From Mesostigma viride (lineage: Eukaryota > Streptophyta > Mesostigmatophyceae > Mesostigmatales > Mesostigmataceae), in contig RPFO01000213.1 in NCBI GenBank assembly GCA_009746045.1, positions 8,375,314 through 8,439,313 of the forward strand: 64,000 bases of DNA, in the 5' to 3' direction. Made by a program: the position numbers and the translations under genes. Positions within the stretch are counted from its first letter, which is position 1. Each line of letters opens with the position of its first letter. Under the pieces are notes generated by a model. That model saw only the letters and a list, made by a program, of their open reading frames with translations. It ran no database searches and was not told the DNA's origin. This document shows, one piece after another, positions 1-64,000 of this stretch.

Positions 1-550
1 TGGGTGGTCTCCCCAAGGCTGGGCCCAGCAGTGGGACCTCACGGGACATCAGTCAGGTGGAATGTTATTTCTGCCAGGGGAAGGGTCACTTCAGGAATGA
101 GTGTCCCTCGTACCTGAGGCAGGAAGGTCAGAGCAAGCCAGCTCAGGGTGGCAGCAAGGACAAGGCTGGTCCATCCCAGGATAAGGGCAAGGGCAAGGCT
201 GCTGATCATTGACTTGAGCCTGCACACATCCCTGAACCCTGGAGGGTGCCCCCAGGGGTGTGTAATGTAGCTGCTAGTGACGGCAGTGAGGGGCAGCCCC
301 ATGCTCTAGTGAAAGAGCCTATTGGACACGATGGGGCAAGCTTGGTTACCACAGAGAGTATGCCAGCTGTAGCTGCAGTGGTTACTCGCCAACGTGCCCG
401 CCATGGCGGTGCTGACCTGAGGTAGGACCTGGTGATGTGGACCCAGGTGGATCTCAGAAGCATTCTGACCGTGCAGGACTGGCACAGGATGGTCAGGATG
501 AGGATAGGGCTGGAGACAGTCGACAGGCACGACCCTGGTGCCTCCTGTAC
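1..550 (+). pseudogene. gag: Gag C-terminal fragment with CCHC zinc knuckle
   Basis: A perfect CX2CX4HX4C knuckle, CYFCQGKGHFRNEC, is encoded at 63-104. In Ty1/copia polyproteins this motif is the nucleocapsid part of Gag, which binds the element RNA. It is followed by a Gln/Lys/Gly-rich basic tail. The frame then hits TGA at about 210 and, on reading through, TAG at 421 and TAA at 549, so this is not a working Gag. The N-terminal capsid part lies before the window. Confidence 0.75.
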
Positions 551-605
551 ATAAGGGATCTGTACATACCTTGAGTGCTATAATGACAATAAAAGATTTT
601 CTCTC

Positions 606-1500
606 TTGTATGACATTGCCTCAAGGTTGCATACCATGTTTGGCCATGCAGCTCAGTCTTTGCAAGTTGCTAGACGGCTGGGAGGAAGTGAGTTGTACTC
701 CATCTGCCAACAGGTTGCTCAAGCTTGCAAGTGCAGGCTAGTTGCTAGAAAGCCCAAGCAGTCTCATGCCAGGACTCCTATTTTGCAGCCAGGCCATGTG
801 CAGGTAGATATTCAGAGAATCAGGGGTTTGAAGCTGCTGGTGGCAGTGGACAGATATACCAAGTACAAGACCCTAGAGATCCTGCCTGACATGGAGAAGC
901 CTACATTAATTGCTGCTCTGAAGTTGACAAGGAGCAGGTACCCTGGGTACGTTGGAGTTGTTGCAGTGTGACATTCAGTTTGAGTGCTGTGAGAACCTGC
1001 CAGAGTTTCCAGAGTTGCTGATTACACCCAGGGAGAGCCACGGCCAGCAAGGGGTGGTGGAGAGAGCCATCCAAGAGATCAAGACTGTGCTGCTGGTGGA
1101 GAGGATTCCAAGGACGTCATCTGCCATTGTGACATCTGCATGGCTACGTTCTGTGGAGGATAGGCTGAACCTCAGGACTCCCATGTTCTTTGGTGACATT
1201 GCCATCAATCCTCTTATGCTGTATACCAGGATGCTGCCAGCTGATGCTGAGCAGGCATGGAAGGAGAAGCTAGAGGCCAAGTTCCTCAAGCTGAGGCAGA
1301 AAGACAAGGGCTGGAGTGTCCTAGAACCTAACGTTGGACAACAGGTTGTTGTGTGGAAGGAACCAAGCTTTCCAGGGAAACGTGGCAGCTGGCATGATGG
1401 GGTGGTGACCCGAGTAGAAGCCGCTGGCCATAAGTGCTGGGTGGCCATTGATGGCTCCCAAGCAGTGCACCGTCTGTCCTGGTCAAAGATCCGTCCCCGG
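606..1500 (+). pseudogene. int: Copia-type integrase, frameshifted
   Basis: The integrase core inserts element DNA into the host. A His/Cys-rich zinc-binding N-terminus is recognisable at about 606-760 (GHAAQS and later CQQ, CKC). The RNase-H-fold core follows with a first Asp in VQVDIQRIRG and VAVDRY (about 800-860), a second in LQCDIQFEC (about 958-985), and the terminal Glu in the SHGQQGVVERAIQEIK block (about 1,036-1,083), which matches the h.NG..ERa signature. The reading frame changes near 950: one frame ends in TGA at about 969 and the continuation overlaps it from 952. The gene is therefore broken inside the catalytic core. Confidence 0.75.
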
Positions 1501-1740
1501 GGAGGTAATCAAGGAGACCTCTTCCAGGTGCCCGCTGGTGTACAAGGCGGGGGTGACGTGGAGCTTCCTGATCAGGGTGCTACAGCTGTATCGAGCCCTC
1601 AGGGTGACCCTGGCCCGGCCCCTGGGGTACCTTCACATACGGTGGTTGGGCAAGCAGGCGGACAGGCTGCACCTCCGGAACGGCCCGACACCAGGCCTAG
1701 GGGTGTGCGTCTATCAGATATTGTACTATCTTTGCAAAGA

Positions 1741-2151
1741 GCCAAGAAGGAGCCTAAGGTGTCCAAGCTTGTCCAGTTGGATGAACCTGAGGTAGCTGCC
1801 ATGGAGATAGATACCAATGCGCAGGTTTCTGTCATGGGACCTCAGCATACAGGAGAACTGCTGGTCGGAGAACCAAGTTGCCCCTGGGTGTCTGATTTCA
1901 GTGGTAGGACGCATCTAAGGGTGTTGGGAGAGGTTACTGCCCCTGTCATGGGTGTGGATGTGACCTTCCTTGTCCTAGAGGACTATGATGGCCCTGTGAT
2001 TTTGGGTCAGAATTTTCTGGGCAATCCTGGGATTTCTATCAGAGCTACAGCTCTGAAGAGATGGCTGGGGGATGATTCCCCTAGAAAATTTCAGGACAAC
2101 ATTTCCAATCAGGTGCAGGGTCAAGCCGGTCAAGGGTGTAAAATGGGATGA
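1741..2151 (+). pseudogene. Retropepsin-like segment downstream of integrase
   Basis: In the same frame as the integrase C-terminus, an MEIDTNAQVSVM stretch (1,801-1,836) resembles the start of a retropepsin, where a D-T/S-G triad is usual; here the third residue is Asn. A later block, YDGPVILGQNFLGN (about 1,984-2,025), resembles the ILG-x-D/N-FL motif near the end of retropepsins. Together they suggest an aspartic protease fold of about 90 residues. In Ty1/copia the protease normally precedes integrase, so this position is odd. The frame ends with TGA at 2,149. The match is by motif only and could be coincidental. Confidence 0.45.
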
Positions 2152-2299
2152 AGGGGAGGTGCCCCCAGCAGCCAGTTTGGTGATTCCAGCTGTGTTGCAC
2201 CCCAGCAGTATTGGCATAACTCACAGGAGCCTTGCTGCACACTCTCCTTTGACATATGACCAGGGTCCAAGAGATGAGCTCGCCTACTTTGTTTGAGGC

Positions 2300-3330
2300 T
2301 TGGAAGCTCGCCTTCTCCAAGGCATTGGAGGAGTGGTTGCAGTTTCAGTGAGCTGCACCAACAGACAGACGTCCCCCAGCATCAAGGAAGCTTGCTTTGA
2401 GATTTGTGCTGAAGAGGAAGGTTGTGGATGAGGTATCAGTGCCCCATGTCAGGCCTGTCCTGAATGAGTATCACGGCACGGGGAGTCTGCCAGGAGAGGA
2501 GCTGTATACGCCAGGGATGCTACACGACACATGGAGAATTTTGCTATGTCTCTACGTGGGGTTGCTTAACAGGGGAGCAGCTATGTCATCAGTGCTGCTG
2601 GACTTCAAGAGGGCATTTTTAAAATCTGATCCAGAAGTGGCCAGGAGGGTGTGGAAGCAGGATGAGCCTTACTGTGTTGAGGTGCCTGCCATCTGGAAGC
2701 TGGAGCTGCATCAACAATTCCTGGTTATTCTGAAGGGCCTGGAAGGACTCAGGTCGAGCCCAATCATCTGGAGACTCACGCTGCAGGAAGCTCTGATCAG
2801 TGAGTGTGGCTTGAGAGTGTCTTCAGTTGATCCCTGTTTGCTGCTGGCCCAATGGGAGGGTCTGCCAGTATATGCTAGTTTGCATGGAGATGATCTGCAT
2901 TTGCTAGCCCCCACGACCTGGCTGAAGAAGTTTATTCCTGTCATCAGTGGCAAGTTTTCACTGGGCAAGGATCGAGCTGTGGCAGGAGCCCAACAAGCCT
3001 GTAGTGTTCTGTGGAATGCAGGCTACCCTGTTCAGGAGGGACGGGGAGTGGAGTATCAGGCTTCAGGCTGGAGGAGATTATAAACAGACCATTGTGAAGG
3101 CCTTGCCAGAGAAGATCACCCAGGCTGCAGGACCTGAGTTGAGAGGCATGTGGGCCTGGTTTGCCAGCATCTGTGGTCCGTCTTTGATGGTCCATAGCAG
3201 AATGCCTGATGAGGTGCTTGAGGATGAGAAGCCTCGAGTCATAGCCCGGTTGGTGGAGAGTACCCCTGATCTGATTTTGTCTGGGATTGACTTTGCCCAG
3301 CCTATCACCTTGGAATCTTTGTTGACAGTT
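2300..3330 (+). pseudogene. RT: Copia-type reverse transcriptase, frameshifted
   Basis: The segment encodes RNA-dependent DNA polymerase motifs. LRFVLKRKV (about 2,393) corresponds to the copia KWVFKxK block. SSVLLDFKRAFLK (about 2,588-2,626) carries the first catalytic Asp. LKGLEGLRSSPIIW (about 2,730-2,772) is the copia KGLYGLxQSPxxW block. LHGDDLHLL (about 2,879-2,905) is the catalytic double-Asp motif, with His-Gly where copia elements usually have Tyr-Val. After about 2,950 the connection region continues in another frame (VVFCGMQATLF and a later DYKQTI block). No ATG-initiated intact frame covers the domain. Confidence 0.8.
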
Positions 3331-3332
3331 CC

Positions 3333-3803
3333 ATGGATGCTCGCCAGGTTACCAAGGTCAGGGGGAGATCTGCTGCTCTGTTTGCTTTCTATCAGAGCAG
3401 GGCAAGTTTGTTCAGCTGGTACAGCAGACTGCAGAAGAGGGTCTGTATCAGTTCAGAGGTGGCAGAATGCAGGGCCATATGCGAGGGGATCCAGTCCAGC
3501 CTGTACATAAAGGAGTTAATGCTGGAGCTGGCTTCAGTTACCCCTTGGACCTTGCAGATGGAGACGTTATTGCTAACAGACAGCATGGGTATGGTCCAGT
3601 TTGTTCACAAGCAGCTGGCCAGAAGCCGGGACCTGGATTATTTGTTGCTGAAGGAGTTGGCCAGTTTGGTTGACTTGAAGCATATCCCTGGCGAGGAGAA
3701 CCCTGCTGATGCATTGACAAAGCTGCCACACAAGGCCCCAGCCCAGTACAATATACTGAGGAAGATCATGAATGCTGACTGTCAAGTCGGTCTATCTGTC
3801 TAA
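3333..3803 (+). pseudogene. RH: Copia-type RNase H
   Basis: The final enzymatic domain removes RNA from the RNA:DNA hybrid. Visible landmarks are SWYSRLQKRVCISSEVAE (about 3,414-3,465), equivalent to the WxSxKQxxVxxSSxEAE block, LTDSMGMVQFV (about 3,573-3,605) with the next catalytic Asp, and IPGEENPADALTKLP (about 3,684-3,728), the standard copia C-terminal ADxxTK motif. The frame is open for about 156 codons and stops with TAA at 3,801. It is out of frame with the connection region before it, so it is part of the same dead polyprotein. Confidence 0.8.
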
Positions 3804-5250
3804 AAGCTGAGAGCTGGGCGCTTAAGTCTCTGGATATCAGGCTGGGAGCTTGATTGTACATAATCCTGAGCACACCTTGAGGGGTGAGACATGTCTCTGG
3901 TGTGGGAATGTCTGACATTGTCTCTGATGGAGAGATGTCTATCTGGGGTTTTCATCTCAGTCTGAGGTTTCCCCAGATCTGTGGTTTGTGGGCGGGGTTC
4001 GATTCCCTGGTGCCGTCTTAAGGCGGAGTTTCACGGACTGGCTGACCCATCCACCATGCTGGTGAGGTGGCGACAGGTCCCCTGATTTTCCACGGTTGGA
4101 ACGAGTATGGGAGCTTGTGTTTTGCATGTGCTTCGCGTAGATGTTGTGTCTGGTTCGATAAGGGGCAGCAGACCGGCGCCGACTCCCGTCTGGGGGTCAG
4201 CAATGTTTTCTGATGAGCTGTTGTGGGTGATCTGTGGGGTTTCGCCTAAGGTCCTGAAGGTTGTACATACTTCTCAAGTTCTTAGCTGAACACCTATGGG
4301 CTGCCACAGTTGGCCAACCTCTTGTACATGGGTAACACAACGAGCCTCCCGTGAAGGGATAGGGACTCATTGTAATTTGTTTGTGCTCCTGAGCCAGTAT
4401 GGGTGCTATGTACATATAATAAGGAATCCAAGCTGACTGTCATGCCCAGCGGGTTGTGACTTGTAGTCGGGGAGGATGTCCAGTACCCATTGTGTGTGTT
4501 TGTATGTAGACTTGTGTGAGCTGCTACAGCTCAAGAAAAGAAAGGATTGGAGTTAACGCCAAGCGCATTGGCGTGATCCTGATTCGGCATTTCTCTGCGA
4601 TTCCAGCGGCACCGGAACGAGTTCATTCCGACAAGTATCAAGAAAGTTATGGCGTTCCGACTTCCCGGTCGCGCGCGAGCGCGAGCCGGCTGTTCTTCTA
4701 AGTCGGACGTGAATATTTGCCGACGACATATGGGGTCGACAGTAATTCCTGGGCTGACAGGAATTAGGTGCTGAACCTACGACGGTATTGGGTTAATACG
4801 TCGTACGCAGGAAATAGGAACCTTAACCTGTGGTCTGGTGGTACCGCAGGCCTAGTCCTGGACTTCTAGGTGCAGATGCAATAATCACTGTGGTGACTGT
4901 ACTCTGCGGTCACTGTGCCTGTATGGCAGACCTACTGTATAGGAACTGGGCGCTGTACAGGTAGTGAATACTGTACCGGGGGTGTTATTACTGAGCAGGC
5001 CTCCTAGGCTGCTCAGGACTAGCAAGCACAGTGCACAAGTATATAAACAATAGGCCAGTGCCAATTGGGCATCTCTTGCGAGCCCGCCTCACGTGTGTTG
5101 CCTTGACTTGGCAAACGCGTGTACAAGCCTCAAGTTTGTGAGCGCTGTAACATTATCCAATTTTAACAAAGCTCCGTTTCCAACCATATTCACACATTGC
5201 TGCATTGCAACCATATCCTTCACATTGCGTTTGCTAGGAACGTTAACTGC
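3804..5250. other. Non-coding stretch after copia element
   Basis: No convincing gene was seen. The first ~650 bases likely belong to the 3' end of the copia element. A T-arm-like string occurs near 3,990-4,010 but no complete tRNA fold was found. From about 4,540 the sequence is ordinary intergenic DNA. Confidence 0.5.
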
Positions 5251-6522
5251 CAGTGATGCGCCATACGCCGTATTATACGCCGTATTTAGCGTATTATGCG
5301 CGATACGCAAGCGGCGCGTACGAAAATGGGGTACTTTTATACGCAACGCGTATTTTTGCGCATTTTTGCGTATTTTCGCGTATTTTTTGGCATATTTTTG
5401 GCTTACGAGGTGGGTGCATTTGCTTGCCTAGACTGCGGCGCGCCGACCTGTAGTAGGAACAAATAATTGCGTGATGAGCTAGCTAGTGTATAATGCAAGA
5501 AAGCGTTCGAATCGTGACTTGTGAAGGCGGGAATGTGAAGGCGGGAAGGCTGAAGACTAAAGACAACAGGTGACAAGGTTTCTTTGTCTGCCAGCAACAT
5601 CAGTGCGTAGCATATCGACATCCAGGCATGGCTGACGCGAGTGAGGAGTCAATGGAACACAATGATGATGTGCGGCCCGATGAAGAAGAGGCCGCATCCG
5701 AAACTGTCTGGACATACATTAGCAAAGAGCGCATCCTCAAGAACGGGCTGCAGACAAATAACTACTTCATGGAGTGCTCACTCTGCCAGGCAAAGTTCAG
5801 TGGTTCTTCTACCCGAGCAAGGTGCCATATCCTGGGCGGCTCGTACGCAAAGGACGCAAAAGTGTGCCCTTGCAAGAAGCCACCGCCGGTACTCCGTTAC
5901 AAGATGCTGATTGAGCAGGTGGAGAAGGATAGCACTGCCAAGAAACGGAAGGCGACTAGTGACGCCAAGAAGCAGGCTGATGTGCGGGCGGCGTTTCAGC
6001 ATGTCTTATTTTCAGATCGATGGCACAATGTTCTTAAGAATTATCACTTCTATATTTGGCAGCTTGGCAGTCGGCCAAGCTCTCTTTAAGTACTATATTT
6101 GGAAGACAGTTCTCTGCCGCTTCAATGTATAGAGTGCATTCATATCTTGAGTTCTACAAATTTATTATCCTTTCCAGTGAGTTGTGAATTGATACGTACT
6201 GGTATTGATACTGAGTTGCATGTTGTCTCGATTTTGAAGAGAAACTATCAAGTTAGACCGTTAGAAACTATGCTTGTATTTCTAGGTAGTGATGACAATG
6301 CCAAGGTCATGCTATATATGTCATGTATAGCCAAAAGGTATGGCAAAAACACCAGCAGACCATGCTTGGTTGCTCAGAATGTTGAAAACCCCTCAAAACC
6401 ATGCCAAAAAAGGGGTTTTCAACAGTTAGCGTACGATTAGCGTATAATACATTATACACCGCGTATTATACATTATACACCTGGGGCCGCGTACGACGCG
6501 TATCGCGTATGGCCCATCACTG
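5251..6522 (+). mobile_element. Internally deleted hAT-type DNA transposon
   Basis: The left end begins CAGTGATGCGCCATACGC at 5,251, and the reverse complement of the right end (ending at 6,522) begins CAGTGATGGGCCATACGC. This 17-of-18 terminal inverted repeat has the CAGNGNTGGGC flavour of hAT elements. Both subterminal zones are dense in GCGTAT/TACGC repeats, as expected of transposase-binding sites. The only coding remnant is a BED zinc-finger exon (5,628-6,089). No hAT catalytic or dimerisation domain remains in 1.27 kb, so it is non-autonomous. The 8-bp flanks do not match, so no target-site duplication was found. Confidence 0.65.
5628..6089 (+). pseudogene. BED-type zinc-finger N-terminus of a hAT transposase
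   Basis: An ATG-started frame of 153 codons opens with an acidic N-terminus of about 25 residues. A BED-finger-like module follows: VWTYISKERILKNG, then MECSLCQAKFSG with the C-x2-C pair, then RCHILGG and KVCPC supplying distal Cys/His ligands. A Lys-rich segment (STAKKRKATSDAKK) resembles a nuclear localisation signal. BED fingers bind the transposon ends and sit at the N-terminus of many hAT transposases. After about residue 125 the sequence degrades into hydrophobic filler and stops at 6,087-6,089. The location inside hAT-like inverted repeats supports the assignment. It is a truncated remnant, although expression as a small DNA-binding repressor cannot be excluded. Confidence 0.6.
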
Positions 6523-7892
6523 GAGGGGGCCCTGGGGGCCCGGGGTGAGGCCGGGGGGGTCCGTGTGACCCCGCTAGGGCCAGCCCCAGCGGAGGAGAGG
6601 CGGGCAGGGGTGTCTACCGCTGCCCTCCTCGCTGCCTCTTCCCTTTGGAGCCTTTTCATCTCCTTGCGAATTTCATATTCTCTTAGGCGGGCAGCCTGAA
6701 AGGCGGCCTCATCAGAGGGGATGTCAGGCAGGGGGTCTCCCACCACCAGAGCATCCCTGACATTAAAGTCCTTCCTCTTTCCCTTCCCCTGGTCCAGGGC
6801 CAGAAGGCCCTCCTTGGACTGACAGGGTTGGGGGGGGAGGGTCCCTTGGGGGCTGCCAGCGGGGGGGACTCCTCAGGCACCACCCCATGCTGGGCCAATA
6901 TGGCCGCCGTTACCCTTAATTGGGTTATGGACTTCATGGCCTTGAAATAAGCTGACCGCGCGAGCGCGGCCAGGTCTTGACCATCAGAGTATTCCATCTG
7001 ATAGTCAGCATTTTGAAGAAGGTCGTGTAACCGTTGAGATGCCTCACGGTACGCCTCCGCCATCGCCTGGTGGGTAGCCAGGCGACGGGCAGCCTCCTCC
7101 TCATATTCCTGCCGCTTGGCAGCGAGCCGAAAGGCCGTCTCGCGACGGACCTCCCGGTCGCGCTGCCGCGCGCGACGTTTCTCGTTGGCCACCAGCGCGG
7201 CCTGCTCCACCGCCAGGAGCGCTGGGGTGAGGGTTATCTCTTGCTCCCCGGCCGTCGGGGAGGCTGGCGGTGTCCGAGACCTCATCATCGGACATGGGTT
7301 GTCCTCCGATGGGCTCAACGGGCCTGCGTAGCACCCGCGTGAGCTTTACGCTCTCCATGTCCTTCTTCTTTCGAAGGAGCATGGAGGGCCGCCCGAGCTG
7401 AAGCTCAATAAAATTGTGTCCCAGGCTGGGCGAAGGGGACATTAAGATCGGACGTGGCGGGACAAAAAGTGATCGTCCCGTCCGGCGCCACAGACGCCGT
7501 CTGTCGGGTCATGAGCTCCCGAATAGTCGGCGGCCGAGGGCCGGACTGTGGGGCCTCGGGGGGGTTGACCGCCGAGGGCTCCACAGCCATGGCTGCTCCA
7601 GCCGTGGTTGCGGCTGTCGCAGCCGCCGGAGTCGAGGGTAAGTCGGTTCCCCGGGGGGGAACCGTCTCGTCCTCCGGCTTCTCAGGGGAGGGGGTAGGTC
7701 GGTCTGCCTTTCGGCAGCCGTCCCCTCCGCCTGGCAAACATTGTTGTTCTTCTTGTTTTTCTTCTTTTTCTTAGAAATAGCCGCATCCCCAGCCGGCTTC
7801 TTGTTGTTGTCCCGGGGCAGACGCCTATCCTGCCCATCATCACCATCGTTAAAGTCCAACTTCTTCGCAACGTTCTTGTTGTTGATAGCCAT
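6520..7892 (-). pseudogene. Frameshifted Gag-like or coiled-coil protein of unknown family
   Basis: Read on the minus strand from 7,892, the sequence gives a low-complexity Lys/Asn-rich start (MAINNKNVAKKLDFNDGDD), a Pro/Ala-rich middle (PRPPTIRELMTRQ, about 7,530), a basic stretch (LRKKKDMESVKLTRVL, about 7,360), then a long Ala/Glu/Arg-rich segment likely to form a coiled coil (about 7,240-6,950), and a related RLREYEIRKEMKRLQREEA segment near 6,700-6,650. These pieces lie in successive frames (changes near 7,730, 7,430, 7,290 and 6,760), which suggests one decayed gene of about 430 residues. Composition and the repeat-rich setting resemble a retrotransposon Gag or ORF1, but no zinc knuckle or named domain was recognised. 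Confidence 0.4.
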
Positions 7893-8397
7893 TGGTAACA
7901 GATAAAATTCAAGTTAGTAAATGGAATGAGCGAGTCACTTGGTATATTGCTTGAGAGCACTGTGAGCAAATGAGCAGTGAATTGCTTGCTTCATTAGAAA
8001 ATAGGTTTACCCTTTATCAACGTTCCTCTCACTGGCCGCGCCGCCAGTGACCATTGGGTGCAGACCGTTGGCCCGAGGCCGCACGATGACAGGTCGCAGT
8101 CTAGTCACTGCATCGTGTGATCACAGATCAATGCACGCTGCAGTACGGTCCCTATCTAGGATACTCTAGTACCGTCCAATGACAGGACACTACGTATACT
8201 GGGTACTGACATCTGTCACGTACCCCAGTACCCAAAGTACCTATCTAGGGAAACGTATGCGACTCGACTAGCATTCCTATCTGCATAGCCCACGTGGTCT
8301 TTATATTCACATACCAACGTAGGTTTACAAGGCTTATTCATACGTTGTATTCACAATGCCTTTGAGACTTAGTCTGCAGCAAAGCATGGAGACTAAC
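7893..8397. other. Non-coding stretch
   Basis: No open frame or repeat of note was seen. It could be the 5' leader of the minus-strand pseudogene that starts at 7,892. Confidence 0.4.
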
Positions 8398-8606
8398 TCA
8401 GCCTACCTATGGTATTGCACTGGTTGTATTGCAACCACAGTGTTGCGCCCCGGCATGATGCACCATGCCGTGGAGAGAGCGCTCTGTGGCCTGCCCACCT
8501 GCGGCAGTGAGAGAAGCTAGGGCGCCCTCCCTCCTTCTCGCTGTGTATATAGGGTTGAAGGTTCCTTTACTCTGTATTGGCACCCACGTGACGCAGTCAC
8601 GTGCTT
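8398..8606 (-). repeat. Dispersed ~205-bp repeat R2, copy 1, ending in a hairpin
   Basis: This block recurs in opposite orientation at 19,693-19,894 with a 7-base indel and a few substitutions. It includes a TATATAGG string. At its right edge is a perfect 8-bp stem with a 3-base loop (CACGTGACGCAGTCACGTG, 8,585-8,603), followed by CTTA and then a (TTAA)n tract. Both copies abut (TTAA)n at this same edge. It could be a solo LTR or a Helitron-like non-autonomous element. Confidence 0.75.
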
Positions 8607-8652
8607 ATTAATTAATTAATTAATTAATTAATTGATTAATTAATTAATTAAT
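8605..8652. repeat. (TTAA)n microsatellite
   Basis: About 12 near-perfect TTAA units. Similar tracts lie at 18,867-18,888, 19,190-19,202, 19,674-19,692 and 22,950-22,992. In most of these places a repeat element begins or ends exactly at the tract. Confidence 0.9.
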
Positions 8653-8982
8653 CCGTAATAACCTACCCTAACATAGGATCTTTTGCACATCCCAGTCGGG
8701 TTCGTTACATTATAACTTGAGCTAGACTTGTCGGAATAACCTGGGATCGCTTGGACCACAGCTGCCCCCCTGTTAGCCGGATTTTCGCTACATTTTGTTG
8801 CCTTATCTGAAGTGTTTATGACATGTTTAGTCCAAAGGTCCGGTAAAAAAAGGGTTGTTTTGCGGGGAAATTAATAACTTTTTACTAATTAGCGCAGAAT
8901 AGGATTGTTTTGTTTTGTAGATAGCCTGTAGATAGCTTAGACCGGTAGGATTGCGTGTACCCATCCATCCATCCATCGGGGT

Positions 8983-9018
8983 TAATGCTCCGTGACTCCC
9001 CAACGGGAGCACGAGTTA
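8983..9018 (+). repeat. Bulged-hairpin motif next to TTAA (copy 1 of 4)
   Basis: A short sequence with stem arms GTG-A-CTCCC and GGGAG-CAC is followed by GAGTTAA. Near-identical motifs occur at about 18,890-18,925 (minus), 19,008-19,037 (plus) and 22,917-22,950 (plus), each running into TTAA repeats. This copy lies directly left of the TTAA that bounds the piggyBac-like element. Confidence 0.8.
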
Positions 9019-9959
9019 ATCGAATTAACCCGTGTTTTTTTTTTTAGAACGCCCGATATACTGCGTTGTAAGCTAGAACACGTCATAAAATCTAATGAAT
9101 TTTTTTTTTCATAGTCACGTGTATACTTTCCTGAAAGCCCATAAATCAAATAGTTTTTTGAGCTACTCAGACCTACAAAATGCTTATTATTCATTAGAAA
9201 GATACACTGGTTTGAATACAGGGGGGTCTGACCATGGCCGCGATTTGTTGACCCTAGGTCACAAGTCATGTGCTTATTCACAAATGGTTCATGAAAAAAA
9301 TCTGGCTTCTTGCATGAGCTATGGGCAACATATGCATGCTCTGTGGAACAAAATTACTCAGGCCCATTGGGCGCCACGGAGCTATTTTTCATTAGCATCA
9401 CAAACACAACGCAGTACAACGCAGTGGGAAAAATGAGAGCCCTTCACAACATGATGGCAACGACACGAGCCCCATAAACGGGGCCATAATGAGCTAGGAG
9501 GGTCAAAACGTTGAAAATAGGTGTTGTATAAGTTATACAGCATCATACATGCATCAAACAGCATGACTGGATGGCCTAATATGACTGAATCAGGCAGCCA
9601 TAGCCAAAGCATCATCCACTCTCACAACATGTTGAGCACATGCCTTGTGGGAAGGGAGGTGCTGGGTTTTCATTCCATAACACGTGCAATAATGAACGAA
9701 AGAGGCACGTGTAATGCAAGGCTTGGATAGGTTGAGTGATCCATGAGCTTACATATGCAGGCAAAGATGACGCTAGCTGGAATGTATGCTAGCAAACGGT
9801 GGCAAGATGCTAACAACACATGATTATACACCATGATTATGGGCACCGGCTGATCTTCTTGCACAATCAACGCAGTATAAACCATCAATACCCAATCCCC
9901 ACGATATTATTATGCACGGCTTGACGACGTATACAGCACCTAAATACTGCACAACTGCA

Positions 9960-10390
9960 ACCTGCGCTATGGCTGACATGCAAGCAACGTCGAGTAGGAT
10001 GGCGGTCTGAGAGAGGCTGGGCAGAGGTCGGTAGAAATAAGTGGAAAACTGGCAGAAACTAGGTAGAAACACGATATACTTACGCCTGCAAGCACCATTG
10101 AGCCGGTGGCAGAGGCCATTTCCATGAAAATACAGCACACCGTAGCAATAGCCACGGTCACGCCTTACGCTATTTGCAGGCACCATACTCATGCCCGGAG
10201 CTACCCAATAAAAGTCTGCACAAATTAATCGCGGTTTAGCCGAGAGTCCGGGCGTTCGGAATGAATAAACAGGTGTTAAGAAGTCGAAACACCATGGAAA
10301 TACCAAGCATGGTGCCGCAGCAGACCCGAGTCTTGCCGTAATAATATGTATGCCGATCGCAGCAATGGTGCTCACCACTAGACACTCCCG
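9960..10390 (-). pseudogene. Possible exons of an unidentified membrane protein
   Basis: Two minus-strand stretches have hydrophobic, protein-like composition in different frames: one around 10,385-10,260 (MLGISMVFRLLNTCLF or VSTIAAIGIHIITA depending on frame) and one around 10,161-10,080 (VAIATVCCIFMEMASATG). The second is followed on the minus strand by GCGTAAGT, a reasonable splice donor. They could be exons of one spliced gene, but no family was recognised, and AT-rich intergenic DNA can also give such frames. They lie inside the TTAA-bounded element. Confidence 0.2.
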
Positions 10391-10829
10391 GCCAGTTAGG
10401 CTCGAAACACACGCTGATCAAGCATGCTGTTTCCGGCCCCACCGTCTAGGTCATCTAGTCGCTCTACACGTAAGCCAGCCATAATTTCAATGCACAAGGA
10501 TACACATTTCTATCACCATTCATCTTCATAATCCTGAACGACTCGAACACGCGGACAAGATAACGGCAGGCTCGAGCTACCATGGTCCGGATTCTCCCGA
10601 TTTCTGGCCTGCGCTGGTTGTCTCCTTGATATGTATGCCGGTTTCCAGGGTTTCCGCATGAAAAAAAAAATAAAAAATTTAAATTATAACATGTCTCCGT
10701 AGGGAGATCATGTAGCACATATTCCTTGCTGGATGAATGGAGGTGGGCGAAGCCGCGTAATCGAACGAACCTAGGTAAGCTATCTAGTCTAGAAAAAAGC
10801 CTAACTACACTAGTCAGCAAAACGCCCTT

Positions 10830-11000
10830 TCCGCTTGGGGGAGGGGGCTTGCCCACAGGGGCTGGCGTGTGAGCCTGGACAATCTTCTGCCACCGCTTCT
10901 TGTTCTGCATGGCAGTCCAAAGAAGAGAGAGGGAGTGAATGCGGTGTTCAAACTGAGCTGGGACCACTAGGTCGGCCAGCAACATCTGGATGTAGTTCAT
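10830..11000 (-). pseudogene. Possible exon of unknown gene
   Basis: The minus strand encodes MNYIQMLLADLVVPAQFEHR, followed by a Trp/Gln/Lys-rich segment and a Pro-rich end. Downstream on the same strand (10,624-10,541) lies a ~68-bp block repeated at 42,961-43,027. No domain was recognised. It may be a remnant exon within the piggyBac-like element. Confidence 0.25.
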
Positions 11001-11554
11001 GGCAGGCTTACCTAGCTTTCTAGGAATGTCCTTGGGGCCAGGCCAGGGCAGGATGTGCCGCCCTGGTTGGCCAAGCCGCGCTGGGGGCCGGCCAGACCGG
11101 CAAGGGCGGTGTCGACCTGACTGGTGCGAGCAAGATGTCCTACAACTTTATGCTATCCGCATGAAAGTTGGGTGAGAAACTGGAAAAATCTACGTTTCCT
11201 TTGCCCCAGTACCTCAACAAACTCGTAGAAACCTAGTTGTCATCTTTGAACGCATCATCATGGTGGTGCCACCCAACAGCCACTGGAATTCGCCCGAAAA
11301 CTGGCGAGATCTACCTGCCGCCATCGCCGTCGTCTTTGAACACCTTCGTCCCGCGAAAATGCCTGATTTCAGTGGTACATATTTGTTTGCAGCTGTCACA
11401 AAAAAATCCAAAAAATGGAAGGATTTTTTCTTGAGTTCTATGGGATGTAAGGAGGCCGTCCACCGAGTTTCAGACCGAAAATCTCGTATCTACTGTGTCT
11501 GCCACGTGTCAGATTACAACGCGATACACCGTGTTGTAAAAAAACACGGGTTAA

Positions 11555-12171
11555 TTAATTAGCGTCCTTTTCTATTTATAGCACAATATTGGCGTATAGA
11601 TGGGGGTAGTACCCCCAACAAGTGCATGGACAACTCACCAGAGATGTTATTTAGTGCCCCCAATCATAATTTAGCATTGTGCAAATGAATTACAAGTAAT
11701 GTTAGCATATGCCGAATTTTAAGGGTTTGGGGGTGCCACCTCCCCTAAGCATGTCCAAGCCAGGCTCGAATTCCTTAAGAGCGGTAAAGCGCACACGTGC
11801 CTGGCACATGCCGTGATTAATTAATTAATCAGGTGCCATCATGATCCGCGGAACCATGGGCGCGCAGTCTTCGAACTCCTGGCCCGCCCAACAGTGAGTG
11901 GCCACCCCCCTGCCTAGCAGGTTTGCTTCTCCCGTACAGGCCATCTCTAAACCATTGTTTGAACACGCAAGGCCCCTTTCTCCCTCCCCCCCCCCCCCTC
12001 CCCCTTTTTTTGTGTGTTTGTAGCTTTCTTGTTTTTGCTCTTCCCTTTTTCTTGTCCATCTTTTCAATGAGCAAGAAACTCGGTCGACGACTCGGCGCAC
12101 TCTGTGTGGCATCATGCCTTCCCTGCAGACAACCTATTTCATGCAGAAGGGTTAGCATGTCATGTGTCCAG
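11555..12171. other. Non-coding stretch
   Basis: Contains a short (TTAA)n-like tract at about 11,817-11,829 and a poly-C/T-rich segment at 11,975-12,010. No gene was seen. Confidence 0.5.
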
Positions 12172-15100
12172 CTATGGTTGTTTCACATAATATTCGCACG
12201 GTATCACAGCTTGGTACAGAATTTCTGGTGGCCCCCTAACTGTTGCTGACGAGGGAGGCAAGACATGACTGGTCACCAAGGCAATCTCAACCTCGGTCAT
12301 CACCAACTGCATGCCAGGTGGCAGGTTGAGACTCCCAGGGTGGCCCTGAAGGAGATCAGGGAGGTTGCAGAAGAAGCTGCTGCCAAGGTGCCACACACGA
12401 GCTGGAAGTTTGTCAAGATCTCTCTGGCTCCTCCAAAGGTAATGTTTTACAAACCCCTCCCACCAGGCATTGCGGAACAGACACCGTGACCAGAGCAAAT
12501 CCTCACACAGGTATGCTCTCTTATGTTCTATGGGGCGCCAGGGTGAGCCATCCACCAGTGGCACGATTGTAGACTCACAAGTCTTGCCCTGCATGACTGT
12601 ATGACTTCCACCCTTACCGGGCTCACTGCGGACTTCACGCTGCAGGTTGGCCCCTTGGCCTCGGTCGATTCCCCCCTGCCCACACGATCTTGACACGAAG
12701 CACCAGGCGTCCCGTAGCAAGCTCTTACGGGCACCCTTAATCACCTTCATGAGGTCTACGTGCCACTGGCAGCCATGCACGGGTGTGTTATGGCTGACAT
12801 CCGGCTTCTGCCACGTACGATGATTTGAAGGTACCAGCCGCCTGGTTCCCGCTGCATCTGCACCACCGCCATCACCCAGAGAGAAAGTGTTGTTTGCTGT
12901 CATGGCCGCTGTCTCAACGACCCTAGTCTTATAAGCGTCCTCTGGGCCCATCGCACCCATCACCTGCACGGTGCCAACGACGCGAAGCCAACGTGGATTT
13001 GACTCGGGGGGGCTGTACATCGAGAAATTCTGACTCAGATTGAGCACCCAGGCCACCTTGCCACCATCCAGCTTGCGGATCAAGTGCAGGTTTCCAGCAT
13101 TTTCCAGCACTGTATAAGCAAGCCACACCCATGCAAATGCCGCCACGAGCAACCGCAACGTGCTCTGGCACCAGACACCCAGCCGGCCCCGGCGCCTCCT
13201 TTCTGCTTGTTCCGGCATGCCCTTTTGCTTCTGTGGTTCCCCTGGCTGACCCACGGTATCATGCCTTCCACGTGCCCGAGACCCTACTTGGCTGACTGCA
13301 GGCAATCTATCCCCCAAGGGCAACCCCCCTTTGCGGCACGCAACTTTCGCGATGGGCTCTAGCTTGGATGACCCGACCACCGCAGTTGATGAGGTAGTAG
13401 ATGCTGACCACTCCAGCACCGCGGCGAGCCACATGGCTACCTGGTCATGCACCCAGCTGCATCGTGCCCTCAACAGCTGGCCCCCAGGCAGGAGGGATAT
13501 GACCTTGTCAGCAGCTGATATCCCTGTCAGGGCCTCCTTGCCATCCGTGAGCCACCAGCAGGGGCGTGGGGTAGCACCAACGGCCCGGTCCATCCCATGT
13601 TCATTGCCAACAGGACCTGTCACGTTGCCAGCATCAGAGCAGCCTGTCGTTCCTGCAAGCCTGCCACGGTCACGCTCCACGGGACCTGTAGCCAAGCCAC
13701 CTGCGCCAAGCTCATCGGGTGCATACTTGGGGGCCCAGTGAGGGGTGACGCGGCCAAAGGTAGCAGCGCTCACGAGGCAAGGCACCAGCGGAAGCAGGCG
13801 AGTGCCTCTGTCATCCCCCTCACACACTGGGCTGGTTGCCCCCGCTGCTGGCCCTTGCACGTACAGGGTGAATGCCACACCCAGCCAGTCGATGCCGGCC
13901 CCGACGTCATGTGGCTCTCTTCCGTCATGGATCGTGATGGGATGTGGCCTTGTTTGATCCGAAACAAGTCCTGCACGTGCAGGTGTGGCAGTGTCACCTC
14001 TGCCGTAGTCGCGACCGTGAGCTGGCACCTGCGCCGACCCTCTGCTCCGTCTCTTGCCCAGCCACTCCCAGAAAGGGGACGGCAGCAGCAGCAGCTTAGA
14101 GGTCATTCCCACCTGTGGGTGCAGCACCGGTGACATCATCGCCAGGATCCCCATGTGCAGAGACATCAGCAGCAGCACCGGCACGAGGCGAGGCCACCGG
14201 TTCGCGCGCGTCCCCAGCACCATCACCGGTGATGCCATCTCCACCACCATGGCGGCCGCGGTCATAAACTACAGCACGCAGCGTGGCATGTGGTATAATA
14301 ACAGCTCGGCCGGCAGGGACCGCACTCTGTGCCCGTACGCCAGTGAATAGTACACGGCGCTCAGCTCGGGCGGTGTCCACTCGGGCATGGCGTGCGGGTA
14401 CAGCCGGTTGAACACCACGAGGATGTAGACCAGGGCCACCTGCAGGGTGACGCCGACCGTGGCTGCGCTAAAGTAGAGGTGCTCTTTCCCGTCACTAGCG
14501 CCGCCACTTGCGCTGCAGCTCTGTGAGGTGGCCCCTGACTCATGGTGGGATGGTCTTCGTACAACCGGCTTGCGGGCAGCATCATGGCCGCGGCGGTCCG
14601 CATGCGCGCGCTCTTCATCCGTATGGCAACCAGGTTGCGGGGGATGCGCCTCGTCGCTGCACACGTTCATGGGAGAGCCGGAAACGACCATGGATGCACG
14701 AGTTGGGCCGCCGGGGTGGTGGATACTGGCAACGGCACCCGTGCCATGATATCTCGCGGCTGGCCATGGCCATGGCCTCGCGCTGCCATCCACCACACTG
14801 GCCTGGCCGTCGGGCCTGCGTAGCGCATCCAGGGACGCCCTGCGGCCCAGTGGCAGGAACATGCTCCACAGCAGCAGCAGCTGCAGGACGCGGTCGGAGG
14901 CACACAAGGAGGTGCGCCCCGCCTTGGCCCAGATTAGGGCAAAGGAGACCACGGCGGAGGACTGAGTGTGCAGGCCGAGCGTGAGGCACGCGGCCGCCAG
15001 AAACTGGACGAGGAGGAGCATTGCATGGAGCCAGTAAGGGCCGCGGTAAAAGACAACCGCGTGGAATAGGGCCTCAGCACGATGATCGTCGGCGGGCCCT

Positions 15101-15474
15101 CCCGTGGCGTTGGCCATGCCAGCGAGCCCAGAGACAATGCCAGGGTCGAGGACATCCGTGGGCGCGATGGGCGCCCCGTGACCGCTCGTCTGGAAGAGCA
15201 GGTCCAGGCCATCGCTCCACAGCCAGCATTCGTAGCAGAGAAGGAGGCCGACAAAAACGCGCCAGGTGGCGAGCGAGCGGATGTCGAGGGAAAAAGTCTC
15301 CTGCACATGGACCACCAGCTGTCGCACCGCCCGGGAAGCAAAGCCAGGGATGGGCTGGGTAGCGTGCTGCTGCGCGTAGCCCATCGTTGTACAGAAATAA
15401 TCAAAGACATGTGATGGGAAGTATGCGCTGGATAGCGCCCACCAGGTCGGAGTGAATGCAGGGATCACCAGCAC
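12172..15474 (-). CDS. HTTM-domain (VKGC-like) multipass membrane protein with one in-frame TAG
   Basis: About 1,100 codons form one frame on the minus strand, broken only by TAG at 14,271-14,269. HTTM proteins are membrane proteins related to vitamin-K-dependent gamma-carboxylase; the function here is unknown. The first part shows predicted membrane helices (for example WRVFVGLLLCYECWLW and HAMLLLVQFLAAACLTLGL) and the family block CASDRVLQLLLLW plus MFLPLGRRASLDALR. After the TAG the family pattern resumes at once with FMTAAAMVVEM, another helix (PRLVPVLLLMSLHMG), LLLPSPFWEWLG, a long low-complexity insert, a further helix near 13,120, and a C-terminal NLSQNFSMYSPP block. The frame stays open upstream of 15,474 to about 15,540, and the first ATG is near 15,386, so the true start is uncertain and may lie in another exon. 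It may be a recent pseudogene, a readthrough gene, or an assembly error. Confidence 0.7.
14269..14271 (-). other. In-frame TAG within the HTTM gene
   Basis: Codon phase is identical before and after it: 15,474 and 14,265 differ by 1,209, a multiple of 3. No plausible short GT-AG intron removes it. The terminal stop of the gene (12,174-12,172) is also TAG and is followed three codons later by TGA in the same frame. Confidence 0.85.
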
Positions 15475-15540
15475 GCACGCTGCTCTACCCAGGCTGCTGA
15501 AGAACCCGCTCTTCTTCCAGCCACTTCCGCAAAGAAAAAA

Positions 15541-16275
15541 AGCTTTGTTAAGGCAAAGAGTGACGAGACAAGTGCATCGGCTGCTGTCCTAGAAGAGGAC
15601 GCCGGCGCGCCAGCTGGTCACTCAGGGGAGGACGATCTTTATCAAGTCATGCATTGCCGCCTGCCCAACCCCCACTGTGGTGGTCACAAACCGCGCATGT
15701 GTACCCGTGGTCACAGGCCTGGGTCCCCTCTACCAAGACTTCATGCATGGTGCAGTGCATTACATGAGGCCACTATCGCAGAGTACACCATGTGCCACGG
15801 CCCTTCAAAAAGCATCCAACTACCAGCAAGGCACACAGCAGCAGGAAAATCCTAACTGCACGCACACAAACGCTTCCTGGCAAAGGGTTCAGTGGCCCGT
15901 CAACAGGAGGAAAAAATGGTTTCGGTCAAATGGAGGAGGAAAAAATGGTTTGTTTTTTTTTTGAGACTATAAATATGTATCCCTTATCCTTAAGTGTATT
16001 AAAAAACAACTCTCTGCTTGGGCGAGGGTAGTTCCGGTGGCAAACGCAGGGGAAGTGGCGCGGGGGGGGGGAGCGGCCTCTGAGAAGTAAGGAATACTAA
16101 GCGAAAATGCCACGTAGGGGCACAAAGAGAGACTGAACTGAATCGTACTAAGTTACCGCGAATGAGGGGAAGAAGGGCTAGGGGAGGGAAAGGAGTAGCG
16201 ACGAATCGAGTGAACTGGAGACGAAAATGGGTCGTGGGGTGCCCGGAGCTGAGCTGTTCGAAGAGACGGGAAGAC
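15541..16275. other. Non-coding stretch upstream of HTTM gene
   Basis: No gene was recognised. Presumably holds the promoter and any 5' exon of the minus-strand HTTM gene. Includes homopolymer runs near 15,950 and 16,060. Confidence 0.4.
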
Positions 16276-16710
16276 GGGATTTCTTATTCCGGCGCCCAAT
16301 GGCCTCCAGGACAGGAGCGCCGCGCCAGACTCGCCCGCGTTTGGGCTTTGGGCGTCTTGGAATTTGGCTTTGGGCGTCTTGGAAGTTGGCTTTGGGCGTT
16401 TGCTCTTTTGGCAGATTTCTACACTACACTGGTACTACGTAAAAAAGCACAGACTGGTGCGGCGTAACATTTTTAAACTTGGTAAAATTACCGCCGCACA
16501 GCCAGCCAGAACTGGACAAGGTGATGGCCGCAAGTAGTCGTTGCTGGGCTATCGTATTTGTAGCATGGGGCGTTTCACCGAGTCTACGGTTAGCATGATG
16601 GGGAGGATTCCTAACCTTCATTATGTGGGTTAAGTAGGGGTGCTCATAGTGGCCGGTTTCCCTCGCTTCCTTGTAAACCAGGCTCTGCGTCAAGATCACA
16701 GACGACCGGG
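16276..16710 (+). repeat. ~435-bp outer inverted repeat, left arm
   Basis: This block recurs at about 27,455-27,885 in reverse orientation with very high identity, including the GGGCGTCTTGG internal repeats and the GATCACAGACGACCGGG end. Its right edge coincides with the left terminus of the 7.4-kb foldback element. Confidence 0.9.
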
Positions 16711-17010
16711 TAAGTAGTTGTTCCAGTCTGTTCTAGTTTGTATGACGCCTGCTATTAGGCGTTCTTGTTATTGTCGTTCATCATCGCCGTGACCGTCGTG
16801 GCCAGCAGCGTGCTTTTTTTACATACCGGATGGTGTCGACTTGTTTATTGATAGCGCATTGGTGAATATCGCTGCATGGAGGAATATCGGCTACAACCCG
16901 CGGGAAAGTGCTGGCTCCAATGTTCTTTTTGTATGCAGGATGACGGCACTGCCAAGCCGGAGACGAATATGACGCTCGTTATAATGCCAGTCATTCAGAC
17001 CGACTGCGCG
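16708..17010 (+). repeat. Foldback element terminal inverted repeat, left
   Basis: Non-tandem terminal part of the left arm. Its inverted partner is at about 23,799-24,101. Confidence 0.9.
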
Positions 17011-18055
17011 ACTGGTTGTGGGATACACTGCACGTTCCTGGTTGTGGGATGTGTTCCTTGTTGTGGGATACTTGTTCCTGGTTGTGGGATGCACGTTCCT
17101 GGTTGTAGGATACTTGTTCTTGGTTGTGGGATACACGTTCCTGGTTGTGGGATGTGTTCCTTGTTGTGGGATACTTGTTCCTTGTTGTGGAATGCACGTT
17201 CCTGGTTGTAGGATACTTGTTCCTGGTTGTGGGATAGTCGTTCCTGGTTGTGGGATACTTGTTCCTGGTGGTGGGAAACACGTTCCTGGTTGTGGGATAC
17301 TTGTTCCTGGTTGTGGGATACTTGTTCCTGGTTGTGGGATACTTGTTCCTCGTTGTGGGAAACACGTTCCTGGTTGTGGGAAACACGTTCCTGGTTGTGG
17401 GAAACACGTTCCTGGTTGTGGGAAACACGTTCCTGGTTGTGGGATACACGTTCCTGGTTGTGGGAAACACGTTCCTGGTTGTGGGATACACGTTCCTGGT
17501 TGTGGGATGTGTTCCTTGTTGTGGGATACTTGTTCCTGGTTGTGGAATGCATGTTCCTGGTTGTAGGATACTTGTTCCTGGTTGTGGGATAGTCGTTCCT
17601 GGTTGTGGGATACTTGTTCCTGGTGGTGGGAAACACGTTCCTGGTTGCGGGATACTTGTTCCTGGTTGTGGGATACTTGTTCCTGGTTGTGGGATACTTG
17701 TTCCTGGTTGTGGGATACTTGTCCCTGGTTGTGGGAAACACGTTCCTGGTTGTGGGATACTTGTTCGTGGTTGTGGGATACACGTTCCTGGTTGTGGGAT
17801 ACTTGTTCCTGGTTGTGGGAAACACGTTCCTGGTTGTGGGAAACACGTTCCTGGTTGTGGGAAACACGTTCGTGGTTGTGGGAAACACGTTCCTGGTTGT
17901 GGGATACTTGTTCCTGGTTGTGGGAAACACGTTCCTGGTTGTAGGATACTTGTTCCTGGTTGTGGGATACTTGTTCCTGGTTGTGGGATACTTGTTCTTG
18001 GTTGTGGAATGCACGTTCATGGTTGTGGGATAGTCGAGCCTAGTTGTGGGATGTG
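17011..18055 (+). repeat. 21-bp minisatellite, left arm
   Basis: About 50 units, mostly 21 bp, of the type TTCCTGGTTGTGGGATACT, with a two-state variable part (TACTTG or AACACG after GGGA). The unit length is a multiple of three, so several frames on both strands stay open and give false heptapeptide-repeat proteins. Confidence 0.95.
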
Positions 18056-18069
18056 TTCCTGGTCCAAAT

Positions 18070-18290
18070 ATAAAGGGGCACGGGAATTAGCGATAGCAGA
18101 GGGGGCTCGGGAATAACGTTAGCAGAGGGGCACGGGCACTAACGTTAGTGAAGGGGCACGGGCACTAACGTTAGCAGAGGGGGCTGGGCACTAACGTTAG
18201 TAAAGGGGCATGGGCACTTACGTTAGCAGAGGGGGCTGGGCACTAACGTTAGTAAAGGGGCACAGGCACTAACGTTAGCATAGGGGGTTG
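18070..18290 (+). repeat. 26-bp minisatellite with palindrome, left arm
   Basis: Roughly 8 units, each with the 10-bp palindrome CTAACGTTAG or a near variant, separated by GGGGCACGGGCA-type spacers. The inverted array is at 21,135-21,770. Confidence 0.9.
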
Positions 18291-18769
18291 ACACTATACG
18301 TACCAACTTGATTATTTGGGTGGTTATGCCCTTTCATACGGCTTCACGATGCATGGCTTTACATTTCCCTTCCTTATTTAAGTGAATGACATGGGGAGAC
18401 ATGCTGTAGGACTTGGCGCACTTTGCCTGAGCAAGGTGTTACAATGAATTCACCGCTATAAATGTGAATGGACCAAGTTCGTCGAAACGGGGAAATAACG
18501 TTACTTGATACTAGATTTAGGGAGGTCATGTGTTCGTAACTTGCTGGTAGCTACTGTGGTTTCTCATTTTCGGTGTTGTCCGTGGAATCTCATATTTGGG
18601 CAGCTAGCCCCATGCACGTTGAGCGCTTATTGACAACAATACAAGATGCAGACGCGTAGGGGGGCAAGAATCAATTGTGCGTCGGCACGGTAGCTTGCAT
18701 CATTCACGATTTGTGCGTTTTAATCGAAGGGCGTCTACTTAGTTCGGCAGAGCAACGGGGGTTGTTTAG

Positions 18770-18888
18770 TTAGTAGTTAGTTAGTACTTACTTAGTTAAA
18801 ATAGTTAGTCAGTTAGTTAGCTAGTGAGCTAGTTAGAACTTGATAGGTAGGTCAGGTAGGTAGGTAATTAATTAATTAATTAATTAGA
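18770..18888 (+). repeat. AGTT/AGGT microsatellite running into (TTAA)n
   Basis: Degenerate AGTT repeats pass into GGTA and then TTAA repeats, ending at the hairpin motif of repeat R. Confidence 0.8.
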
Positions 18889-19130
18889 CTCATGCTCCCG
18901 TTGGGGAGTCACGGAGCCCGAACTGCCTTTCATCCCTTTGTTTGCACAACAGGAAGGAAGGTCAGAGACCCCCTTTCTCCTTCATGCTAGAGGCATGCCA
19001 CAGCTGCGTGACTCCCAAACGGGAGCACGAGTCTAATTAATTATTTAATTGCCACAGCTGCAATCGGACACGCTAAACGATCCTACAAGATCTGTGGGTG
19101 CAATGAGACCCATGTGAGCTTATCATAACA
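18880..19130 (-). repeat. Repeat R, copy 1, carrying an extra 43-bp hairpin insertion
   Basis: On the minus strand this matches 22,741-22,960. A 43-bp segment at 19,008-19,050, made of the hairpin motif plus TTAA repeats, is present here and absent in the other copy. It is flanked by an exact 11-bp direct repeat GCCACAGCTGC (18,997-19,007 and 19,051-19,061) that occurs once in the other copy. Confidence 0.85.
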
Positions 19131-19204
19131 AGGAGCGTGGGCAAGTAATGTGAGCATAGCCAAGACGTAGCATCATTGGATGTACAATTAATTAATTAAT
19201 TATC

Positions 19205-19672
19205 AACATCACTCCGTTGGGAGTCAATGTAGCACATATCCCTGAGAAGGGGCATATGGCTTTAAATACATCCTAGGCTACTTCATGCAAGGGTGGGAAT
19301 GTAAGCAACACTTGCTCTAGGTGCCGCAAGGGCACCGGCACCACCATGCTGTCTCAGGTTCAACCCAGCTAAGGGGATCCTGGCACGGGGGAGGAAGATC
19401 ATCATGGCTATGCAAGGGCTAGGGCATGGCTTCTCGACAGAGAGCATCTCTCTGCATGGCATAGCATGGCTAAGTTCTTAATGCAACATCCATGGGGGTC
19501 CCATTATAGACAAAGCATGGCTAAATGTTGAAGGCATCATCCATGGGGGCCATTATGGGCGCACATGCGCGTGGGCCACATGCTAGGCTAAGCCTTACTA
19601 ATCTACACTACTGGTATATATATTCCTAGTCTGAGGTGGCAGGAGGGGGCTGCCAGGGCTTGTGGTCAACGT
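19205..19672. other. Non-coding core of foldback element
   Basis: Low-complexity segments with repeated CATGG words. No gene was recognised. Confidence 0.5.
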
Positions 19673-19692
19673 GGATTAATTAATTAATTAAT

Positions 19693-19894
19693 AAGCACGT
19701 GACTGCGTCACGTGGGTGCCAATACAGAGTAAAGGAACCTTCAACCCTATATACACAGTGAGAAGGAGGGAGGGCGCCCTAGCTTCTCTCACTGCCGCAG
19801 GTGGGCAGGCCACAGAGCGCTCTCTCCACGGCATGGTGCCGGGGCGCAACACTGTGGGTGCAATACAACCAGTGCAATACCATAGGTAGGCTGA
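19693..19894 (+). repeat. Dispersed repeat R2, copy 2
   Basis: Inverted counterpart of 8,398-8,606. It begins at a (TTAA)n tract with the CACGTGACTGCGTCACGTG hairpin and ends at CATAGGTAGGCTGA, where similarity to copy 1 stops. Confidence 0.85.
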
Positions 19895-20149
19895 CGCATA
19901 GCTTATGCTACAAATGTGAGGTGGGCTCAAGACGTCGGCTAATTAAGGCGCAAGCTGATGGCCACAAGGTGCCAGAGCTAATTGAAGGTACTATAACGCT
20001 GTGCGCTAATATCGTTTCAAGTGCTGTAATGCCTAAGCTATCCCATCATCGATTGCCCCCATCTAGACAACTAGCTGGAGTGCTCTATCCCGGGGAAGCC
20101 CGGGGGGGCTTCCACAGTTTCTTGTTGACGTAGAGGTCCCCGCCCCGCC

Positions 20150-20424
20150 AGTACACTTGGGGACGTGGTCAACGTGGATGACCGCCCCCCTCCAGTATAC
20201 CGGCTTCCCCCTTGCGCTCTGCCGGAGCTGAAGGTAGGCCGGCCATAGCTCGCGTCGCCGTTGTTGCTGGGCCAGGGTCAAGTCGTCGTCCAGCGTGAAG
20301 CGAGTCTCCGAGAGCTTCTTGCGGCATTTAAGGAACGCCAGCTTGTCCGCCATGTACTTAAAGGTGAGGAGCACGGGGGCCGGGCCAGCCTTCCCCCGCG
20401 CGCGGGGGAGGCGGACAGCCGACA
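20150..20424 (-). pseudogene. LINE ORF1/nucleic-acid-binding-domain-like fragment
   Basis: The minus strand from the ATG at 20,424 reads MSAVRLPRARGKAGPAPVLL, then a FKYMADKLAFLKCRKKL segment, then RFTLDDDLTLAQQQRRREL, then a basic stretch ending near IHVDHVPKCTG. The pattern (P-V-L-x-T/K-F, a helix ending in RKKL, and F-x-x-D-D/E-L/T followed by RRxL) is the one common in LINE-encoded ORF1 C-terminal domains and in the region before the LINE endonuclease. Only about 90 residues remain. No endonuclease or reverse transcriptase is adjacent. It lies in the core of the foldback element as a nested relic. Confidence 0.4.
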
Positions 20425-20516
20425 TTGGATGTACAAGGAAATATTTAATAGCTCTATCTTGATGTGCGTGTAGGAATAACTGCATGGAGGAATAACGGCG
20501 AACATGTGAAGGAACA

Positions 20517-20672
20517 AGTATCCCACAACCAGGAACGTGCATCCCACAACTAGGAACGAGTATCCCACAAGCATGAACGTGTTTCCCACCACCAGGAACA
20601 AGTATCCCACAACCAGGAACGACTATCCCACAACTAGGAACGTGTATCCCACAACCAGGAACAAGTATCCTC
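20517..20672 (-). repeat. 21-bp minisatellite, small internal block
   Basis: About 7 units of the CCCACAACCAGGAAC type isolated in the core, separate from the two arm arrays. Confidence 0.9.
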
Positions 20673-20673
20673 T

Positions 20674-21135
20674 GCCGGCAGTGCCACCCCATGCAAGACC
20701 CCACAAGCCGTCCTTGCATAAAGGGGACATGCAGTCATCACAAGGAGTGGTGACTGCCGGCAGTGCCACGCCATGCAAGACCCCACAAGCCGTCCTTGCG
20801 TCAAGGGGACATGCAGTCATCACAAGGAGTGGTAACTGCCGGCAGTGCCACCCCATGCAAGAACACACAAGCCGGGGACATGCAGTCATCACAAGGAGCG
20901 GTGACTGCCGGCAGTGCCACGCCATGCAAGACCCCACAAGCCGTCCTTGCGTCAAGGGGACATGCAGTCATCACAGGGAGTGGTAACTGCCGGCAGTGCC
21001 ACCCCATGCAAGAACACACAAGCCGGGGACATGCAGTCATCACAAGGAGTGGTAACTGCCGGCAGTGCTACCCCATGCCAGAACCCACAAGCGATCCATG
21101 CAATCATCACAGGGAGTGGTAACTGCCGGCAGTGC
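20674..21135 (+). repeat. Tandem repeat with alternating 82- and 69-bp units
   Basis: The word GCCGGCAGTG recurs at 20,674, 20,756, 20,838, 20,907, 20,989, 21,058 and 21,125. Spacings are 82, 82, 69, 82, 69 and 67 bp. The short form lacks about 13 bp containing CGTCCTTGCGTCA. Confidence 0.9.
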
Positions 21136-21770
21136 GTGGCCCTAACGTTAATTCCCACACCCCCTCTGCTAACGTTAGTGCCCAGCCCCCTCTGCTAACG
21201 TTAGTGCCCCCCCTCCTTTGCTAACATTAGTTCCCACACCCCTCTGCTAACGTAAGTGCCCTCCCCCCCCCTGCTATCGTTAATGCCCACCCCCCTTCAC
21301 TAACGTTATCCCCTAGCCCCCTCTGCTAACGTTAGTGCCCGCGCCCCTTTACTAACGTTAGTGCTCGTGCCCCTCTGCTAACGTTAGTGCCCCCCCCCCT
21401 CTACTATAATTATTTCCCCCCTATGCTAATAAACTTTAATTCCCACACCCCCTCTGCTATCGTTAGTGCCCGTGCCCCTTTACTAACGTTAGTGCCCAGC
21501 CCCCTTTGCTAACGTTAGTGCCCGTGCCCCTTTACTAACGTTAGTGCCCAGCCCCCTCTGCTATCGTTAGTGCCCGTGCCCCTTTACTAACGATAGTGCC
21601 CAGCCCCCTCTGCTAACGTTAGTGCCCGTGCCCCTTTACTAACGTTAGTGCCCAGCCCCCTCTGCTAACGTTAGTGCCCGTGCCCCTTCACTAACGTTAA
21701 TGCCCGTGCCCCTCTGCTAACGTTATTCCCGAGCCCCCTCTGCTATCGCTAATTCCCGTGCCCCTTTATA
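21135..21770 (-). repeat. 26-bp minisatellite with palindrome, right arm
   Basis: About 24 units, each usually containing CTAACGTTAG. Spacers alternate among GTGCCCGTGCCCCT and GTGCCCAGCCCCCT types. Orientation is opposite to the left array. Confidence 0.95.
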
Positions 21771-21775
21771 TTTGG

Positions 21776-22740
21776 ACCAGGAACACATCCCACAACTAGG
21801 CTCGACTATCCCACAACCAGGAACGTGTTTCCCACAACCAGGAACGTGTTTCCCACAACCAGGAACGTGTTTCCCACAACCAGGAACGTGTTTCCCACAA
21901 CCAGGAACAAGTATCCCACAACCAGGAACGTGTATCCCACAACCAGGAACGACTATCCCACAACCAGGGACAAGTATCCCACAACCAGGAACAAGTATCC
22001 CACAACCAGGAACGACTATCCCACAACCAGGAACAAGTATCCCACAACCACGAACGTGTTTCCCACAACCATGAACGTGTTTCCCACAACCAGGAACGTG
22101 TATCCCACAACCAGGAACAAGTATCCTACAACCAGGAACGTGTTTCCCACAACCAGGAACGTGTTTCCCACAACCAGGAGCAAGTATCCCACAACCAGGA
22201 ACAAGTATCCCACAACCAGGAACGTGCATCCCACAACCAGGAACAAGTATCCCACAACCAGGAACGTGTTTCCCACCACCAGGAACAAGTATCCCACAAC
22301 CAGGAACGTGTTTCCCACAACCAGGAACGTGTTTCCCACAACCAGGAACAAGTATCCCACAACCAGGAACGACTATCCCACAACCAGGAACAAGTATCCC
22401 ACAACCAGGAACAAGTATCCCACAACCAGGAACGTGTTTCCCACAACCAGGAACGTGTATCCCACCACCAGGAACAAGTATCCCACAACCAGGAACGACT
22501 ATCCCACAACCAGGAACAAGTATCCCACAACCAGGAACGACTATCCCACAACCAGGAACGACTATCCCACAACCAGGAACAAGTATCCTACAACCAGGAA
22601 CGTGTTTCCCACAACCAGAAACGACTATCCCACAACCAGGAACAAGTATCCCACAACCAGGAACGTGTTTCCCACAACCAGGAACAAGTATCCCACAACC
22701 AGGAACAAGTATCCCACAACCAGGAACAAGTATCCCACAC
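21776..22740 (-). repeat. 21-bp minisatellite, right arm, inner block
   Basis: About 46 units of the ATCCCACAACCAGGAACAAG type, inverted relative to 17,011-18,055. The right-arm array is split by repeat R at 22,741-22,992. Confidence 0.95.
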
Positions 22741-22960
22741 CCTTGCTATGATATGCTCACATGGGTCTTATTGCACCCACAGTTTGCCGGATCGTTAGCC
22801 TGTCCTTTTAGCTAGCCGCGCCCGATTGCAGCTGTGGCATGCCTTTGGCATGAAGGAGACTGGGGGTCTCTGCCCTTTCTCCTGTAGTGCACACACAGGG
22901 ATTAACAGCACTTCGGTGCTCCGTGACTCCCCAACGGGAGCACGAGTTTAATTAATTAAT
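22741..22960 (+). repeat. Repeat R, copy 2 (empty-site copy), inserted in minisatellite
   Basis: Interrupts the 21-bp array and ends with the hairpin motif and a (TTAA)n tract (22,950-22,992). It lacks the 43-bp insertion of copy 1 and therefore shows the uninterrupted target. Confidence 0.85.
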
Positions 22961-22989
22961 TAATTAATTAATTAATTAATTAATTAATT

Positions 22990-23798
22990 AATCCCACAAC
23001 CAGGAACGTGTTTCCCACAACCAGGAACGTGTTTCCCACAACCAGGAACAAGTATCCCACAACCAGGAACGTGTTTCCTACAACCAGGAACGTGTTTCCC
23101 ACAACCAGGAACGTGTATCCCACAACCAGGAACAAGTATCCCACAACCAGGAACGTGTTTCCTACAACCAGGAACGTGTTTCCCACAACCAGGAACAAGT
23201 ATCCTACAACCAGGAACGTGTATCCCAAAACCAGGAACGACTATCCCACAACCAGGAACAAGTATCCCACAACCAGGAACAAGTATCCCACAACCAGGAA
23301 CGACTATCCCACAACCAGGAACAAGTATCCCACAACCAGGAACAAGTATCCTACAACCAGGAACGTGTTTCCCACAACCAGGAACACATCCCACAACCAA
23401 GAACTGCTATCCCACAACCAGGAACAAGTATCCCACAACCAGGAACAAGTATCCCACAACCAGGAACAAGTATCCCACAACCAGGAACAAGTATCCCACA
23501 ACCAGGAACGTGCATCCCACAACAAGGAACGTGTATCCCACAACCAGGAACAAGTATCCCACAACCAGGAACGACTATCCCACAACCAGGAACGTGTTTC
23601 CCACCAGCAGGAACAAGTATCCCACAACCAGGAACGACTATCCCACAACCAGGAACAAGTATCCCACAACCAGGAACGTGCATCCCACAACAAGGAACGT
23701 GTATCCCACAACCAGGAACAAGTATCCCACGACCAGGAACAAGTATCCCACAACAAGGAACACATCCCACAACCAGGAACGTGTATCCCACAACCAGT
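22990..23798 (-). repeat. 21-bp minisatellite, right arm, outer block
   Basis: About 38 units continuing the right-arm array up to the terminal inverted repeat. Confidence 0.95.
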
Positions 23799-24101
23799 CG
23801 CGCAGTCGGTCTGAATGACTGGCATTATAACGAGCGTCATATTCGTCTCCGGCTTGGCAGTGCCGTCATCCTGCATACAAAAAGAACATTGGAGCCAGCA
23901 CTTTCCCGCGGGTTGTAGCCGATATTCCTCCATGCAGCGATATTCACCAATGCGCTATCAATAAACAAGTCGACACCATCCGGTATGTAAAAAAAGCACG
24001 CTGCTGGCCACGACGGTCACGGCGATGATGAACGACAATAACAAGAACGCCTAATAGCAGGCGTCATACAAACTAGAACAGACTGGAACAACTACTTACC
24101 C
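23799..24101 (-). repeat. Foldback element terminal inverted repeat, right
   Basis: Reverse complement of 16,708-17,010, including the TGCAGGATGACGGCAC, CCGCGGGAAAGTGC and ATGGTGTCGACTTG blocks. Confidence 0.9.
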
Positions 24102-24314
24102 TGTCGCGTTTGCGTGCCATTATATCCTAGCCTATCACTTGGAAGGCATATCCATAGCAATAGAGTACTCTTGTGTGTGATCCACTATATTCCCCCCCAC
24201 TTTTTAGCTCGAAAAAATGAAGAGCCAAAAAGTCAAAAAGAGGATCACATAGGGAAAAAAAAATTCCCACGACAGGACCACACATGCTTTTCAAATAGGC
24301 TAAGCAATAACCTC

Positions 24315-24442
24315 TTCATGTCCCACGTAGCTCCCACAAAAACCAGCATCTTCATTAAAACAATAAGTGGAAGCATACATGTGACACTAATTGACATGCC
24401 CGGAGGCACGCCGTTCAAGGCCCTTCATGAAGTACGTTGCCC
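24315..24442 (+). repeat. 128-bp block X, copy 1
   Basis: Identical by eye to 24,895-25,022. Begins TTCATGTCCCACGTAG and ends AGTACGTTGCCC. Confidence 0.95.
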
Positions 24443-24475
24443 TAGAGGCAACCAAGACAAGGGTGGGTGGGTGGG

Positions 24476-24898
24476 GAGCAAAGAAAGAGGCCGACAAAAC
24501 CAGCCAGAGCGGCTTTTAGTCGCAAAACCTCCCTTATCCCTAGCTAACTGACGTCATTAAACCCTTATGTTTAGTGGATGCTAGTAAGACGCTAACCGTA
24601 CAGACCGGGGGTAGAATATCCCGAATCTGCACGGCTAGTATTAAATAATGCGTAGGTTGTTCTTTTCAGGGGCACTGCACCTCACGCCCCGTTCCGCCCG
24701 GGTATAATCAACCCAAGCGCGGAACGCACATTTTATTTAATTCATTTTTCAACCATGCACTATATTGCATCTACTAATCACAAAAGCTCTAGCCAAACAG
24801 CTACGAGTAAACACTGCGACCTATAAGCCGCTCATCCAGCGGCCTCTTGTTCCCGCATTCACGTATAGAAGAAACTCCGTTCAAAGAACCCCGATTCA
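24476..24898 (+). repeat. 423-bp block Y, copy 1
   Basis: Same length and, by eye, same sequence as 25,858-26,280 (starts GAGCAAAGAAAGAGG, ends CCCCGATTCA). It does not begin with TG, so it does not look like an LTR. Confidence 0.95.
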
Positions 24899-25022
24899 TG
24901 TCCCACGTAGCTCCCACAAAAACCAGCATCTTCATTAAAACAATAAGTGGAAGCATACATGTGACACTAATTGACATGCCCGGAGGCACGCCGTTCAAGG
25001 CCCTTCATGAAGTACGTTGCCC
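24895..25022 (+). repeat. 128-bp block X, copy 2
   Basis: Follows Y copy 1 directly and shares TTCATG with its end. Confidence 0.95.
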
Positions 25023-25857
25023 AATCACCCCCGCCCTGGCTTTCCCTTGAAGCCGCACTCCACCTTGCTCGTTGTCACAAGTGACCGCCCTGCCGCAAAA
25101 CGGGAGCCCCCCCACATCGGGAGGCGTGTGCCCGGCGGCTGTGGATGCATGGCCAGGCCCAAAAAGGCCCAGCGCATTTGCACTGCGATTGCGCACGGCC
25201 AGCCTATCATGACCCCTCTCGGGGCCCCGAGTCGGTACCGCTATGGCCGTCTCCCCATAGACCCGGGGTGCTTCGAGAAAAAACGTGGACCTAGCCCAGG
25301 CCCCGCCAGCCCGGATGCCCGAGGCCACAGCCCCAGGCACCTGGCTGAACGAGAGTCCGTTCAGCCAAGACCGCATTCCCCCCGAGGTTTCTATGCGTGG
25401 GGAAAAAATTTCTAGCTTAGACGCTTTTCCCATCGCCGTCCCCAGCCCCAACCACCCCCCCTCGGCGGAAGGCAATTGCAAAGTTTGCTGGCCAGCAGCA
25501 ATTTCCGAAGAAAAAGCCGCAGGCCGCGGACCGAGACACGGGTCGCCAGTGCCAGCCATCCGGCTCCAACCCGGGGTGCAAGCATCCCCAGGTACGGAGC
25601 ACCAGCTCGCGCACTGGGCCGACCAAGCGACAGTTGAGCACCTGTCACGGCATCCGGCCCACCAAAGACCCCAAGCTGGGGAAAAGGTGCGGACCGGAGG
25701 TAATCTTTTTCTTTTCTTTTAGTTAACCGGGCGAGGAACTACGCCTGGCCGGTTAACAACTGGAAGTCTCACCACTGGCCAAGTGGCCAGTGCAACCAGT
25801 GCTTTTGGGATTTTGCTCCGCAGCACCCATAGCTGCGGCTGCCGCCGCAACGACAAC
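25023..25857. other. 835-bp GC-rich unique segment between X2 and Y2
   Basis: Both strands have open frames of 130-185 codons because of GC richness, but none has recognisable domains. No function is claimed. Confidence 0.4.
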
Positions 25858-26280
25858 GAGCAAAGAAAGAGGCCGACAAAACCAGCCAGAGCGGCTTTTA
25901 GTCGCAAAACCTCCCTTATCCCTAGCTAACTGACGTCATTAAACCCTTATGTTTAGTGGATGCTAGTAAGACGCTAACCGTACAGACCGGGGGTAGAATA
26001 TCCCGAATCTGCACGGCTAGTATTAAATAATGCGTAGGTTGTTCTTTTCAGGGGCACTGCACCTCACGCCCCGTTCCGCCCGGGTATAATCAACCCAAGC
26101 GCGGAACGCACATTTTATTTAATTCATTTTTCAACCATGCACTATATTGCATCTACTAATCACAAAAGCTCTAGCCAAACAGCTACGAGTAAACACTGCG
26201 ACCTATAAGCCGCTCATCCAGCGGCCTCTTGTTCCCGCATTCACGTATAGAAGAAACTCCGTTCAAAGAACCCCGATTCA
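25858..26280 (+). repeat. 423-bp block Y, copy 2
   Basis: Direct repeat of 24,476-24,898, offset 1,382 bp. Followed by a 33-bp tandem repeat rather than by X. Confidence 0.95.
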
Positions 26281-26282
26281 GT

Positions 26283-26382
26283 GCTTTTTCAAGGATAAGC
26301 ATAATCCTCTTCATGGCTTTTTCAAGGATAAGCCTAATCCTCTTCATAGCTTTTTAAAGGATAAGCTTAATCCTCTTCCAAG
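26283..26382 (+). repeat. 33-bp tandem repeat, three units
   Basis: GCTTTTT starts recur at 26,283, 26,316 and 26,349, each followed by AAGGATAAGC and AATCCTCTTC. Confidence 0.9.
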
Positions 26383-26389
26383 TGCTTGA

Positions 26390-27454
26390 TTGTTGTTCGC
26401 TCGTTTAAATAATGTGGAAATGATAGGTGTGGTCCTTGACGGCACCACCACCTTCATGACAGGCAGCGCAGCCAGCCGATATTTATATTATGAAGATTGC
26501 AATAATGCTTTATGATGAAAGCAATGCCCAAACCATTCATTCCATAACATTTGACAAATTACAATGAATGCCGAGTTGTGCTGCCGCAACTGTAAGAGTA
26601 ACTACATATCCTTGAGACCCATCGAAATCACCACAGACCGACCATGACGCCACTGTGGCGCAACAGTGTTTACTTACGTCATAATCTATATCAACTGTGT
26701 GACTCTGCGCTCATGTCCCAGTTACTGGCACACTGGCCAACGACGAACCGGCCCTTTCCCGGGACTGTTCCCGGGTCAGCAGAACGTTTCTCGTCCACAA
26801 TGCCAACAACATCCCAACCGGATCAAACCATTGTCAATCTTATCAACCATCGTCATGGCAACGACATGCAACCACTCACGGGGGCTGCTCCGGGCTGTTC
26901 GAGAAGTTTAACCCCATGAAGACAACAAACTAGTTGTGAGGGAGAGAAACGAGCGAACAACGACCACCATGGCCGCTGCGCTGCTCCTAAATACCTCCAA
27001 AAATCCCGGCATCCATGCGCTGTCGCATTTGCCAGCAAGCCGCCTGACGTGCAGTTAGACTGCCAGCAAAATGCAGAGCAAGTCTGTTCGACAACCACGT
27101 GCGAGCCAGCACACCGCACACTACGATCTGCGTATCTAGCTTTGTCAGATGGACTGAACATCATTCCGTCTGGACAATACAAAAGATTCATAACTGCCAA
27201 ATGTCACGCACCGGAATATTGCGCAAGCCACCAAGGCTTTGCGCCCCAAAGTCTTGCGCCTGAACCTAAGTCAGGTCACCTAAGACTGTCACTCTAGAAA
27301 TTCAGGCCTTTCCGGCGCGGCGCTCCACACCGGCCCAAGGAACAAAGCCTGCGGCCTACTGAATCGGAACCAACCAAACGTCGGTAACGATTCCGATTAC
27401 GGCAACCGCGTAACTTCTTGAGTGCACGGACGTAAATGATCACGGACGTGACAA
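26390..27454. other. Non-coding stretch
   Basis: No gene, RNA or repeat was recognised here. Confidence 0.5.
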
Positions 27455-27885
27455 CCCGGTCGTCTGTGATCTTGACGCAGAGCCTGGTTTACAAGGAAGC
27501 GAGGGAAACCGGCCACTATGAGCACCCCTACTTAACCCACATAATGAAGGTTAGGAATCCTCCCCATCATGCTAACCGTAGACTCGGTGAAACGCCCCAT
27601 GCTACAAATACGATAGCCCAGCAACGACTACTTGCGGCCATCACCTTGTCCAGTTCTGGCTGGCTGTGCGGCGGTAATTTTACCAAGTTTAAAAATGTTA
27701 CGCCGCACCAGTCTGTGCTTTTTTACGTAGTACCAGTGTAGTGTAGAAATCTGCCAAAAGAGCAAACGCCCAAAGCCAACTTCCAAGACGCCCAAAGCCA
27801 AATTCCAAGACGCCCAAAGCCCAAAGGCGGGCGAGTCTGGCGCGGCGCGCCTGTCCTGGAGGCCATTGGGCGCCGGAATAAGAAA
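27455..27885 (-). repeat. ~435-bp outer inverted repeat, right arm
   Basis: Reverse-complement partner of 16,276-16,710. With the left arm it encloses the whole foldback nest plus the X/Y duplications (11.6 kb). Confidence 0.9.
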
Positions 27886-28040
27886 TCCCCGGGAAGACTC
27901 CTCGGGCTTGGGGGAGGGTAAGAGTAGCAGCGAATACCTAGAAGGAAAGGGAAATTAAAAAAAAGTAGGGAGAAAAGTGGGTGAACTGAACGGCCGAGTG
28001 ATGAGGAGCTGACGAGAGTGCTTCTGTGGGGGTTCGTTTA

Positions 28041-29390
28041 GGGCCAACTCACACGGGTCGCGATCCGTGGTTCGTACGGTCATGGTTCGCGAACCGCTTT
28101 GCCGAGTGGCATCGAACTTTCTGCCACGTGGAACAGAAATTGGTTGACGAACCGGTCGCACTCACACGGCGGGTCGCGGGCGTTCGGATTGTTCAGATAG
28201 ATAAAGATTGGTTCACAGTACCATTTTTGCTGGCGTTTCCGCACTTTCCGCTCTTTTCCGCACTCCTCCTCAATCTCCTCGTTGTCGCCACCTGTCCTTG
28301 GATTTACACATACAGCGGGATATCTACGATATCGATTCTGATTATTCGGGTGTATCCAATGATTATTTGTCTTTACTGGACGATACTAAATTCTACCTGG
28401 CGAGACCGGCTTCGCTGGATCGAAGCTGTCCAGTTTTCTTCATCACCCTGCCGTACTGGTTCTACGCCGACTGAATTCGTACCATTAATTCCCGTACTTT
28501 CAGGTCTTTTTCGCACTTGTCAGGTTCGATTCACGGACACGTGGACTTTTCGCTGGCGAACATGGGTCGCGACACGATTTCCCGCGAACCACAAAGTCGG
28601 GTCGCGAACCATGCCCGTTTTCCGGCACTATCTGCCGACGCCGTGAGAAGATTCCTGCCACGCATGACAAGAGTGCTCACGAACTACGGATCGCGACCCG
28701 TGTGAGTTAGGGCCAACTCACACGGGTCGCGATCCGTGGTTCGTACGGTCATGGTTCGCGAACCGCTTTGCCGAGTGGCATCGAACTTTCTGCCACGTGG
28801 AACAGAAATTGGTTGACGAACCGGTCGCACTCACACGGCGGGTCGCGGGCGTTCGGATTGTTCAGATAGATAAAGATTGGTTCACAGTACATTTTTTTCT
28901 GGCGTTTCCGCACTTTCCGCTCTTTTCCGCACTCCTCCTCAATCTCCTCGTTGTCGCCACCTGTCCTTGGATTTACACATACAGCGGGATATGTACGATA
29001 TCGTATTCTGATTATTCGGGTGTATCCAGTGATTTTTTGTCTTTACTGGACGATACTAAATTCTACCTGGCGAGACCGGCTTCGCTGGATCGAAGCTGTC
29101 CAGTTTTCTTCAGCACCCTGCCGTACTGGTTCTACGCCGACTGAATTCGTACCATTAATTCCCGTACTTTCAGGTCTTTTTCGCACTTGTCAGGTTCGAT
29201 TCACGGACACGTGGACTTTTCGCTCGCGAACATGGGTCGCGACACGATTTCCCGCGAACCACAAAGTCGGGTCGCGAACCATGCCCGTTTTCCGGCACTA
29301 TCTGCCGACGCCGTGAGAAGATTCCTGCCACGCATGACAAGAGTGCTCACGAACTACGGATCGCGACCCGTGTGAGTTAGCCCTTAGCCC
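28041..29390. mobile_element. PIF/Harbinger-type MITE interrupted by a second copy of itself
   Basis: The host element runs from 28,041 to 28,709 and resumes at 29,387-29,390 (GCCC), about 673 bp in total. Its ends are GGGCCAACTCACACGGG and the inverted CCCGTGTGAGTTAGCCC. It is flanked by TTA at 28,038-28,040 and 29,391-29,393. A 3-bp TTA duplication with GGG/GCC-type ends is typical of PIF/Harbinger elements. It has no transposase. Confidence 0.85.
28710..29383. mobile_element. PIF/Harbinger-type MITE, nested inner copy
   Basis: A 674-bp copy of the same MITE inserted into the TTA within the right terminus (GTGAGTTAGCCC) of the outer copy. The target duplication is TTA at 28,707-28,709 and 29,384-29,386. 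The two copies differ by only a few bases in the interior, so they are recent. Confidence 0.9.
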
Positions 29391-29393
29391 TTA

Positions 29394-29740
29394 CATTGGG
29401 GCCAGGCGGACAGCAGAAATTGGGGGCGTGGGGGCACGCCACGTAGTCACCTCCGCGAGGAGACTGGACTGCGCGAGTAGCGACGAACTGCGGCAGGGGA
29501 ACTGCGGGCTGCCGGGGTGTGGGGGGGTCCGTTAATCTGGGTGGGTGGGGGGGTGCGGGGGTGCGGGGTGCGGAGAATCGGCGGTGGGGGAAAAGCTGAC
29601 GCGTCCGCGTCAGCTTGGGGGGGATGTGCCTTGTTAAATATGTATCTATGCTTATTCGTTCCTTTTTTTTTTTTGAGACTATCGATGTGCACATGTGGTT
29701 TGGCTGAGCTTAGCCGCCTAGCGGCTAAGCTTAGGTAAGT
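29394..29740. other. Non-coding stretch with a strong hairpin
   Basis: Holds G-rich runs at about 29,515-29,580, a poly-T tract at 29,662, and an 11-bp-arm hairpin with a CTA loop at 29,707-29,731. GTAAGT, a consensus splice donor, follows at 29,735-29,740, immediately before the satellite. Confidence 0.6.
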
Positions 29741-30945
29741 GTGGGGCATGCCTCCTCTCAAGTTTCAGCCCAATCCAAGCTCGTTTGCATATTTTAGGAC
29801 CCTGGCCCACCCCTAACGGTGGGCACGTGCTAGCGCGCAAGGGACCATCGCACCGCCTGGCCATGTCCACCCCCCCAAACGATGGACCTGCGAGCCCCCA
29901 CTTTGCACACATGATGGACTAGTGTGGGGCATGCCTCCTCTCAAGTTTCAGCCCAATCCAAGCTCGTTTGCATATTTTAGGACCCTGGCCCACCCCTAAC
30001 GGTGGGCACGTGCTAGCGCGCGTAAGGGACCATGGCACCCCCTGGCCATGTCCACCCCCCCAAACGATGGACCTGCGAGCCCCCACTTTGCACACATGAT
30101 GGACTAGTGTGGGGCATGCCTCCTCTCAAGTTTCTGCCCAATGCAAGCTCGTTTGCATACTTTAGGACCCTGGCCCACCCCTAACGGTGGGCACGTGCTA
30201 GCGCGCGCTAGGGACCATGGCACCCCCTGGCCATGTCCACCGCCCCAAACGATGGACCTGCGAGCCCCCACTTTGCCCACATGATGGACTAGTGTGGGGC
30301 ATGCCTCCTCCCAAGTTTCTGCCCAATCCAAGCTCGTTTGCATATTTTAGGACCCTGGCCCACCTCTAAGGGTGGGCACGTGCTAGCGCGCGCTTGGGAC
30401 CATGGCACCCCCTGGCAATGCCACCCCCCCAAACGATGGACCTGCGAGCCCCCACTTTGCACACATGATGGACTAGTGTGGGGCATGCCTCCTCCCAAGT
30501 TTCAGCCCAATCCAAGCTCGTTTGCATGTTTTAGGACCCTGGCCCACCCTAAGGTGGGCACGTGCTAGCGCGCGCTAGGGACCATGCACCCCTGGCCATG
30601 CCACCCCCCCAAACGATGGACCTGCGAGCCCCCACTTTGCACACATGATGGACTAGTGTGGGGCATGCCTCCTCCCAAGTTTCAGCCCAATCCAACCTCG
30701 TTTGCATGTTTTAGGACCCTGGCCCACCCCTAACGGTGGGCACGTGCTAGCGCGCGCTAGGGACCATGGCACCCCCTGGCCATGTCCACCCCCCAAACGA
30801 TGGACCTGCCAGCCCCCACTTTGCCCACATGATGGACTAGTATGGGGGAAGCCTCCTCCCAAGTTTCAGCCCAATCCAACCTCGTTTGCATGTTTTAGGA
30901 CCCTGGCCCACCCCTAACGGTAGGCAGCCTTCCCCCACACTAGCG
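29741..30945 (+). repeat. ~184-bp satellite array, left (about 6.5 units)
   Basis: Unit starts (GTGGGGCATGCCTCCT) lie at 29,741, 29,924, 30,109, 30,294, 30,478, 30,658 and a variant at 30,840, giving periods of 180-185 bp. Each unit contains GGGCACGTGCTAGCGCGCG. The array ends in a ~65-bp segment (30,925-30,989) that also terminates the right array. It lies just before the first visible helicase exon and is probably intronic. Confidence 0.95.
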
Positions 30946-31070
30946 TTATTGCATGGCGCGCAAGGGACCATGGCCCCCTCTGGCATGCGTTATTGCATGG
31001 GTTGTCTTGGTGCGCGTTTTTTCTCACCTTTCGCTATTGGGATGCTTCATGCGTCGGTGGGGTCCTGCAG

Positions 31071-34000
31071 CTGAAATGGCAAGCTCCCGAGCGCGCGTTG
31101 AGGGACGTCAACAACGAGGTGCGTCATTGTCGAATTGTCGCCATTGTTTTCCATTCGTTTGATGTAGCGTGCTTGGGGAGGGGGCGTGTGCTAACCGACC
31201 GCGGCGGCTGCGATCTTGTGCTGGCGCTCGCAGGTGATCGTGTGCGAGGGCCACACGGCGCGATGGTGGCTCATGCCGCGCGTGACGCGCGTCTTCACGC
31301 GCATGTACGACCCCGACCTGCGCAACCCCGAGCTCTTCTACCTGCGCGTGCTGCTGGAGAAGCGCGCCGCGCACTCGTTCGAGGAGCTGCGCACCGTGGG
31401 CGGCGTGTTGCTCAGTAACGAGATGGCGTGCCGGCGGCTGGGCCTGCTCGAGGACGACGACGCGGCGGTGGAGAGCATGCGCATCGCCGCGCGCCGGCTG
31501 GAGACGCCGTACGCGATGCGGCGGCTGTTCGTCATCCTCGTGCTGCAGAAGCTGAGCACGATGAGCGCGCTGTGGCGGTTCAAGGAGGAGATGATGAAGG
31601 ACCACCTGTTCTACGCGTACGAGGACGTGCACGGCGGGGTGGGCCGCAGAGCCAAGCAGCCCATCACGCTCGAGGACCGCGAGGCCGCGCTCGCGCGCAC
31701 GCTCGCCTACCTGGACAAGCGGCTGTCGGCCTACGGCTACGACGTCTGGGAGCTGGAGCCCGTGCTCAAGTGCCGGCGCGACAGGGGCGAGGACGTGTGC
31801 CGGCGCAAGCGCAAGCACGACGACGACGACGACGCGAACATCCTCGCGCCCGACCTGAGCAAGTTCTCTCTCGTGCAGCGCGAGGCGTACGAGACCTTGC
31901 TGCTGGCGATCAAGGGGCTCAGCCCGGACCGCCGGCTGTTCGTGGACGGGCCCGCGGGCACGGGCAAGACCATGGTCATCAACGCGGCGATGCAGCAGTC
32001 CGCGCGCGACGGCTTCAAGGTGGTGCCGATGGCGTTCACGGGCGTCGCGTCGCTGCAGATGTGGGGCGGCCACACGTCGCATCACGCGTGCGGGTTCCCG
32101 CTCGAGCTCGACCTCGAGTACGGCTGCCGCGTGACGCGCAACTCCGCCAGGGGGCGCACGCTGTTGGAGGCGCACGCGCTCGTCGTCGACGAGATCGGCA
32201 TGATGAACGTGGAGCTGATCCATCTCTTGCACGAGCTGCTGGTCGAGCTCACCTTTGTCAAGGAGCCGTTCGGCGGCAAGGTCGTCATCTTCGCCGGCGA
32301 CTTCCGGCAGGTGGCGCCCGTCGTCAAGGGCGCCAGCGAGCTGGCGACGGCCGACGCCAGCGCGGTGCGGTCGCCACAGTGGGTGGGCGTGCACCGGCTG
32401 CCGCTCGAGTTCAACTACCGCGCGCGCGAGGACCCGGAGTACGCGCAGTTTGTCGCCGACGTCGGCATGGACAACGTCGCGTACGAGGCGGTGATCGACG
32501 ACCGCACGCACCAGGAGGTGGCGATGATCCCGCTGCGCATGGTGCAGCCGGTCAAGGACGAGGACGAGCTGATCGCGCACACGTTCCCCAACGTCAACGA
32601 CGCGAACGCGTGCATGCGGTCCTCGATCGTCGCAGTGACCAACAAGGCGTGCGACGACATCAACGCGGCTGTCCTGGCCAAGCTGGAGAACCAGGAGCGC
32701 AGCACGTTCAGCCACGACCGCGTCGCCAAGTCGGGGGAGAGGGTCTCCATGAGGACCCTCAACTGCGCGCGTCAAGACGGCGTCCCCGACCACGAGTTCA
32801 AGTGGAAGGTGGGCGCGGTGGCCATGATCACGCGCAACCTGTCCCACAAGGACAGGTTGCAGAATGGGACGCGCGTCGAGCTCGTAGACGAGCAAGACGG
32901 CGCGTTCCTCGTGAAGACGCCGGACGGGGAGCTGCACGCGATCCCGCGGATCGCGTTCAGCATCGACGCCGACAAGTTCAAGATCCTCAGGATGGCCTAC
33001 CCTTTCAAGGTACGTGGGCGCGCGCAGGGAGGGGCGGGGTGAGCGCCATGCGGTGTCGTTGCTTGCGGTGTCGGCTCACGCCTTGCGATCGTATGACTTG
33101 CGGTGGCCTTGGCTGAATGCTCCCTTGCTTTCCTCGATGTCTTGCTTGCTTACGTCCGCGCGTTTGTATGGTCGTCGCGCAGCTGGCGTATGCGGTCACG
33201 ATCAACAAGTGCCAGGGGCAGACGCTGGAACGCGTCGGCCTCTGGCTCAAGCACGACGTGTTCGCGCACGGCCAGCTTTACACGGCGCTCACGCGCGTGG
33301 GCGCGAGGGGGCACATCCGGGGCTTGTTCGGCTACGAGTTCGATGGCGTCGGCTACAGCAGGAACATCGTCAACTGGACGATCCTGCAGGGCGCGGGCAT
33401 CAACATGCGCAACAAGGCGGAGGACCGCGTCAAGGCGCGCATCCGGAGGCGCCAGCGAGGCCGGCGCCGCGCACAGGCATCCGACGACTGGGAGCTGCCG
33501 GACCCGATGAGCGGCGAGCCCCAGGACAACGAGTATGACAACCCCGACGACGAGGACACGTGGGAGCTCGGGGATGACGAGGCGTGTGCGGAGGCCGACC
33601 AGGCGTGCGCCGATGACGCGGCCAAGAGGCGGTGGAGGCAGGTCGTCGAGGAGCCACTGTGGGCGGACTTCATGCTGGAGAGCGACGGCGAACAGGATCG
33701 CGACATCCTGCGGCAGGACGGCTTGATGTCCGACGGCGAGCCTGAGGAGCCCGAGCTGCTGTTGTACGAGGGTGGCGACAGCGACGAAAACGAGGGCGTG
33801 CCCGACCTAGGTGACTGTGAGGATATGGTAAGCATATGCTGACTGTGAGGATATGGTAAGCATATGCCGCCGCCGTCGTCACGAGATGAAAGCCTCCCTT
33901 GGCTGCACCGAGCGTGCGCGCCCGCTGCTGACGCATCTCGTGCGCGTGTGACCTCGTGCGTGGCCGTGTGCGTGCCGCGTTGTTTTGGCGCTCAGGGGCT

Positions 34001-34515
34001 GGACGAGTACGGCGACCCGCTTGACGACGACCGCTGCGACGCGCCGTCGGCGCCCGACGACTTTTGCGAGGAGGTGAGTGCTGCTGGCCCATCTCGCGTG
34101 CTAGCGCCCTGTTCCGCGTCCACTCGTCCTCCTTTTTGTTGCTCACATTCGCCTCCGCGATCGCTTGCCGACCCTCACAGGACGACGACTCCGGGCTGGG
34201 CGCCGCCCTCGACGACTTTCGCGACTGCGTGGGTCAATTCGACGACTACCCCTACGTACGTTTCCCGGTGCCGCCGTCTTTCTTGACGCGCGTTTCCTAC
34301 CTCCGCCTACCTTTGCTGCGCGCGCCACGCGTCCAGGGACGCTGAGCCGATCGCCGTTCGATGCGGTTGCGTGTCGTGCGATTTTTCCCTTGCAGGACGA
34401 TGACGACTCGGACCACTCGTACGCGGATATCCGATCGGGCCCTGAAATCGGGCACGTGGCCGTGGGAGCGAAATGCCCTCCGGATTTCACGATGGAGGAG
34501 CGCGACGCGATAGCG
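31071..34515 (+). CDS. Helitron-type SF1 (Pif1-like) helicase, six exons
   Basis: Exons by GT-AG splicing, all phase 0: 31,071-31,118, 31,234-33,009, 33,183-33,827, 33,996-34,073, 34,181-34,255 and 34,396-34,515 (914 codons). The second exon opens with the Helitron pre-helicase block: [20 protein letters not shown], then LRTVGG and [11 protein letters not shown]. Helicase motifs follow: GPAGTGKT (Walker A, 31,948-31,971), [10 protein letters not shown] (Walker B, about 32,177-32,206), [10 protein letters not shown] (about 32,290), then across the third intron [15 protein letters not shown] (33,183-33,227) and LYTALTRVG (about 33,276). Helitron helicases unwind DNA during rolling-circle transposition. 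The C-terminus is a highly acidic Asp/Glu-rich tail spread over four small exons. No Rep/HUH nuclease was found upstream, where a satellite fills the sequence, so the start is unknown. The last exon can splice in frame to the protease region at 35,620. Confidence 0.85.
33813..33868 (+). repeat. 28-bp tandem duplication carrying a splice donor
   Basis: GGATATGGTAAGCATATG occurs twice, at 33,821 and 33,849, so the GTAAGC donor of the third exon is duplicated. Using the second donor would pass through an in-frame TGA at 33,840-33,842, so only the first donor is productive. Confidence 0.85.
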
Positions 34516-35619
34516 GTGGGTCTTTGAGCTTGCAGCGGTGACTCTTCCACTTCCCTTGCTAGCCGTTGCCAGCGCGCTCTCGGTGCAGGGCACGTGCTAG
34601 CGCGCGCGAGGCACCATGGCACCGCCTGGCCATGTCCACCCCCCAAACGATGGACCTGCGAGCCCCCACTTTGCACACATGATGGACTAGTGTGGGGCAT
34701 GCCTCCTCCCAAGTTTCAGCCCAATCCAAGCTCATTTTCATATTTTAGGACCCTGGCCCACCTCTAAGGGTGGGCACGTGCTAGCGCGCGCTAGGGACCA
34801 TCGCACCCCCTGGCCATGTCCACCCCCCCAAACGATAGACCTGCGAGCCCCCACTTTGCACACATGATGGACTAGTGTGGGGCATGCCTCCTCCCAAGTT
34901 TCTGCCCAATCCAAGCTCGTTTGCATGTTTTAGGACCATGGCTCACCCCTAAGGGTGGGCACGTGCTAGCGCACGCAAGGCACCATGGCACCGCCTGGCC
35001 ATGTCCACCGCCCCCAAACGATGGACCTGCAAGCCCCCACTTTGCACACATGATGGACTAGTGTGGGGCATGCCTCCTCTCAAGTTTCAGCCTGATCCAA
35101 GCTCGTTTGCATATTTTAGGACCCTGGCCCACCTCTAAGGATGGGCACGTGCTAGCGCGCGCTAGGGACCATGGCACCCCCTGGCCATGCCACCCCCCCC
35201 AAACAATAGACCTGCGAGCCCCCACTTTGCCCACATGATGGACTAGTATGGGGGAAGCCTCCTCCCAAGTTTCAGCCCAATCCGAGCTCGTTTGCATATT
35301 GTAGCACCATGACCCATCCCTAACGGTGGGCACGTGCTAGCGCGCGCTAGGGACCATGGCACCCCCTGGCAATGCCCCACCCCCAAACGATGACCTGCAA
35401 GGCCCCACTTTGCCCACAAGATGGACTAGTGTGGGGCAAGGCTGCTCCCAAGTTTCAGCCTGATCCAAGCTGGCCCACCCTAACGGTAGGCAGCCTTCCG
35501 CCACACTAGCGTTATTGCATGGTGCGCAAGGGACCATGGCCCCCTCTGGCATGCGTTCGCTGACCTCGCCTGCCCACTCGCGATCGCGTTCACGGTGCTT
35601 GTCGATTGCGCGGTCGCAG
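34516..35619 (+). other. Predicted 1.1-kb intron filled by satellite
   Basis: The donor GTGGGT at 34,516 follows an exon ending DAIA. The acceptor GGTCGCAG ends at 35,619, followed by GCCGCGATGG. Phase is 0 on both sides, like every other intron of this gene. Most of the intron is the ~184-bp satellite. A separate downstream gene starting at the ATG at 35,626 is the alternative. Confidence 0.55.
34588..35512 (+). repeat. ~184-bp satellite array, right (about 5 units)
   Basis: Unit starts are at 34,690, 34,877, 35,063, 35,246 and 35,431 (periods 183-187 bp), with a partial unit before. The array closes with the same terminal segment as the left array (CAGCCTTCCGCCACACTAGC, then the CTCTGGCATGCG end). 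Confidence 0.95.
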
Positions 35620-38600
35620 GCCGCGATGGTGTTTTCGTCGGACGAGGAGGAGGACGTTGGAGACAACGATGCCTCACGGGATTCGGAGCGCGGTCCCGCT
35701 GACGGGCGCGAGACGACCGTCGACGCCGCGCCGGGCGGGCCTGTCCCGGCGGTGGCGGGTCAGGTGCCGGCTGGAACGCACGGGGACGCCGCACCGCACG
35801 CCGCTGCGGCCGCCGGCGTGCCGGGTGACCCCATCCTTGGGACAGCGGACCCTGCAGACCCAACGCTCGTGGGGACGGCGCGCGAGCATGGCCGGGACGT
35901 CGAGGGTCTCCTGACGCACGTGCGCGGCGTCCTCGCGGCGTGCCGAGCGCTGCTGCCGCGACTGCAAGGGGTCCCACTCGGCGCGCCGCCTCGCCGCGAC
36001 CCCGTGGAGGCGCTGTACGCGAAGCTGTGCGCGTCGCGGGCGCGCGGCGAGCTGGGCGGGCAGGACCGGCTGCGCTTTGATGGGGGCAGGGACGGCCTGG
36101 CCGGGTTCGGGGCGGCCTCGCTTGCGCCCGCCGAGTTCGCGATGACGCTGCTCCTGTGGTCGCGCGAGCACGTTGGCGGCTCGCCGCCGCTGCTGGTGAG
36201 CGACGAGTGCGAGCAGCTGCGCGGGCTGTTGGGCGGGGACGGCGACGTCGCGGACGTGGTGCGCCGGTTGCTGGCGCACGCGGATGCGCACACGTTGGTC
36301 GAGCGCACACCGTGCTGCGTCGACGCGCGCTGCGAGGCCGCGGCGGACGAGAGCGCGCTCGACTTGGTCGACCTCGGCGCGGGCGAGGGGACGCTCGCGG
36401 AGCGCATGGCGGCGCTGCTGAGGCGCGGGCGGCCGGATGGCGCCTGCGTGGATTGCGGCGAGCCGGGCGCCAGCCGCGGGCGCCACCTCGATGGCGGGTT
36501 CCCTGCGAGCGTGCTGTTCCACGTCGCGGGCGGGGCGGACTTGCGCGCGTGCGGGGGGGCTGCCTGCCGTCGTCGCTTGACGTGCGCGTCGTGGACGGCC
36601 CTCGTGGGCAAGAGGTCGCCGCGGTCGCGCGCCTGCGTGGCTTTGTGCAGGTAAGGGCCGGCAGCGGACTCGTTTTCTGCCGCGCCGTCGACGGCGAGGC
36701 CAGTCGGTTCCGAGTCGTCGACGCGCTCACGGGCGGCGTCACTGTGGAGACGCTGCGGCTGGATGACCTGGAGCAGCCCGTACTCGTGTGCATGTACGCC
36801 GTGACAGCGGCCGAGGACCCGGCGAACGCGCGAGTCGTGGCCCTCGCAGGCAGCCACCTCTCCCGGGGCTGCCGGCGAGCGCGCTGCCACTGCAGAGAGG
36901 AGGCGCGAGGAGGACGCCACGGCCCCTGCTGCCGCTCAGGTGGCTCCTTGCCAGGAGCGGACGGGTTGCGGCGCTTGCGCCATGTTCGATCGGCTGATGG
37001 CGTCGCACGGCCACGTCCGGCTGTGCGCCGACCGCACGCGCACGTTTTCCTGGCGCGACAACTGCTGCCACATGAACGCGGCGCTCGAGTTCGTGTGCGA
37101 GCTGCTGCTGCTGCTGCAGACGCCCGCCGTGTCGGGCTTGCGATTCCTGACGTGCTGCGCCGCGGGAGAACCCCACGACTGGGGCTGCGAGCTGGGGCTG
37201 GAGCTGCTGCGCTGCGTGCTGGGGTCGCGCAAGGGCGGGGCCGAGAAATGGACGCGCGGCGCGACGCGGTGCTGCGCGTGCTCGACAGGCACTTGCCCGG
37301 GCGAGTGGCCGCCGACCCGGACGACGCGTATGACAACATGAGGATGCTGATGCAGCACGTGGCGGCCGGCGGCCCGCGCTGCGGCGAGCGCACCTGCGAG
37401 CTCGGCGTCAGGTCGGACGACGGCCCGGTGGAGCTGCCGCTGTTGGTCATCGACTGCCATGACGAGTGGGACGTCGCGACGCGCCTCGCGTCGGTGTGCC
37501 GAGAGTACGCGCCGGACGTTCCCGTGGCTTGCGGTCTGTGCCAGCAAAAGGACTGCGTCGCGCTGCGCCACTACGACGAGCTGCCGCGCGTGCTGCCCTT
37601 CGGCCGCCTGAACCAGCTGCCGCCCGGCGCCTATCGCGGGGCGGGCCTGCCAGAGACGATGCAGCTGACCCTGTCGGTCGGGCCGGCGCGGCGGCAGGTG
37701 CGCGTGACCGCGCGGCTGCGGGCCGTGGTCGAGCACACGGGCGGCCACTTTGTGCTGCTGCGCCGTCGACGAGCGGGCGCGCGGTGGGAGGTGGTGGACG
37801 GGCTCGCCAAGTTGGACGGCGTGAGCCACCGCGACCACGTCGACTTGGCGCGGCTCGCGAGGCTGACGGACGCCTGCTGCTACGTGCTGGATGAGCAGCC
37901 GGGCGCGACGCCGGCGCTCGACGAGATGGACTGCGACGACGGCGTCGCCGCGCACACGCTCGTCGGGGACAGCGAGTCGGCCGTCGTGCGGGAGTGTTGG
38001 CAGGACTTCGTGCACCTGCAGGACGCGTGCGAGGGCCTCGCGCTGCGGCAGCGCAGCGACGTGGCGTTCAAGGGGCCGCTGTCCGCCCCGCTGGAGCTGC
38101 TGTACGCGGTGCTGTGCCGCTGCCAGGCGCAGAGCGCCGCGCGCGACCTGCGCTGCGTCACCTTCGACCGGGCGGGGCAGGTGGGCGGCGCAGGGGACGT
38201 GGGCGCGCGGTTTGCGCTGGCGCTGCTCATGGCCGTGTGGCAGCGCGCGCAGGGCACGCAACAGCACGTGGACGCGGCGTCCGGCGAGCTGGAACGCGCG
38301 CTGGCGGCGTTCGAGCGGCGCGGCGACGACGGGTCGCTGCTGTTCTCGCTGGAGCTCATGCTGTCACACGTCGACGCCCCGCGGTTGGTCGAGCGCGGTC
38401 CGTGGTGCGTCGCGTGCGGCCAGCCTGTCGGCACGGTCGTCGAGACCGAGCTGCCCTTGGTCGACTTGGCGCGCACGACGGGCGGCCTGACGCATCTCAT
38501 CGCGGCGGCCGTCAAGGAGCGCGTGTCCACGGGCGAGTGCGCGGCGTGCGGGTTCGCCTGTTGCCAGAGCTTGCGCAGACTCCACGGGCGCTTGCCCGCG

Positions 38601-40163
38601 TGCCTCGTGTTCCGCGCTGCCGACGAAGCGGTCTTGAGCGCGGGCAGGGTCCCGCCGGACCGCTTCTCAGACTGGCTTGCCCTCGGCGACGACCACGAAA
38701 TCGAGGTGGACCTGCGCCTCTGCGGCTTCGTCCAGCGCACGTCCGGCGACCGCCTCTCTTTCTGGCAGCGCGCCTGCGACACGCCCGACGGCTGGTGGGT
38801 CAGCGACGGCACGGGACCGGCGCGGCGGCGGCGCGACCGGGACTTGGCGGGCGGGGCGGCCACGGAGATGGTGTACGCGTACGAGGTGGCGGCCGCGGCC
38901 GGCGCCGCCTACTATGACGAGGACCTCGGCGACGCGGCCGATGCCCCCTTGGACGCGCCGGCGCCACAGGAAGCAGAGCGCGCGCCGCGTTCGCCCGTCG
39001 TCGTCGACGGCGATGGCCAGGACGAGCGTGCCTCGCACGCAGCGCCCGTCCGACCCATCGATGTGTCGCGCGATGACGACGTCGCCATCGACACGGAGTC
39101 CCTGACGCGACCGCTGGCAGCGGCGCCGCGCGACGACGACTGTGTGAGGACGGGCGAGGGGCAGGACACCACGCCATTCGCGTTCCGACCGCGCAGGGCC
39201 GCGCAGCAGCAGCCGCTGGTGGCGGACTGCCATCGGTTCGTCACCTTCTTGCAGCAGAACGGCGGCGCGACTCTGCCTCCGAACCCGCGCGGCTCGTACA
39301 AGTGGGGCGAGAACAGCTGCCCCACCGACGCGGCGCTGGGGCTGCTGTACTTGGCGCTGGCGGTCACCAAGGAAGGTCTGCGCCTGCTGACGTGCCACCG
39401 CGCGGACGAGTCGCACGGCGACGCGTGCGCGCTCGGGCTGCTGCTGCTGTTCTGCATGCACGCGTCCAGGACCGGCAACGTGTCCATCATGACGCGCGCG
39501 AGGGAGGCGGTGCGGCCGCGGCTGGACGCGTCGCTGGGGAGGGCCCGCGGCGCGATGGACAGCGTGACATCTACCGCCGCGGGCCTGCTCCGGTACGTGG
39601 ACGGCGTGGTTCCTCGCCAGGGCGACTTCGCCTGCCGGGCGCCGTTCCCGGTCGACGGTCGGCTCGTCGACGTCAACAAGTTCACGCTCAGCCCGTGGGA
39701 AGCCGACCGCATGGACATCGACGAGCGCATCGCGGCCGCGTGCACGCAGGAGCGCATGGGCGCGCGCCCGCCGTGCCACCACTGCGGGTCGCCCCGCTGC
39801 GTGCCTCGACGCTACTTCGACCGAGTGCCGCCCGTGCTCGTCTTTCTGAACGTCTCCAGCCACCTCCCGCTGATCAACTACGTCGGGAGCGGGCTGCCCA
39901 AGACGCTGGAGATGACCCTCTACATCGGCCGCGCGTGCGTGCAAGTGCGCGTCGCCTTGCGGCTGTGCGGGGCGGTCGAGTACCGCCCAGCGCACTTTGT
40001 CGTCTTGCGGCCGGTGGACTTGGACGCGGGCACGTGGGAAGAAGTGGACGACGGCCCGGGGCTGTGCGCCCCAGTCATCCGCATCCACCCGCGCATGAAC
40101 CTCGTCGCCCTGGCCACCAAGACGACGGCGTGCGCGTACTCCGTGACGGTGCTCGATCGGTGA
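35620..40163 (+). CDS. Four tandem USP-like (peptidase C19-fold) domains, C-terminal part of the helicase locus
   Basis: About 1,510 codons end in TGA at 40,161. Four units alternate. A1 (about 36,000-36,820) and A2 (about 38,060-38,920) keep the helix-like PVEALYAKLC or APLELLYAVLC start, Cys pairs and a terminal strand-rich part, but lack the catalytic Cys. B1 has RDNCCHMNAALEF (about 37,053) and EHTGGHFVLL (about 37,734). B2 has ENSCPTDAALGLL (about 39,309) and EYRPAHFVVL (about 39,979). The latter pairs resemble the Cys and His boxes of ubiquitin-specific proteases, and CxxC pairs resemble the USP zinc ribbon. Acidic and Asp/Arg-rich linkers separate units. The frame changes near 36,550 (in a run of seven G), about 36,830 and about 37,240, so the first half is broken in this sequence. 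From 37,245 to the end it is one uninterrupted frame. Activity is unproven. Confidence 0.65.
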
Positions 40164-40388
40164 ACACCGGGGGAGGCGGGGGGGGGGGGGGAGGAGCGTG
40201 GATGCAACTCGTCACGCGGGAGTTGCGTGCAGGGGGGGCCAAGTCACCTGCCGTGCCCGGCATCTAGCGCGGATCGCGACGGTTTGTATGGCTACACGGC
40301 TGACACGTTCGCACGTTCAAGAGCACGCAGCACGGTGAGTTCATCCTGTTGCGACCGTCCCAATCACCTTATAGTGCGTGAAGGTGCA

Positions 40389-40700
40389 GCCTGCCTTGCG
40401 CAGACTAGAACGCAACCGCATTGCACCGCGCTCCATTCCAGGTACGTGCCCGTGTCCCAGTATCATAGTCCTCGCACTGACGTTGTGTGCAGCAGCTTGC
40501 ACTTCTACTCGATGCTAACACGCGGTCTGCTCAGCTTGCCCTTCTACTCGATTGCCGGTGCTGACCTCCCGTGAGGCAGGGTGAAGGCACATTGCAATCG
40601 CCGTCGGGGACGAGCTCGCGTGGATGCAACTCGGAGGAACGCAACCACATTGCAGCGCGCTCCATTCCAGGTATGTCCCGGTGTCCCAGTATCACAGTCC
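40389..40700 (+). repeat. Diverged tandem duplication (~200-bp period)
   Basis: Words such as GCGCTCCATTCCAGGTA and GTGTCCCAGTATCA recur at about 40,427-40,470 and 40,660-40,700, and a CTGCTCAGCTTGCCCTTCTA word at about 40,528 recurs in altered form near 41,652. Confidence 0.7.
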
Positions 40701-40734
40701 CTCAGGCTGCGTCCCTCACGCTCCACACACCTTG

Positions 40735-41050
40735 GCAGCCCCCACACCGATAGGCCCCCATTCCCACGCACGCATGGCAGCCCCCCCACACCCGGCGCAT
40801 GCGTGCCAGCCCGCCACCATTCCCACGCACGCATGCTAGCCCCCACACACACACACGCACGCATGCCAGCCCCACCCCCAAGCCACCCATGTATGGCAGC
40901 TCCTGCCCACACCCACGCACATTCCCAGCGCCAACACAAACCCACGCACGTATACCAGCCTCCTTCCCCCACCACGCATGCATGGCAGCTCCACCCCACA
41001 CCCACGCACGCATGCCTCCCCCCCCACACACCCAGCCGCTGCCTGCTAGC
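40735..41050 (+). repeat. ~29-bp minisatellite, plus orientation
   Basis: Degenerate units of CCCACGCACGCATGCCAGC type with C-rich spacers. Outlying member of the family that builds the arrays from 46,318 onward. Confidence 0.85.
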
Positions 41051-42094
41051 AAGTACGTTGTGCTTGCATGTGGCTGCCTGCCGCATCCCCCTACCCACGC
41101 CACTAGGCTCACGGCTCACGGTGCATGTCTCATGCCCCATTTCGAGCTAATGACGTAACATGTTCACACGTGGCTGCCTGTCCTTCATGACCCATGCCCC
41201 ACGTCGCAAGGCTCATCGCTTGTGGCTCATACTCCATGCTTGCCTATCCACACCCACGCACGCATGCCAGCTCCGCCCCACACCCACGGATGCATGCCAG
41301 GACCCCGCCAACCCACGCACGCATGGCATCCACGCATTCCCACTCCCCCCGACACTGACGCACATTATCGCTCCTCATCACTTGCCTAAGTCCCCGCTCG
41401 CTGCTTTGCACCCTCAAGTGGTTTATCACGCCTTCCCGCAGTACCCCTGATTGACGGCTTGCCCCTATTCACGTGCATGTGGCTGCCCGCCTGATTGCCG
41501 CATCCCCCAACCCCATGCCCCAAGGCTCATGGCTCATGCCAGCATGTCATGTGTCCCTTGCCGCTCGCCCGCCATCCTACTCGTGCGGCATACCCTTGCA
41601 ACATCCCACCTACTACAGTGTCATCGACTTTCAATGCATGTTATATCGCAGTCTGCTCAGGTTGCCCTTTTACTCCATTGCCTGTGCTGACCCCTCCCCC
41701 GCACAGAAATGGCGACAGCCGAGGTCGCTATGCCAGCCATGCGCACTACGGCCGCTCCATGTGATGGTTGTCACGGAGAAATCAATTAATAAAAAAAAAA
41801 TTCCCATACAATTATGGCCATACAATTGTGCATGTGCAAACGATAGCAAATCTCAAATCTGGCTGTCGCAGCGCGGATCATTTTATTACAATTTATTATT
41901 TTGGTTCATGTAAGAAATTATTCTGGCAATTATTCTGGTCATGAAATAAATTTCATGTGTTTGCACAGATACCATAATCATGTCTAACATTATTGTAGTG
42001 TGCTGGTCAAAACCCCAAGACAATTAAGTGGCAGAGGATGAGCGTCAACTTGATTTTGTTGTGTGGGGGGCTCGCATACTTCCGTGGGTTTCTG

Positions 42095-42365
42095 GGCTGG
42101 CTGGCATGCATGCGTGCCTGTGGGGGCGGCCTAACATGCGTGTGTGGGGGGAGTGCCATGCATGCGTGGCTGGCACGTGTGCGTGGGTTCATGGGGTGGC
42201 TGCCATGCGTGCATGGGTGTGAAGTGGGCTAGCATGCGTACATGGCTGTGGGGGTGGCTGGCATGCATAAGCGGTTGTGGGGTGAGGCTGCCATGCGTGC
42301 GTGGGTGTGGGGGGTGGCTGGCATGCGTGCGTGGCTGTGGGGGGTGGCTGGCATGGATAAGTGGT
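42095..42365 (-). repeat. ~29-bp minisatellite, inverted orientation
   Basis: Units of GCATGCGTGCGTGGGTGTGG type, the reverse complement of the left-arm array. Confidence 0.85.
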
Positions 42366-42429
42366 TGTGGGGTGGGGCAGGTGACTTGGCACCCCCTGCA
42401 CACAACAAGTTGCAGCCACGCTCCTCGAG

Positions 42430-44120
42430 AAGATGCACATGTTCAATATAATTAATTAATGTTACGAACTATTTTCCTGAAAGAATGATCCATACATCAA
42501 TGAAGCATGTTCTTCATTCACCTTGGTAGGTTGTGCATACATTATTTTATAAACTTGACGAGTACCGGTGCCATACAGTGCAATCAGTCAACATTAGTCA
42601 TTTTGTTGGCATTCAGTCAACATTGGTGTAGTTGAAAGACTTGAGATGCAGATTTTTTCCCTGCCCGTCAAAGCCCCTTGGTGGCTAGTGTGCACGTGGC
42701 TGCCACGCCCGCTGCACCATGCCCCATGGTTCGTGGCTTACACCCCACGTCTGCCTATTCGTCGTGCCCCCGCTTGCTGGCTTGCCCCTAATCACCTCAC
42801 GCACATGTGGCTGCGTTCCTCCCTCCTTGCGTCACGTGCATGTGGCTGCCCGCTTGTGCAAAGCATTCCCGAACACCACTTCTTTCCTTTTCAGGTTGGG
42901 CCCCCATCCATAAAAGTACGCTGTCTTTCTCTTCTTTAAATCCAAAATCAAGAAGACAACCAGCGCAGGCCAGAAATCGCGAGAATCCGGACCATGGTAG
43001 CTCCAGCCTGCCGTTATCTTGCCCCGTGCCCTCTGGCCGACCTCCGCGGAAGCGACCAAAGCCAAGTTTGCATTACAAAGACATCGCCTTGGCTCAGTTA
43101 GCGGGGACGGACGATGTAGCCACCATTGTAATAACCATTCTATGCGTAACGATGATGGTGGTCGCATTCTTAAAAACGGCTAGAGAGTGATGTTGGATGA
43201 GAGTGTAAGCATGCTGTAGTCCTCATTCCTCAAGAAAAGGGATCGATCATTTATGCTTCACGTCTTACAACAATGTTCCTTAACTAACTGCAGCCAACAC
43301 TCAATGGCGAAGAGACAAATTCCATTAGGGATTCGTAGCAACCTCTATACAGGCTCTACCAACTTAAAAAGTCGCCCTCTACAAGTCGGGGTAAAATTGG
43401 CTCCAGAATTCTCAATTCTCAAATTCTCAGAGGGCGGGGGCTGAGGTACCTTGAAATTAAATAAGAGGCATGACTCTATTAGGGGGGGGGGGGACGGTGT
43501 TACAACGGGGGGTACGTACTAATTAGAGGCATGCTTTAGTTAGTGCTAGTACTGTACGATGGTGTTGGACCTAGTCGGGGTAAAATTCAGGTCGAATAGG
43601 AATCGCGCCCTATTAGCCTTTCACCTGTCACCGCCACACGTGTGTGTGCCCACCTTCATTAGGATTCGCTGATACTCATTTCCCCTCTCACCTCTTTGGT
43701 CCATAATTGGCTAATAAAATATACCCATTTCCCCGAAAATTCAGGTCGAATAGGCGACTTTTCCTACTTTATGTCTTGCATGAGGATTTTTGAGTGTCGA
43801 CTTAGTTGATAAGTTCGAACCAATCAAACGATTTACTGCCAAGATCAAGCAGAAATTTCGTAGTTTCGAGGACTAATAATTGATTTGGAATATTCCACGT
43901 GAACGTGAGTGATTTCCTAGTAGTACGACACGCGATGGACGTGCCGTAAGCGGAACCGCCCACACACGCGATGGACGTGCGTGAACGCATGCTAAATTGG
44001 ACCTGAAATCGTTTTTGGTTGAGCGGTCACTAGTTTCGAGCAATAAAAACGAATTTAGGCCGAGTTCAGGCCGAATTTTCGTAGTTCCGAGGAATAAAAA
44101 TTGATTTGGAAGATTTCCCC
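42430..44120. other. Non-coding stretch before the macrosatellite
   Basis: No confident gene. A 68-bp block at 42,961-43,027 matches 10,541-10,624 inverted. An open frame ending at 43,190 has a hydrophobic tail (VATIVITILCVTMMVVAFL), but nothing else supports it. A 13-G run lies at about 43,483. Degenerate words that resemble the macrosatellite unit start (CTAGTAGTACGAC) occur at 43,916. Confidence 0.4.
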
Positions 44121-45272
44121 GTGAGGGACGGAGCGTGGGATCGACGGTGCGGCGGGCCGGCGCGAGCGCGCGCGATGGGAAGCCCCCCAAGGAAGGCCGC
44201 CGAGCGTTCGCCCCCCGGCGTAGGGGCCGGCCCGGTAGGCGGGCGCTCCGCCCGGCGGGTCGAAGCGATTCGACGGCGGCGGTTCGACGGAGGCCTCAGG
44301 GCCCCTGGTGGCGTAATGCGTCCGAATTCGTGGGGGGCCTTGGCCCCCCCACGCTTGTCCCCTTCTAGTAACTACGATTAACACGAACGAAAAGATTGGG
44401 CAAACCGTGAGGCCCGAAAAGTGGCCCGTACGAGAACCGCGAGCGCAGGGCGGCCGATAGTCAGGGCGATCCGGAGATCCGCGGTGGCGCCCAATCGGAG
44501 CAGTTGCCCGAAAAGTGGCAAACTAGGCAGATCGACTGTCACAAAGTCTGAACGGGGTCTGAAACGGCAGTTACGTCCAGATCCGGTTCAGCACTTTTGC
44601 GGGCAGATAGGAGGCCAGCCAATGGCCGCGGCCAGATAAAAATACGGAACCCGGCACGATGTCGGCTTCTTCGAGGGCGTCAAACTCTGTGTCGCGAATC
44701 AAACATCCCATCGCTAGCGGCGATCAACTGCGGCTACTGGGCCCATCGCTTGGCCGAGAGGGCGCCGTCCTAAAATTTCGTAGCGTTCAGTGCGTCAGTT
44801 CGACGGAACGTCCAGAAATTGTTTCGAAACCGTGCAAATAATGTTTAGAAACCGTGAAATTTTGGGCGTTACGGCCGTTTCGTTGTCCGCATTTCGTTCA
44901 GAAACCGTTTCACTGAGCGTTTCCGTTGCAATTTTCGATTCAGACCGAAGTTATAGTCTGAACATGATGTGACTGATATTTATTCTAAAATTATACGCAA
45001 AATTTGAGTTGGAGGAGTGGAGAGTAGTATGATGCTTGCTGGACGAATTTCTGCCAGATTCCGTACTTACCAAGCTGGAAATAAATGACTTGGGAGGATT
45101 TTCAAGTGGGTAGTACGCGGTGCTGGACCGCCTGGACGCGCCCAAGCAATCGAACGTGCATAAACCAGGACTGCGAGGGGGAGAGGGTGCGACATGCTGC
45201 GACAGCACTTAATTTAATTTCCTGCTGGCTGGGGATGGCGGTCAACGCTGCCTGGAAAATTGGGGATGGACA

Positions 45273-45770
45273 ATGCGTGGGCATTGCTTTTATAGCGTTC
45301 AATGTTCCATTTCGATGCGTACCTTTAAATTGTTTCTGATCTGGCTGGACGTCGGTGGGCAGTCACGTGCGTGGGAGAGGTTCGGGGCGCTATGGCCTGC
45401 TGCGATAGCTAGGGACCTGGAAATGGAATGTCGTTGTAGATTTAGGTATTATGTTATCGTGCTTCTTTGCTTGACGTATTGGGTGCCTAGTGAAATCAGT
45501 TTGCTGTTCGTGGAAGGCGTGGGTGTGGCCGACGAGTTTCTGTTGTCGTCACACAATATTGGAATGAACGCTGGAATCACTTGTTGCCACGGGACGTACG
45601 CTGGCGATGCCGATGGTGAGTCGTTTGTTTCGATGACCGGGCTAGAATCTGTGATGCTTTTTTCTGGAATATACTGGGCGGTGAACGCCCCTGTGGATGC
45701 TTGCCTGGTCATGAGTTTAGGGAGTCATTTACTGCTGTACTCGCTGACATTCATGGTGCTTACTGCGTAA
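45273..45770 (+). CDS. Hypothetical 165-codon frame in macrosatellite unit 1, probably not a gene
   Basis: Starts MRGHCFYSVQCSISMRTFKL; contains hydrophobic segments (YYVIVLLCLTYWV, LLLYSLTFMVL) and no known domain. Whether it is coding is doubtful. It is open in units 1 and 2 only. In units 3-5 a small indel and the extra 163-bp block end it after about 117 codons or fewer. Identity between units is so high that conservation of the frame is not evidence of selection. Confidence 0.15.
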   Translation: MRGHCFYSVQCSISMRTFKLFLIWLDVGGQSRAWERFGALWPAAIARDLEMECRCRFRYYVIVLLCLTYWVPSEISLLFVEGVGVADEFLLSSHNIGMNAGITCCHGTYAGDADGESFVSMTGLESVMLFSGIYWAVNAPVDACLVMSLGSHLLLYSLTFMVLTA

Positions 45771-46317
45771 GATAATCTGCCTTGCTTCGCGCGTGGATTT
45801 TCACTGGGGTGAAGAGCGCGTCTGGTAACATGTTTACGTGGTGTATAAGGTGATCAATCAACCATTTGTTCATAGAAGGTGTGACAGTAGAATGTGTTTT
45901 ATATTTCTTCATCAAGCAAGTCAAAAGTAATCTCCACTGGCTTACAACCTGAATCTTGCTTTGCTGGGTCTTCTGTGTTCCTGTCTCATTGTGCAGGCTA
46001 TCCCCTTGGTTGACCAACCAGGTGATTTGTGGTGCCAGCGGGGCCATATTCGTTTTCTTCTCATTTTCCATCCGTGGCAACGGACCGCATGGGCGGGCGG
46101 GAGGGCAGAGAGGGCAGGGCAGGCCACGCCAGGCGAGGCAGGAAAGGCTGCAAGGGTATACAGCACAGGTAGGCTGGCAGGCAAGGGCCATGGGGCATGA
46201 GCCATGGGGCTTGAGCTACGAGCCTTGCGGCATGGGGTTTGGGGATGGGGCAAACAGGAGGGCAGGCAGCCAGCCACATCCACATGATTAGGGGCCAGAC
46301 AGCAATCAGGGGCACCG

Positions 46318-47870
46318 CGGGCCCACGCATGCATGCCAGGCACCCCACCAACCCACGCACGCATGCCAGCCACCCCCATGCCCACGCACGCATGCCAGCC
46401 ACCCCCCCCCCTTACACAAACCCACTTATGCATGCCAGCCACCCCCCACACCCACGTACGCATGCCAGCCACCCTTCACACCCACGCACACATGGCAGCC
46501 ACCCCACGAACCCAGGCACGCATGCCAGCCCCCCCTAAACCCACGCATGCATGGCAGCCCCCCACCACACCCACGCATGCATGCCACTCCGCCCCCACAC
46601 CCACGGACGCATGCCAGCCACCCCCCATACCCACGTACGCCCCCCCCACACCCACGCACGCATGCCAGCCCCTCCCCTCGTGCATGCATGCATGCCAGCC
46701 ACCCCACAAACCCACGCATGGATGCCAGCCCCCCCACATGCATGCATGCATGCCAGCCCCCCCCACACCCACGCACGCATGGCAGCCGCCCCCCCAACCC
46801 CAAAACACATGCCAGCCACCCCCCACATGCACGCATGCTTGCCAGCCACCCCACATGCAAACAAGCCCCCCCCCACATGCATGCTTGCATTCCAGCCACC
46901 CCACAAACCCATGCACGCATGCCAGCCACCCCCACACCCACGCACGCATCCCAGCCACCCCACGAGCCCACGCATGCATGCCAGCCACCTCCCACACGCA
47001 CGCATGGATGCCAGCCACCCCCCACATGCACGTGCATGCCAGCCACCCCCCACACCCACGCACGCATGGCAGCCCACCCCACGAACCCAGGCACGCATGC
47101 CAGCCACCCCCTAAACCCACGCACGCATGGCAGCCCACCCCCAAACCCAGGCACGCATGCCAGCCACCCACACCCACGCATGCATGTCAGCCCCCCCCCC
47201 CCACACGCATGCATGCCAGCCCCCCCCCAAACCCACACACGCGTGCCAGCCCCCCCCCACATGCACGCATGCATGCCAGCCACCCCACAAACCCACTTAT
47301 GCATGCCAGCCACCCCCGTCACCAAGTACGCATGCCGTCCCCCCCCACACCCACGCACGCATGCCAGCCTGCCCCGCCCCACATGCGTGCATGGCAGCTC
47401 CCGCCCACACCCACGCATGCATGCCAGCCACCCCACAAACCCATGCACGCATGCCAGCCACCCCCACACCCACGCACGTATGCCACCCCCCCACAAACCC
47501 ACGCACGCATGCCAGCCACCCCCCACATGCACGCATGCATGACAGCCACCCCCCACATGCACGTGCATGCCAGCCACCCCCCACACCCACATACGCATGC
47601 CAGCCACCCCCCACACCCACGCACGCATATCAGCCACCCCACAAACCCACGCATGCATGCCAGCCACCCCCCACATGCACGCATGCATGCCAGCCACCCC
47701 CCGCATGCACGTGCATGCTAGCCACCCCCCACACCCACGTACGCATGCCAGCCACCCCCCACACCCACGCACGCATGGCAGCCACCCCACAAACCCAGGC
47801 ACACATGCCAGCCACCCTCTAAACCCACGCATGCATGGCAGCTCCCCACCACACCCACGAATGGACAGGG
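46318..47870 (+). repeat. ~29-bp minisatellite array of unit 1
   Basis: Units like CCCACGCACGCATGCCAGCC with C-runs of variable length, and a GCATGC palindrome in many units. Long open frames in many phases (PATPHTHAC-type peptides) are by-products of the repeat. Confidence 0.95.
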
Positions 47871-49358
47871 CACGCCCCACGGTCGCGCACAAGGGCACTG
47901 TCGAGTAATGTACAAAACGTTGTCTACATGAAGTCATGGTGGGCATGAACGACGGTGCATGTGTTTACAAAGGATTGCCACTCAATGAATATTAATGAAT
48001 GATGAACATGGGAGTTTGCATGGAAGTGTTTGGTCGTTATGGCTGCCGCTTGCAAAAAGCGGTACCCACATTGTGTCCTGCATGGCATAGCTGCATTGTC
48101 AGTTTCAGTTGTTAGGAAGTAATGAGTAAGGAAATACTTGCATGCAATGAACGGCGACGTCTCACAATATACGGTACTATTCGGACTGGGTTGATGTACT
48201 AGTAGTACGACGCGTGCTGGACGTGCACGTGAGGGACGGAGCGTGGGATCGACGGTGCGGCAGGCCGGCGCGAGCGCGCGCGATGGGAAGCCCCCAAAGG
48301 AAGGCCGCCGAGCGTTCGCCCCCCGGCGTAGGGGCCGGGCCGGTCGGCGGGCTCAACCCGGCGGGTCGAAGCTTTCGGCGGGGGCCTCAGGGCCCCTGGT
48401 GGCGTAGTGCGTCCGAAAAAGTGGGGGCCTTGGCCCCCCCACTAGTCCCCTCTAGTAACTACGATTAACACGAACGAAAAGATTGGGCAAACCGTGAGGC
48501 CCGAAAAGTGGCCCGTACGAAAACCGCGAGCGCAGGGCGGCCGATAGTCAGGGCGATCCGGAGATCCGCGGTGGCGCCCAATCGGAGCAGTTGCCCGAAA
48601 AGTGGCAAACTAGGCAGATCGACTGTCACAAAGTCTGAACGGGGTCTGAAACGGCAGTTACGTCCAGATCCGGTTCAGCACTTTTGCGGGCAGATAGGAG
48701 GCCAGCCAATGGCCGCGGCCAGATAAAAATACGGAACCCGGCACGATGTCGGCTTCTTCGAGGGCGTCAAACTCTGTGTCGCGAATCAAACATCCCATCG
48801 CTAGCGGCGATCAACTGCGGCTACTGGGCCCATCGCTTGGCCGAGAGGGCGCCGTCCTAAAATTTCGTAGCGTTCAGTGCGTCAGTTCGACGGAACGTCC
48901 AGAAATTGTTTCGAAACCGTGCAAATAATGTTTAGAAACCGTGAAATTTTGGGCGTTACGGCCGTTTCGTTGTCCGCATTTCGTTCAGAAACCGTTTCAC
49001 TGAGCGTTTCCGTTGCAATTTTCGATTCAGACCGAAGTTATAGTCTGAACATGATGTGACTGATATTTATTCTAAAATTATACGCAAAATTTGAGTTGGA
49101 GGAGTGGAGAGTAGTATGATGCTTGCTGGACGAATTTCTGCCAGATTCCGTACTTACCAAGCTGGAAATAAATGACTTGGGAGGATTTTCAAGTGGGTAG
49201 TACGCGGTGCTGGACCGCCTGGACGCGCCCAAGCAATCGAACGTGCATAAACCAGGACTGCGAGGGGGAGAGGGGCGACATGCTGCGACAGCACTTAATT
49301 TAATTTCCTGCTGGCTGGGGATGGCGGTCAACGCTGCCTGGAAAATTGGGGATGGACA

Positions 49359-49856
49359 ATGCGTGGGCATTGCTTTTATAGCGTTCAATGTTCCATTTCG
49401 ATGCGTACCTTTAAATTGTTTCTGATCTGGCTGGACGTCGGTGGGCAGTCACGTGCGTGGGAGAGGTTCGGGGCGCTATGGCCTGCTGCGATAGCTAGGG
49501 ACCTGGAAATGGAATGTCGTTGTAGATTTAGGTATTATGTTATCGTGCTTCTTTGCTTGACGTATTGGGTGCCTAGTGAAATCAGTTTGCTGTTCGTGGA
49601 AGGCGTGGGTGTGGCCGACGAGTTTCTGTTGTCGTCACACAATATTGGAATGAACGCTGGAATCACTTGTTGCCACGGGACGTACGCTGGCGATGCCGAT
49701 GGTGAGTCGTTTGTTTCGATGACCGGGCTAGAATCTGTGATGCTTTTTTCTGGAATATACTGGGCGGTGAACGCCCCTGTGGATGCTTGCCTGGTCATGA
49801 GTTTAGGGAGTCATTTACTGCTGTACTCGCTGACATTCATGGTGCTTACTGCGTAA
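49359..49856 (+). CDS. Hypothetical 165-codon frame in macrosatellite unit 2, probably not a gene
   Basis: Same frame and same predicted protein as at 45,273-45,770. Its presence reflects the recent duplication of the unit. Confidence 0.15.
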   Translation: MRGHCFYSVQCSISMRTFKLFLIWLDVGGQSRAWERFGALWPAAIARDLEMECRCRFRYYVIVLLCLTYWVPSEISLLFVEGVGVADEFLLSSHNIGMNAGITCCHGTYAGDADGESFVSMTGLESVMLFSGIYWAVNAPVDACLVMSLGSHLLLYSLTFMVLTA

Positions 49857-50403
49857 GATAATCTGCCTTGCTTCGCGCGTGGATTTTCACTGGGGTGAAG
49901 AGCGCGTCTGGTAACATGTTTACGTGGTGTATAAGGTGATCAATCAACCATTTGTTCATAGAAGGTGTGACAGTAGAATGTGTTTTATATTTCTTCATCA
50001 AGCAAGTCAAAAGTAATCTCCACTGGCTTACAACCTGAATCTTGCTTTGCTGGGTCTTCTGTGTTCCTGTCTCATTGTGCAGGCTATCCCCTTGGTTGAC
50101 CAACCAGGTGATTTGTGGTGCCAGCGGGGCCATATTCGTTTTCTTCTCATTTTCCATCCGTGGCAACGGACCGCATGGGCGGGCGGGAGGGCAGAGAGGG
50201 CAGGGCAGGCCACGCCAGGCGAGGCAGGAAAGGCTGCAAGGGTATACAGCACAGGTAGGCTGGCAGGCAAGGGCCATGGGGCATGAGCCATGGGGCTTGA
50301 GCTACGAGCCTTGCGGCATGGGGTTTGGGGATGGGGCAAACAGGAGGGCAGGCAGCCAGCCACATCCACATGATTAGGGGCCAGACAGCAATCAGGGGCA
50401 CCG

Positions 50404-51956
50404 CGGGCCCACGCATGCATGCCAGGCACCCCACCAACCCACGCACGCATGCCAGCCACCCCCATGCCCACGCACGCATGCCAGCCACCCCCCCCCCTTA
50501 CACAAACCCACTTATGCATGCCAGCCACCCCCCACACCCACGTACGCATGCCAGCCACCCTTCACACCCACGCACACATGGCAGCCACCCCACGAACCCA
50601 GGCACGCATGCCAGCCCCCCCTAAACCCACGCATGCATGGCAGCCCCCCACCACACCCACGCATGCATGCCACTCCGCCCCCACACCCACGGACGCATGC
50701 CAGCCACCCCCCATACCCACGTACGCCCCCCCCACACCCACGCACGCATGCCAGCCCCTCCCCTCGTGCATGCATGCATGCCAGCCACCCCACAAACCCA
50801 CGCATGGATGCCAGCCCCCCCACATGCATGCATGCATGCCAGCCCCCCCCACACCCACGCACGCATGGCAGCCGCCCCCCCAACCCCAAAACACATGCCA
50901 GCCACCCCCCACATGCACGCATGCTTGCCAGCCACCCCACATGCAAACAAGCCCCCCCCCACATGCATGCTTGCATTCCAGCCACCCCACAAACCCATGC
51001 ACGCATGCCAGCCACCCCCACACCCACGCACGCATCCCAGCCACCCCACGAGCCCACGCATGCATGCCAGCCACCTCCCACACGCACGCATGGATGCCAG
51101 CCACCCCCCACATGCACGTGCATGCCAGCCACCCCCCACACCCACGCACGCATGGCAGCCCACCCCACGAACCCAGGCACGCATGCCAGCCACCCCCTAA
51201 ACCCACGCACGCATGGCAGCCCACCCCCAAACCCAGGCACGCATGCCAGCCACCCACACCCACGCATGCATGTCAGCCCCCCCCCCACACGCATGCATGC
51301 CAGCCCCCCCCAAACCCACACACGCGTGCCAGCCCCCCCCACATGCACGCATGCATGCCAGCCACCCCACAAACCCACTTATGCATGCCAGCCACCCCCG
51401 TCACCAAGTACGCATGCCGTCCCCCCCCCACACCCACGCACGCATGCCAGCCTGCCCCGCCCCACATGCGTGCATGGCAGCTCCCGCCCACACCCACGCA
51501 TGCATGCCAGCCACCCCACAAACCCATGCACGCATGCCAGCCACCCCCACACCCACGCACGTATGCCACCCCCCACAAACCCACGCACGCATGCCAGCCA
51601 CCCCCCACATGCACGCATGCATGACAGCCACCCCCCACATGCACGTGCATGCCAGCCACCCCCCACACCCACATACGCATGCCAGCCACCCCCACACCCA
51701 CGCACGCATATCAGCCACCCCACAAACCCACGCATGCATGCCAGCCACCCCCCACATGCACGCATGCATGCCAGCCACCCCCCGCATGCACGTGCATGCT
51801 AGCCACCCCCACACCCACGTACGCATGCCAGCCACCCCCCACACCCACGCACGCATGGCAGCCACCCCACAAACCCAGGCACACATGCCAGCCACCCTCT
51901 AAACCCACGCATGCATGGCAGCTCCCCACCACACCCACGAATGGACAGGGCACGCC
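50404..51956 (+). repeat. ~29-bp minisatellite array of unit 2
   Basis: Nearly identical in unit order to the array of unit 1; differences are mostly C-run lengths. Confidence 0.95.
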
Positions 51957-52308
51957 CCACGGTCGCGCACAAGGGCACTGTCGAGTAATGTACAAAACGT
52001 TGTCTACATGAAGTCATGGTGGGCATGAACGACGGTGCATGTGTTTACAAAGGATTGCCACTCAATGAATATTAATGAATGATGAACATGGGAGTTTGCA
52101 TGGAAGTGTTTGGTCGTTATGGCTGCCGCTTGCAAAAAGCGGTACCCACATTGTGTCCTGCATGGCATAGCTGCATTGTCAGTTTCAGTTGTTAGGAAGT
52201 AATGAGTAAGGAAATACTTGCATGCAATGAACGGCGACGTCTCACAATATACGGTACTATTCGGACTGGGTTGATGTACTAGTAGTACGACGCGTGCTGG
52301 ACGTGCAC

Positions 52309-55300
52309 GTGAGGGACGGAGCGTGGGATCGACGGTGCGGCAGGCCGGCGCGAGCGCGCGCGATGGGAAGCCCCCAAAGGAAGGCCGCCGAGCGTTCGCC
52401 CCCCGGCGTAGGGGCCGGGCCGGTCGGCGGGCTCAACCCGGCGGGTCGAAGCTTTCGGCGGGGGCCTCAGGGCCCCTGGTGGCGTAGTGCGTCCGAAAAA
52501 GTGGGGGGCCTTGGCCCCCCCACTAGTCCCCTTCTAGTGACTACGATTAACCCCAACGAAAAGTTTGGCAAACCGTGAGGCCGAAAAGTGGCCCGTACGA
52601 AAACCGCGAGCGCAGGGCGGCCGATAGTCAGGGCGATTCGGAGATCCGCGGTGGCGCCCAATCGGGGCAGTTGCCCGAAAAGTGGCAAACTAGGGAGATC
52701 GACTGTCACAAAGTCTGAACGGGGTCTGAAACGGCAGTTACGTCCAGATCCGGTTCAGCACTTTTGCGGGCAGATGGGAGGCCAGCCAATGGCCGCGGCC
52801 AGATAAAAATACGGAACCCGGCACGATGTCGGCTTCTTCGAGGCCGTCAAACTCTGTGTCGCGAATCAAACATCCCATCGCTAGCGGCGATCAACTGCGG
52901 CTACTGGGCCCATCGCTTGGCCGAGAGGGCGCCGTCCTAAAAATTCGTAGCGTTCAGTGCGTCAGTTCGACGGAACGTCCAGAAATCGTTTCGAAACCGT
53001 GCAAATAATGTTTTGAAACCGTTAAATTTTGGGCGTTACGGCCGTTTTGTTGTCCGCATTTCGTTCAGAAACTGTTTCACTGAGCGTTTCCGTTGCAATT
53101 TTCGATTCAGACCGAAGTTATAGTCTGAACATGATGTGACTGATATTTATTCTAAAATTATACGCAAATTTTGAGTTGGAGGAGTGGAGAGTAGTATGAT
53201 GCTTGCTGGACGAATTTCTGCCAGATTCCGTACTTACCAAGCTGGAAAAAAATGACTTGGGAGGATTTTCAAGTGGGTAGTACGCGGTGCTGGACCGCCT
53301 GGACGCGCCCAAGCAATCGAACGTGCATAAACCAGGACTGCGAGGGGGAGAGGGGGCGACATGCTGCGACAGCACTTAATTTAATTTCCTGCTGGCTGGG
53401 GATGGCGGTCAACGCTGCCTGGAAAATTGGGGATGGACAATGCGTGGGCATTGCTTTTATAGCGTTCAATGTTCAATTTCGATGCGTACCTTTGAATTGT
53501 TTCTGATCTGGCTGGACGTCGGTGGGCAGTCACGTGCGTGGGAGAGGTTCGGGGCGCTATGGCCTGCTGCGATAGACCTGGAAATGGAATGTCGTTGTAG
53601 ATTTAGGTATTATGTTATCGTGCTTCTTTGCTTGACGTATTGGGTGCCTAGTGAAATCAGTTTGCTGTTCGGGGAAGGCGTGGGTGTGGCCGACGAGTTT
53701 CTGTTGTCGTCACACAATATTGGAATGAACGCTGGATTTGTTGCCACGGGACGTACGCTGGCGATGCCGATGGTGAGTCGTTTGTTTCGATGACCGGGCT
53801 AGTGCCTGCTCTCTTTCTGATGCGTTTCCTCGGTTGCGTTGTTTCCATTGGGCCGAATTCACGTAGTCGCAGCGAAGACATAGCGTAGCAAGGGTCTGCG
53901 TTTCATTTTCTTAGCCGTGCAGGACGCCATCTTCATGGTCCTTCGGGTTTCCCGTGTCAACGTCCGTTGCCAGAGGATCTGTGATGATTTTTTCTGGAAT
54001 ATGCTGGGCGGTGAAAGCCCCTGTGGATGCTTGCCTGGTCATGAGTTTATGGCGTCATTTGCTGCTGTAGTGGCTGACATTCATGGTGCTTTCTGCGTTA
54101 GATAATCTGCCTTGCTTCGCACGTGGATTTTCACTGGGCTGAAGAGCGCGTCTGGTAACATGTTTACGTGGTGTATAAGGTGATCAATCAACCATTTGTT
54201 CATAGAAGGTGTGACAGTAGAAGGTGTTTTATATTTCTTCATCAAGCAAGTCAAAAGTAATCTCCACTGGCTTACAACCTGAATCTTGCTTTGCTGGGTC
54301 TGCTGTGTTCCTGTCTCATTGTGCAGGCTATCCCCTTGGTTGACCAACCAGGTGATTTGTGGTGCCAGCGGGGCCATATTGGTTTTCTTCTCATTTTCCA
54401 TCCGTGGCAACGGACCGCATGGGCGGGCGGGAGGGCAGAGAGGGCAGGGCAGGCCAGGCCAGGCGAGGCAGGAAAGGATGCAAGGGTATGCAGCACAGGT
54501 AGGCTGGCTGGCAAGGGCCATGGGGCATGAGCCATGGCGCTTGAGCTACGAGCCTTGCGGCATGGGCTTTGGGGATGGGGCAAACAGGAGGGCAGGCAGC
54601 CAGCCACATCCACATGATTAGGGGCCAGACAGCAATCAGGGGCACCGCGGGCCCACTTATGCATGCCAGGCACCCCACCAACCCACGTAGCATGCCAGCC
54701 ACCCCCATGCCCACGCACGCATGCCAGCCACCCCCCCCACACACACACAAACCCACTTATGCATGCCAGCCATCCCCCACACCCACGTTACTACGCATGC
54801 CAGCCACCCCCACACCCATGCACGCATGGCAGCCACCCCACGAACCCAGGCACGCATGCCAGCCCCCCCCTCAAGCCACGAATGCATGGCAGCCCCCCAC
54901 CACACCCAAGCATGCATGCCACTCCCCCCCACACCCACGCACGCATGCCAGCCACCCCCCATACCCACGTACGCCACCCCCCACACCCACGCACGCATGG
55001 CAGCCGCCCCCCCAACCCTTGCACGCATGCATGCCAGCCACCCCACACACCCATGCACCCATGGCAGCCGCCCCCCCAACCCACGCACGCATGCCAGCTA
55101 ACCCCCACATGCACGCATGCTTGCCAGCCACCCCACATGCAAACAAGCCCCCCCCACATGCATGCTTGCATTCCAGCCACCCCACAAACCCATGCACGTA
55201 TGCCAGCCACCGCCACACCCACGCACGCATGCCAGCCACCCCACGAACCCACGCATGCATGCCAGCCACCCCCCACATGCACGCATGGATGCCAGCCACC

Positions 55301-56470
55301 CCCACATGCACGTGCATGCCAGCCACCCCCCACACCCACGTACGCATGCCAGCCACCCCCCACACCCACGCACGCATGGCAGCCCACCCCACGAACCCAG
55401 GCACGCATGCCAGCCACCCCCTAAACCCACGCATGCATGGCAGCCCACCCCCAAACCCAGGCACGCATGCCAGCCACCCCCACACCCACGCACGCAGGGC
55501 AGCCCCCCCCCACCCACACGCATGCATGCCAGCCCCCCCCAAACCGACACACGCGTGCCAGCCCCCCCCCACATGCACGCATGCATGCCAGCCACCCCAC
55601 AAACCCACTTATGCATGCCAGCCACCCCCGTCACCAACGTACGCATGCCGTCCCCCCCCCACACCCACGCATGCATGCCAGCCTGCCCCGCCCCACATGC
55701 GTCCATGGCAGCTACCCCCACACCCACGCATGCATGCTAGCCACCCCACAAACCCATGCACGCATGCCAGCCACCCCCACACCCACGCACACATGCCACC
55801 CCCCCACAAACCCACGCATGCATGCCAGCCACCCCCCACATGCACGCATGCATGACAGCCACCCCCCACATGCACGTGTATGCCAGCCACCCCCACACCC
55901 ACATACGCATGCCAGCCCCCCCTAAACCCACGCATGCATGGCAGCTCCCCACCACACCCACGAATGGACAGGGCTGGCCAGCCCCCCCCCTAAACCCACG
56001 CACGCATGGCAGCCACCCCCACAGCCACGCACGCATGCCAGCCCCCCCCTAAACCCACGCATGCATGGCAGCTCCCCACCACACCCACGAATGGACAGGG
56101 CTGGCCTGCCGCACCCCACGGTCGCGCACAAGGGCACTGTCGAGTCATGTACAAAACTTTGTCTACATTAAGTCATAGTGGGAATGACCGATGGTGCATG
56201 TGTTTACAAAGGATTGCCACTCAATGTATATTAATGAATGATGAACGGACATGGGAGTTTGCATGGAAGTGTTTGGTCGTTATGGCTGCCGCTTGCAAAA
56301 AGCGGTACCCACATTGTGTCCTGCATGGCATAGCTGCATTGTGAGTTTCAGTTGTTAGGAAGTAATGAGTAAGGAAATACTTGCATGCAATGAACGGGAC
56401 GTCTCACAATATACGGTACTATTCAGACTGGGTTGATGTACTAGTAGTAGGACGCGTGCTGGACGTGCCC
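52309..56470 (+). repeat. Macrosatellite unit 3 (4,162 bp)
   Basis: Carries an extra ~163-bp block (53,813-53,976) absent from units 1 and 2. It shares diagnostic variants (for example GTTCGGGGAAGG, and loss of GCTAGG before ACCTGG) with unit 5. Confidence 0.95.
54650..56100 (+). repeat. ~29-bp minisatellite array of unit 3
   Basis: Same family with its own gains and losses of units. A ~100-bp end segment (CTCCCCACCACACCCACGAA, then ATGGACAGG) is duplicated at about 55,920-55,980 and 56,045-56,105. Confidence 0.95.
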
Positions 56471-59400
56471 GTGAGGGACGGAGCGTGGGATCGACGGTGC
56501 GGCGGGCCGGCGCGAGCGCGCGCGATGGGAAGCCCCCAAAGGAAGGCCGCCGAGCGTTCGCCCCCCGGCGTAGTAGGCCGGCCCGGTCGGCGGGCTCAAC
56601 CCGGCGGGTCGAAGCTTTCGGCGGGGGCCTCAGGGCCCCTGGTGGCGTAGTGCGTCCGAAAAAGTGGGGGGCCTTGGCCCCCCACTAGTCCCCTCTAGTG
56701 ACTACGATTAACCCCAACGCAAAAGTTTGGCGAACCGTGAGGCCCGAAAAGTGGCCCGTACGAAACCGCGAGCGCAGGGCGGCCGATAGTCAGGGCGATC
56801 CGGGGATCCGCGGTGCCGCCCAATCGGAGCAGTTGCCAAAAAAGTGGCAAACTAGGCAGATCGAGTCTCAGGAGTTCTGAACGGGCTCTGAAACGGCAGT
56901 TACGTCTAGATCCGGTTCAGCGTTTTTGCGGGCAGGTGGGAGGCCAGCCAATGGCCGCGGCCAGATAAAAATACGGAACCCGGCACGATGTCGACTTCTT
57001 CGCGGGCGTCAAACTCTGTGTCGCGAAGCATCTCTAACGAAACATCCCATGCCTTGCGGCGATCAACTGCGGCTACTGGGCCCATCGCTAGGCCGAGAGC
57101 GTGCCGTTCTTTTTGGCCGTAGTGTTCAGTGCTTCAGGTCGACGGAGCGTTCAGAAATCGTCTAGAAACCGTGAAAAAAGTAATTAGAAACCGTAAAAAT
57201 TTGGGCGTTACGGCCGTTTTCCTGTCCGCATTGCGTTCAGAAACCGTTTCACTGAGTTGTTCCGCATCACTTTTCGATTCAGACCGAAGTTATAGTCTGA
57301 ACATGATGTGACTGATATTGATTCTAAATTTATACGCAAATTTTGAGTTGGAGGAGTGGAGAGTAGTATGATGCTTGCTGGACGAATTTCTGCCAGATTC
57401 CGTACTTACCAGCAGGGAAAAAATGACTTGGGAGGATTTTCAAGTGGGTAGTACGCGGTGCTGGACCGCCTGGACGCGCCCAAGCAATCGAACGTGCATA
57501 AACCAGGACTGCGAGGGGGTGAGGGGGCGACATGCTGCGACAGCACTTGATTTAATTTCCTGCTGGCTGGGGATGGCGGTCAACGCTGCCTGGAAAATTG
57601 GCGATGGACAATGCGTAGGCATTGCTTTTAAAGCGTTCAATGTTCCATTTCGATGCGTACCTTTGAATTGTTTCTGATCTGGCTGGCCGTCGGTGGGCAG
57701 TCACGTGCGTGGGAGAGAGTTCGGGGCGCTATGGCCTGCTGCGATAGCTAGCGACCTGGAAATGGAATGTCGTTGTAGATTTAGGTATTATGTTATCGTG
57801 CTTCTTCGCTTGACGTATTGGGTGCCTAGTGAAATCAGTTTGCTGTTCGTGGAAGGCGTGGGTGTGGCCGACGAGTTTCTGTTGTCGTCACACAATATTG
57901 GAATGAACGCTGGATTTGTTGCCACGGGACGTACGCTGGCGATGCCGATGGTGAGTCGTTTGTTTCGATGACCGGGCTAGTGCCTGCTCTCTTTCTGATG
58001 CGTTTCCTCGGTTGCGTTGTTTCCATTTGGCCGAATTCACGTAGTCGCAGCGAAGACATAGCGTAGCAAAGGTCTGCGTTTCATTTTCTTAGCCGTGCAG
58101 GACGCCATCTTCATGGTCCTTCGGGTTTCCCGTGTCAACGTCCGTTGCCAGAGGATCTGTGATGATTTTTTCTGGAATATACTGGGCGGTGAAAGCCCCT
58201 GTGGATCCTTTTTGGTCATGAGTTTAGGGCGTCATTTACTGCTGTAGTGGCTGACATTCATGGTGCTTACTGCGTAAGATAATCTGCCTTGCTTCGCACA
58301 TGGATTTTCACTGGGGTGAAGAGCGCATCTGGTAACTTGTTTACGTGGTGTATAAGGTGATCAATCAACCATTTGTTCATAGAAGGTGTGACAGTAGAAG
58401 GTGTTTTATATTTCTTCAACAAGCAAGTCAAAAGTAATCTCCACTGGCTTACAACCTGAATCTTGCTTTGCTGGGTCTGCTGTGTTCCTGTCTCATTGTG
58501 CAGGCTATCCCCTTGGTTGACCAACCAGGTGATTTGTGGTGCCAGCGGGGCCATATTGGTTTTCTTCTCATTTTCCATCCGTGGCAACGGACCGCATGGG
58601 CGGGCGGGAGGGCAGAGAGGGCAGGGCAGGCCACGCCAGGCGAGGCAGGAAAGGCTGCAAGGGTATACAGCACAGGTAGGCTGGCAGGCAAGGGCCATGG
58701 GGCATGAGCCATGGGGCTTGAGCTACGAGCCTTGCGGCATGGGGTTTGGGGATGGGGCAAACAGGAGGGCAGGCAGCCAGCCACATCCACATGATTAGGG
58801 GCCAGACAGCAATCAGGGGCACCGCGGGCCCACTTATGCATGCCAGGCACCCCACCAACCCACGCACGCATGCCAGCCACCCCCGTGCCCACGCACGCAT
58901 GCCAGCCACCCCCCACACACACACAAACCCACTTATGCATGCCAGCCACCCCCCACACCCACGTACGCATGCCAGCCACCCCCCACACCCACGCACGCAT
59001 GGCAGCCACCCCACGAACCCAGGCACGCATGCCAGCCCCCCCTCAAGCCACGCATGCATGGCAGCCCCCCACCACACCCACGCATGCATGCCACTCCCCC
59101 CCACACCCACGCACGCATGCCAGCCACCCCCATACCCACGTACGCCCCCACCCACACCCACGCACGCATGCCAGCCCCCCCCTCATGCACGCATGCATGC
59201 CAGCCACCCCACAAACCCACGCATGCATGCCAGCCACCCCACAAACCCACGCATGGATGCCAGCCCCCCCCACATGCATGCATGCATGCCAGCCACCCCC
59301 ACACCCACGCACGCATGGCAGCCACCCCCCCAACCCACGCACGCATGCCAGCCAACCCCCACATGCACGCATGCTTGCCAGCCACCCCACATGCAAACAA

Positions 59401-61093
59401 GCCCCCCCCACATGCATGCTTGCATTCCAGCCACCCCACAAACCCACGCACGGATGCCAGCCACCCCACGAGCCCACGCATGCATGCCAGCCACCCCCCA
59501 CATGCACGCATGGATGCCAGCCACCCCCCACATGCACGTGCATGCCAGCCACCCCCCACACCCACGTACGCATGCCAGCCACCCCCCACACGCACGCACG
59601 CATGGCAGCCCACCCCACGAACCCAGGCACGCATGCCAGCCCCCCCCTAAACCCACGCACGCATGGCAGCCCACCCCCAAACCCAGGCACGCATGCCAGC
59701 CACCCCCACACCCACGCACTTATGTCAGCCCCCCCCCCACACGCATGCATGCCAGCCACCCCCCAAACCCACACACGCGTGCCAGCCCCCCCCACATGCA
59801 CGCATGCATGCCAGCCACCCCACCAACCCACTTATGCATGCCAGCCACCCCCGTCACCAACGTACGCATGGCAGCTCCCCACCACACCCACGCATGCATG
59901 CCACTCCCCCCCACACCCATGCGTGCATGGCAGCTCCCCCCCAAACCCACGCACGCATGGCAGCCCCCCCCACACCCACGCATGCATGCCAGCCACCCCA
60001 CAAACCCACGCATGCATGGCAGCTCCCCACCACACCAACGAATGCATGCCAGCCCCCCCCACATGCAAGCATGCATGCCAGCCATCCCCTAAACCCACGC
60101 ATGCATGCCAGCCACCCCCACACCCACGAATGCATGCCAGCCCCCCGCAAACCCACACACGCTTGCCACCCCCCCACACATGCACGCATGCATGGCAGCC
60201 CCCCCACAAACCCACTTATGCATGCCAGCCACCCCCCTCACCAATGTACGCATGCCAGCCACCCCCCACACCCACGCACGCATGGCAGTAACCCCACGAA
60301 CCCAGGCACGCATGGCAGCGCCCCGCTAAACCCACGGATGCATGGCAGCTCCCTAGCTCACCCGCAAATGCATGCCGCCCCCCCCACAACCACGCACGCA
60401 TGCCAGCCCACCCCCAAACCCACGCACACATGCCAGCCCTCCCCACATGCACGCATGCATGGCAGCCCCCCCACAAACCCACGCATGCATGCCAGCCACC
60501 CCACAAACCCACGCACGCATGCGAGCCACCCCCCACATGCACGCATGCATGACAGCCACCCCCCACATGCACGTGCATGCCAGCCACCCCCCACACCCAC
60601 ATACGCATGCCAGCCACCCCCACACCCACGCACGCATGGCAGCCACCCCCCACACCCACGTACGCATGCCAACCACCCCCTAAACACACGCATGCATGGC
60701 AGCTCCCCACCACACCCACGAATGGACAGGGCTGGCCTGCCGCGCCCCACGGTCGCGCACAAGGGCACTGTCGAGTCATGTACAAAACATTGTCTACATG
60801 AAGCCATAGTGGGCATGACCGATGGTGCATGTGTTTACAAAGGATTGCCACTCAATGAATATTAATGAATGATGAACATTTGAGTTTGCATGGAAGTGTT
60901 TGGTCGTTATGGCTGCCGCTAAAGCGGTACCCACATTGTGTCCTGCATGGCATAGCTGCATTGTGAGTTTCAGTTGTTAGGAAGTAATGAGTAAGGAAAT
61001 ACTTGCATGCACTAAACGGCGACATCTCACAATGTACGGTACTATTCGGACTGGGTTGATGTACTAGTAGTAGGACGCGTGCTGGACGTGCCC
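56471..61093 (+). repeat. Macrosatellite unit 4 (4,623 bp)
   Basis: The most diverged unit (several differences at 56,700-57,300) and the longest, because its minisatellite array (58,830-60,725) is expanded. It has the extra ~163-bp block. Confidence 0.95.
58830..60725 (+). repeat. ~29-bp minisatellite array of unit 4, expanded
   Basis: About 350 bp longer than the arrays of units 1-2, with an extra block at about 59,860-60,480 made of re-used units. Confidence 0.95.
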
Positions 61094-64000
61094 GTGAGGG
61101 ACGGAGCGTGGGATCGACGGTGCGGCGGGCCGGCGCGAGCGCGCGCGATGGGAAGCCCCCAAAGGAAGGCCGCCGAGCGTTCGCCCCCCGGCGTAGGGGC
61201 CGGGCCGGTCGGCGGGCTCAACCCGGCGGGTCGAAGCTTTCGGCGGGGGCCTCAGGGCCCCTGGTGGCGTAGTGCGTCCGAATAAGTGGGGGGCCTTGGC
61301 CCCCCCACTAGTCCCCTTCTAGTAACTACGATTAACCCCAACGAAAAGATTGGGCAAACCGTGAGGTCCGAAAAGTGGCCCGTACGAAAACCGCGAGCGC
61401 AGGGCGGCCGATAGTCAGGGCGATTCGGAGATCCGCGGTGGCGCCCAATCGGGGCAGTTGCCCGAAAAGTGGCAAACTAGGGAGATCGACTGTCACAAAG
61501 TCTGAACGGGGTCTGAAATGGCAGTTACGTCCAGATCCGGTTCAGCACTTTTGCGGGCAGATAGGAGGCCAGCCAATGGCCGCGGCCAGATAAAAATACG
61601 GAACCCGGCACGATGTCGGCTTCTTCGAGGGCGTCAAACTCTGTGTCGCGAATCAAACATCCCATCGCTAGCGGCGATCAACTGCGGCTACTGGGCCCAT
61701 CGCTTGGCCGAGAGGGCGCCGTCCTAAAATTTCGTAGCGTTCAGTGCGTCAGTTCGACGGAACGTCCAGAAATCGTTTCGAAACCGTGCAAATAATGTTT
61801 TGAAACCGTTAAATTTTGGGCGTTACGGCCGTTTTGTTGTCCGCATTTCGTTCAGAAACTGTTTCACTGAGCGTTTCCGTTGCAATTTTCGATTCAGACC
61901 GAAGTTATAGTCTGAACATGATGTGACTGATATTTATTCTAAAATTATACGCAAATTTTGAGTTGGAGGAGTGGAGAGTAGTATGATGCTTGCTGGACGA
62001 ATTTCTGCCAGATTCCGTACTTACCAAGCTGGAAAAAAATGACTTGGGAGGATTTTCAAGTGGGTAGTACGCGGTGCTGGACCGCCTGGACGCGCCCAAG
62101 CAATCGAACGTGCATAAACCAGGACTGCGAGGGGGAGAGGGGGCGACATGCTGCGACAGCACTTCATTTAATTTCCTGCTGGCTGGGGATGGCGGTCAAC
62201 GCTGCCTGGAAAATTGGGGATGGACAATGCGTGGGCATTGCTTTTATAGCGTTCAATGTTCCATTTCGATGCGTACCTTTGAATTGTTTCTGATCTGGCT
62301 GGACGTCGGTGGGCAGTCACGTGCGTGGGAGAGGTTCGGGGCGCTATGGCCTGCTGCGATAGACCTGGAAATGGAATGTCGTTGTAGATTTAGGTATTAT
62401 GTTATCGTGCTTCTTTGCTTGACGTATTGGGTGCCTAGTGAAATCAGTTTGCTGTTCGGGGAAGGCGTGGGTGTGGCCGACGAGTTTCTGTTGTCGTCAC
62501 ACAATATTGGAATGAACGCTGGATTTGTTGCCACGGGACGTACGCTGGCGATGCCGATGGTGAGTCGTTTGTTTCGATGACCGGGCTAGTGCCTGCTCTC
62601 TTTCTGATGCGTTTCCTCGGTTGCGTTGTTTCCATTGGGCCGAATTCACGTAGTCGCAGCGAAGACATAGCGTAGCAAGGGTCTGCGTTTCATTTTCTTA
62701 GCCGTGCAGGACGCCATCTTCATGGTCCTTCGGGTTTCCCGTGTCAACGTCCGTTGCCAGAGGATCTGTGATGATTTTTTCTGGAATATGCTGGGCGGTG
62801 AAAGCCCCTGTGGATGCTTGCCTGGTCATGAGTTTATGGCGTCATTTGCTGCTGTAGTGGCTGACATTCATGGTGCTTTCTGCGTTAGATAATCTGCCTT
62901 GCTTCGCACGTGGATTTTCACTGGGCTGAAGAGCGCGTCTGGTAACATGTTTACGTGGTGTATAAGGTGATCAATCAACCATTTGTTCATAGAAGGTGTG
63001 ACAGTAGAAGGTGTTTTATATTTCTTCATCAAGCAAGTCAAAAGTAATCTCCACTGGCTTACAACCTGAATCTTGCTTTGCTGGGTCTGCTGTGTTCCTG
63101 TCTCATTGTGCAGGCTATCCCCTTGGTTGACCAACCAGGTGATTTGTGGTGCCAGCGGGGCCATATTGGTTTTCTTCTCATTTTCCATCCGTGGCAACGG
63201 ACCGCATGGGCGGGCGGGAGGGCAGAGAGGGCAGGGCAGGCCAGGCCAGGCGAGGCAGGAAAGGATGCAAGGGTATGCAGCACAGGTAGGCTGGCTGGCA
63301 AGGGCCATGGGGCATGAGCCATGGGCTTGAGCTACGAGCCTTGCGGCATGGGCTTTGGGGATGGGGCAAACAGGAGGGCAGGCAGCCAGCCACATCCACA
63401 TGATTAGGGGCCAGACAGCAATCAGGGGCACCGCGGGCCCACTTATGCATGCCAGGCACCCCACCAACCCACGCACGCATGCCAGCCACCCCCATGCCCA
63501 CGCACGCATGCCAGCCACCCCCCCCACACACACAAACCCACTTATGCATGCCAGCCACCCCCACACCCACGTTACTACGCATGCCAGCCACCCCCACACC
63601 CATGCACGCATGGCAGCCACCCCACGAACCCAGGCACGCATGCCAGCCCCCCCTCAAGCCACGAATGCATGGCAGCCCCCCACCACACCCAAGCATGCAT
63701 GCCACTCCCCCCCACACCCACGCACGCATGCCAGCCACCCCCCATACCCACGTACGCCACCCCCACACCCACGCACGCATGGCAGCCGCCCCCCCAACCC
63801 TTGCACGCATGCATGCCAGCCACCCCACACACCCATGCACCCATGGCAGCCGCCCCCCCAACCCACGCACGCATGCCAGCTAACCCCCACATGCACGCAT
63901 GCTTGCCAGCCACCCCACATGCAAACAAGCCCCCCCCACATGCATGCTTGCATTCCAGCCACCCCACAAACCCATGCACGTATGCCAGCCACCGCCACAC
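61094..64000 (+). repeat. Macrosatellite unit 5, cut by window end
   Basis: Closest to unit 3 throughout, including GTTCGGGGAAGG and the truncated TTATGGCGTCATTTGCTG variant. Its minisatellite begins at about 63,437 and runs off the window. Confidence 0.95.
63437..64000 (+). repeat. ~29-bp minisatellite array of unit 5, truncated by window
   Basis: Begins with the same unit order as the array of unit 3. Confidence 0.95.

Follow-up and report, generated by a model that had tools for sequence, protein, structure and literature searches.

A Helitron gene of the streptophyte alga Mesostigma viride with a predicted C-terminal array of inactive and active USP-like domains

Ubiquitin-system proteases in rolling-circle transposons

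OTU cysteine proteases have been described as fusions to Helitron proteins (PMC2836005, PMC9741609), and VTD deubiquitinases occur within the Rep-helicase open frame of Helentron-type Helitrons (Erven et al. 2022, PMC9741609). VTD forms a protease class of its own, with herpesviral tegument proteins as relatives; the elements carry an AP endonuclease and come from animals (vertebrates, insects, cnidarians and molluscs), one studied element having two VTD copies, and multi-copy inactive VTDs are found outside transposons (PMC9741609). Like the OTU Helitrons, the Mesostigma viride element analyzed here appears to fuse a ubiquitin-system cysteine protease to a Helitron protein, and like the VTD Helentrons it would place a deubiquitinase domain in the frame of a Rep-helicase transposon. 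It differs from the VTD elements in its predicted USP fold and in having up to five inactive and active domains after the helicase. The OTU elements have another fold, and an array of the Mesostigma kind is absent from their published descriptions, as far as the available sections go (PMC2836005, PMC9741609).

A metagenomic Helitron protein of 2220 aa (P0051, 70 member sequences) also combines USP (C19) and Rep-Pif1 in one chain, but its UCH domain is single, N-terminal (residues 101-357) and recognized by Pfam, and it does not match the Mesostigma domain profiles. Ulp1, too, was found fused to a Rep-helicase protein among protein database matches. Literature searches for a USP in a Helitron, and for Mesostigma together with Helitron, brought up no USP-bearing Helitron among the records listed. 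The initial annotation knew of no Helitron with a fourfold USP-like array. With OTU and VTD, deubiquitinases in Helitrons were already known; what appears to be new is the C-terminal alternating USP array, the activity and purpose of which we infer. The element would add the USP class and a C-terminal tandem inactive/active architecture to the deubiquitinases of rolling-circle transposons, in a host that is an early-branching streptophyte alga. Counting OTU and VTD from the literature and Ulp1 and USP from this analysis, four classes of protease for ubiquitin-like modifiers now appear as fusions with Rep-helicase proteins, and it therefore becomes testable whether transposition complexes need to fight ubiquitin-dependent removal. 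Our principal reading, to which we give a probability of roughly 60%, is that the locus represents the 3' part of a Mesostigma viride Helitron gene whose complete copies encode one Rep-helicase-USP-array protein acting on ubiquitin or a ubiquitin-like protein.

Gene structure and genomic copies

The window, that is, the whole stretch of 64,000 nucleotides analyzed (contig RPFO01000213.1, positions 8,375,314 to 8,439,313), contains the copy detailed in table 1; neither Rfam nor tRNA scanning gave a match in it. The pre-helicase block and Pif1-like SF1 motifs were recognized by eye, and the helicase matches Pfam PIF1. Each of the six exons between 31071 and 34515 is a multiple of 3 in length and shows GT/AG ends, and the splice from 34515 to 35620 is in phase 0; in the annotated protein P0009, helicase exon 2 ends at 33797 rather than 33827, phase 0 being retained either way. 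The Rep domain is absent from the window copy, which begins at tandem array 1 and is, as read from its sequence, a 5'-truncated, non-autonomous relic of a Helitron. Upstream of another copy (L029), a Rep frame matches Helitron_like_N (E 2.8e-23), and tandem array 1 sits there after the Rep and pre-helicase coding sequence and is therefore intronic. Fusion of Rep (HUH) to a Pif1-type helicase, a defining trait of Helitrons, is present in the relatives P0018 and P0021, which contain both Helitron_like_N and PIF1.

Table 1. Features of the window copy and its USP-like domains (window positions; D1 end and D2 limits transferred from L032)
Feature	Positions	Strand	Remarks
185-bp tandem array 1	29738..30926	.	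TRF, 6.5 copies; 5' limit of window copy
Pre-helicase exon, 48 bp	31071..31118	+	GT/AG ends, phase 0
Helicase exon 1, PIF1-like SF1 helicase	31234..33009	+	Pfam PIF1 (E 2.5e-36) and Pif1_2B within 31195-33039; dN/dS 0.26 vs 82% subfamily
Helicase exon 2, last SF1 motifs and acidic tail	33183..33827	+	
Acidic linker exon	33996..34073	+	Homologous exon L039:4515-4595
Acidic linker exon	34181..34255	+	Homologous exon L039:4707-4778
Last linker exon before USP-like array	34396..34515	+	Homologous exon L039:4954-5112; present in P0009
Intron, 1104 bp	34516..35619	+	Contains 185-bp tandem array 2 at 34588-35471 (TRF); 134 bp in L039
USP-like array exon, runs to stop codon	35620..40163	+	3 small indels vs L032 (one open frame there)
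D1, degenerate USP-like	35899..36818	+	No Cys box; His substituted, Asp retained; dN/dS 0.42 (L032 copy)
D2, USP-like with Cys, His, Asp	36949..37904	+	Frame switch inside in window copy; dN/dS 0.43 (L032 copy)
D3, degenerate USP-like	37992..38903	+	Cys box missing
D4, USP-like with Cys, His, Asp	39216..40160	+	Predicted USP fold

Matches lie at 57 places in the genome, on several contigs, the first 11 rows showing 96-100% identity, and so have the dispersed multi-copy distribution of Helitrons. Further helicase-protease pairs, which had been proposed as a check, do exist: downstream DNA was examined for 13 helicase copies (window included), and in 12 of them array sequence follows on the same strand, a regularity that rules out chance adjacency. 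The thirteenth (C1413) is interrupted at the equivalent of position 35670 and runs into a second copy. The array was found in four lineages (window, 82%, 54% and 48%), which differ in their number of USP-like domains, and it forms one open frame in L032 (1609 aa) as well as in L040. The open region of about 1,500 codons initially described is interrupted in the window copy, which departs from L032 by 10 mismatches besides the indels; hence, while the helicase, the junction and the four-domain pattern of the original proposal stand, a single long open frame in this copy does not. Helitrons have 5' TC and 3' hairpin-CTRR ends and insert between A and T. The common sequence of three copies stops near 41900, without CTRR, and the same stretch matches elsewhere too.

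The splice between 34515 and 35620, previously only postulated, is supported by P0009, which contains exactly this junction, by the annotated proteins P0016 and P0017, which use its homologue, and by the homologous intron of L039 (5113-5246), which has the same phase and no satellite; L039 carries the matching exon series from helicase exon 2 onward, its helicase exon 1 having 82% aa identity. The 1.1-kb gap is an intron enlarged by the 185-bp satellite. One might instead envisage a Helitron helicase gene followed by an independent array gene that starts from the ATG at 35626 and merely co-travels with the element, since the public model of the window copy (P0010) and two further models, P0011 and P0012, are stand-alone genes starting at the array, public models split the 48% family locus into P0021 and P0007, and a satellite-bearing stretch separates helicase from array in the window family. 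We regard this arrangement as very improbable, for helicase and array are only 134 bp apart in the 82% subfamily and the array exon there starts without ATG, its first in-frame Met being about the 96th residue of the exon (L036). Moreover, P0007 starts within helicase exon 2 and therefore already joins the helicase tail to the array (it agrees with the L040 splice model over the first 414 of 448 residues), and P0018 is a single chain of 2812 aa uniting Helitron_like_N (E 1.3e-26), PIF1 (E 2e-43) and three USP-like domains.

Conservation and predicted fold of the USP-like domains

The proposal of two Cys/His-box domains and two degenerate partners agrees with the alignment, in which Cys, His and Asp are retained in the complete D2, D4, Da and Db domains whereas D1 and D3 are devoid of the Cys box. 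Active and inactive domains fall on opposite sides of one branch of the phylogenetic tree, with support of 100/100. The dN/dS values of D1 and D2 (0.42 and 0.43) lie beside those of the two helicase exons (0.26 and 0.49), and off-frame controls for D1 and D2 gave pN/pS of 1.05 to 1.58, against 0.50 and 0.49 in frame. D4 of the 82% subfamily has 38% identity to that of the window family and a dN/dS of 0.80, and we therefore claim selection for D1 and D2 only. At the level of sequence, we regard the gene structure, the fusion of helicase and array, the domain pattern and the selection on D1 and D2 as demonstrated.

Profile searches for a cysteine protease fold, part of the verification originally suggested, were negative. 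Pfam searches with four proteins at E<=10 found no family, UCH included; PDB searches by one sequence and by profile retrieved no USP and only two designed helical proteins (best E 0.0086), which are taken as chance matches; and NCBIfam searches with the domains gave nothing relevant. USP signatures (PROSITE-type patterns, each scored against 400 shuffles) were matched at 8 of 9 positions by the His box of D2 (0/400 shuffles as good) and by the Cys box of D4 in the 82% subfamily (1/400), while D4 of the window, at 5/9 and 4/9, did not surpass its shuffles. In the positive control P0051 the His box agreed at 9/9 positions, the Cys box at no more than 5/9, and with scores so mixed, control included, the signatures are given no weight.

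Structure prediction for D4 was positive at moderate confidence and points to a USP fold. The best of five AlphaFold models scored 67.7 (fairly confident) and the other four 50.4 to 52.9, with confidence below 50 at residues 135-197; USP-type titles account for 49 of the 50 VIA matches listed and for 32 of the first 34 Foldseek rows, all TM-scores being <0.45. The row of 6lvs (USP14 C114S) has 24/103 as its first aligned pair, from which, barring a gap in between, C35 would pair with residue 114. An earlier, shallower model (8 rows, pLDDT 54.8) had no USP title among the 50 VIA matches listed, which were mostly helical proteins. Neither VTD nor another papain-like family appears among the VIA and Foldseek matches listed for D4, a listing that does not exclude VTD. 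Cellular USPs (USP14, USP46, USPL1 and CYLD) share the predicted fold and the order Cys, His, Asp, and most active-type Mesostigma domains also have their mid-domain CxxC; they differ in showing 12-16% identity in the VIA rows without any sequence-level match, and the Mesostigma array is tandem and transposon-borne. Membership in the USP (C19) family is thus predicted from the fold of the D4 model and the triad of D2 and D4, the Pfam UCH profile being unmatched.

Possible function of the array

P0018, the Rep frame of L029 and the domain alignment support the notion of a rolling-circle transposon with deubiquitinase-like modules in a repeated degenerate-active pattern. Complete copies would encode one protein composed of Rep nuclease, Pif1-type helicase, acidic linker and C-terminal USP-fold array, with the order inactive-active-inactive-active in the window family. 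The active domains may cut ubiquitin or a ubiquitin-like protein, which the inactive partners could bind, unless they serve to position the active domains. The alternation of broken and apparently working domains suggests that the element interferes with the host ubiquitin system. Because the array would be tethered to Rep, its likeliest target might be the transposition complex: it could conceivably deubiquitinate the Rep-helicase protein, or Rep in its covalent linkage to DNA, and so let the element evade degradation during replication. A bolder and doubtful extension is that duplication of an inactive-active pair built an array shielding the covalent Rep-DNA intermediate from ubiquitin-dependent removal of DNA-protein crosslinks, in which case the repeated captures of OTU, VTD, Ulp1 and USP by Helitrons would be convergent responses to a single host defence.

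Other modifiers may also be considered: the Mesostigma domains could be USP-fold proteases of the USPL1 kind that act on a ubiquitin-like protein such as SUMO in place of ubiquitin and process modified repair or transposition factors. We judge this unlikely, as ubiquitin-bound USPs rank equally in the structure matches of D4 and the sequence does not discriminate between modifiers. The array might, on the other hand, have no enzymatic role and consist of captured host cargo now decaying, in keeping with the broken window copy, the lack of a Cys box in half of its domains and the variation in domain number between lineages. Such passive carriage seems highly improbable in view of the presence of the array in four lineages, its single open frame in L032 and L040, the dN/dS values of D1 and D2, for which the off-frame controls exceed 1, and the catalytic residues that complete active-type domains keep.

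A single gene for Rep, helicase and protease-like array

The window helicase carries a PIF1 domain (Pfam, E 2.5e-36) and matched 57 places in its own genome, where identity is 96-100% in the first 11 rows and 82% in the three that follow; other groups lie near 54% and 48%. Array sequence follows the helicase on the same strand in 12 of the 13 copies whose downstream DNA was compared, namely those on contigs C381, C682, C1413 (two), C1424, C1513, C1690, C3, C1324, C1673 and C1435, the window itself and a second copy on C1; the count covers these 13 among the 57 places. The exception, one of the C1413 copies, breaks off at the counterpart of 35670 and gives way there to a second copy. Upstream of another helicase copy (locus L029:4449-7139) lies a frame with the Rep domain (Helitron_like_N, E 2.8e-23), in which GLPHAHVIF and YLNKYINKG can be recognized by eye. 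Nine other copies were compared upstream: their DNA has no stretch of at least 150 bp in common with window positions 18001-29737, and sharing begins at 29738, the start of the first 185-bp array. We read the window copy as 5'-truncated.

Gene structure across the helicase-array junction was compared among families. In the window, 1104 bp containing 4.8 copies of a 185-bp unit separate the last linker exon from the array exon. L039, a locus of the 82% subfamily, has the same exon series (helicase exon 2 of 648 bp, three exons of 81, 72 and 159 bp, and the array exon), with a last intron of 134 bp; the core of the 185-bp unit finds no match there or in the other fetched 82% and 48% loci. In locus L040 of the 48% family, two introns, 124 and 135 bp long, interrupt the stretch from helicase exon 2 to the array exon. 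Every intron compared at these loci is in phase 0. The array exon of L039 opens with REAVFSSDE, without Met, and the first in-frame Met in that of L036 (82% subfamily) is about the 96th residue. The annotated splice sites of database protein P0007 are exactly those read in L040, with agreement over the first 414 of 448 residues, the last 34 coming from another frame. The 34515/35620 junction is present in annotated protein P0009 (five member sequences), and P0016 and P0017 are annotated with its homologue. P0018, of the 54% family, is a single protein of 2812 residues that contains Rep and helicase together with three array domains.

Against one gene count P0010, P0011 and P0012, which are annotated as beginning at the array. 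From 35626 and again from 36654 onward, P0010 is identical to window frames, and it is the model of the window copy itself; we read these array-start models as probable annotation splits across a swollen intron. The comparison among copies shows a Rep-helicase-USP-array gene, and the main points of the initial annotation, a Helitron helicase joined to a USP-like array, stand, but the window copy itself has a broken array and lacks Rep.

These Mesvir1 proteins, the name of which we take to denote Mesostigma viride, recur letter for letter in the fetched loci in runs of at least 25 residues: all 448 residues of P0007 in L040, 1173 of the 1197 of P0016 in L036, and 777 of P0018 in L019 and likewise in L020. 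The assembly used has 440 Mb in 2243 contigs (window, G000:C1:8375314-8439313); that published for this streptophyte alga is given as 441.8 Mb, in agreement with this size (PMC6947507).

Array domains and their constraint

The array repeat, of about 310 residues, is ordered D1-D2-D3-D4 in the window family, D1-D2-D3 in the 54% family (P0018) and D1-D2-D3 plus a second D3-like and a D4-like domain in the 82% subfamily, the D4-like domain being seen in L036 only, because the sequence of the two remaining loci stops short of it; all three loci of this subfamily show a frame switch in D3. The 48% family (L040) has two domains. In the alignment, N-x-C, His and Asp are kept in complete D2, D4, Da and Db (Da and Db being active-type domains set beside D2/D4), and the mid-domain CxxC is complete in active-type domains except Da and Db, where the first Cys is missing. 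The five-residue Cys box is missing from D1 and D3. These two domains also have the His replaced, the one exception being D1 of the 54% family (P0018, P0020), and keep the Asp at every covered site. In a domain tree of 14 rows (13 different), a single branch separates inactive from active types (support 100/100), D3 clusters with D3 (100/99) and D1 with D1 (93/92 for three families). This topology fits an array that may have arisen by duplication of an inactive-active pair; the 48% family would fit either loss of the inactive type or descent without it.

Measured against the 82% subfamily, dN/dS is 0.26 and 0.49 for helicase exons 1 and 2 (from the window) and 0.42 and 0.43 for D1 and D2 (from L032, an intact array of the window family), so that degenerate D1 is about as constrained as active D2; the off-frame control on the same alignments gave pN/pS >1 for helicase exon 1 as well as for D1 and D2. 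Identity between D4 and that of the 82% subfamily is 38%, with dN/dS of 0.80, and the compared D4s are probably not direct counterparts.

Relation to other Helitron proteases and possible function

Deubiquitinase-bearing Helitrons are already known, and the helicase-USP array is a new version of them. Among 90 proteins listed with the Rep-helicase part of P0018 as query (P0018 included), precomputed Pfam domains comprise UCH in one (P0051), Peptidase_C48 in two (P0048, P0108) and Herpes_teg_N in one (P0026). A rescan of P0051, P0048 and P0026 placed these domains N-terminally in all three, the Herpes_teg_N match scoring 18.9 bits, under the curated cut-off of 25. Profiles of the Mesostigma array domains had no match at E <1 among the 89 other listed proteins. 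Searches with the array, limited to relatives sharing exact five-residue words (about 8,000 candidates scored each), returned Mesostigma proteins exclusively (4/4 and 12/12). P0051 (70 member sequences, source ENA) was not met in the literature searched for USP-bearing Helitrons.

D2 and D4 would cut ubiquitin or a like modifier, and D1 and D3 may serve as pseudo-enzymes for binding or scaffolding. Helitron Rep is an HUH nuclease, and HUH nucleases bind DNA covalently via tyrosine; because of this covalent binding, we hypothesize that the fused array could shield Rep from ubiquitin-dependent removal.

Other features of the window and its relatives

Features of the window
Feature	Position	Strand	Remarks
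Broken copia-like retrotransposon frames	555-3803		By eye, stretches resembling integrase, RT and RNase H; Pfam scan, nothing beyond a sub-threshold Agenet match
Long open frames	12172-15588	minus	HTTM-like hydrophobic stretches in one frame (by eye); no match in Pfam
21-bp tandem repeats	17034-18063; 21776-23797		Opposite orientation; 26-bp and 52-bp arrays adjoin both tracts
185-bp satellite, first array	29738-30926
PIF1 helicase	31195-33039
Last linker exon	34396-34515
185-bp satellite, second array	34588-35471
Array exon	from 35620
Tandem array	44300-64000		Units about 4.1-4.6 kb, five spaced copies of unit sequence; 30-bp minisatellite stretches of 1.4-1.9 kb

In L025 (G000:C1413) two Helitron copies meet at a junction corresponding to 35670/31367, and the beginning of one array exon continues directly into the following copy's helicase. 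In L015 (G000:C36) the helicase match is reported to lie within an open frame of 16,305 residues. The two 185-bp arrays of the window consist of the same satellite, and each occupies an intron of one and the same transposon gene; their right-hand edges look alike by eye.
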